A DNA stretch of 36,180 nt from a virus, in IMG/VR virus record IMGVR_UViG_3300030328_003112, positions 1 through 36,180 of that record; one strand, 5' to 3'. Positions within the stretch are counted from its first letter, which is position 1. Every line of letters starts with the position of its first letter. Of this stretch, positions 1 to 36,180 are shown one piece after another. Under the pieces are notes generated by a model, which did no database searches, was not told the DNA's origin, and worked only from the letters and a program-made list of their open reading frames with translations. Position numbers and translations under genes: made by a program.

Positions 1-1355
1 ATGGTGAGAAATTAAAAATATTAGCTCACGATGAAAGTGGTAAATGGGAACGCCCTGATAACATATTAAACAACTGGAGGGTTACAAAAACAACGTTAAG
101 ATTAGGAAGAAGAATAGTTGGTAAATGTATGATGGGTTCTACTTCTAATGCTTTAGACAAAGGAGGACAAAACTTTAAAGATTTATATACGAGATCAAAC
201 GTTAGAGAAAGAAATAGAAACGGACAAACAAGTAGTGGTTTATATTCTCTTTTTATTCCAATGGAATGGAACTATGAAGGATACATGGATAAGTTTGGTC
301 AGCCAGTTTTTAACACCCCTAATAAAACAACGTTTGGAGTAGATGGATTACCAATAAATATTGGAGTAATAGAATACTGGGAAAATGAAGTAGAAGGTTT
401 AAAGTCAGATCAAGATGGTTTAAATGAATTTTACAGACAATTTCCTCGTACTGAGAAACACGCTTTTAGAGATGAGAATCAAGAATCTTTATTTAATCTT
501 ATAAAGATATATGAACAAATAGACTACAATGAAGATGTAAATAATAAAGCCAATGTTACCCAAGGTAATTTCCAATGGGTCAATGGGATAAAAGATACTC
601 AAGTAGAATTTCACCCTAGTTTAGATGGAAAGTTTATGGTTTCATGGGTTCCACCTAAAAATCTTCAAAATAATGTAATATTAAAAAATGGACATAAATA
701 CCCTGGAAACGATCATATCGGAGCATTTGGTTGTGATTCTTATGATATTAGTGGTACTGTCGATGGCCGTGGGTCTAAAGGATCACTTCATGGATTAACT
801 AAATATTCCATGGAAGATGCTCCTCCTCACCAATTCTTTTTGGAGTATATAGAAAGACCTCCTACTGCTGAGATATTTTTTGAAGATGTTCTTATGTCGT
901 TGATATTTTATGGAATGCCTATATTAGCAGAAAATAATAAACCTAGATTATTATACTATCTTAAACGTAGAGGTTATAGAGGTTATAGTATGAATAGACC
1001 AGACAAGGTTTGGAATAAGCTTTCAGTAACTGAAAAAGAAATAGGTGGTATACCTAACTCAAGTGAAGATATAAAACAAGCTCATGCAGCCGCTATAGAA
1101 TCGTACATAGAAAATTATGTTGGATTAACAGAGATGGGTTATGGAGCTATGTATTTTCAAAAAACACTAGAAGATTGGGCAAAATTTAATATAAATAATA
1201 GAACAAAGCATGATGCAACCATTAGTTCTGGACTTGCAATCATGGCTTGTAATAGAAACAAATACAAACCAATTGGTGAAAGAACTATGAAAAGACTAGA
1301 TTTAGGATTAAAAAGATATAACAACAAAGGATCAATTTCTAAAATATTACAATAA
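1..1355 (+). CDS. terL: Phage terminase large subunit, 3' part (5' end outside window)
   Basis: This is the ATP-driven DNA packaging motor with a headful or end-cutting nuclease. The frame is open from base 3, and the first ATG pair (129, 132) is internal, so the true start lies before the window. Visible motifs: a Walker B-like LAHDESGKW (Asp-Glu codons at 30-35); a probable ATPase coupling motif MGSTSNA at 132-152; then RNase H-like nuclease acidic residues at Asp 735 (GCDSYD), Glu 930 (ILAENN) and Asp 1212 (KHDAT). Those three fit the D-E-D pattern of TerL nucleases. About 450 codons are present; whole proteins of this type are roughly 600-750 residues, so the Walker A part is missing. It abuts the portal gene with no spacer (TAA then ATG), as in phage packaging operons. 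Motif assignments are by eye. Confidence 0.9.
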   Translation, partial: GEKLKILAHDESGKWERPDNILNNWRVTKTTLRLGRRIVGKCMMGSTSNALDKGGQNFKDLYTRSNVRERNRNGQTSSGLYSLFIPMEWNYEGYMDKFGQPVFNTPNKTTFGVDGLPINIGVIEYWENEVEGLKSDQDGLNEFYRQFPRTEKHAFRDENQESLFNLIKIYEQIDYNEDVNNKANVTQGNFQWVNGIKDTQVEFHPSLDGKFMVSWVPPKNLQNNVILKNGHKYPGNDHIGAFGCDSYDISGTVDGRGSKGSLHGLTKYSMEDAPPHQFFLEYIERPPTAEIFFEDVLMSLIFYGMPILAENNKPRLLYYLKRRGYRGYSMNRPDKVWNKLSVTEKEIGGIPNSSEDIKQAHAAAIESYIENYVGLTEMGYGAMYFQKTLEDWAKFNINNRTKHDATISSGLAIMACNRNKYKPIGERTMKRLDLGLKRYNNKGSISKILQ

Positions 1356-3824
1356 ATGATTTACACTAATACAAGAAGTTCATTTCCAGATCAGGTAGTA
1401 CCGGAAGCTGAGAAAATGAGTTGGGAATATGGTTTAAGAGTAGCTAGAGCTATTGAAGGAGAATGGTGGGCAGATTCATTAGGAGGTCAAAGATATTCTA
1501 ATAATTATAATTTGTTTCACGTAAGAAGACTCTATGCTAGAGGAGAACAATCTATTCAAAAATACAAAGATGAACTATCTATTAATGGAGATTTATCTTA
1601 CTTAAACCTAGATTGGAAACCTGTACCTATTATACCTAAATTTGTAGATATTGTTGTTAATGGAATGAGTGATAAAATGTACGACATTAAAGCTTACGCT
1701 CAAGATCCATCATCTCGTAAAAAAAGAACTCAATACGCTGAAAGACTACATAAAAATATTATCGCTAGAGAATATATTGAACAATTAAAAAAGACTTTAA
1801 ATGTAGATATAACTAGAGGTTTAGATCAATCTAAAGTTCCTCAAACAGAGGAAGAGCTAGAAATCCACATGCAACTAGATTATAAACAATCAATAGAAAT
1901 TGCGGAGGAAGAAGCTATAAATAATACTTTAGCAAAAAATAAATTTGAATTAACTAAAACTAGATTTATAAAAGATTTAGTAATACTAGGAATAGGAGCA
2001 GTTAAAACTAATTGGAATAAAGCAGAAGGCGTAACTGTCGAATACGTAGACCCCGCCAACTTAGTTTGGTCTTACACTGAAGATCCTAATTTTGAAGATA
2101 TATATTACGTGGGTGAGGTTAAATCTATTAGTTTATCAGAATTAACTAAACAATTCCCTAACTTAACTAACGACGAGTTAGAACTTATTCAGAAGTATCC
2201 TAGTAATGTTAATTACGTAAGAAATTATACAGGTCGAAATAATAACAACACAGTACAAGTATTATATTTTGAATATAAAACTTACGCAGAGCAAGTGTTT
2301 AAAATAAAGCAGACTGATCAAGGACTAGAAAAAGCAATAGAAAAAACAGATGAATTCTCGCCACCTCCTAGTGACAACTTTGAAAGAGTTTCAAGAAAAA
2401 TAGAAGTATTATACCATGGTGCTAAAATTTTAGGACATCCTATAATGCTTCAATGGGAAGTAGCTGAAAATATGACTCGTCCTTTTTCTAACGTTACTAA
2501 GGTTAACATGAATTATCAGTTAGTAGCTCCTAGTTTGTATAAGGGACGCATAGAGTCACTAGTAGAAAGAATGATGGGCTTTGCTGATATGATTCAGTTA
2601 ACGTCTCTTAAAATGCAACAAGTGATATCTAGGATGGTTCCTGATGGTGTGTTTGTAGATGCTGATGGTTTAGCAGAAGTAGATTTAGGTAATGGCACTA
2701 AGTATAATCCTGCGGAAGCTTTGAATATGTATTTCCAAACTGGTTCTATTGTAGGTAGATCTTTTACACAAGACGGAGATATGAACCCAGGCAAGGTTCC
2801 AATACAAGAACTTAGCGCTTCTAACGGTATGCATAAGATACAAGCTTTAACGAGTACGTATCAATATTATCTCCAAATGATAAGAGATGTAACGGGTCTT
2901 AACGAAGCTAGAGACGGTAGTCAACCAAATAAAGACGCATTAGTAGGACTTCAAAAATTAGCTGCTGCTCAATCAAATGTAGCAACTAAGCATATATTAA
3001 ACGCCTCATTATACTTAACATTAAGAGCGTGCGAGAATGTTTCATTAAGGGTTGCTGACTCTTTACAATTTGACTTAACGAAAGAAGCTTTAATAAATAG
3101 TATAAGCTTATATAATGTTAAAACTTTAGAAGAAATTCAAACGCTTCATTTATACGACTTTGGTATATACTTAGAATTAGAACCAGATGAGGAAGAAAAA
3201 GCTATGTTAGAACAGAATATTCAAATGGCTTTACAACAACAACAAATTTATTTAGAAGACGCTATCGACATTAGGGAGATTCATAATTTAAAATTAGCTA
3301 ATAAACTGTTAAAGTTAAAGAGAAAAGAAAAACAAGCTCAAGATCAAAAAGCGCAACAAGCTAATATACAAGCTCAAGCGCAAGCAAATGCTGAGTCGGC
3401 AGAAAGAGCGGTTGCAGCAGAAGTACAAAAAGCTCAAGCGTTAGGACAAACTAATGTACAGTTTGAACAAGCTAAAAATCAATTCGCTATTCAAAAAATG
3501 CAGCAAGAAGCAGAAATTAAAAAGCAGCTAATGGAAGTTGAATTTCAATACAATATGCAGTTAGCAAGAGTTAAAGCTCAGACAGAAGCTACTAAAGAAC
3601 AAGAAATTGAAGATAGAAAAGATAAAAGAATAAGAACAGAAGGAACTCAACAAAGTGAAATGATTGCTCAAAGAGAAAATCAAGGGCTACCTATAAACTT
3701 TGAAGAGCCAGCTAATGAAATGCCTGGAGGAGGAGCGCCAAACGCTATGGAACCCGGAGATTTTGAGTCAGCTGGCAATGACAACCTAGGTGGTTTTGGA
3801 ACCGAACAATTCGCGCCTAGATAA
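1356..3824 (+). CDS. Portal protein with long C-terminal coiled coil
   Basis: Probable dodecameric portal at the capsid vertex, through which DNA is packaged and ejected. Support: position directly after terL, 822-residue length (like portals of crAss-like phages) and composition. Residues about 1-620 form the mixed alpha/beta body. Residues about 640-770 are almost wholly Gln/Ala/Glu/Lys-rich coiled coil, consistent with the internal barrel extension of large podoviral portals. The last 50 residues are a Gly/Pro/Asn-rich, probably disordered tail. The start is the ATG immediately after the terL stop, with an A/T-rich leader and no Shine-Dalgarno. No frameshift is seen. Assignment rests on context and resemblance, not on a unique catalytic motif. 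Confidence 0.82.
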   Translation: MIYTNTRSSFPDQVVPEAEKMSWEYGLRVARAIEGEWWADSLGGQRYSNNYNLFHVRRLYARGEQSIQKYKDELSINGDLSYLNLDWKPVPIIPKFVDIVVNGMSDKMYDIKAYAQDPSSRKKRTQYAERLHKNIIAREYIEQLKKTLNVDITRGLDQSKVPQTEEELEIHMQLDYKQSIEIAEEEAINNTLAKNKFELTKTRFIKDLVILGIGAVKTNWNKAEGVTVEYVDPANLVWSYTEDPNFEDIYYVGEVKSISLSELTKQFPNLTNDELELIQKYPSNVNYVRNYTGRNNNNTVQVLYFEYKTYAEQVFKIKQTDQGLEKAIEKTDEFSPPPSDNFERVSRKIEVLYHGAKILGHPIMLQWEVAENMTRPFSNVTKVNMNYQLVAPSLYKGRIESLVERMMGFADMIQLTSLKMQQVISRMVPDGVFVDADGLAEVDLGNGTKYNPAEALNMYFQTGSIVGRSFTQDGDMNPGKVPIQELSASNGMHKIQALTSTYQYYLQMIRDVTGLNEARDGSQPNKDALVGLQKLAAAQSNVATKHILNASLYLTLRACENVSLRVADSLQFDLTKEALINSISLYNVKTLEEIQTLHLYDFGIYLELEPDEEEKAMLEQNIQMALQQQQIYLEDAIDIREIHNLKLANKLLKLKRKEKQAQDQKAQQANIQAQAQANAESAERAVAAEVQKAQALGQTNVQFEQAKNQFAIQKMQQEAEIKKQLMEVEFQYNMQLARVKAQTEATKEQEIEDRKDKRIRTEGTQQSEMIAQRENQGLPINFEEPANEMPGGGAPNAMEPGDFESAGNDNLGGFGTEQFAPR

Positions 3825-3827
3825 CAC

Positions 3828-3844
3828 AATTATATTATATTATG
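3828..3844 (+). promoter_or_regulatory. AT-rich translation leader, copy 1 of an exact 17-nt repeat
   Basis: The 17-nt string AATTATATTATATTATG ends in the start codon of the scaffold-like gene at 3842. The identical string precedes the gene at 6944. It lacks any purine-rich Shine-Dalgarno and fits the AU-rich unstructured leaders used by Bacteroidetes ribosomes. Whether it also has promoter or processing activity cannot be told from sequence. Confidence 0.5.
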
Positions 3845-5035
3845 GATAACAAAAATTTAGAACCTGTGAAGGAAAAACCTATAGTAGATCCTACTGTAGG
3901 CAAATTAAAAGTATCAGATGATGCTAAGAAAAAAACAAAACCTAAGCAGTTAGGAAAAAACAAATCTGAAACTATTAAAGTAGATTTAACTAAAAACAAA
4001 AAAGATGCCGTTCAAGAGCCAAGCACAGAGGAAAAAGTGTTACAGCCTGTTACACAAGAATCGGAGAAAAGGGAAGAGAGTGAAGTGGAACTGCAAGCTG
4101 TGGGATCGACACACGAAAAAGAAGAACCTACCAAAGAAGTTGAAGAAGTAACGGTAATAGAAGAAACACCAAGCAATACCGTAGCTGAAAAAGAAGAAAT
4201 TAAACCTGAGTCAGATCTACCAGAAAATGTAGAAAAACTAGTAAGTTTTATAAAAGACACAGGAGGAAATTTAGAAGATTACGTAAGATTAAATAGAGAT
4301 TATAGTAATGTAAATGAAGACACGTTACTTAAAGAATATTATAAAAAGACTCGTCCACATTTAGATGCAGAAGAAATAGATTTTATTTTAGAAGATAAAT
4401 TTAAGGTAGATGAAAATTATGACGAGGAAAAAGATATTCGCAAGAAAAAGCTTGCGAAAAAAGAAGAGGTTGCAAAAGCTCATGGATTTTTACAAGACGT
4501 TAAAGATAAGTATTACGAAGAAGTAAAAGCTCGTCCTACTATTAATAACGAAACTAGAAAAGCTGTGGATTTTTTCAATCGCTACAAAGACGATCAACAA
4601 CGCGCAGAGAAACAGCATCAAGAGTTTTCAAACTTAACTAAAAGTTATTTTAATGAAGATTTCAAAGGTTTTGATTTCGATTTAGGAGAAAAGAAATTTA
4701 GATATAAGGTTAAAAACCCTGCAGATGTAGCAAACGCCCAAACAAAAATCACTGACTTTTTTAAGACGTTCTTAAATGAAGATGGCAGTGTAAAAGACCA
4801 TGCTGGGTATCATAAAGCAATTTATGCTGCTCGTAACATGGATTCTATTGCAAATCATTTTTATGAGCAAGGAAAAGCGGATGCAGTAAAAGATGTAGTA
4901 GCTAAGTCTAAAAATATTTCTTCTTCACCAAGGCAACAGCCTTCTGAAGAAATATCTTTAAACGGGTTACGCATTAAATCAGTGAGTGGTGTTGATAGTA
5001 ATAAATTAAAAATTAAGTCTCGAAAGAGAACTTAA
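3842..5035 (+). CDS. Probable capsid scaffolding protein
   Basis: Lies between portal and major capsid protein, the usual place of a scaffold. The 397-residue product is extremely charged. Residues about 1-125 are Lys/Glu/Pro/Thr-rich and look disordered. Residues about 125-345 are charged and helical, with several aromatic helices. The last 26 residues are basic and low in aromatics, ending KIKSRKRT, like the basic C-terminal helix that many scaffolds use to bind the capsid protein. No protease motif is seen. It could instead be a capsid-associated cargo or head protein. The start codon sits at the end of the repeated AT-rich leader. Function is inferred from position and composition. Confidence 0.65.
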   Translation: MDNKNLEPVKEKPIVDPTVGKLKVSDDAKKKTKPKQLGKNKSETIKVDLTKNKKDAVQEPSTEEKVLQPVTQESEKREESEVELQAVGSTHEKEEPTKEVEEVTVIEETPSNTVAEKEEIKPESDLPENVEKLVSFIKDTGGNLEDYVRLNRDYSNVNEDTLLKEYYKKTRPHLDAEEIDFILEDKFKVDENYDEEKDIRKKKLAKKEEVAKAHGFLQDVKDKYYEEVKARPTINNETRKAVDFFNRYKDDQQRAEKQHQEFSNLTKSYFNEDFKGFDFDLGEKKFRYKVKNPADVANAQTKITDFFKTFLNEDGSVKDHAGYHKAIYAARNMDSIANHFYEQGKADAVKDVVAKSKNISSSPRQQPSEEISLNGLRIKSVSGVDSNKLKIKSRKRT

Positions 5036-5061
5036 ATTACTTAAAACTTAAAATTTAAACA

Positions 5062-6525
5062 ATGGCGTTTACAACACAAAATGCAGGATTATTGCCTGCT
5101 CCGAGTAAGCAAGCGTTGAACTCAAATTACCTACAATGGACCGATGGTGGTGCTGGTGGAGGTACTTATAATACTGAGTTTGCAGATTTTGCACAACAAT
5201 ACTTACCGGAATTATATGAACAAGAAGTTGAAAGATTTGGTAATAGAACCATTTCTGGATTTCTTAGAATGGTCGGCGCAGAGATGCCGATGACATCTGA
5301 TCAAGTTATTTGGTCTGAACAAAATAGATTACATGTTAGTTATCAAAATTGTGATTTAGCTGCAGTTGGAAATACTTTAACAATTGATACGGTTAATGTA
5401 ACAGTTGCTAATCCACACGTAATCAAACCTAATCAAACATTAGTATTAAGTAATCCAACTACCAATGAAACTGTTAAAGTTTTTGTTGATCCAGCTACAG
5501 TTACAGCTACTACGGTAGATGTATATATGTATGCTGCTGGTGGTTTTCCTGCATCTTTTGCTGCAGCGACTAACTTAGTATGTTTTGTATATGGTTCTGA
5601 TTATCAAAAAGGAACTTTAGGTCTTCCTAATGATACAGCTATTACTCCTTCGTTTACTGAATTTAGTAATAGACCAATTATCATAAAAGATCAATATGAG
5701 GTTTCTGGATCTGACACAGCTCAAATTGGTTGGGTTGAAGTTGCTACAGAAGACGGAACATCTGGATTCTTATGGTACATGAAAGCTGAGTCTGAAACTA
5801 GACTTAGATTTGAAGATTACTTAGAAATGACAGTTGTTGAAGGTGAAATCGCAGCTAATGCCGGTGGTGTTGGTGCGGCTGGTATGCCTTCAGGTGGTGG
5901 TACTCAAGGTATGTTCTCTGCTTTAGAAACAAGAGGTAATGTATACGCTGGCTTTGCTGGTGCTGCTGCTCCTGGTTCTGGCGCAATGGCAGACTTTGAT
6001 GATATACTACAATGGTTAGATTTTCAAGGTGCTATTGAAGAAAACATGTTATTCTTAGACAGAGCTACTGCTCTTGACTTTGATGATATGATTGCTGCTC
6101 AAGCTGGTGGAGGTTATTCTTCAGTTGCTTCAGCTTCTTATGGGTTATTTGATAATGCAGAAGAAATGGCATTAAACTTTGGATTCTCAGGTTTTAGAAG
6201 AGGTTCTTATGACTTCTACAAGACTGACTGGAAATATCTTAATGACGCTTCTACTAGAGGTTTAGTTAATGATATCAAAGGTGTGTTACTACCTGCAGGA
6301 ACATCTACGGTTTATGATCAAATGATGGGCGTTAATGTTAGAAGACCTTTCTTACACGTAAGATATAGAGCTTCTGAAACAGACGACAGAAGAATGAAAT
6401 CTTGGATTACTGGTTCAGTTGGTGGAGCTTATACTTCATCTCTTGATGCTATGGAAGTTCATTATCTTTCTGAAAGATGTCTTTGCGTTCAAGCAGCTAA
6501 TAACTTCGTATTATTTACGGCTTAA
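5062..6525 (+). CDS. Major capsid protein (HK97-fold, crAss-like type)
   Basis: The 487-residue product is probably the main shell protein of the icosahedral head. The N-terminal part has low charge and is rich in Ala, Gly and Thr. A beta-rich segment at about residues 85-175 could be an inserted surface domain. The block around residues 212-265 (RPIIIKDQYEVSGSD, then a segment with GFLWYMKAESETRLRFEDYLE) strongly resembles capsid proteins of crAss-like phages as I recall them. Length matches that group (about 490). No N-terminal prodomain or fused protease is apparent. It follows the scaffold-like gene after 26 nt of A-rich leader, with a terminator downstream after one further small gene, which fits high-level expression. 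Confidence 0.85.
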   Translation: MAFTTQNAGLLPAPSKQALNSNYLQWTDGGAGGGTYNTEFADFAQQYLPELYEQEVERFGNRTISGFLRMVGAEMPMTSDQVIWSEQNRLHVSYQNCDLAAVGNTLTIDTVNVTVANPHVIKPNQTLVLSNPTTNETVKVFVDPATVTATTVDVYMYAAGGFPASFAAATNLVCFVYGSDYQKGTLGLPNDTAITPSFTEFSNRPIIIKDQYEVSGSDTAQIGWVEVATEDGTSGFLWYMKAESETRLRFEDYLEMTVVEGEIAANAGGVGAAGMPSGGGTQGMFSALETRGNVYAGFAGAAAPGSGAMADFDDILQWLDFQGAIEENMLFLDRATALDFDDMIAAQAGGGYSSVASASYGLFDNAEEMALNFGFSGFRRGSYDFYKTDWKYLNDASTRGLVNDIKGVLLPAGTSTVYDQMMGVNVRRPFLHVRYRASETDDRRMKSWITGSVGGAYTSSLDAMEVHYLSERCLCVQAANNFVLFTA

Positions 6526-6553
6526 TTTATTAAACATTTAAAATATAAAAGTT

Positions 6554-6886
6554 ATGGCACTTATGAAAATAACAGCACTAGACGGATCTGAAAACATCGT
6601 AGATGTAGATATTCCGTTGGTGCTTGCAGACAACGCGGTTAACGCAGTAGATATTAAAATCACCGGTGGTACTCAAGACCTAACAATAGAGTTGAATGAC
6701 GACTTTGCTAGTGACGCTGAGGCTACTGCTGCAGTAAATTCTATGTTAATTGCAAAAGTTGAGGAAGCAGTAAATGATCCTTATCACATTCCTGTGTTAA
6801 GTGAGATTTTAGATCCTGCAACTTGGGATAGAAAAAATATGGCTGCTCAAACAGCTTATTTAATAGCAGAATACACAATAGCGTAA
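6554..6886 (+). CDS. Small unknown protein downstream of the capsid gene
   Basis: A 110-residue acidic protein, 28 nt after the capsid gene and 10 nt before a strong terminator, so probably co-expressed with the capsid. The first half (residues 1-60) is beta-prone with alternating hydrophobic residues; the second half is helical. No transmembrane segment, Cys or catalytic motif is seen. Position and small size would suit a head decoration or head-completion protein, but I do not recognise the family. Confidence 0.7.
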   Translation: MALMKITALDGSENIVDVDIPLVLADNAVNAVDIKITGGTQDLTIELNDDFASDAEATAAVNSMLIAKVEEAVNDPYHIPVLSEILDPATWDRKNMAAQTAYLIAEYTIA

Positions 6887-6896
6887 TCTGAATAAT

Positions 6897-6922
6897 GATC
6901 CCGCTTCGGCGGGATCTTTTTT
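6897..6922 (+). terminator. Intrinsic terminator with UUCG tetraloop
   Basis: A perfect 8-bp stem GATCCCGC / GCGGGATC closes a TTCG loop (C-UUCG-G, a very stable tetraloop) and is followed directly by six T. It lies 10 nt after the stop codon of the 110-residue gene. It is one of few GC-rich spots in the window. Confidence 0.92.
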
Positions 6923-6929
6923 ACTTTTT

Positions 6930-6946
6930 AATTATATTATATTATG
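6930..6946 (+). promoter_or_regulatory. AT-rich translation leader, copy 2 of the 17-nt repeat
   Basis: Exact second copy of AATTATATTATATTATG, ending in the start codon at 6944. It begins only 8 nt after the terminator T-run, leaving no room for a full promoter between hairpin and gene. Confidence 0.5.
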
Positions 6947-7696
6947 TCAATAAAAGAAGAAAATTGGGAGATGAAAGATAGATATTATTATTTATCTCAA
7001 AACAAATCTCCATTAACATATACACTAAGCTCTAAGCATACATCAAGATTTCCATTAATGTATTTTGATGAAGAGAAAGGGTATAATAGAGAATTAAGAT
7101 ATGCTTCAAATCAGAAAAGTGTATTTGTAGACGAACAAGAAGGACCATCAACTTTAAAACATATAATGTTTAAAGATGGTGTTCTACACGTTCCTAAACA
7201 ACAACAAGCTTTACAAAAACTACTTTCATTATATCACCCACATAAGGGAATTAGATATCATGAAAAAGATGACGTTGTAATTGCAGAAGATGATTTACAA
7301 GATACAGAAGTAGAAATCATGGCATTAAATGCTGCGTGGAATATGGAAGTAGATCAAGCTGAAGCTATTCTTAGAGTTGAAAAAGGATCTACAGTTTCTA
7401 GCTTGAGTTCAAAAGAAATAAAAAGAGATCTTATGGTGTTCGCAAGAAGACAGCCGAGATTGTTTATTGAACTTGCTCAAGATGAAAATGTACAACTTAG
7501 AAACTTTGCTATAAAAGCTACAGAATTAGGAATTATTAAATTAGCTCAAGACCAAAGAACCTTTAAATGGGGTTCTAATGGAAGAAAACTAATGAATGTT
7601 CCTTTTGATGAGAATCCATATTCAGCAATTGCTGCTTGGTTCCAAACAGACGAAGGTTTAGAAGTATATAAATCTATAGAAAAAAGATTGGATTAA
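6944..7696 (+). CDS. Conserved-looking unknown virion-block protein between two terminators
   Basis: The 250-residue product is soluble, with no signal or membrane segment. Residues 1-70 are rich in Tyr, Ser and Lys. Residues about 115-250 are mostly helical and contain an NFAIKATELGIIKLAQD stretch and a final AWFQTDEGLEVYKSI helix. I recall similar C-terminal helices in unannotated genes of crAss-like and marine Bacteroidetes phages in this slot, but no function. Position between capsid and connector genes suggests a head-completion or assembly role. The gene is bracketed by intrinsic terminators 21 nt upstream and 27 nt downstream, so its expression probably depends on readthrough. Confidence 0.75.
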   Translation: MSIKEENWEMKDRYYYLSQNKSPLTYTLSSKHTSRFPLMYFDEEKGYNRELRYASNQKSVFVDEQEGPSTLKHIMFKDGVLHVPKQQQALQKLLSLYHPHKGIRYHEKDDVVIAEDDLQDTEVEIMALNAAWNMEVDQAEAILRVEKGSTVSSLSSKEIKRDLMVFARRQPRLFIELAQDENVQLRNFAIKATELGIIKLAQDQRTFKWGSNGRKLMNVPFDENPYSAIAAWFQTDEGLEVYKSIEKRLD

Positions 7697-7723
7697 AACA
7701 CTCTTTTTATATGTGATACTATT

Positions 7724-7751
7724 AAAGGCGGCATTCTCGCCGCCTTTTTTT
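7724..7751 (+). terminator. Intrinsic terminator after the 250-residue gene
   Basis: Stem GGCGGC (7727-7732) pairs with GCCGCC (7739-7744) around a 6-nt loop. It is extended by AAA/TTT pairing and followed by a run of seven T. It lies 27 nt past the preceding stop codon and 18 nt before the next start at 7770. Confidence 0.9.
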
Positions 7752-7769
7752 ATAATAAAAATATTACAA

Positions 7770-8537
7770 ATGGGTATAAATGTAAACACAGTTTATCAAA
7801 CCGTGTTGTTGATTTTGAATAAAGAGCAAAGAGGTTACTTAACTCCTTATGAATTTAACAATATAGCTACACAAGTTCAATTAGAAATATTTGAAGAATA
7901 TTTTGAAACTGAAAATCAACAATTAAGAATTCCTCAAAACGAAAGCGAATATGGTGATAGACAGAAAAATATTGATGATTTAATTTCCCCATTTAAAGAA
8001 ATTCAGTCTTTAAGTCCTAGTTGGGTAGCCGCAAACGAATATGATACGTCAACGTTGCCAACAGAAATCCATAGAATTGGGACTGTTATATATAAAGACG
8101 AACAAGAAGTAGAAAGAGTTGAGCGCAATGATTGGTTAAGGATTAACATGTCTAAGTTAACTAGACCATCTGAAGATTATCCTCTTTACTTATATGAGAA
8201 TAATAAAATTATTATTCAACCTCCAAACCTGGTTAGTATAGATCCTACTACAGGTGTACCTTATGATCAGTTCTATGTTTCCTACATAAGAAAACCTAAA
8301 GATGTAGTTTGGGCTTACACTGTAGACCTTGGAAATGGAGCATATTTATATAGCGAAACTGGTGGTGGTGGTGTAATACCAAATACTGGTTCTCAAGATT
8401 TTGAAATAAACTCCGTTGATCAAGTAGAGGTGGTTTTAAACATTTTAAAGTACACTGGAGTAGTTATTAGAGACCCACAAATAGTACAAGCGGCAACTCA
8501 AGAATTAGCTGCAATTGAAATGAATCAAAAAAGATAA
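7770..8537 (+). CDS. Probable head-tail connector (ring/adaptor) protein
   Basis: A 255-residue product starting MGINVNTVYQ. An in-frame ATG exists at 7713, but a start there would run the coding sequence through the terminator hairpin and add an unlike hydrophobic leader, so I chose 7770. The N-terminal helices (VYQTVLLILNKEQRGYLTP) and the acidic EEYFETENQQLR helix resemble, as I recall them, proteins in the neck gene slot of crAss-like phages. Residues about 105-190 are beta-rich. It lies 3 nt before another probable ring protein, between head and tail genes, consistent with a ring stacked under the portal. Role inferred from order and resemblance. Confidence 0.65.
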   Translation: MGINVNTVYQTVLLILNKEQRGYLTPYEFNNIATQVQLEIFEEYFETENQQLRIPQNESEYGDRQKNIDDLISPFKEIQSLSPSWVAANEYDTSTLPTEIHRIGTVIYKDEQEVERVERNDWLRINMSKLTRPSEDYPLYLYENNKIIIQPPNLVSIDPTTGVPYDQFYVSYIRKPKDVVWAYTVDLGNGAYLYSETGGGGVIPNTGSQDFEINSVDQVEVVLNILKYTGVVIRDPQIVQAATQELAAIEMNQKR

Positions 8538-8540
8538 AAA

Positions 8541-9872
8541 ATGGCAAACTCTCCCGATGGTGGTTTCATAAATGAAACTAATGAACAATATTACGTAGGT
8601 CATCAAGCTAGAGTAGCAGACGGTAGCACCTCTTACACTTTTACATTTGACGAAGTCTTGAGTATGGCTGATGCCGCTTCTCCTACAACTGCTACAGATT
8701 GGTCGTCATGGAATCCAAATGATCCTAATTTTATGTTAAATAATTTTGACTTAATGATTAGTACTGGTGGTTTAGATCCATATGTGTTGTGGGATGGGAC
8801 TAATGGTGGTATAGCTGGTGGTCCTTATGGATTTAAAATATCTAAATTTTCAGAAACACAAAACTGGAGTACGATTGAATTTTACGATATAAATACGGGA
8901 CTACCTGCTAATGCGGTAGCAACTGGCTATTATATACAAGTAAGATTAAAAAGCTCACTGGTAGACGGGGCGCCTAATTATGGAGATTATCAATATATAA
9001 AATTAACAGATATTGTTAATAATTTCATGATTGGTTATGTAGGAGCAGGAAAACTAATTCCACACGCGAAAAGAACTGATATAATGTTTCATGCTAAAAG
9101 AGGTTTACAAGAATTTAGCTACGATACATTAAAAGTAATGAAGTCTCAAGAACTAACTATTCCTCCAACACTATCCGTTATTCTTCCACAAGATTACGTT
9201 AATTATGTTAATGTATCATGGGTAGATAGAAATGGTGTTAAACACATTATATATCCAACTTCTTTAACTAGTAATCCGGCTGAAGCTCCTTTACAAGATC
9301 AAAACATAACTCAAAACAGTAATTATGGTTTTGCTTTTCCTTCTGAAGGATATGGTATACCCATGCAAGATCAATTTGGAGAAAACTTAGAAGGAACTTC
9401 TATGACAGAGGAAAGATGGGACAGTATAAAGAACGATGTTTTCTTTCCAGATCCAGAAGTGAATTATACAGAATACGGAGTATATGATATAGCTAAAGGG
9501 CTGTTGGGTCAACAATATGGGTTACAACCAGAAATCTATCAAAAAAATGGATGGTTTACTATAAATGATAGAGAAGGAAAAATATCTTTTAGTAGCAATC
9601 TTAGAGAACGACTAATAATATTAGAATACATATCTGATGGTTTAGCATATGATAGCGAAACTAAGGTGCCTAAAATGGCGGAAGAAGCCATGTATATGCA
9701 CATCGCTTACAATGTTTTAGCAGGAAGAGCAAATGTTCAAGAATATGTAGTTCAAAGATTTAAGAAAGATAGAAGAGCGGCATTAAGAAACGCTAAGATT
9801 AGATTATCAAATATTAAATTAGACGAGTTTGTTCAAGTGATGAGAGGCAAGTCTAAGTGGATTAAACATTAA
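8541..9872 (+). CDS. Probable second connector/ring or tail-tube adaptor protein
   Basis: The 443-residue product follows the preceding connector gene after 3 nt and precedes the muzzle gene by 4 nt. Residues about 1-150 form a Gly/Asp/Thr-rich beta domain. Residues about 170-235 contain HAKRTDIMFHAKRGLQEFSYD followed by an IPPTLSVILPQDYVNYVNVS strand pair, a pattern I associate with neck proteins of large podoviruses. The C-terminal 60 residues are a basic helical segment rich in Arg and Lys. No signal peptide or enzyme motif is seen. Assignment as a ring protein is inferred from context. Confidence 0.62.
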   Translation: MANSPDGGFINETNEQYYVGHQARVADGSTSYTFTFDEVLSMADAASPTTATDWSSWNPNDPNFMLNNFDLMISTGGLDPYVLWDGTNGGIAGGPYGFKISKFSETQNWSTIEFYDINTGLPANAVATGYYIQVRLKSSLVDGAPNYGDYQYIKLTDIVNNFMIGYVGAGKLIPHAKRTDIMFHAKRGLQEFSYDTLKVMKSQELTIPPTLSVILPQDYVNYVNVSWVDRNGVKHIIYPTSLTSNPAEAPLQDQNITQNSNYGFAFPSEGYGIPMQDQFGENLEGTSMTEERWDSIKNDVFFPDPEVNYTEYGVYDIAKGLLGQQYGLQPEIYQKNGWFTINDREGKISFSSNLRERLIILEYISDGLAYDSETKVPKMAEEAMYMHIAYNVLAGRANVQEYVVQRFKKDRRAALRNAKIRLSNIKLDEFVQVMRGKSKWIKH

Positions 9873-9876
9873 TTAA

Positions 9877-12800
9877 ATGGCAGAGTTAAAAAACACTTTC
9901 ATTCAGTCTAAAATGAACAAGGACATGGATGGCAGGATTTTACCTAACGGACAATATAGAGATGCTAGAAACGTTCAAATAAGTAAATCTGAAGGAAGTG
10001 ACGTTGGAGCGTTAGAGAATATGTTAGGTAATGAGTTGCTTTCATCTTTTGGGTTAACAGATCCTAATTTAGAGATTATTGGCCACTTGATGGATGATGG
10101 AACAAATACTATATTCTTGTTTTTAACAAACTATAGCGATTCTTCTATTAGTCAACTAGAAAACAATACTAACAATTTAACTCAAGTACAAAATTATATA
10201 ATATCCTACAACACTGCTAATAACTCATTTAAGATTTTAGTCACTGGTAGTTTTTTAAACTTTTCTAAAACACACCCTATTATAGGGGTAAATTTATTAG
10301 AAACTTTACTTTTTTGGACAGACAATAGAAACCAACCTCGTAAAATAAATATTACTTTAGCTAATGATTTAGGATACTATACTAATGAAGATCAAATATC
10401 TGTTGCTAAATATTATCCATATTCTCCTATCTCTCTTCTCACTCCCAACACGGATCCTAGAATTTTATTTGATGCTACAATGCAAGATGTAGTAAGTGAG
10501 TATTTACCTATACACGCAGCGGCTAAAGTTTTTGCTGATCCGACTTCGGTCTTAGGCACTGCTACAATTATACTAGACGGTGTATATACTAATATAAAAC
10601 CTACCATTGGTTCTGGAAATGGAGATAGAGTTACTGGCATGCATGTTGATCGCGCGGGTTCAACTGATCCTATAGTTTTTACTGTAACTTTAGATCAACC
10701 CTCGTCTCAAACTATTATCACAATGGATGCGGAAGTGGTTTCAGAATTAAAAGCAGATGATATAATTTATTTTCAAAGACAAAACCCATTATATAACCAA
10801 ACTTGGAATGGAGATCCTGAATTTTTAAAAGATAAATTTGCTAGAGTAAGTTATAGGTTTAAATTTGTAGATGGAGAATATTCTCTTAGTGCTCCATTTA
10901 CTCAAACATTATTTGTTCCGCAACAAGATGGGTATTTTCTTGGTAATAACGCTCCTAATAGTGACGAAGATCAAGCTTTAGTCGGTCAAGAGTCCGGCAC
11001 TTTTGATAGCACTGTGGTAGAGTTTATGGAAAATAAAATTAACAACATTGACTTTATCATTGATAGTCCTACTTGGAGCATTGAAGGTACACCATATTTA
11101 TGGAATGAAGTTAACAGTGAACTACATATAATTGAAATTGATATTCTGTATAAAGAAGCTTCTAATGAAAATATTTTTATATTAGATACTTTAACTTTAG
11201 AGGATTTTGGATCTAATACCACTGATACTATAGTTTATAATTATCAAAGTAGAAAACCATGGAAAGTCTTACCAGAGAGAGAGTTAACGAGAGTAAGTGA
11301 TCAAGTTCCTATTAGAGCTCTAGCACAAGAGGTTTCTGGTAATAGAGTTATATATGGTAATTTTATAGATAAACATTCATCTCCTATAAACCTAGATTAT
11401 AGTATTCAAATAAATCCTAAAACTGCCATTCCAAACTATCTCGATGGTGCTGCAAGGTTTGATAAAAACAATTATATAAGAAAAGAATACCAAAATCATA
11501 CATTAAAGCAAAATAGAACTTATCAAGTTGGAGTTGTTTTATCCGATAGATATGGTAGACAATCAAACGTTATATTGTCTAGTATTTTCACCAGTACTAG
11601 TCCGGTTAGTGGAGACACCATTTACCATCCTTATAGATCAGTTGAAGATCAAATAATAAATGACAAGTTTAACGCCGGTTATGTTCCTGGTGATGAAACA
11701 ATTCCAGACACGTGGCCTGGAGATATGTTAAATATAATATTCTACAATACTATTCCTTCAGAACAAGTAAATGGTTATCCGGGTACTTATAGCATAAACG
11801 ATGGTTCTATTTCGGAGTTAATAGTTAACTACACTATGAGTGAGCCTTTTGTTGGTCCTTGTGGTCCTTATACAACTAACTTAACAGACGCTAAAACTGG
11901 AGATGTTATGGGTACTGTTACTTTTAGTGTATTAGCTGATGGAACTATAGTAATAGAAAACATAAATCAAGATCCTACATATACAGCTACATCAGGTCAA
12001 AATTGGACTATTGATTGGGGACTTACTCCTATCCCACCTCCTCCATGTGATGGGAATATTGATAAAGAATTATTTGGTAATCTTAAAACTTCACAAGATA
12101 GACAATTAGGTTGGTATAGCTATAAAATTGTAGTTAAACAAACTGAACAAGAATATTATAATGTATATTTACCTGGTGCTATGGCAGGTTATCCATGTGA
12201 TCAAACTGGTGTAACACCTGACGAACCAGAAGACTACCCAACTGTAGAATTTGATTTTCCTAAAGGTCAATATGAGGACACGTGTCATATTGTGTTATTT
12301 GGAGATAATATAAATAAAGTTCCAAGAGATTTAACAGAAGTTGGACCACAGCAGCAAAAGTTTAAAAGTAGTGTTAGATTATTTGGAAGAGTAGAAAACT
12401 TCATTGACGAACCAACTGGTGGTGACGCTTCTTGGTCTAACAGGCAATATGATCCAGGAGCTAAATGGGATATTGCAGTTACTATAGGTAAAATGACGGA
12501 GTTAGGTTTAGGAGATTTAACACTTAATCCTGTAGATAAAACTATTCCTCCTTTATTTTATCAAGGAACAACAGACCCACTAATTGGAAGAATAAAAACT
12601 AGAAATGAATTCGGGCAGCAACAAGCTTGTGGTAGTGGTGATACTCCTTACTCATATGGTCCTGTATTAGCTGTTTATGAAACTGCTCCTGTAGAGTCAA
12701 AATTAGAAATATTTTGGGAAACTACTACCTCAGGATTAATAAGTGATCTAAACTTTAGTATTTTAAATGAGGATAATACTATACCTGAAGGTATTACAAA

Positions 12801-14496
12801 CCCTACTATTTTGTGGACTGAAGCTCAAGAATATGGAGATTATATTTCAGGAACATTTGAAGCAGCTGATCAATATGGAAATGGATTAGGTCCTACATGT
12901 GAAATAGAGTTAACACAGGTTATTAGAGCGGATGGAACTGTATGTACGCCTCAATTTGAACTAGAAGAACAAGGAGTTGGAACAGGGGAATATCAAATAA
13001 AAATTGCTCCTCACAGTTATAGCAGTAATCCTGGCTTTCTTTGTTGGGAAGATAATACTAAGAATAATTATACTTTTTATTTTAACATAATAAAAGATGA
13101 TGGAATTTCTCCTATTACTACTACTACTGCTACAGCTCCAGGAAACTTATATAATGAAGATCCTAAACCTAGAGGTTTTCAATCTCTAAATCATGGTCAA
13201 ATATTAAAAGATAATATATTTAATAATTGGGCTGTAATGTACAGTGAAAATGAAATTCCAAAGATTTACCCATCAAATAATACTCCATGTGAAGGAGGTG
13301 GAATAGGTAGTTGTGAAACTGCGCCTGGTTTTCCAGCGTATGGATTGATTTCTACAGCAGATTCAGTTACTGGAGGAGCATATAGGTTACTGTCACGAGA
13401 TGTTCCACAATCAGCAACTTTGCCAGGTTTTCTTGAATATCAAATAAGAACCATGCAAAGAAGTAGAACAGATGCTGAATCTACATCTGCCTATGGATCT
13501 CCGGCTGGATGGAACTGTGAATATTCTACCGGATGTCCTCAACCTGTACAAACAATTGACTATCCTTGGGCGGTTTTCGATGGAAAATTTCAAGCGGCGT
13601 CAGGTGCTTTTGGTTCTGATCCCCCAGCTTTTCCAGGATCTGCGTATATTGGTAATGAAATAGTTTATACTATTCCAAGAATGTATCAAGTTAGTATGAT
13701 TGGTGTTTTGGGCTTTTTTACAACGCCAGGCGATTTACCATGTCGAACTCAAGAAGTTATATTTGGAGTTCCTTATGCTCCTGGTGTAGCAGCTGGGCAA
13801 GCATGGTTTGGAACTGATAATAGTAGAATTCCTTCAGGTCCTATTTATTGGAATTTTGATCCTACTGGAAATCAACAAAACTTTTCAATGGGTGGAGAAG
13901 AATTAGTAGGACAAAGGTATAATGGAGGTACACCTAATTTTAGACATTATTGGGAGGATATTGCAGAAATTATTGAAACACTATATCCTGCATGGCCTGG
14001 AGGAGGGCAAATTGCAGGCGCTCCTGATATGGTTAAACTACAACAAGGTTATAATACGTTTTACACTCCAAATGGAAACGGTACTGAACTACTTGGTACT
14101 CCACTTGGACCTACAAACGCTGGCGGATATGGAGGTTATTTAGGTGGAATTAATGAAGATGGTATAGGACCAGAAAATGGATTAATGAAGTTCTTTCCCG
14201 TAACTGAACCTTTAGTTACAGATTCTAACGGAAAAACAGCTCCAAGAATAGGGTATATTCACGCAGGAAGCCCTAACTATCCATCTGCAGCTTTTACTGG
14301 CCTAATAGAAGAACTAACAGACCCCATACAAGGTAACTGCATACCCGGTGGTAGATATGTAGTAACACTACGAGCTACTGATAGAAGTTCAATAACACCC
14401 GCAAATCCAAGTGGAAGTTATTATGAATGGGATGTTCCTATAACTATATCCATGTGGAATGCAGGCGGACAAGGTTGTTTAGACAATAATACATAG
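9877..14496 (+). CDS. Large tail (muzzle/nozzle-type) structural protein
   Basis: A 1539-residue protein. The N-terminus (KMNKDMDGRILPNGQYRDA, then SEGSDVGALENMLGN) is a signature I recall from large tail proteins of marine phages and crAss-like phages, often placed in the tail nozzle or muzzle. Residues about 1-520 look like repeated beta-blades. The rest is a string of Gly/Pro/Thr-rich beta domains with scattered Cys, consistent with exposed domains that may contact the host. There is no signal peptide or enzymatic motif. The gene ends in TAG followed at once by TAA. The next gene is in another frame, so the two are not one read-through product. It is probably the main tail-tip protein. Confidence 0.72.
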   Translation: MAELKNTFIQSKMNKDMDGRILPNGQYRDARNVQISKSEGSDVGALENMLGNELLSSFGLTDPNLEIIGHLMDDGTNTIFLFLTNYSDSSISQLENNTNNLTQVQNYIISYNTANNSFKILVTGSFLNFSKTHPIIGVNLLETLLFWTDNRNQPRKINITLANDLGYYTNEDQISVAKYYPYSPISLLTPNTDPRILFDATMQDVVSEYLPIHAAAKVFADPTSVLGTATIILDGVYTNIKPTIGSGNGDRVTGMHVDRAGSTDPIVFTVTLDQPSSQTIITMDAEVVSELKADDIIYFQRQNPLYNQTWNGDPEFLKDKFARVSYRFKFVDGEYSLSAPFTQTLFVPQQDGYFLGNNAPNSDEDQALVGQESGTFDSTVVEFMENKINNIDFIIDSPTWSIEGTPYLWNEVNSELHIIEIDILYKEASNENIFILDTLTLEDFGSNTTDTIVYNYQSRKPWKVLPERELTRVSDQVPIRALAQEVSGNRVIYGNFIDKHSSPINLDYSIQINPKTAIPNYLDGAARFDKNNYIRKEYQNHTLKQNRTYQVGVVLSDRYGRQSNVILSSIFTSTSPVSGDTIYHPYRSVEDQIINDKFNAGYVPGDETIPDTWPGDMLNIIFYNTIPSEQVNGYPGTYSINDGSISELIVNYTMSEPFVGPCGPYTTNLTDAKTGDVMGTVTFSVLADGTIVIENINQDPTYTATSGQNWTIDWGLTPIPPPPCDGNIDKELFGNLKTSQDRQLGWYSYKIVVKQTEQEYYNVYLPGAMAGYPCDQTGVTPDEPEDYPTVEFDFPKGQYEDTCHIVLFGDNINKVPRDLTEVGPQQQKFKSSVRLFGRVENFIDEPTGGDASWSNRQYDPGAKWDIAVTIGKMTELGLGDLTLNPVDKTIPPLFYQGTTDPLIGRIKTRNEFGQQQACGSGDTPYSYGPVLAVYETAPVESKLEIFWETTTSGLISDLNFSILNEDNTIPEGITNPTILWTEAQEYGDYISGTFEAADQYGNGLGPTCEIELTQVIRADGTVCTPQFELEEQGVGTGEYQIKIAPHSYSSNPGFLCWEDNTKNNYTFYFNIIKDDGISPITTTTATAPGNLYNEDPKPRGFQSLNHGQILKDNIFNNWAVMYSENEIPKIYPSNNTPCEGGGIGSCETAPGFPAYGLISTADSVTGGAYRLLSRDVPQSATLPGFLEYQIRTMQRSRTDAESTSAYGSPAGWNCEYSTGCPQPVQTIDYPWAVFDGKFQAASGAFGSDPPAFPGSAYIGNEIVYTIPRMYQVSMIGVLGFFTTPGDLPCRTQEVIFGVPYAPGVAAGQAWFGTDNSRIPSGPIYWNFDPTGNQQNFSMGGEELVGQRYNGGTPNFRHYWEDIAEIIETLYPAWPGGGQIAGAPDMVKLQQGYNTFYTPNGNGTELLGTPLGPTNAGGYGGYLGGINEDGIGPENGLMKFFPVTEPLVTDSNGKTAPRIGYIHAGSPNYPSAAFTGLIEELTDPIQGNCIPGGRYVVTLRATDRSSITPANPSGSYYEWDVPITISMWNAGGQGCLDNNT

Positions 14497-14528
14497 TAAT
14501 TAACAATAAATATAAGTGATCATAAATT

Positions 14529-16511
14529 ATGGCATATCAATTACCTATAAAATATTTTAATTCCTTTTGGCTAAAGAAAGTAGTAGGATCTTCTAACGTA
14601 AATCCAGAAGATCAAATCACAGCTGGTGGTGCGGTGTATCAATATGAATCTACTGTAACCACATATGTTGAAGGAGGATTAGGGTCTGGTGGTCAATATT
14701 TTTTACCTACTTGGCCTGGATTACCTTGGGGTTGGACTTTAAGCCGTCCTGATCCAGTTAATCCTGGAGTAGATTTAGCTTACCCTTGTTTTCCATGGGG
14801 TGGTGGAGATTGGAATGGCGGTACCTTGCCACCTGATTGTCATCCAGGTCCTTTTTTCCCTGGTTGTGATTTTTGTGGAGGAAGTTTAGTTAATAGAAAA
14901 GATGACTTGCCTCAAGGTTTAAAAAGAAGTTGGTTTGTAGAAGAAGCTAGAATAAGAGGAGGGTTTAATAATACCTCTGTTTCTTTTGGTGTTAAAGCTT
15001 TTTTAGTAGATGATATTAATGAACAACAACATCGCGTTAGTAGTTTAATATACTCAGGTATATTTAATTCTAAAACAGGTGTTAATAATACAAACGTGTT
15101 TTCAACTGCTGAAGCTATTACAAAATCAGTAGATCCAAGTAATGGTTCTATCCAGAGGTTATATGCTTATGATACCAATCTTACTATATTTCAAGAGAAT
15201 AAAGTAAGTAAAGCTTTAATTGATAAAGACGCTATATACTCTGCGGAAGGCGCAGGAACTCCTGTTTCTTCTACTCAACTAGTTATTGGTCAAATAGTAC
15301 CTTACGTAGGTGAATATGGAATTAGCAATAACCCTGAGTCTTGGTCTCAATTTGGTTTTAGACAATATTTTGCTGATGTAAATAGAGGAACTGTATTAAG
15401 ATTGTCTAGAGATGGTATAACTGAAATTGGGGCTTATGGAATGACAGATTGGTTTAGGGATAATTTAAGTCTTATAAAAGAAACTCCTGTCCCTACTGTT
15501 AATACATACGACGCTGAAGCGGTTGATTTGAGGCCAGAAGAATACACTATATTCTTTACTATTACCAACCAAGATGCAGACTGTGATTGTACAAATATTC
15601 CAGTAGGAGCAGTTATAGAAATAAACGGTATTAGTTTAAATAACTTTTTTGTAGTAGATGTTGATAACTTAGGTGAAACATGCGTTATAACGGCTAATCA
15701 AGCTTTTATATTTAGTGATTTTGGTTTAGCGGGATGGAATGAGCTTGATACAGCCTCTTTTTTAACCACTGTTAAAGATAGAGTACTAGGTGGTTTTGAT
15801 ACGCATAGCAAAAACTACACTATATCTTTACAAACTTATCAACCTAATACTGGCTGTGTTCCTGATATTAGTAGTTCAACGTTAGGTTTTGATGAAGCTA
15901 TAAATGGATGGGTGAGTTTTTATGATTACACCCCATCGTTTTTAGACAGTTTGAAAAATGAATTTTTCACTGGAACAGGTTATTCTTTATATAAACAATA
16001 TTCAGAAATACCAAACACTAGAGGTGTATTTTATGGAGTTTCTAATAAATCCAGTATTGAGTTTATATTTAATAACAATCCCTCTATAGTTAAAAACTTT
16101 TTAACAGTAGGATATGAAGGTACTAACGGTTGGATGATAGACCATTTTATAAGTGATGCTACAGAAGAAAACTATTCACCTTTTTCTCCTATTGCCCCTC
16201 CTTTACCAGGTGCTGTTTGGTATCCTAGTAATGATATAACTAATCCAGTATTAAGTTATGTAGAAGGAACATATTTTGACCCAGTTTCCCAACAGCCGTT
16301 ACATGCTGGTTTTGATAGGAAAGAAAACAGATACGTAGCTAATTTAGTAAACACTTCAAGTGGACAAAGAGGCGAAGTTGTATTTGGAGGACAAGTTAGT
16401 GGTATTAAAGGATATTTTGCTACAGTTAAACTTTCCACAGATACCGTTACTGATTTAGGGGGAATGAAAGAATTATATGCTGTAAATAGTGAAATAGTAA
16501 AATCATCATAA
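14529..16511 (+). CDS. Tail structural protein with Cys/Trp-rich N-terminal insertion
   Basis: A 660-residue protein. Residues about 132-320 carry a pattern I recognise from tail proteins of marine phages: RSWFVEEARIRGGFNN, LIYSGIFNSKTGVNNTNVFS, SVDPSNGSIQRLYA, GEYGISNNPESW and RDGITEIGAYGMTDWFRDNL. It is beta-rich, probably a propeller, and is expected to form part of the tail or a receptor-binding assembly with the 1539-residue protein upstream. Unusual is residues about 50-120: rich in Gly, Pro and Trp, with Cys at 87, 104, 113 and 116, the last two as CDFC. No signal peptide. A 32-nt A/T-rich leader precedes the start. Confidence 0.7.
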   Translation: MAYQLPIKYFNSFWLKKVVGSSNVNPEDQITAGGAVYQYESTVTTYVEGGLGSGGQYFLPTWPGLPWGWTLSRPDPVNPGVDLAYPCFPWGGGDWNGGTLPPDCHPGPFFPGCDFCGGSLVNRKDDLPQGLKRSWFVEEARIRGGFNNTSVSFGVKAFLVDDINEQQHRVSSLIYSGIFNSKTGVNNTNVFSTAEAITKSVDPSNGSIQRLYAYDTNLTIFQENKVSKALIDKDAIYSAEGAGTPVSSTQLVIGQIVPYVGEYGISNNPESWSQFGFRQYFADVNRGTVLRLSRDGITEIGAYGMTDWFRDNLSLIKETPVPTVNTYDAEAVDLRPEEYTIFFTITNQDADCDCTNIPVGAVIEINGISLNNFFVVDVDNLGETCVITANQAFIFSDFGLAGWNELDTASFLTTVKDRVLGGFDTHSKNYTISLQTYQPNTGCVPDISSSTLGFDEAINGWVSFYDYTPSFLDSLKNEFFTGTGYSLYKQYSEIPNTRGVFYGVSNKSSIEFIFNNNPSIVKNFLTVGYEGTNGWMIDHFISDATEENYSPFSPIAPPLPGAVWYPSNDITNPVLSYVEGTYFDPVSQQPLHAGFDRKENRYVANLVNTSSGQRGEVVFGGQVSGIKGYFATVKLSTDTVTDLGGMKELYAVNSEIVKSS

Positions 16512-16520
16512 TAAAATAAA

Positions 16521-16931
16521 ATGAAATTAAATATAAGATCTTTGAACGATACTGATTGGGACGTTCTTCAAGAATGGTGGAAGCAATGGCCTGAATGGGT
16601 TGCTCCTGCTAGAGATTTTTTACCAAACAATGGCAAGTGCGGTTTTATGGTAGAAAAAAACGATAAACCAATAATAGCAGGATTTGTGTATTTAACAAAC
16701 TCTAAGACAGCTTTGTTGGAATGGATTATATCAGATCCTGAATATAGAGAAAGTGATAGAAAAGACGCCTTAGAGATGCTGATTAACACATCAGAAGGGT
16801 ATTGTAAAGAACTAGGATACAAGTATATGTTCAGTGTTTGTAGAAGTAAAAAACTTATAGAAACACATAGGAAATTAAATTGGGCTGTTGACGATGATCC
16901 AGCTTATGAATTAGTAAAAGTTATAAATTAA
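16521..16931 (+). CDS. GNAT-like acetyltransferase domain protein
   Basis: The 136-residue length and the order of elements fit a single GNAT domain. KLNIRSLNDTDW forms the first strand and helix. A central GFMVEKNDKPIIAGFVYL hairpin follows, then ALLEWIISDPEYR as the strand before the acetyl-CoA loop. The usual R/Q-x-x-G-x-G/A loop is degenerate here (YRESDRKDALEML). A C-terminal helix-strand, HRKLNWAVDDDPAYELVK, completes the fold. GNAT genes are common in marine phage late operons, and substrates are generally unknown. It sits between tail and internal-protein genes, so it may act on a virion protein or a host target; both are speculation. The degraded loop leaves activity uncertain. Confidence 0.7.
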   Translation: MKLNIRSLNDTDWDVLQEWWKQWPEWVAPARDFLPNNGKCGFMVEKNDKPIIAGFVYLTNSKTALLEWIISDPEYRESDRKDALEMLINTSEGYCKELGYKYMFSVCRSKKLIETHRKLNWAVDDDPAYELVKVIN

Positions 16932-16935
16932 AATT

Positions 16936-17592
16936 ATGGGAGCAATGACTGCAATGGCTGTTATTGGGGGAGTGGCAATGGCTGCTTCTGCTATAGGAGC
17001 TGGAATAGAAGCAAAAAACGCACGAGATGCAAAAGAAGTCTTAGATGGTCAAATGGAGACATTAAGAGAATCTATGCCTACACCTATTAATCCTTATGAA
17101 GGAATAGAGTTTAGTAATGAATACGCAAATTTAGGAGTAGCTACCGGAGCTGCAGAATTTCAAGCAGAACAAAGTGATTTAGCTTTAGCTAATACTTTAG
17201 ACGCTATGAAAGCTGGTGGCTATGGTGGTGGTGGTGCTACTGCTTTAGCTAAAATGGCTGCTCAAAGTAAGAAACAAGTTGCTATTAGCTTGGAACAACA
17301 AGAAATGGCTAACAACAAGCTTAGAGCTCAAGGAGCCATGGAAGCACAGAAACTTAATAATCAAGCAGCGGTCGCGGGGAGACAGTATTTATATGAAGCT
17401 CAAGATAAAACCTGGGAAAGAGATGCAGATAGATTACAAGGTCAAATCGATCAAGAACGTGCAGCTGAAGCTCAGTATACGAGTGATATGTGGGGAGCAA
17501 TTGGAGGTTTTGGATCTAGTATGATGGGTGCTGCAGGTAACATTGATTCAGGTGCTGCATCAACTACCACACCATCAACTACTACACCTTAA
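16936..17592 (+). CDS. Probable internal virion (ejection) protein, T7 gp14-like position
   Basis: A 218-residue protein with an Ala/Gly-rich hydrophobic N-terminal helix (residues 3-24, AMAVIGGVAMAASAIGAGIE). A long Ala/Gln/Glu-rich helical section (about 60-185) follows, then a Gly/Ser/Thr tail ending in TTTPSTTTP. This layout is typical of the small ejected protein that podoviruses insert into the host outer membrane (T7 gp14 role). It is followed by two larger probable internal proteins, giving the same three-gene order as T7 gp14-15-16. There is no sequence identity that I can claim; the role is inferred from composition and order. Confidence 0.65.
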   Translation: MGAMTAMAVIGGVAMAASAIGAGIEAKNARDAKEVLDGQMETLRESMPTPINPYEGIEFSNEYANLGVATGAAEFQAEQSDLALANTLDAMKAGGYGGGGATALAKMAAQSKKQVAISLEQQEMANNKLRAQGAMEAQKLNNQAAVAGRQYLYEAQDKTWERDADRLQGQIDQERAAEAQYTSDMWGAIGGFGSSMMGAAGNIDSGAASTTTPSTTTP

Positions 17593-17606
17593 TAAAAATT
17601 ATATAA

Positions 17607-19535
17607 ATGGGAACATATAGACAACCTGGTATTTACGTTCATAAAGGATATGAGCAGTTTAACAAAGCAATGGCTGAAGGTAATAAAAACTTTCTTGCTA
17701 CATATGCGGCAGCACAAAAACAAAAAACTGCAAACAAAAAAGCAAACGAAAAGTTATTAAGGGATGCTAAGAAAGATTATGATAAATGGGGTGATATTGT
17801 TTTAGATGCTAAAAAGTTTGCCACAGATCAAGGAGTTACTTTTGATAAAGATCTTCAAGCAATGATTGATGGTTGGGGACAAGAGTTTTATGATTTACTA
17901 GGGGTTAATACTAAAGAAGCTCAAGATAGAATAACCCAGCTAAAAGGATACCCTGATCAAATTGCTCGTATGCTAGCGTCAGGTCAAGAAATTAGTAAAG
18001 AATATGAAAACTCTTTTAATATTCCCAGTGGGAAAGGAAGCGTAGATAAAGCAAGAACTTCTCAAGATCATTTAGCTTTTGGGGCAAATATATTTCATAA
18101 TGGAGGAAATTATATTACGCCTTATGAAGAAGAAGATGCAAATGGTAATAAAACCGGAAACATTTTAGCTCATTATAGTAAACCGGCAGTTATAAACAAT
18201 GGAGTTGTTGAAGAACCTGCACGTGAATTTTATTTAGATACAGATGCTTTATACTCTCAACTTACTGACGAAAAATCTCCATTTAGGTTTATATATACTA
18301 AAGGAGATTTAAAAGAAACGTTTAATCCTATGATGGATTTAGCCAAAGGGGAAACTAAAGTAAATGATCAAGGTAAACAAGTTAAAGGAGATAGATGGTA
18401 TGGAAATGCTGCTAAAGAAACTGAAGTTATATCATATGAAGCAGTTGATGTTAACGACCCTAATTATGACCCTACGAGACCTTACAAAGAAATTGTAACA
18501 GTTACCACTGGATATCAAAATGATCAAAACATGGGTGCTTTAAGACACTCTTTAGAAACTGTTAATTTAAATAGTTTGATGGCAACAGGAGAAGCCAGTT
18601 GGATGTTTGATGATGTTATTTCTTGGGCAAGAGAAAAATATGCTACTGATCCTGCTTTCAGTGAAGGGGGAATGGATCAAGACGAAACTACGGTTGATGA
18701 TAATTTATTTACTGCAGATAGTAATGGTGACTTAGTTCAAATCCCATGGATATCCGATCCTACTTCGCCTACATCTGCATATGCCGGAACAAGTTCTGAT
18801 TATAAAAAAGTCTCTGAAGTACAACATGCTATATTTAATAAATATGCTAAAGAGTGGATGATGGATCCGGAAAATGGGTTAGTTCCTGAGGACGTGTCAA
18901 GAATTAAAAAAGAAAAATATATTACAGAAAAAGATTACAACAAGAAATCTGTTGGTCGTAGTGGTGGTAGAGGTGGTTACACTCCTACTATAAAGGCTCA
19001 AATTGCTTATGGTAATAAACCTAAACCAGAGTTAAAAGATGACAGATATACAGGTAAATCTCTCACTCCTTATCAATATGATATAGCAAAAGCTGAAGAT
19101 ATAGTTTTCACTATTATACCTGGTAAACAAGGTAAGGATGGTATTGATTTTAATGCTCCTAATAGTGTAGATAAAGTGAGAGACAATTTAGTTGCGCAAT
19201 TAAACGATTCGCACATGGTTGGAGGAAATTATAAAAAGAATAGGGTAAAATATCCTAAGTTTCTTACTCCTGCTAACGCGGTTAAAGAATTGGAAAAGAA
19301 AAAGAAAATTATAGTTAAAGCTGGTGGAGATACAAGCGCTATTGACGCGGCTATTAAGAAGTATTCAACTTTAGGAAATAATCAATACGTTAAAAGTGGT
19401 GGTGGTAAACTAACAGTTGAAACCATTACTGATAGTGATACTGATAGTATATTTGCTTTTGTTAAAAACAAGTTACATGAATATAATGGGTTATACGATG
19501 CGACCCAGTCTTTTGAAAGTAAATTTAATAAATAA
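17607..19535 (+). CDS. Probable internal virion protein, T7 gp15-like position
   Basis: A 642-residue soluble protein. The N-terminal 130 residues are strongly helical and Lys/Ala-rich (YEQFNKAMAEGNKNF and what follows). The middle is mixed, with Asp-rich loops. A Gly/Arg/Ser-rich linker lies near residues 450-460 (GRSGGRGGY), and the last 80 residues are Lys-rich helices. There is no signal peptide, membrane segment or catalytic motif. It lies between the membrane-active small protein and the giant protein, 3 nt before the latter, so it is probably co-packaged as part of an internal core. I do not recognise a specific family. Confidence 0.6.
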   Translation: MGTYRQPGIYVHKGYEQFNKAMAEGNKNFLATYAAAQKQKTANKKANEKLLRDAKKDYDKWGDIVLDAKKFATDQGVTFDKDLQAMIDGWGQEFYDLLGVNTKEAQDRITQLKGYPDQIARMLASGQEISKEYENSFNIPSGKGSVDKARTSQDHLAFGANIFHNGGNYITPYEEEDANGNKTGNILAHYSKPAVINNGVVEEPAREFYLDTDALYSQLTDEKSPFRFIYTKGDLKETFNPMMDLAKGETKVNDQGKQVKGDRWYGNAAKETEVISYEAVDVNDPNYDPTRPYKEIVTVTTGYQNDQNMGALRHSLETVNLNSLMATGEASWMFDDVISWAREKYATDPAFSEGGMDQDETTVDDNLFTADSNGDLVQIPWISDPTSPTSAYAGTSSDYKKVSEVQHAIFNKYAKEWMMDPENGLVPEDVSRIKKEKYITEKDYNKKSVGRSGGRGGYTPTIKAQIAYGNKPKPELKDDRYTGKSLTPYQYDIAKAEDIVFTIIPGKQGKDGIDFNAPNSVDKVRDNLVAQLNDSHMVGGNYKKNRVKYPKFLTPANAVKELEKKKKIIVKAGGDTSAIDAAIKKYSTLGNNQYVKSGGGKLTVETITDSDTDSIFAFVKNKLHEYNGLYDATQSFESKFNK

Positions 19536-19538
19536 TAC

Positions 19539-22500
19539 ATGGTTGACAATCCAGGAGAATTTGATTTCGATATAGATCTCGAAGAAGAAGTAACTACAGA
19601 CGGTAAGGGAAATGAAAATACTAGTAATCCACCTAGTAGTAATGACGATGATTTATCTTTTGATATAGATCTGAACGCTACGTATTCTCAAGCCGATGGA
19701 GAAAATGATTCACTTGAAGAAAATGGAGATGATGATGATCCTAAAAAAGACTTGAGTACTGACGATAAGTATAAGTTAAAAAAGATTATTGAAAAAGTTA
19801 CAGCTGGGTTTCAAGTTAAAGCTGATGAATTAGATTTACTAAGTAGAGGAGGATATCAATGGTTTATTCCTGAACGAAACCAAAATGGAAGAGTAACTAA
19901 TTGGAAACAAACCGTAGATGATATTGCAAAATATTTAAACGAAGTACAAAATAATTTTCCTTCTTGGAGTGAAGTAGAAGATGAATTAAACGCTGGAGGT
20001 GGAATTGTTTTTGGTAAAGACATGCAAAGGCTTGAACGACAAAGGTGGACTAAAACTCATGAAGCTCATTTACAGTCTATGGCTATTAACCCTGAGAATA
20101 ACCCAAGAATTTTCAACGGACAATTTGATCAGTTTGGTTTAAATCAAAATCAAGATCCAAATGATTGGGTTTATGTAGAGAGTGACATGGGAAAACGCAT
20201 GATTAATAAAAATGATAACATGTATTTTCCTCATCACAAACAATGGGCTGCTGAAGATGAATATTTTCAAACAGGGGAGATACCACAGGGTTGGGAAGGA
20301 GAGCAGGCAGTAGGTACACCTTGGGATCCAGCATATAGCGATGTAAATAAAGATAGTCACTATTGGAGCTCTACTGATCATAAGTATAAAATAAACCCTG
20401 AAGTAAAAGTAACTGAGTCTAAAGGATGGAATCCTAGTCAATTACCAATAGGAGATTTTGAAAAAGTAGTTAAAGCCGCAAATAGATTTAATCAGTCAAC
20501 TGATCTTTTTAAGGGATCTAGAAGTACCGTAGAAGGAGACGTGGAATACAACATGATACAGCGAAACGTTTCTCCTATTGTTTTTAAAGATGGTGTTATG
20601 ATAAGTAATATCCATAATCAAGATACTGAAGGTTATATGGGTAGATGGAGTAATCCAGTTCCAGCAGACGTTAAAACAGATCTATTTGATAGAAGCACGT
20701 GGCGTGACCAAAGAGAAGGCGGTAGCCAAGGTGTGATTTTAAGAGATGAAAGAAACCTATTGGACTACGAATTAATAAAAGAGATTTTACTTTCTGCGAG
20801 GCCATATGAAAAAATAGTTACTTTAGGATATAATAATTCAGCAGTTGAACAAGCGTTAAAAGAATGGGGATTTACTCACGCTGCAATGCGAGATTGGAGA
20901 CATAGTGCGGATGACAATTTGTTGTTTGTTTTTCCTTGGGGAACTAAAATGGAAGGCGGAGGTCTTACTAGTGTTGGAGAAAACAAAATGAATGAGTATA
21001 TAGGTCAATATATAAACTCTGCTCCTCAGTTTGAAAACGCTAGAAAGTTAATGGAAAAAGAAGCAGCCACTACTTTAGAGTATGATGACTTTACTAAGAA
21101 ATTAAACGCATTACCACCGGAATCAAAAATTACTTATCTAGAAGCTAAAGAAAAATTTGATATTACTAGCGTAATGAAACAGTATAATGTAAGTTATATT
21201 GAAGCTCAGGACATGATTAAAACTAATGAAACCTGGGGTTTAGGTATTTCATTAGCTGGCACTCCAGGTTTTACAGATATATTGTCTTTTCAAGAACTTT
21301 TAAACAAAGATCAAGAAACAAGACGTAAGATAAATGCTAGGCAAGTTCAATTTGATCATCTTACGCATGTGATGAAAGGTAATTTGCCAGACAACTGGGA
21401 TCAATGGCAAGCTGACGCGTTAATTAAAAATATAAAAAACGCACCTAGTAGTGAACATAGAGTTCAAGCTACTAGAGTTTATAAGCGTTGGTTAAATGAC
21501 AACTACGGTGGATACTTTACTGATAACATGGATTCAGGTGTAGCATCAGATAGGATTGATGATTTTAAAATGTTATTTGACCCTTCAACCAACAATTTTG
21601 TAAGCTATAAAACTGCTACTAAAGAGCAAAAAGCAGAATGGTTACCAGCAGAAGAATATATTAACACTTTAATGACTCAAGGAGTAATACCAACAAATAA
21701 AAATCAAATGTTGGAGTTGATGTTAGATAAAGAGTTTCAAATGGTAGCTATAGCCCAACAAATTTTTGGACAAGAGAGAGATGTTTTAAATCAAATGAGC
21801 GCTGGTACCGCTATTTTACAGGGAGCATTCACTGGTGAAGTACCAGATGAATTTAAACAAATTGAAATTATAGCCAAAAAAGGAGAATTAGTAAGAGATG
21901 GATACGAAAGAATCGAAGGAGTATATAATGTTCCTATAGTAAAAAGATGGAATACGTTGGTAAAGGAATTTACAATTCTATCGGAGGCGTATTACATGAA
22001 TTATGATCCTACAACTATTGAAAAAGAAGGATTTTTTGGAGGCGTTGCTGCGGGAACCTCTGCTATAGTAGGTTTTGATTACTCTTCTCAAATAGACGAA
22101 AGTAAAGCTGTAGCAAACGCGTTGCAAGAAATTGGTGTAGAGTTTACCCAACAAGAATTAGACGCTTTATATACTCCAACTGTAGCAAATAATATTGGAT
22201 ATGGTACACCAGGATTTATCATGATGGCTGGAGAATTTGCTTTAACTAGCTGGGCAACTGGAGGTTTAGGTTTATTAGGTATGAGTAACAAACTTGCTCG
22301 TGTACCATACATGCTTAGAAATATAGCGAAAGTAGATAAGTATGGTAAATTAGGTTTATCAGGATATAGTAAATTTGGTAAAGTATATACTGATTATATG
22401 GGAGCTACTATAAATAATATGGCTCAAATCTCTATTCGTAATGGTTGGACAAGTGCATTATATGATGCAGAACCTCTAAACCCAGCTTTTGGTTTCTTTG

Positions 22501-25500
22501 CTGCTCCTGGTGGTAAACTTATTGATGATTTTTCTAAATGGCAACTTAGTGGTAAGAGTGGTTTTTGGAACGACATGGCTATGCTTCAAAAAGAGCTGCC
22601 TGGAGCTAATTTGATAGGTGGCGCTGCTAATGTAGTAGCTAAAGGTGTTACTAGTACAGGTTTAATGACTGGTGGTGAAATGGCAGTGATAGGGTGGGAA
22701 ACAGCCACTGGTGATATTAGCGTAGAAGAAGCTCATGATAGAATGCATACTACATTAAACCCACAACATTTGTTTGAGGTGTTTTCTCAATGTTTGATTG
22801 TGTCAAACATGAATCCTATTAAACCAGTAAGAGAAATAAAAGAAAGAGCTGAAGCGGATATTAATATATTAACTAAAGGGAAATATCAAAGAAAACAATA
22901 TGCTAAAAAACTAAACACTGAGTATGATTACATCTTTGAAGAAGGTATTGGTTTAGATGAACAGCAAGCAAGAATAGAATTAGCCAAAAAGAAATTAATT
23001 GAGACCGAAGGCGGAATGGGTCTGGAAGCTTATAACAATATAAAAAGAGCAGCAGATAAATTAGGTATTGACTTTTTTGGTTTTAATAAAGCAGGAGGTT
23101 GGGAAAATTTTAATCTTGAAACTTTTAATAAAGTATGGAACCAAATTGTTACAGAAAAAGGAGCTAATAATATTACCAACGAACAGCATGCAGCTGCGAG
23201 ACAAATAAAAACAGCTTTAGAAATGGACATGGCTGGACCTATACGAAAGACAGCAGAAATTGACATGAATGCTAAAGAGTTAGAAACTCAAACCATGTTA
23301 GATGCTATGAAGTATGAGTTTGAAAACGAGTTAAATCCTGGTTTAAAGATGTTAGGTTGGGTGGATAATTTTGCAAAGAGAAGAGAAAAGAATTTAGGTT
23401 ATAGTGCAACAGACATCGAAGTTTTAGGGTCATTAACAAAAGCTCAATTAGAAATGATTTTGGGTGAAAACCCTACCATGACTAGAGTTAATATTTCTAT
23501 AGAAGGATCTAATATTCAACTTGCTAGAAAAATCGTAGCTCAAAGAAATAATAAAGGTTTTAAACCTGGAAGCACTTTAGGTAATAAATGGGTTGAAGCA
23601 GCTTGGGAACAAGCAGCACTAAGAAGAAAACAAAAAGATCTTAGTAAAGATAAAGGAGAAGATGGTGGTAATTTTAATGAAAATTTAGAAGCTTTTTATG
23701 AAGAAAGTATAGTAAAGAAACAAGCTGAGATGGATAAATTAGAAGCAGAGAATGATGTGCTTCTTGAAACTGAACGACAAAAAAATATAGAGTTATCTAG
23801 ACAAGAAGGTAATGTTGAAGCTTATGAAATGGGTACTAGCTTTTGGACTAGAATGGAACAATTAGATCAAATAGAAGGAATCATTGAAACCCATGCTAAT
23901 GCTACAGAAAAAGCAGCGTTAAACGTTTTAGATAACAAAATAAAACAAATTGAAAAAGAAAATCCTGCAGATGCTCAAAAACAAATTGATGAATTAAAAT
24001 TTCAAAAAGCTGAAATATTAAACAATCTTAAAGATTTAGATGTAAAAGGAATGAACTTAAATGTTGATGGTGTTCCTACTACAATCTTAAATGTAGAAGC
24101 CATGCGTAAGCTTAAGGATGTTAGTGCTAGTATACACGAAGGACTTCATCCTTATTTTAATAAAGTATTAAAAGGTAAAGACACTAACGCTTTTATTTCT
24201 GAATTTAAAAATCAACTATCTGAATACGAATACAACACTGTATTAGAGAAAGTGAAAAAACATCCTGACTTTAAAAATGGCCAAAACCCTAACACAATAG
24301 AATGGTTAAACCTATATGCAGATGCTTTGATAAAAGGGGAGTTAGGGTGGAATGGTGAAACCATGACAGGAATAGGAGATATTCTTGAGTCTAAAATCAG
24401 AAATGAATCAGCAGCTGAAAGCGCGGTGATAGAAACGCCGCAAGATGTTTATAATTTTCTTAGGAATGTAGTTCTTCCAAATGTAGAAGGAGGGAAAGTT
24501 ACAAAGCAAGTTCTTGAAGCTATGTCAACTGAAGTTACTTCTGAAAACGCGGGAAGTCCTGCGTTGTCTGCTAAGGAAACTAAAAGCTTAGAACAAGAGT
24601 TGGTTGATATGCAAGCTGCAAAACAAGCTTCTATTGATGGTTATTTAGAAGCTGTTAACAAAGAGAAAAAAGGAGAAATTTCTTTTGCAGAAGTAGAAGC
24701 TATTAAAGACAAACACAATACTTTAATGCAGCAGTTAAATCCCATGATTAAAAACATGGAAGCTAATTTGACTATATCTAAGAATAACGCTGAGAATATT
24801 GAAAAAATTAAATCAGGGCAAGATGTTGGAGATAGAGGTTATAAACAGCTTTTAGCAGATAATGAAGGTATTATTGGTCCTGTACTAAATAGATGGAAAC
24901 CCGGTACAAGTAAAGTATTAAAAGGAGATTGGGATGCAGAAGTATACGCAGAAGTAGCTAAGCTAGTAGATAAATATGATGCGTCTACTGGTGTACCTTT
25001 TGGAGCTTACTTAAGACAAAACCTAGCTCGAAGAGAAGGTAATATGTGGAATAGGCTACTTGAAAAAGATCACGATTTCTTTACTGAAGAACTTAATGAA
25101 GCTACACACATGGAATACACTTCTACTATGGGAGATATAGATATATCTACAAGATCAGAAGTAGTTAGACCTGGTGGTAATAAAATTGGACAGGTAATAT
25201 CAAAAGAACTTGGTGTTGATGCTACTAAATTATTAGAAGCAGATAGACTTATAAAAAGAACCTTATTAGAAATAGAACCTTCTAAATTAAATATTAAAAA
25301 TATTGGAGCTCATTTAGTTGAAGTTGATGGTAAACAAGTTAAGTTAAAAGATTATCTAGCTACACAATTAAAAGACGCGATGGGTGATAACCCAGCAGAG
25401 AGAAAAGCTTTCTTTGCTAAAAACTGGGACATGTTACAAGCGTGGCTACCTGAGTTTAACATGGCTATGACAGCTGATGGTAAGCCAATTACAGGTGATG

Positions 25501-28500
25501 CTACTGGTATTCCTAACTCAGTGCTTAAAATATTATACGAAGCGCAGGGTAGAGCAGATTTCGTTTCTACAGGAAAAGGTAAGGGTACAACAATTCAAAA
25601 GAAAACTCCTAAAACTTGGGATGAGGTTGTTGAGTCAATGAATGATAGAAATAGAAAAACATTTGAAGACGCGGTCGTGGCTTTTATAGGTAGTGAAATG
25701 GCTGTTCAAAGAATGAATGACTTATTATCAGACAAATCTATTGTAGAAGAAGTAGCTAGTAAAGATGCTAGTGTTGCTGAGACAATGGCTTTAGAATCTT
25801 ATGTAGCTAATTTAGCATTTCAAATCAATGCTGGTAAAGCTTCAGGTTTAATGAGTGCTGAGAAAGTTTCAATGGATAATCTTTCTCAAGAATTAATAGC
25901 GGCTAACCCTGAGTTTTTAAATACTCATAAAAGAATGGAAGTTGTGGGGTCTTATTTAAGAGCTAAAGCAAAAGGACCAGAAGCGTTAGAAAAATGGGAG
26001 AATGAAAATATTGATGCAGCTAACGCTATTCATTTAGGCATGCAAACTAAGGTTCAGCAAGAAGCGGAATATAAAGAAATTGTTAAGTCAGCTAATCAAT
26101 TTAAAGAGGTATTAAACAATGAATTTGCAGGTGATGGGGAAATAACCTTACCTAATGGAGAGACTCTTAGTTACAAAGAGATCAGGGAGGAAATTAAAAA
26201 GGTACAACCAAGTATAATAGGCGCTAAGAAAATAGATGGAGTTTCTTATAAAACGGTAAAAGAAGATTTATTAAATACTCAATTAGAAAATCTAAATGAT
26301 TTAAGAGCTTTCTTTCCTAAATGGTTAGCGGAAAAGCAAAGTAGCGTTATGGACGCTTGGCTGGGAGAGGGTTACTCAACTAGTGGTGGTGGTAGACATC
26401 AAGATTTAATTAATTATGAAACAGGAGGACCACTAACTGAAGGAACGTTGATGAATTTAGAGCATCGTACTAAAGATGGTCAAAACATTAACATTGATAA
26501 AATTCCTTTTTCTAGACAGAAGTACGGTATAGAAAACCAAGGAACTAATAAAGCTGCAAATGAAATTTGGAAAGGTTTAGAGGAGAAATGGGAGAAGTTA
26601 ATTCCTTTAGCTAAAAAGAAGAAAATGTTCGAGATCCAAGAGCGAATGTTTGCAGAAGGAGCTAGTGTAGAGCAAGTGCAAAAAGAACTTTCAAAAATTT
26701 TTACTAAAGAAGAAAATGTTTTAAGACAAGATATCTATGATGCTGTCCAAAAATCTAGAAAAGCTTGGTTAGATTCCTCTACTTCAAAAGAACAATACCT
26801 TAGTAGATTAAAAACATTGTGGCAAATTGGTGCAGCTAATACTAATTTAGAAAAAGGAGATAGACAATGGATGGCTAGTAATTGGCTTCAAATAGATCCT
26901 AATATAGATTTTTCTAGTGCTAGAGCTAAGCTAGAACATGGTTGGCCTCAAGTAGGCGCTAGTGGAAAGATGGGTAAAATTTGGACTGAATCAGCAGAAG
27001 CATTTGATCAACATTTAAAAGATAATAGAGAAAACTATCAAGGTGCTTATGGAATGGAAGGAAAAGGTGAAACCGGATTTTCAGGAGTAGATTTAAGAGG
27101 TAGTAAGACTAATATGTCAGGTTTATTAAATAGACTACAAGCTTACCACGAGAATCCTAATACTTTTTATAATGTTGAAACTGGTCAACAACTAGGTAAG
27201 TACATGATTGATAAAACTATTGCTGAGTATGTTGGAAAAGAAATAGGTCAAGAGATATCAGTTGAAGATTTATACAATCCAGTTGTGAGATCTGCTTTTA
27301 AAGAACTATCTAATGCGAAAACTAACGAAGCAAGAATAGTAGCTTTAACTAAAATAGAAAACGGTTTTAGAAATTTAGAGGCGAATAGAAAAACTAAAAA
27401 TGATATAGTAAAAGAAACTAATACTACAGTTGTTCCTGAAGTGTTTGATGTAAATACAAAAACAGAAGGAACTAAAAGCGAATTTGCAAAAAACTTATCA
27501 GCTGAATTAAAAAATTCTGATCTAACTAAAGAAGAAGTTATTGAAGTCAATCAAAATTTAATTAAGATGAATCATGCTTCTACAAATATTGTTAAGTCTG
27601 TTGAAAATAAAAAAGGTAGTGTATTTGACGGAGATGAAGTGTTGTGGATACACGATGTTAAAATTGGTTATACTTTGCCTAATGGTAAAACTGGATGGTT
27701 GAGTAACACTGAGTTTAACAAACAGCAGAAAAGATTAGAAAAAAAAGGAGCTACTTGGAATTTTGAAAATTTTAACAACTTAGAAGGTGCTACTGAAGGA
27801 CCTTTGCTAAATGAGTTTTTAAAACGTATTCAAGAAAATCCTGATCATGTCTTTATATCTACAGCTAGAGCAAATAACCCTCAGATTAGGGGAGAAATAG
27901 TTAAATATGTAAATAAAGCAGGAACAGCAAAATATGGTAAAGATTGGAAAGGTTTTAAAGAAGATTATTTAGACACAGTTGAAGGAACAATGGATCAAGG
28001 TGGAGAATCTTTAAAAGTAGTAAACAGTCTAGTAAATTTAAAAACTGGAAATAACGCTGCGGGTATTTCATTTAATGAAGTAGACTTTTTTGATGATAAT
28101 GCTCCTACTACTAAACACTGGGCTCATGCTCAACGTGAAATGAACCTTGGTGGAACTGTTTACACTGTTGTTCATAACTCCAGTAAAGGAAAAATGAGTG
28201 CTGAGGTTGCTAGAGAAAAAGGTATATTATTTGAATTGGGACCTGATAAAGCATTAAACTTAATGATACAAGATCAAGCTGGTATAAATGCAGATTATGT
28301 TTTTAGTAAAGTAAAAGCTCAATTAAGAGGTAAAAATAAAAGAAAATTTAAAATACTACCTGATAATGCTCAAGACTTTATAGGACTGTGTTACGCGTTT
28401 TGTGGAAAAGGAAAAAAAGGAGATGCTCAAATAGAGTTTATAAATGAAACTATTACCAAAGGAATTACTTTAGCTGAGGGAGTTATTGAAAAAGAATCTT

Positions 28501-30359
28501 TAAGAATAGGTAAAGATTATAAAGCTTTGCAAAAAGCATACCCAGGCATATCTAAAAACTTAACACAAAAAATAGAGTGGGATGCTTTAAAAGATTTTAC
28601 TGTTGAAGACGCAATTAGAATTCATACATGGAAATCTCAAGGCATGGAGATTGAAGGTATAAGTAAAACTGATTTAGCTAATATTGAAAAGTGGATGGAA
28701 GGTAATCCTGAAGCAAAAGCTTATTCACAAGAATTATTAGGATTAACTCAAATAGGTGCTTACAATGGAGGTACTTACCAAGATTTACTAACAGGTAATA
28801 TTTGGAGTGATTTAGCTAAAACTGTTGATAAAGACATTAGGAATTTTTATATGCAAGGAGTGGTTAATAACCTTGACTTAATGTTTTCTGAGACTAACAT
28901 GAATAAACTAGAAGCTGCTTATGGTCCTAAATATAGAGCTGCAATGGAAGATCATATTCAAGCTATTAAGTCCGGAAAGAATACAGCTTATGAATTAGGA
29001 CCTATTGATACTAAAGCTTACAACTTTGTCAATAACGCTAATGGTGCTTTAATGACATTAAACTTTAGATCCGCAACGCTACAGTTAACGTCAGCTTTCA
29101 ACTATATAAATTGGAGTGATAATAATATGGCTAAAGCAAGTTTGGCTTTTGCTAATCAACCACAATATTGGAAAGATTTTACCTATCTATGGAATCAACT
29201 AGAAGGAAGACGAGCTGGTAATAAATTAAATATTGCAGAATCTGAAATAGCAGCTGCTTTGAAAGCAGGTAAACAAAACAAAGGTCAAGCTATAATTAGC
29301 TATTTGATTAGCAAAGGATATGCTCCTACTAAAATCGCTGATAGTTTTGCTATTGCTTTTGGAGGAGCTAGTTTCTATAGAAATAGAATTAATTCTTTAA
29401 TGAAGAAAGGCATGAGTAGAGAAATGGCTCAAGAACAAGCGTTAGTTGATTGGAGAGATGCTACAGAGACTCACCAACAGTCACGAAGAACCGATAAGCT
29501 TTCTCCTATTCAAAGGACTCTTAAAGGTAGGATAATGCTTGGGTTTCATACTACTCAAATGCAGTATGCAAGATTGATTGATAAGTCGGTTAAAGATTTG
29601 AAAAATAAAAGAGGTAATCCTATTCAACATATATCTCGAATAATTAATTACGGAGCTATTCAACCTGCTGTTTTTGCTGGACTACAAACAGGTGCTTTTA
29701 TGTTATTGTTTCAAGATGATACTGAAGAAGGAAGAAACAAGAAAATGAAAGAAGTTGGTGAAGGAATAGGAAGCTCTTTAATAGAAGGAACAGGAACTTG
29801 GGGTGTTGTAGCTAATATGCTTTACAACGTGGGAGATACTTATTATACAGAGAAACAAAAAGAAGGTACATATCCCGGACCTCAATATTACAAAGCAGCA
29901 CTAGAAGTATTACGATTGTCTCCTTCTATAGGTGGAAAGGTTAAAATGGGATTAAGTGCGGCATATGATCAGATGTATAAGGATGATACTAAAACATATA
30001 AGATATACGATCCAGACAGTCCAGAAGCAGCTTCTACCATGAAAATCATACAAATGGTAACTAACTTACCTACTAAAGAACTTCATGATGTTTATAGGTC
30101 GATGTGGGAAATTGGTGTTCAATTTATTGGAGAAGGAGCTAGTGAAATGGATGCTATAAAAGTAGCAGCTGTTGCTTTAGGTTGGCCGTCATGGCAATTA
30201 GAAAGTGAAATTGATAAAAACAAAAGAAGAAGTAAAGAAAAAAGCGAAAAAGCTGTTAGAAGAAAAGCGCAAAAAGGAGAGGTTGAAATAGAAGAGGACC
30301 TTGATATAGATTTAGATGGTATAAATCTAGATGAAACATTAGACATAGACTTAGATTAA
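19539..30359 (+). CDS. Giant 3606-residue multidomain virion/ejection (polyvalent) protein
   Basis: A single uninterrupted frame of 10.8 kb. Seen: acidic ends with (F/L)DIDL at residues 10-14, 41-45, 3588-3592 and 3601-3605; hydrophobic, possibly membrane-inserting stretches near 830-845, 885-915, 1020-1060 and 3371-3390; HEGLH (HExxH) at 1533-1537; a sigma-region-2-like segment at about 1768-1845; a HAD-like domain at about 2690-2860 with DGDEV (2697-2701), IST (2773-2775) and FFDD (2850-2853). From about 2930 to 3570 runs a C-terminal section (PDNAQDFIGLCYAFCGKGKKG, later HTTQMQYARLID) that I recall from large proteins of marine phages. Known context: such proteins fit the large polyvalent proteins thought to be injected with DNA. 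Inferred role: an internal core/ejection protein in the T7 gp16 slot, delivering enzyme domains to the host. No lysozyme or transglycosylase motif was recognised. Confidence 0.8.
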   Translation: MVDNPGEFDFDIDLEEEVTTDGKGNENTSNPPSSNDDDLSFDIDLNATYSQADGENDSLEENGDDDDPKKDLSTDDKYKLKKIIEKVTAGFQVKADELDLLSRGGYQWFIPERNQNGRVTNWKQTVDDIAKYLNEVQNNFPSWSEVEDELNAGGGIVFGKDMQRLERQRWTKTHEAHLQSMAINPENNPRIFNGQFDQFGLNQNQDPNDWVYVESDMGKRMINKNDNMYFPHHKQWAAEDEYFQTGEIPQGWEGEQAVGTPWDPAYSDVNKDSHYWSSTDHKYKINPEVKVTESKGWNPSQLPIGDFEKVVKAANRFNQSTDLFKGSRSTVEGDVEYNMIQRNVSPIVFKDGVMISNIHNQDTEGYMGRWSNPVPADVKTDLFDRSTWRDQREGGSQGVILRDERNLLDYELIKEILLSARPYEKIVTLGYNNSAVEQALKEWGFTHAAMRDWRHSADDNLLFVFPWGTKMEGGGLTSVGENKMNEYIGQYINSAPQFENARKLMEKEAATTLEYDDFTKKLNALPPESKITYLEAKEKFDITSVMKQYNVSYIEAQDMIKTNETWGLGISLAGTPGFTDILSFQELLNKDQETRRKINARQVQFDHLTHVMKGNLPDNWDQWQADALIKNIKNAPSSEHRVQATRVYKRWLNDNYGGYFTDNMDSGVASDRIDDFKMLFDPSTNNFVSYKTATKEQKAEWLPAEEYINTLMTQGVIPTNKNQMLELMLDKEFQMVAIAQQIFGQERDVLNQMSAGTAILQGAFTGEVPDEFKQIEIIAKKGELVRDGYERIEGVYNVPIVKRWNTLVKEFTILSEAYYMNYDPTTIEKEGFFGGVAAGTSAIVGFDYSSQIDESKAVANALQEIGVEFTQQELDALYTPTVANNIGYGTPGFIMMAGEFALTSWATGGLGLLGMSNKLARVPYMLRNIAKVDKYGKLGLSGYSKFGKVYTDYMGATINNMAQISIRNGWTSALYDAEPLNPAFGFFAAPGGKLIDDFSKWQLSGKSGFWNDMAMLQKELPGANLIGGAANVVAKGVTSTGLMTGGEMAVIGWETATGDISVEEAHDRMHTTLNPQHLFEVFSQCLIVSNMNPIKPVREIKERAEADINILTKGKYQRKQYAKKLNTEYDYIFEEGIGLDEQQARIELAKKKLIETEGGMGLEAYNNIKRAADKLGIDFFGFNKAGGWENFNLETFNKVWNQIVTEKGANNITNEQHAAARQIKTALEMDMAGPIRKTAEIDMNAKELETQTMLDAMKYEFENELNPGLKMLGWVDNFAKRREKNLGYSATDIEVLGSLTKAQLEMILGENPTMTRVNISIEGSNIQLARKIVAQRNNKGFKPGSTLGNKWVEAAWEQAALRRKQKDLSKDKGEDGGNFNENLEAFYEESIVKKQAEMDKLEAENDVLLETERQKNIELSRQEGNVEAYEMGTSFWTRMEQLDQIEGIIETHANATEKAALNVLDNKIKQIEKENPADAQKQIDELKFQKAEILNNLKDLDVKGMNLNVDGVPTTILNVEAMRKLKDVSASIHEGLHPYFNKVLKGKDTNAFISEFKNQLSEYEYNTVLEKVKKHPDFKNGQNPNTIEWLNLYADALIKGELGWNGETMTGIGDILESKIRNESAAESAVIETPQDVYNFLRNVVLPNVEGGKVTKQVLEAMSTEVTSENAGSPALSAKETKSLEQELVDMQAAKQASIDGYLEAVNKEKKGEISFAEVEAIKDKHNTLMQQLNPMIKNMEANLTISKNNAENIEKIKSGQDVGDRGYKQLLADNEGIIGPVLNRWKPGTSKVLKGDWDAEVYAEVAKLVDKYDASTGVPFGAYLRQNLARREGNMWNRLLEKDHDFFTEELNEATHMEYTSTMGDIDISTRSEVVRPGGNKIGQVISKELGVDATKLLEADRLIKRTLLEIEPSKLNIKNIGAHLVEVDGKQVKLKDYLATQLKDAMGDNPAERKAFFAKNWDMLQAWLPEFNMAMTADGKPITGDATGIPNSVLKILYEAQGRADFVSTGKGKGTTIQKKTPKTWDEVVESMNDRNRKTFEDAVVAFIGSEMAVQRMNDLLSDKSIVEEVASKDASVAETMALESYVANLAFQINAGKASGLMSAEKVSMDNLSQELIAANPEFLNTHKRMEVVGSYLRAKAKGPEALEKWENENIDAANAIHLGMQTKVQQEAEYKEIVKSANQFKEVLNNEFAGDGEITLPNGETLSYKEIREEIKKVQPSIIGAKKIDGVSYKTVKEDLLNTQLENLNDLRAFFPKWLAEKQSSVMDAWLGEGYSTSGGGRHQDLINYETGGPLTEGTLMNLEHRTKDGQNINIDKIPFSRQKYGIENQGTNKAANEIWKGLEEKWEKLIPLAKKKKMFEIQERMFAEGASVEQVQKELSKIFTKEENVLRQDIYDAVQKSRKAWLDSSTSKEQYLSRLKTLWQIGAANTNLEKGDRQWMASNWLQIDPNIDFSSARAKLEHGWPQVGASGKMGKIWTESAEAFDQHLKDNRENYQGAYGMEGKGETGFSGVDLRGSKTNMSGLLNRLQAYHENPNTFYNVETGQQLGKYMIDKTIAEYVGKEIGQEISVEDLYNPVVRSAFKELSNAKTNEARIVALTKIENGFRNLEANRKTKNDIVKETNTTVVPEVFDVNTKTEGTKSEFAKNLSAELKNSDLTKEEVIEVNQNLIKMNHASTNIVKSVENKKGSVFDGDEVLWIHDVKIGYTLPNGKTGWLSNTEFNKQQKRLEKKGATWNFENFNNLEGATEGPLLNEFLKRIQENPDHVFISTARANNPQIRGEIVKYVNKAGTAKYGKDWKGFKEDYLDTVEGTMDQGGESLKVVNSLVNLKTGNNAAGISFNEVDFFDDNAPTTKHWAHAQREMNLGGTVYTVVHNSSKGKMSAEVAREKGILFELGPDKALNLMIQDQAGINADYVFSKVKAQLRGKNKRKFKILPDNAQDFIGLCYAFCGKGKKGDAQIEFINETITKGITLAEGVIEKESLRIGKDYKALQKAYPGISKNLTQKIEWDALKDFTVEDAIRIHTWKSQGMEIEGISKTDLANIEKWMEGNPEAKAYSQELLGLTQIGAYNGGTYQDLLTGNIWSDLAKTVDKDIRNFYMQGVVNNLDLMFSETNMNKLEAAYGPKYRAAMEDHIQAIKSGKNTAYELGPIDTKAYNFVNNANGALMTLNFRSATLQLTSAFNYINWSDNNMAKASLAFANQPQYWKDFTYLWNQLEGRRAGNKLNIAESEIAAALKAGKQNKGQAIISYLISKGYAPTKIADSFAIAFGGASFYRNRINSLMKKGMSREMAQEQALVDWRDATETHQQSRRTDKLSPIQRTLKGRIMLGFHTTQMQYARLIDKSVKDLKNKRGNPIQHISRIINYGAIQPAVFAGLQTGAFMLLFQDDTEEGRNKKMKEVGEGIGSSLIEGTGTWGVVANMLYNVGDTYYTEKQKEGTYPGPQYYKAALEVLRLSPSIGGKVKMGLSAAYDQMYKDDTKTYKIYDPDSPEAASTMKIIQMVTNLPTKELHDVYRSMWEIGVQFIGEGASEMDAIKVAAVALGWPSWQLESEIDKNKRRSKEKSEKAVRRKAQKGEVEIEEDLDIDLDGINLDETLDIDLD

Positions 30360-30361
30360 AC

Positions 30362-30643
30362 ATGACAAAAATAAGTGAGCAAACAGAAGTCAAATTGGAC
30401 TTAAAAAGTATAATTAAAATTGTAGTTTTAACAGCGACTTTTGTAGGAATGTATTATACATTACAATCTGATATTGAAGAAGCTAAATCATTACCACCAG
30501 CAGTGATAGATAGAATAGAATATGATCTAAAACAAGAGTGGCAAACTAACCATATAATGAAGCTCGAAGATGAAATAGATGAACTTAGAAGTTGGTGTAG
30601 AGTTATCGATAAAGAGTTACATATAAAAACAAAAAAGAAATGA
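30362..30643 (+). CDS. Small single-TM protein with coiled coil, holin/spanin-like
   Basis: A 93-residue protein. A cytoplasmic-looking charged N-terminus (1-17) leads to one hydrophobic helix at about 18-36 (IIKIVVLTATFVGMYYTL). A charged, probably coiled-coil segment follows to the end, with one Cys and a KKK tail. The layout fits a small holin accessory or an inner-membrane spanin subunit, and the gene lies in the usual lysis position at the end of the late block. It starts 2 nt after the giant gene and its TGA overlaps the next ATG (ATGA). No lysis protein can be named on sequence alone. Confidence 0.6.
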   Translation: MTKISEQTEVKLDLKSIIKIVVLTATFVGMYYTLQSDIEEAKSLPPAVIDRIEYDLKQEWQTNHIMKLEDEIDELRSWCRVIDKELHIKTKKK

Positions 30644-30882
30644 ATGAGGTATTACATTTGGTAAAAGAATTTGGATTACCCTTAGTGATAGCTATAGGTG
30701 CTTTATATGCTTTATATAAATTCTTCTTTTTTAGTGTTAGAGAAGTAAAAGATACATTTACAGAGAGACATGAAATAAACGCTAAAAAAATGGAAGAAGT
30801 AAAAGTATCGTTAGCTGAAATTAAATCTGATTTGAAACTATTATTGGAATTTATTAAAGAAATAAACAACAAAAGAAAATGA
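30640..30882 (+). CDS. Probable holin (BhlA/UviB-like layout)
   Basis: An 80-residue protein. A short amphipathic start is followed by one TM helix at about 11-31 (FGLPLVIAIGALYALYKFFF) and then a highly charged amphipathic helix to residue 80. This one-TM-plus-charged-helix plan is that of the BhlA/UviB-like small holin group, which permeabilise the inner membrane to time lysis. It overlaps its upstream and downstream neighbours by 4 nt (ATGA) on both sides, implying translational coupling. No endolysin gene is visible in the window. Function is inferred from topology and position. Confidence 0.6.
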   Translation: MNEVLHLVKEFGLPLVIAIGALYALYKFFFFSVREVKDTFTERHEINAKKMEEVKVSLAEIKSDLKLLLEFIKEINNKRK

Positions 30883-32297
30883 AACACTTATTAACTTTAT
30901 TATTAACTTTACTTATTACATTAGGTTATTCTCAATGTGATAACGGAACTAATTATTATCCTAGCACAGTTTACACCCCAAGCGATAACACTTGGAGTTC
31001 TGCTTCTAGTTATAATTGGGCTGGTGAGATAATAAGAGTTAACATAATTAGTGGAGACGAATATGAATTTTCTACATGTAGTAACCATGGCGGAGTTTCA
31101 GCTTCATATGATACTCAATTAACTTTACGCGATGAATTAGGGGTTGTAGTAGATTATAATGACGACTACACTTCATGCAGTGGACGATCATATATAAAGT
31201 ATACAGCTACTTATAGTGGAGTTTTAGAAGTTCATTTAAATGAGTATAATTGCGCTACAAATACCAGTTCCACTGAAGTAATGATGTATAAAGCACCTGC
31301 TTCTAGTAGTGGAGGGGGAGGTAATACTAATGAAGTTACTATAGGAGATCCTAATTCTACTTTACAAAATGGTAGAGTACCAGCATATGGATATTATGAT
31401 TATAGTTGGAGCGCTTCTATATACACAGCGACAGAACTTAGTGGTGTTCCTTTAAACATAGAAAAAATTAGCTGGAATGTAGCTAATAGTAGTTCAATGA
31501 CTTTGAACAATCAAGAAATCTGGATGGCAATGACACCAGAAGAAATATTTAACGATGGCACAATGCCAGATGTTGGAAATGGGCCTTGGGATCAGTGGAA
31601 GAAAGTGTATGATGGAACTTTAAACTTTGTACCTGGTTGGAATGAAATAAACTTACAAGGACTATATGGATATGATGGGGTTCAAAACTTATTAGTTAAA
31701 GTAGTTAACAATCATGGATCATGGGCTTCTAGTTATCCAGAGTTTCAATATACAGCTAAATCAAATTCAGTTGTATATAATTACGAAGATGGTGGACCAC
31801 CTTCTCCTATGGGGTATAGAAATTCTTATAGACCTAATACCGTTTTTGGACATCAAGGTGGAGGATCTGCTTTACCCATAGATCTTATTTCTTTTAATGC
31901 AGAGTATCTAGGAAATGAAATACATCCTATTGTTATGATTAATTGGACTACTTTGTCTCAAGTAAATAATGATTACTTTGAAGTGCAGCGTAGTGTAGAT
32001 GTAGAAAATTGGTATACTATAGAAACTGTGACAGGAGCTGGGAATAGTAACAGCCAAATGTCATATAGCGTAATAGATGATGGTCCATTATATGGAATTT
32101 CTTATTATCGTTTAAAACAAACTGATTATGATGGACAATACGAATCATTTCGTCCTATGTCCGTCTCAATCAGTTCACAAGAAAAAACAATATATAAAGT
32201 ATATAATTTAATGGGTCAAGAAATAAAGAACACATATAATGGCCTTGTGTTAGAGTTCTATACTGATGGAACATTTTCAAAAAAATATTACAAATAA
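30879..32297 (+). CDS. Secreted Bacteroidetes-type protein with T9SS-like C-terminal region
   Basis: A 472-residue protein with four parts. (1) A signal peptide, residues 1-19 (MKHLLTLLLTLLITLGYSQ). (2) A beta-sandwich domain at about 22-140, with FSTCSNHGG, YDTQLTLRDE, YNDDYTSC and HLNEYNC, matching a Cys-containing domain I recall from T9SS cargo. (3) A domain at about 150-325, ending SSYPEFQYTA and SYRPNTVFG. (4) LPIDLISFNAEYLGN, INWTTLSQVNNDYFEVQRS and SYYRLKQTDYDG at 332-420, the fibronectin-like module that precedes T9SS type A sorting domains, then a short VYNLMGQEI...YTDGTFSKK end (440-469). Known: this architecture belongs to proteins exported across the Bacteroidetes outer membrane. 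Inferred: made in the infected cell, exported, and left on the surface or released. The final domain is short and lacks the usual PNP start, so sorting competence is unproven. ATG overlaps the holin-like stop. Confidence 0.82.
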   Translation: MKHLLTLLLTLLITLGYSQCDNGTNYYPSTVYTPSDNTWSSASSYNWAGEIIRVNIISGDEYEFSTCSNHGGVSASYDTQLTLRDELGVVVDYNDDYTSCSGRSYIKYTATYSGVLEVHLNEYNCATNTSSTEVMMYKAPASSSGGGGNTNEVTIGDPNSTLQNGRVPAYGYYDYSWSASIYTATELSGVPLNIEKISWNVANSSSMTLNNQEIWMAMTPEEIFNDGTMPDVGNGPWDQWKKVYDGTLNFVPGWNEINLQGLYGYDGVQNLLVKVVNNHGSWASSYPEFQYTAKSNSVVYNYEDGGPPSPMGYRNSYRPNTVFGHQGGGSALPIDLISFNAEYLGNEIHPIVMINWTTLSQVNNDYFEVQRSVDVENWYTIETVTGAGNSNSQMSYSVIDDGPLYGISYYRLKQTDYDGQYESFRPMSVSISSQEKTIYKVYNLMGQEIKNTYNGLVLEFYTDGTFSKKYYK

Positions 32298-32306
32298 CAA
32301 AAAAAC

Positions 32307-32825
32307 ATGGAAGGAATAATAAAAGACATTTTACTTGCTAACAAGATAGCTAGAATGCAAAAAGAAATCAACGCTCTTAAACCAGCTGATTGTGATGCAC
32401 TTTGTCAAACACTTGCTTTAGCAGAAAGTGAATTTGTTGAAGCAAGTAACGCACGAGCTGCAGCAAGTGAAGATTATGACGCAGCAAGCGAGGATTATGA
32501 AACTGCTGTAGCTGACGAAACTCAAGCGGAAACGCAGTTGCAAGAAGTAATAGCCGGTAACACAGAGTGTAAGGACGGGTGTGAACCACTACCTGCAGGT
32601 CAAGCTTGTCAAGATGAGTGTGATAATGAGTTTAACGTAGGTGAGGCTCAAACGAATTATGATGAAGCGATACAAGCTGTAAACGAAGCTCAAAATGCAA
32701 TGGATTCAGCAGAAGATGTATTAAAAGCTGCGGACGCTTTAGTTAAACAGACTGGTGAAGCAGAAAAAGCAGCTGCACAAGCTGTAGAGGATGCCGAATG
32801 TACTTGTCCAGGAAAGAAAGCATAA
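32307..32825 (+). CDS. Cys-paired helical hairpin protein, unknown function
   Basis: A 172-residue, very acidic, Ala/Glu/Asp-rich protein that I do not recognise. Two long helices (about 34-86 and 108-163) are joined by a Cys-rich turn. Eight Cys occur as four pairs: 29/33 and 88/92 and 101/105 (all CX3C) and 165/167 (CXC). An antiparallel hairpin would put 29/33 against 165/167 at one end and 88/92 against 101/105 at the turn. There is no signal peptide; the N-terminus is an amphipathic, partly basic helix (MEGIIKDILLANKIARMQKE). It is the last gene of the rightward block, 9 nt after the secreted protein and upstream of the terminator. Candidates include a fibre- or surface-associated coiled coil or a metal-binding protein; neither is shown. 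Confidence 0.75.
   Translation: MEGIIKDILLANKIARMQKEINALKPADCDALCQTLALAESEFVEASNARAAASEDYDAASEDYETAVADETQAETQLQEVIAGNTECKDGCEPLPAGQACQDECDNEFNVGEAQTNYDEAIQAVNEAQNAMDSAEDVLKAADALVKQTGEAEKAAAQAVEDAECTCPGKKA
32460..32501 (+). repeat. Tandem 21-nt repeat coding for a heptad
   Basis: Two adjacent 21-nt units (32460-32480 and 32481-32501) differ at three positions and encode AASEDYD and AASEDYE. The unit equals one coiled-coil heptad, so helix 1 of the hairpin protein probably grew by heptad duplication. Confidence 0.75.
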
Positions 32826-32876
32826 ATAAACAAGGAACAATAAGAAATGGGCACCATACCCAAAGTTCCTGTAACC

Positions 32877-32910
32877 AAAAAAGGGGATCTCAAAACGAGG
32901 TCCCCTTTTT
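32877..32910. terminator. Bidirectional intrinsic terminator between converging blocks
   Basis: Stem GGGGATCTC (32883-32891) pairs with GAGGTCCCC (32897-32905), nine pairs with one T-G wobble, around the loop AAAAC. The flanks are AAAAAA on the left and TTTTT on the right, so the hairpin has a T-run on each strand's 3' side. It ends the rightward block and also contains the stop codon and last codons of the leftward lipoprotein gene (stop TGA at 32890-32892 on the minus strand). Confidence 0.92.
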
Positions 32911-33465
32911 AATTTTAATATGTATGTCATGTGGAGCAGGTTCGTCTCCTCCAAAGTATGGATATAATTGATATCGCCGCTTATCATAAACACAATTACG
33001 TGGTACATAAACATAAGTACCATCTACAGCTAATTTATAATCCCATCTAAATATAGTTAATTCATAATAATGTTGTTCACATAAACTAACTCTTTTAATT
33101 AAATCAAAACTAAATTCTCCATGTTCGTGTTTGAACCAATGTATTTCCAAGCTATCGTTTAACCATCTCCATCCAAATCTAATAGAATTCTCAGTATGAT
33201 TATCTCCACAATCACTCCAACCTATTAACTTATTAATATCGTATTGATTAAGGCTATCCACTGTAGAGTAGATAGCACTTGAATCAAACGTAATGTCCCA
33301 ACCGAACATCGTGTCTTTACTATAGTTTAAAGCATACGTCGACTTATGTTGACCTTCTTTTATAGTAAATGTTTTATAATTGTCTGTTATTTTTTTACAA
33401 CTATTTAATTTCACAAGCGCCACCAGCACAAGCAAGCTCACCAGAAAGATCCGTATTGTCTTCAT
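32890..33465 (-). CDS. Bacteroidetes-style lipoprotein, unknown function
   Basis: A 191-residue protein. A basic MKTIR start, a hydrophobic core to about residue 20 and a lipobox-like LNSC with Cys23 followed by KK form a typical Bacteroidetes lipoprotein signal. The mature part is rich in Trp, Tyr, His and charged residues, is beta-prone, and has three more Cys. I do not recognise the family. It should be anchored in the host envelope during infection; superinfection exclusion or surface masking are common jobs for phage lipoproteins but are speculation here. The first 21 codons overlap the 3' end of the reductase gene in another frame. No later Met keeps a signal peptide, so the overlap is probably real. 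Confidence 0.75.
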   Translation of the reverse strand: MKTIRIFLVSLLVLVALVKLNSCKKITDNYKTFTIKEGQHKSTYALNYSKDTMFGWDITFDSSAIYSTVDSLNQYDINKLIGWSDCGDNHTENSIRFGWRWLNDSLEIHWFKHEHGEFSFDLIKRVSLCEQHYYELTIFRWDYKLAVDGTYVYVPRNCVYDKRRYQLYPYFGGDEPAPHDIHIKIKKGTSF

Positions 33466-35263
33466 TTTCTATAATTTTACTAAGATCTACTTGAGTTAAG
33501 TGTTGTAATCTATTTATATAGGTTCCTTCATCTATGTCTTCAAAAGGTGCTTGAGTATAAGTTCCCCCATCAAATGGTAATACAGATAACCCATTGTAGT
33601 GTTCTCTATTTTTCCACATCCATTCACCAGCATCGTCCCATTCTTCAGCTTTCAAACTCACTGTAGCTGAAACATTATGCGTGTTAGATCCTTTCCTATG
33701 ACCAGGTGTAACCCATTCGGTAGCTACTTTCTTTATACGTTCTAATAATTGAAAAGGAGATTCAGTTCTAAGTATTGAACCTTCAGGAGCTTTCTGTGGT
33801 ATACTGATTACAGCAGTATCATGAGGTCTAAAATACTCATCTTCTACTAACATAGGGTGGTTTTCAATTAAGTATTTATACATACTTTCATTTTTACCAA
33901 CCCTGATCCTACGGATGTAATAATCATTATGCCATGCATGAATACCAGATGAAGTTCCTAATGCCAGAGATGTCGTCCCTGCAGGCTTTACGGTTGTGCA
34001 TCGTGCAGCTTTATTAATCCCAATCAGTTTCGCGACTCTTGTATTTTCTCTTTTTACTATTTGAGCGGCTTTCCCCATGTCGTATCCTAACACCGTGCCA
34101 CTCCCAATCCCCGTCATGCTCACTCCAATCAGTGCGTCTTTTTCGGTTGTCTCTTGCCATATCTCTCTTAAATAGTGAAAGTCTGTATAGCCAGCTTGTA
34201 ATGTTCCAATGAACGCAGCAGCTTTCACTCTGTTGTTTAAATCTTCTTGTGATTCAATATCACTAGCGTTTACTTCACATAAGTTACAAAACTGATATGG
34301 TCGTAAAGCTATTTCACAACAAGGGTTTGTACCCCAGTCTTTATCGTTGTTAAAGTATATACCTGGTTCACCAGCTCCAGAAAGTTCTACACGTTTCCAA
34401 AGTTTCATAAAATAATCTTTAGTAATCTTATGTCTCATTAATACAGCAGAGTTATTAGCTCTACCTCTTTGTGGATTTGTTTCCCACCAGTTTCCAGATT
34501 TACATGATATCATTTCATTATCATCGGCAGAGAATAAAGATATCAATGCTGCTCTCCTAATACCACCTGCTAATACAGCATCTGCTATGTGACATACAAT
34601 ATCGTGAACTTCTACAGTAGTTAATTGATCTCCATCTTCTTTTGATTGTAATATACCTTTTAATTTTACTAAGCATTCCTTTAAAGGTTGTGGGCCAGGA
34701 GCTTTACCTCCTGACGTCACTAGCTGAGCACCTTTAGGTCTTATATCTGAATAATCAAAACTAATTCTTGACGATCTTCGATCACCCATATAAGACTTCA
34801 TTAATACTTTAATTGCATCAGCCCAACCTTCAATTGAATCACCAATTAAAAATCTTCTCCTACGTTTTTCATACGGTTTGTTTATTGGAGGTAATTTATT
34901 AACATGGTGGTTTTGAACAGAATAACCTACACCAGTTCCTCCAAGAAGTAAAAACATTACTTCATGAAAGGAATCTACATGGTCAATAGGGAGATAAGCG
35001 CAGTTATATACTCGGTTAGGAGATATCTCAATTGGCTTACCGCCGAATTGAAGACTACGCATACTTGGTAAAACCTTCTTTTCATATACTAATTTATAAA
35101 CATCATTTATTTGATCTTTTAGTTCAGGATATGTTTTAATATGCATTGCTTTATTTCTATCTACTAATTCTTCCCAGGTTTCCCTACGTTTTTCATCAGG
35201 TAGATATTTAGCATATTTCATATACACTGTAATATTAGATAAGATTTCACTCGCTAGTTCCAT
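33401..35263 (-). CDS. nrdJ: Class II (adenosylcobalamin-dependent) ribonucleotide reductase, monomeric type
   Basis: Reduces ribonucleotides (probably triphosphates) to deoxynucleotides for phage DNA synthesis in the cytoplasm. Key residues visible: redox pair Cys88 (RVYNCAYLP) and Cys326 (FCNLCEVN); radical-site motif NPCCEI with Asn313, Cys315 and Glu317; a PAGTTSLALG loop near 428-437; and a C-terminal Cys612/Cys617 pair (CAGGAC) for re-reduction. The NCAYLPIDHVDSFHEVMFLL block with LLGGTGVGYSVQ is typical of the RTPR-like monomeric branch. At 620 residues it is shorter than the 739-residue Lactobacillus enzyme, and no intein is seen. No NrdB-type small subunit is nearby, consistent with class II. 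It overlaps the upstream small gene by 17 nt and the downstream lipoprotein gene by 65 nt. Activity would need host cobalamin. Confidence 0.92.
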   Translation of the reverse strand: MELASEILSNITVYMKYAKYLPDEKRRETWEELVDRNKAMHIKTYPELKDQINDVYKLVYEKKVLPSMRSLQFGGKPIEISPNRVYNCAYLPIDHVDSFHEVMFLLLGGTGVGYSVQNHHVNKLPPINKPYEKRRRRFLIGDSIEGWADAIKVLMKSYMGDRRSSRISFDYSDIRPKGAQLVTSGGKAPGPQPLKECLVKLKGILQSKEDGDQLTTVEVHDIVCHIADAVLAGGIRRAALISLFSADDNEMISCKSGNWWETNPQRGRANNSAVLMRHKITKDYFMKLWKRVELSGAGEPGIYFNNDKDWGTNPCCEIALRPYQFCNLCEVNASDIESQEDLNNRVKAAAFIGTLQAGYTDFHYLREIWQETTEKDALIGVSMTGIGSGTVLGYDMGKAAQIVKRENTRVAKLIGINKAARCTTVKPAGTTSLALGTSSGIHAWHNDYYIRRIRVGKNESMYKYLIENHPMLVEDEYFRPHDTAVISIPQKAPEGSILRTESPFQLLERIKKVATEWVTPGHRKGSNTHNVSATVSLKAEEWDDAGEWMWKNREHYNGLSVLPFDGGTYTQAPFEDIDEGTYINRLQHLTQVDLSKIIENEDNTDLSGELACAGGACEIK

Positions 35264-35450
35264 TCTCTTTTGCTTTCTTTTTCTCTTCTACATTTTCCTC
35301 CATCTTCTTTTTTAATTGATCGATGGCGTCTTGATAACCTGGCATTAACTTTACGGTTTCAAGTGTTCCAACACCTAATTCTCTTAAGTGTCCTATTTCA
35401 TTTATTATTTGCTGAAGAACTCTAGTTGCAGCTTCAACTTTGTTCTTCAT
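35247..35450 (-). CDS. Small helical phage protein, unknown function
   Basis: A 67-residue product from ATG 35450, almost entirely helical and ending in a Lys/Glu-rich tail. A GTG at 35474 would add eight residues (75 in total) but would lengthen the overlap with the upstream gene to 41 nt. The ATG gives a 17-nt overlap, equal to the overlap with the reductase gene downstream, and is preferred. The segment GHLRELGVGTLETVKLMPGY recurs, as I recall, in small phage genes near replication functions. Function unknown. Confidence 0.68.
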   Translation of the reverse strand: MKNKVEAATRVLQQIINEIGHLRELGVGTLETVKLMPGYQDAIDQLKKKMEENVEEKKKAKENGTSE

Positions 35451-35616
35451 TTCTATCAATGTCTGTTCTTTCACGATAAATATTTATACACAAATCAATT
35501 AAGGGTAAGTAAAACACATGGGATGTTCTGTAATCACCTTCTTCAGTATAACCATGATAGGTTCTCATACCAAGAAGAATACCAGGATAAAATCCTACAC
35601 TTAAATCCCATTCCAT
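35434..35616 (-). CDS. Small conserved-looking phage protein (WDLSVGFYPGILLG)
   Basis: A 60-residue protein beginning MEWDLSVGFYPGILLGMRTY, with a second hydrophobic stretch (VFYLPLIDLCINIY). It is too polar overall for a clear TM protein, but could be membrane-peripheral. I recall similar very short proteins in marine phage early regions; their function is unknown. The start is a TAATG overlap with the stop of the small frame upstream. The stop lies inside the next gene, a tight arrangement that supports real coding over the longer opposite-strand frame at 35388-35645. Confidence 0.68.
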   Translation of the reverse strand: MEWDLSVGFYPGILLGMRTYHGYTEEGDYRTSHVFYLPLIDLCINIYRERTDIDRNEEQS

Positions 35617-35774
35617 TATTTATATTGTTTTTCAAATTCTATTAATTCTCTATATTTCAAATATCCTTTCTGTTCGATACTCCATTTAATAAACTTATCA
35701 ACTTGCCTATTTTTATATTGTATCCTAGCTATTGCTTTTTGTTGGAGAGGATGAGGTTTATAGTTGCGTCGCAC
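35616..35774 (-). CDS. Possible 52-residue basic protein with GTG start
   Basis: Between the endonuclease stop (35729) and the start at 35616 lies an open frame ending in TAA at 35618-35616, sharing one base with the next ATG (TAATG). The frame is Lys/Gln/Arg-rich and reads plausibly as protein (IKWSIEQKGYLKYRELIEFE near its end). There is no ATG; the best start is GTG at 35774, inside the end of the endonuclease gene (46-nt overlap). The same frame is open somewhat further upstream without a standard start. The family is unknown. The stop-start overlap is the main support. Confidence 0.5.
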   Translation of the reverse strand: MRRNYKPHPLQQKAIARIQYKNRQVDKFIKWSIEQKGYLKYRELIEFEKQYK

Positions 35775-36178
35775 TCTGTTTGATTTTGTGGTTTGTAAAT
35801 TGTAAAACCAGGCAAATACATTTGGACATATCTTTTAAATAGTTTCCATCTAATTGGAAAAGATTCATTGGGTCTTCCTTTACATTCTATTATAAAGTCT
35901 TTACCTACGAAATCTGGAGTATATTTTATTCCTAAAACGTTTTTATCTCCTCTATTTTTATATTCTCCTTTGCTATTTGCACATCTCTCATATACATCGC
36001 TTTGGAATTTAAAAGCATGTATTAGTTCATACGTTTCTCCTTCGTATGTTGCTTGTATTTTAGCAGTTTTTAATGCTTTATACATATAAGCTTCTAACCC
36101 TGAAGAGAAAGAAAGACCATCAACGACGGTCTTCTTTGCTCTTACTGGTCCTTTTTTCTTTTTTTTACCCCGCCACAT
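35729..36178 (-). CDS. T7 endonuclease I-like Holliday junction resolvase (PD-(D/E)XK)
   Basis: A 149-residue protein, the same length as T7 gp3. Catalytic residues line up with the T7 family: Glu29 in SGLE, Asp89 in YTPDF, and Glu98/Lys100 in IIECKG. The N-terminus is strongly basic (GKKKKKG). Such enzymes cut branched DNA, resolving recombination or replication intermediates before packaging; in T7 the enzyme also degrades host DNA. A helix with RWKLFKRYVQ follows the active site. The start ATG lies 2 nt from the window edge, so an upstream in-frame start cannot be excluded. It is the first visible gene of the leftward block. Confidence 0.85.
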   Translation of the reverse strand: MWRGKKKKKGPVRAKKTVVDGLSFSSGLEAYMYKALKTAKIQATYEGETYELIHAFKFQSDVYERCANSKGEYKNRGDKNVLGIKYTPDFVGKDFIIECKGRPNESFPIRWKLFKRYVQMYLPGFTIYKPQNQTECDATINLILSNKKQ

Positions 36179-36180
36179 CT

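Follow-up and report, generated by a model that had tools for sequence, protein, structure and literature searches.

A phage late-operon gene encodes a putative type IX secretion cargo ending in a short C-terminal tail

Introduction

Cargo proteins of the type IX secretion system (T9SS) are known from phages: Cryophage encodes such cargo and was proposed to hijack the T9SS of its host (PMC7468147, 2020), and T9SS sorting domains were noted near BACON-domain open reading frames of crAss-like gut phages (PMC6949934). Short T9SS signals have been described in Prevotella intermedia, where they comprise 43–55 residues, are predicted to form one three-strand sheet and have conserved glycines in motifs B and D as well as a basic motif E residue (PMC11969387, 2025). 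Five of their cleavage sites were determined; according to the authors, cleavage and glycosylation are supported by short and long signals alike, and in no other species of the phylum had both types been reported (PMC11969387). In the open-licence literature, we found short signals reported neither for phages nor for Flavobacteriales. Phage-encoded T9SS cargo and short signals are known separately, and what appears to be new is their combination, together with a Flavobacteriales-wide family of short tails.

Here, we describe a gene for a predicted exported protein, P0001, in a viral DNA stretch of 36,180 nucleotides (the window). Like the Cryophage cargo, P0001 is phage-encoded, belongs to a set of variable accessory genes and carries a T9SS signal, which in its case is putative. 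In contrast to the annotated type A domains that Cryophage places on an endoglucanase, a GH39 protein and a PA14 protein, P0001 ends in a short unannotated tail on a different passenger, and its relatives are spread over about 20 contigs from several phage types, often in one late-operon slot. With the short C-terminal domains of P. intermedia the tail shares a size of about 40–55 residues, three predicted strands, a conserved motif B glycine, a basic residue in motif E and its occurrence behind a signal peptide; a single Flavobacteriales genome, like that of P. intermedia, can hold the short version alongside long type A domains. However, the tail family occurs in another order of Bacteroidota and has Gx[VIL] instead of GxY in motif D, and no PT/GI cleavage motif was seen in this family. 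As GxY is lacking, we did not file the tail within the P. intermedia short-signal group, although it may well work like a short signal. Overall, we consider it probable that P0001 is a phage-borne Sec/T9SS cargo whose tail serves as a short T9SS signal and which is displayed on, or released outside, the infected cell.

Results

Genomic setting

A gene at this position in a phage late operon had been proposed in a preliminary description of the window, and both the gene and its setting proved sound. The ATG of the 472-aa open reading frame and the stop codon of the gene before it share 4 bp (ATGA), and the P0001 gene is the second-last of a one-direction operon (Table 1), which opens with TerL and portal genes and continues with virion proteins and a 3606-aa protein upstream of P0001; a class II ribonucleotide reductase (RNR) lies downstream. 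Contamination of the contig with host DNA was rejected in view of conserved phage synteny in many independent contigs. The cultured-phage relatives of TerL belong to Flavobacterium, Cellulophaga, Tenacibaculum and Maribacter phages and, judged from these relatives, the host is very probably a member of Bacteroidota.

Table 1 Features of the P0001 locus with coordinates in the window and residue numbers of P0001.
Feature	Coordinates	Strand	Basis
Phage late operon (TerL, portal, virion proteins, 3606-aa protein, small membrane proteins, P0001, 172-aa protein)	129..32825	+	
93-aa predicted one-helix membrane protein, conserved locus marker	30362..30643	+	relatives, synteny
80-aa predicted one-helix membrane protein; stop overlaps P0001 start	30640..30882	+	
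P0001, gene for 472-aa predicted exported protein	30879..32297	+	ORF, ATG start; dN/dS; relatives
Signal peptide, residues 1-18, predicted cut before Q19	30879..30932	+	sequence inspection and hydrophobicity heuristic
N-terminal extracellular domain, residues 20-138	30936..31292	+	host relatives L019-L022
Middle beta domain, residues about 150-327, optional	31326..31859	+	
FN3-fold module LPIDLISF...SYYRLKQTDYDG, residues 334-431	31878..32171	+	AF2, VIA-align
Short C-terminal tail, residues 435-472	32181..32294	+	AF2 strands; 97-member family
172-aa coiled-coil-like protein, last gene of operon	32307..32825	+	
Intrinsic terminator-like hairpin, 14 pairs, at operon end	32878..32910	+	
Predicted phage lipoprotein adjoining operon end	32890..33465	-	lipobox LNSC; relative at L210 5154-5726
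Class II RNR, other side of slot	33401..35263	-	

We found 66 relatives of the 93-aa marker protein in viral contigs. For the 80-aa membrane protein, a relative (L009 2574-2810, opposite strand) lies next to a P0001 relative in another type of phage, which may point to a mobile gene pair. The predicted lipoprotein that adjoins the operon end is a candidate surface or exclusion protein.

Domain organization of P0001

The preliminary description had also assigned P0001 a secreted layout resembling that of host proteins, in agreement with the domains found: a predicted signal peptide, two beta domains, an FN3-fold module and a conserved terminus of about 40 residues. Its further statement that such a layout is normally host-borne has to be qualified, as T9SS cargo encoded by a phage had been reported before (PMC7468147). 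By inspection, the N-terminus (MKHLLTLLLTLLITLGYSQ followed by CDNG) is a typical signal peptide; signal-peptide calls throughout this work relied on a hydrophobicity heuristic, which also predicted one in all 13 phage short-tail members tested. The first domain has host relatives (L019–L022) with 49–55% identity, and all four cysteines of P0001 (C20, C67, C100 and C125) lie within this domain and are invariant across 15 relatives, which fits an extracytoplasmic protein. The middle beta domain represents a separate module that is missing from L011–L014 and present in the host protein L074.

Modelling of the C-terminal part with AF2, as the preliminary description had proposed, yielded an FN3 fold (16 sequences, pLDDT 84.1; VIA-align Z scores up to 10.7 against FN3 and related Ig-like domains) and a three-strand tail with strands predicted at residues 438–443, 455–461 and 466–471 (pLDDT of the tail block 86–91). 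The full-length model (pLDDT 55) was too poor for a fold search. Foldseek and VIA searches with the C-terminal model retrieved FN3/Ig-like folds only, the tail being too small for this kind of search. At the sequence level, P0001 gave no match in the PDB and nothing informative in Pfam, NCBIfam and PHROGs. The beta domains and the FN3 module, in a protein for which no catalytic family was found, point to a role in binding or adhesion and not to an enzyme.

Distribution and selection in phages

Relatives of P0001 are carried by about 20 independent phage contigs. For the most part they occupy the same slot of podovirus-like genomes, and some belong to other phage types (L008–L010, L015, L087 and L093–L096). 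Comparison with six phage relatives gave dN/dS values of 0.13–0.21 at dS of 0.7–1.2, so that P0001 is under purifying selection. Its base composition matches that of the phage, and the first-domain tree unites all phage copies in a single clade that excludes the four host sequences found. Annotated phage records yielded no full-length relative: only four huge uncultured phages matched, through the FN3 module, and cultured phages gave no relatives. These four records (L023–L026, 462–642 kb) encode signal-peptide proteins with the P0001-type FN3 module, of which the one in L026 has a C-terminal type A domain (TIGR04183, 32.7 bits), and the respective open reading frame in L024 ends in the short tail.

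Three related phages (L194, L198 and L201) carry the marker gene and the RNR at the same locus, but no P0001. In L194, a predicted lipoprotein follows the marker gene (4810-5982; BspA-like by eye, no Pfam match). A different signal-peptide protein does so in L193 (4369-5149), a contig that ends before any RNR; its start, CTHTFTGYDSYGDGWNGAS, recurs in type A cargo of L017. Given this variable occupancy of the slot, we infer that P0001 behaves as an accessory gene, and the nearby predicted lipoprotein and the other secreted proteins found in the slot would be in keeping with a cluster of genes that alter the surface.

Exchange of the tail with known T9SS domains

Natural exchange between the tail and type A domains was observed in phages. 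L008 has the short tail and L009 a type A domain; over 413 residues the two show 68% identity, which ends exactly where the tail begins. Three proteins (L009, L010 and L087) combine the P0001-type passenger with a type A domain that passes TIGR04183, and in the first-domain tree they sit among short-tail members. A comparable exchange is seen in a host esterase family whose closer members, and also L174 and L176, have the short tail, whereas L159 ends in a PNP-type type A domain. In sister proteins, the place of the P0001 tail is taken by a T9SS sorting domain. Among host proteins, L074 aligns with residues 165–471 of P0001 at 34% identity (E 5e-46) with the same order of middle domain, FN3 module and tail, and L021 and L022, relatives of the first domain, have a type B-like end as judged by sequence pattern; type B domains (TIGR04131/PF13585) do not form the P0001 terminus.

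Tail sequence and comparison with T9SS profiles

The tail sequence (KVYNLMGQEI...NGLVLEFYTDGTFSKK) spans about 40 residues, with N, GQE, G, G and K conserved without exception in 14 phage tails. The preliminary description had interpreted it as a shortened T9SS-type terminus, a reading that gains strong support from the exchange with type A domains and from the use of the tail in hosts, but finds no profile match: neither TIGR04183 and PF18962 nor any other Pfam or NCBIfam T9SS model hit P0001 at E < 1. The preliminary description had named such a missing match as grounds for refutation, but this outcome of the search suggested there is not decisive, since the models likewise miss the host short-tail proteins tested.

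Type A domains (TIGR04183/PF18962) measure 70–100 residues, begin with PNP and adopt a seven-strand Ig-like fold, whereas only three strands were predicted by AF2 for the much shorter tail of P0001. They resemble the tail locally, in motif B: when aligned with the tail profile, their motif B strand (ikIvNllGqEV) scores 20.9, compared with at most 14.7 in 100 column shuffles, at an hhalign probability of only 42%. For the second half of the tail, with motifs D and E, the profile comparison with type A domains did not exceed shuffles, and as one shuffle control scored an anomalous 129 this run was disregarded as support. At the level of single residues, the motif B glycine is present in 97 of 97 tails and a basic residue (K or R) in motif E in 95; the motif D glycine, invariant in the 14 phage tails, is found in 60 of the 97. 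Motif D of P0001 reads GLV, not GxY or GxN, and the family mostly has Gx[VIL]. A predicted Sec signal peptide (by heuristic) and a C-terminal position of the tail, as type A cargo requires, are both present in P0001.

The tail family in host genomes

We detected the tail in 157 of 399 Flavobacteriales genomes (E ≤ 1e-4), sampled from the order of a Crocinitomicaceae MAG, and in 22 of 39 genomes of the family of this MAG (E ≤ 1e-3). A tail-only search in genomes drawn evenly from the phylum returned 2 of 395, one being a type A-like partial match (L052), and the family seems to be largely confined to Flavobacteriales. In an alignment of 97 nonredundant proteins, for which only near-end matches were taken, the tail lies no more than 8 residues from the stop in every case, and a separate check revealed no internal match. 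The passengers are unrelated to one another and include PHA-depolymerase-like esterases and FN3 proteins. Signal-peptide-like starts were found in 60 of 66 host carriers, compared with 53 of 161 background open reading frames (p = 1e-16).

On secreted host proteins of Flavobacteriales (L031–L078, L098–L127), the C-terminal module of about 40 residues reaches up to 11 copies per genome. Pfam and NCBIfam miss it in the Flavobacteriales members tested, and it looks like an unannotated short T9SS signal. In hosts, short-tail genes often lie side by side as pairs or arrays, such as next to the esterase gene (L103–L106, L116). SprA was present in all 65 Flavobacteriales genomes tested, both tail-positive (35 of 35) and tail-negative (30 of 30); co-occurrence with the T9SS is therefore non-discriminating and was rejected as a criterion. 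The T9SS export route is available in the tail-carrier genomes tested, and ten tail-positive genomes each hold from 55 to at least 150 type A cargo genes.

Discussion

We favour the interpretation of P0001 as T9SS cargo because of the tail exchange, the use of the tail in hosts, the similarity in motif B and the precedent in P. intermedia. According to this proposal, P0001 would be translated late in infection from the end of the late operon, cross the inner membrane by Sec via its predicted signal peptide and fold in the periplasm, where the first domain would form two probable disulfides. The three-strand tail would then act as a short C-terminal signal by which the T9SS translocon receives the protein, probably via the type A shuttle PorV. 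P0001 would end up either displayed on the cell or free in the medium, its tail being removed or kept. The phage might benefit from an altered surface of the infected cell, be it through masking or blocking of receptors, superinfection exclusion or adhesion, of which exclusion or masking by P0001 is plausible.

Alternatively, P0001 could depend on Sec alone and play a periplasmic or lysis role, with the tail as a folding cap or binding element. The missing T9SS model match, the restriction of the type A resemblance to the motif B half and the neighbouring small membrane proteins, in a part of the late operon where lysis genes are frequently placed, would be compatible with such a role. However, the same passenger in phages and one esterase family in hosts exchange tail and type A domain, the tail keeps a strictly C-terminal position on unrelated passengers, and the P. 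intermedia signals of similar size and predicted topology are experimentally processed (PMC11969387), so that we regard the Sec-only route as unlikely. Still less probable, in our view, is a virion component such as a fibre, spike or adhesin that reuses host extracellular domains. P0001 does follow virion genes within one operon, and FN3/Ig folds are common on phage tails, the tail tips of T5 and T1 being among the Foldseek/VIA matches; yet the predicted signal peptides of the phage short-tail members, the four invariant cysteines, the lack of a PHROG match and of full-length relatives in annotated phage records, and the absence of the gene from the locus in three related phages all speak against a structural role. 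Its sharing with other phage types (L008–L010, L087, L093–L096) fits a moron instead. That P0001 is a piece of a host gene which the phage acquired recently and which has no function there, as its layout close to host proteins such as L074 might imply, is highly improbable: the selection test with the above dN/dS and dS values largely refutes it, and both the separate phage clade and the phage-like base composition argue against it.

In a broader sense, and with only a modest lean in its favour, we propose that the tail represents an unrecognised class of T9SS signal of about 40 residues with the pattern N/D-x-x-G-Q/R-E...G-x(6)-Y-x-D-G-x(3)-K, distributed throughout Flavobacteriales. Several phage lineages may have taken it up, swapping it with type A domains on a shared passenger, and would use a late-operon slot, also occupied by other secreted proteins, to send proteins of their own choice to the host surface. 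If this is true, marine flavobacteria phages repeatedly use the outer-membrane export machine of the host during infection, and current annotation misses a short secretion signal on secreted Flavobacteriales proteins, including PHA-depolymerase-like esterases. Short signals would then extend beyond P. intermedia (PMC11969387) to another order and to viruses.

Cargo with established T9SS domains was also observed on viral contigs. L096 encodes, about 3.5 kb from a short-tail P0001 relative, a protein (1921-2475) with a type B domain that passes both type B models (TIGR04131, 48 bits; PF13585, 58 bits). On L017, a 152-kb IMG/VR viral contig with an HNH endonuclease nearby, two tandem proteins of more than 1000 aa each (5403-8543 and 8694-12296) carry type A domains.
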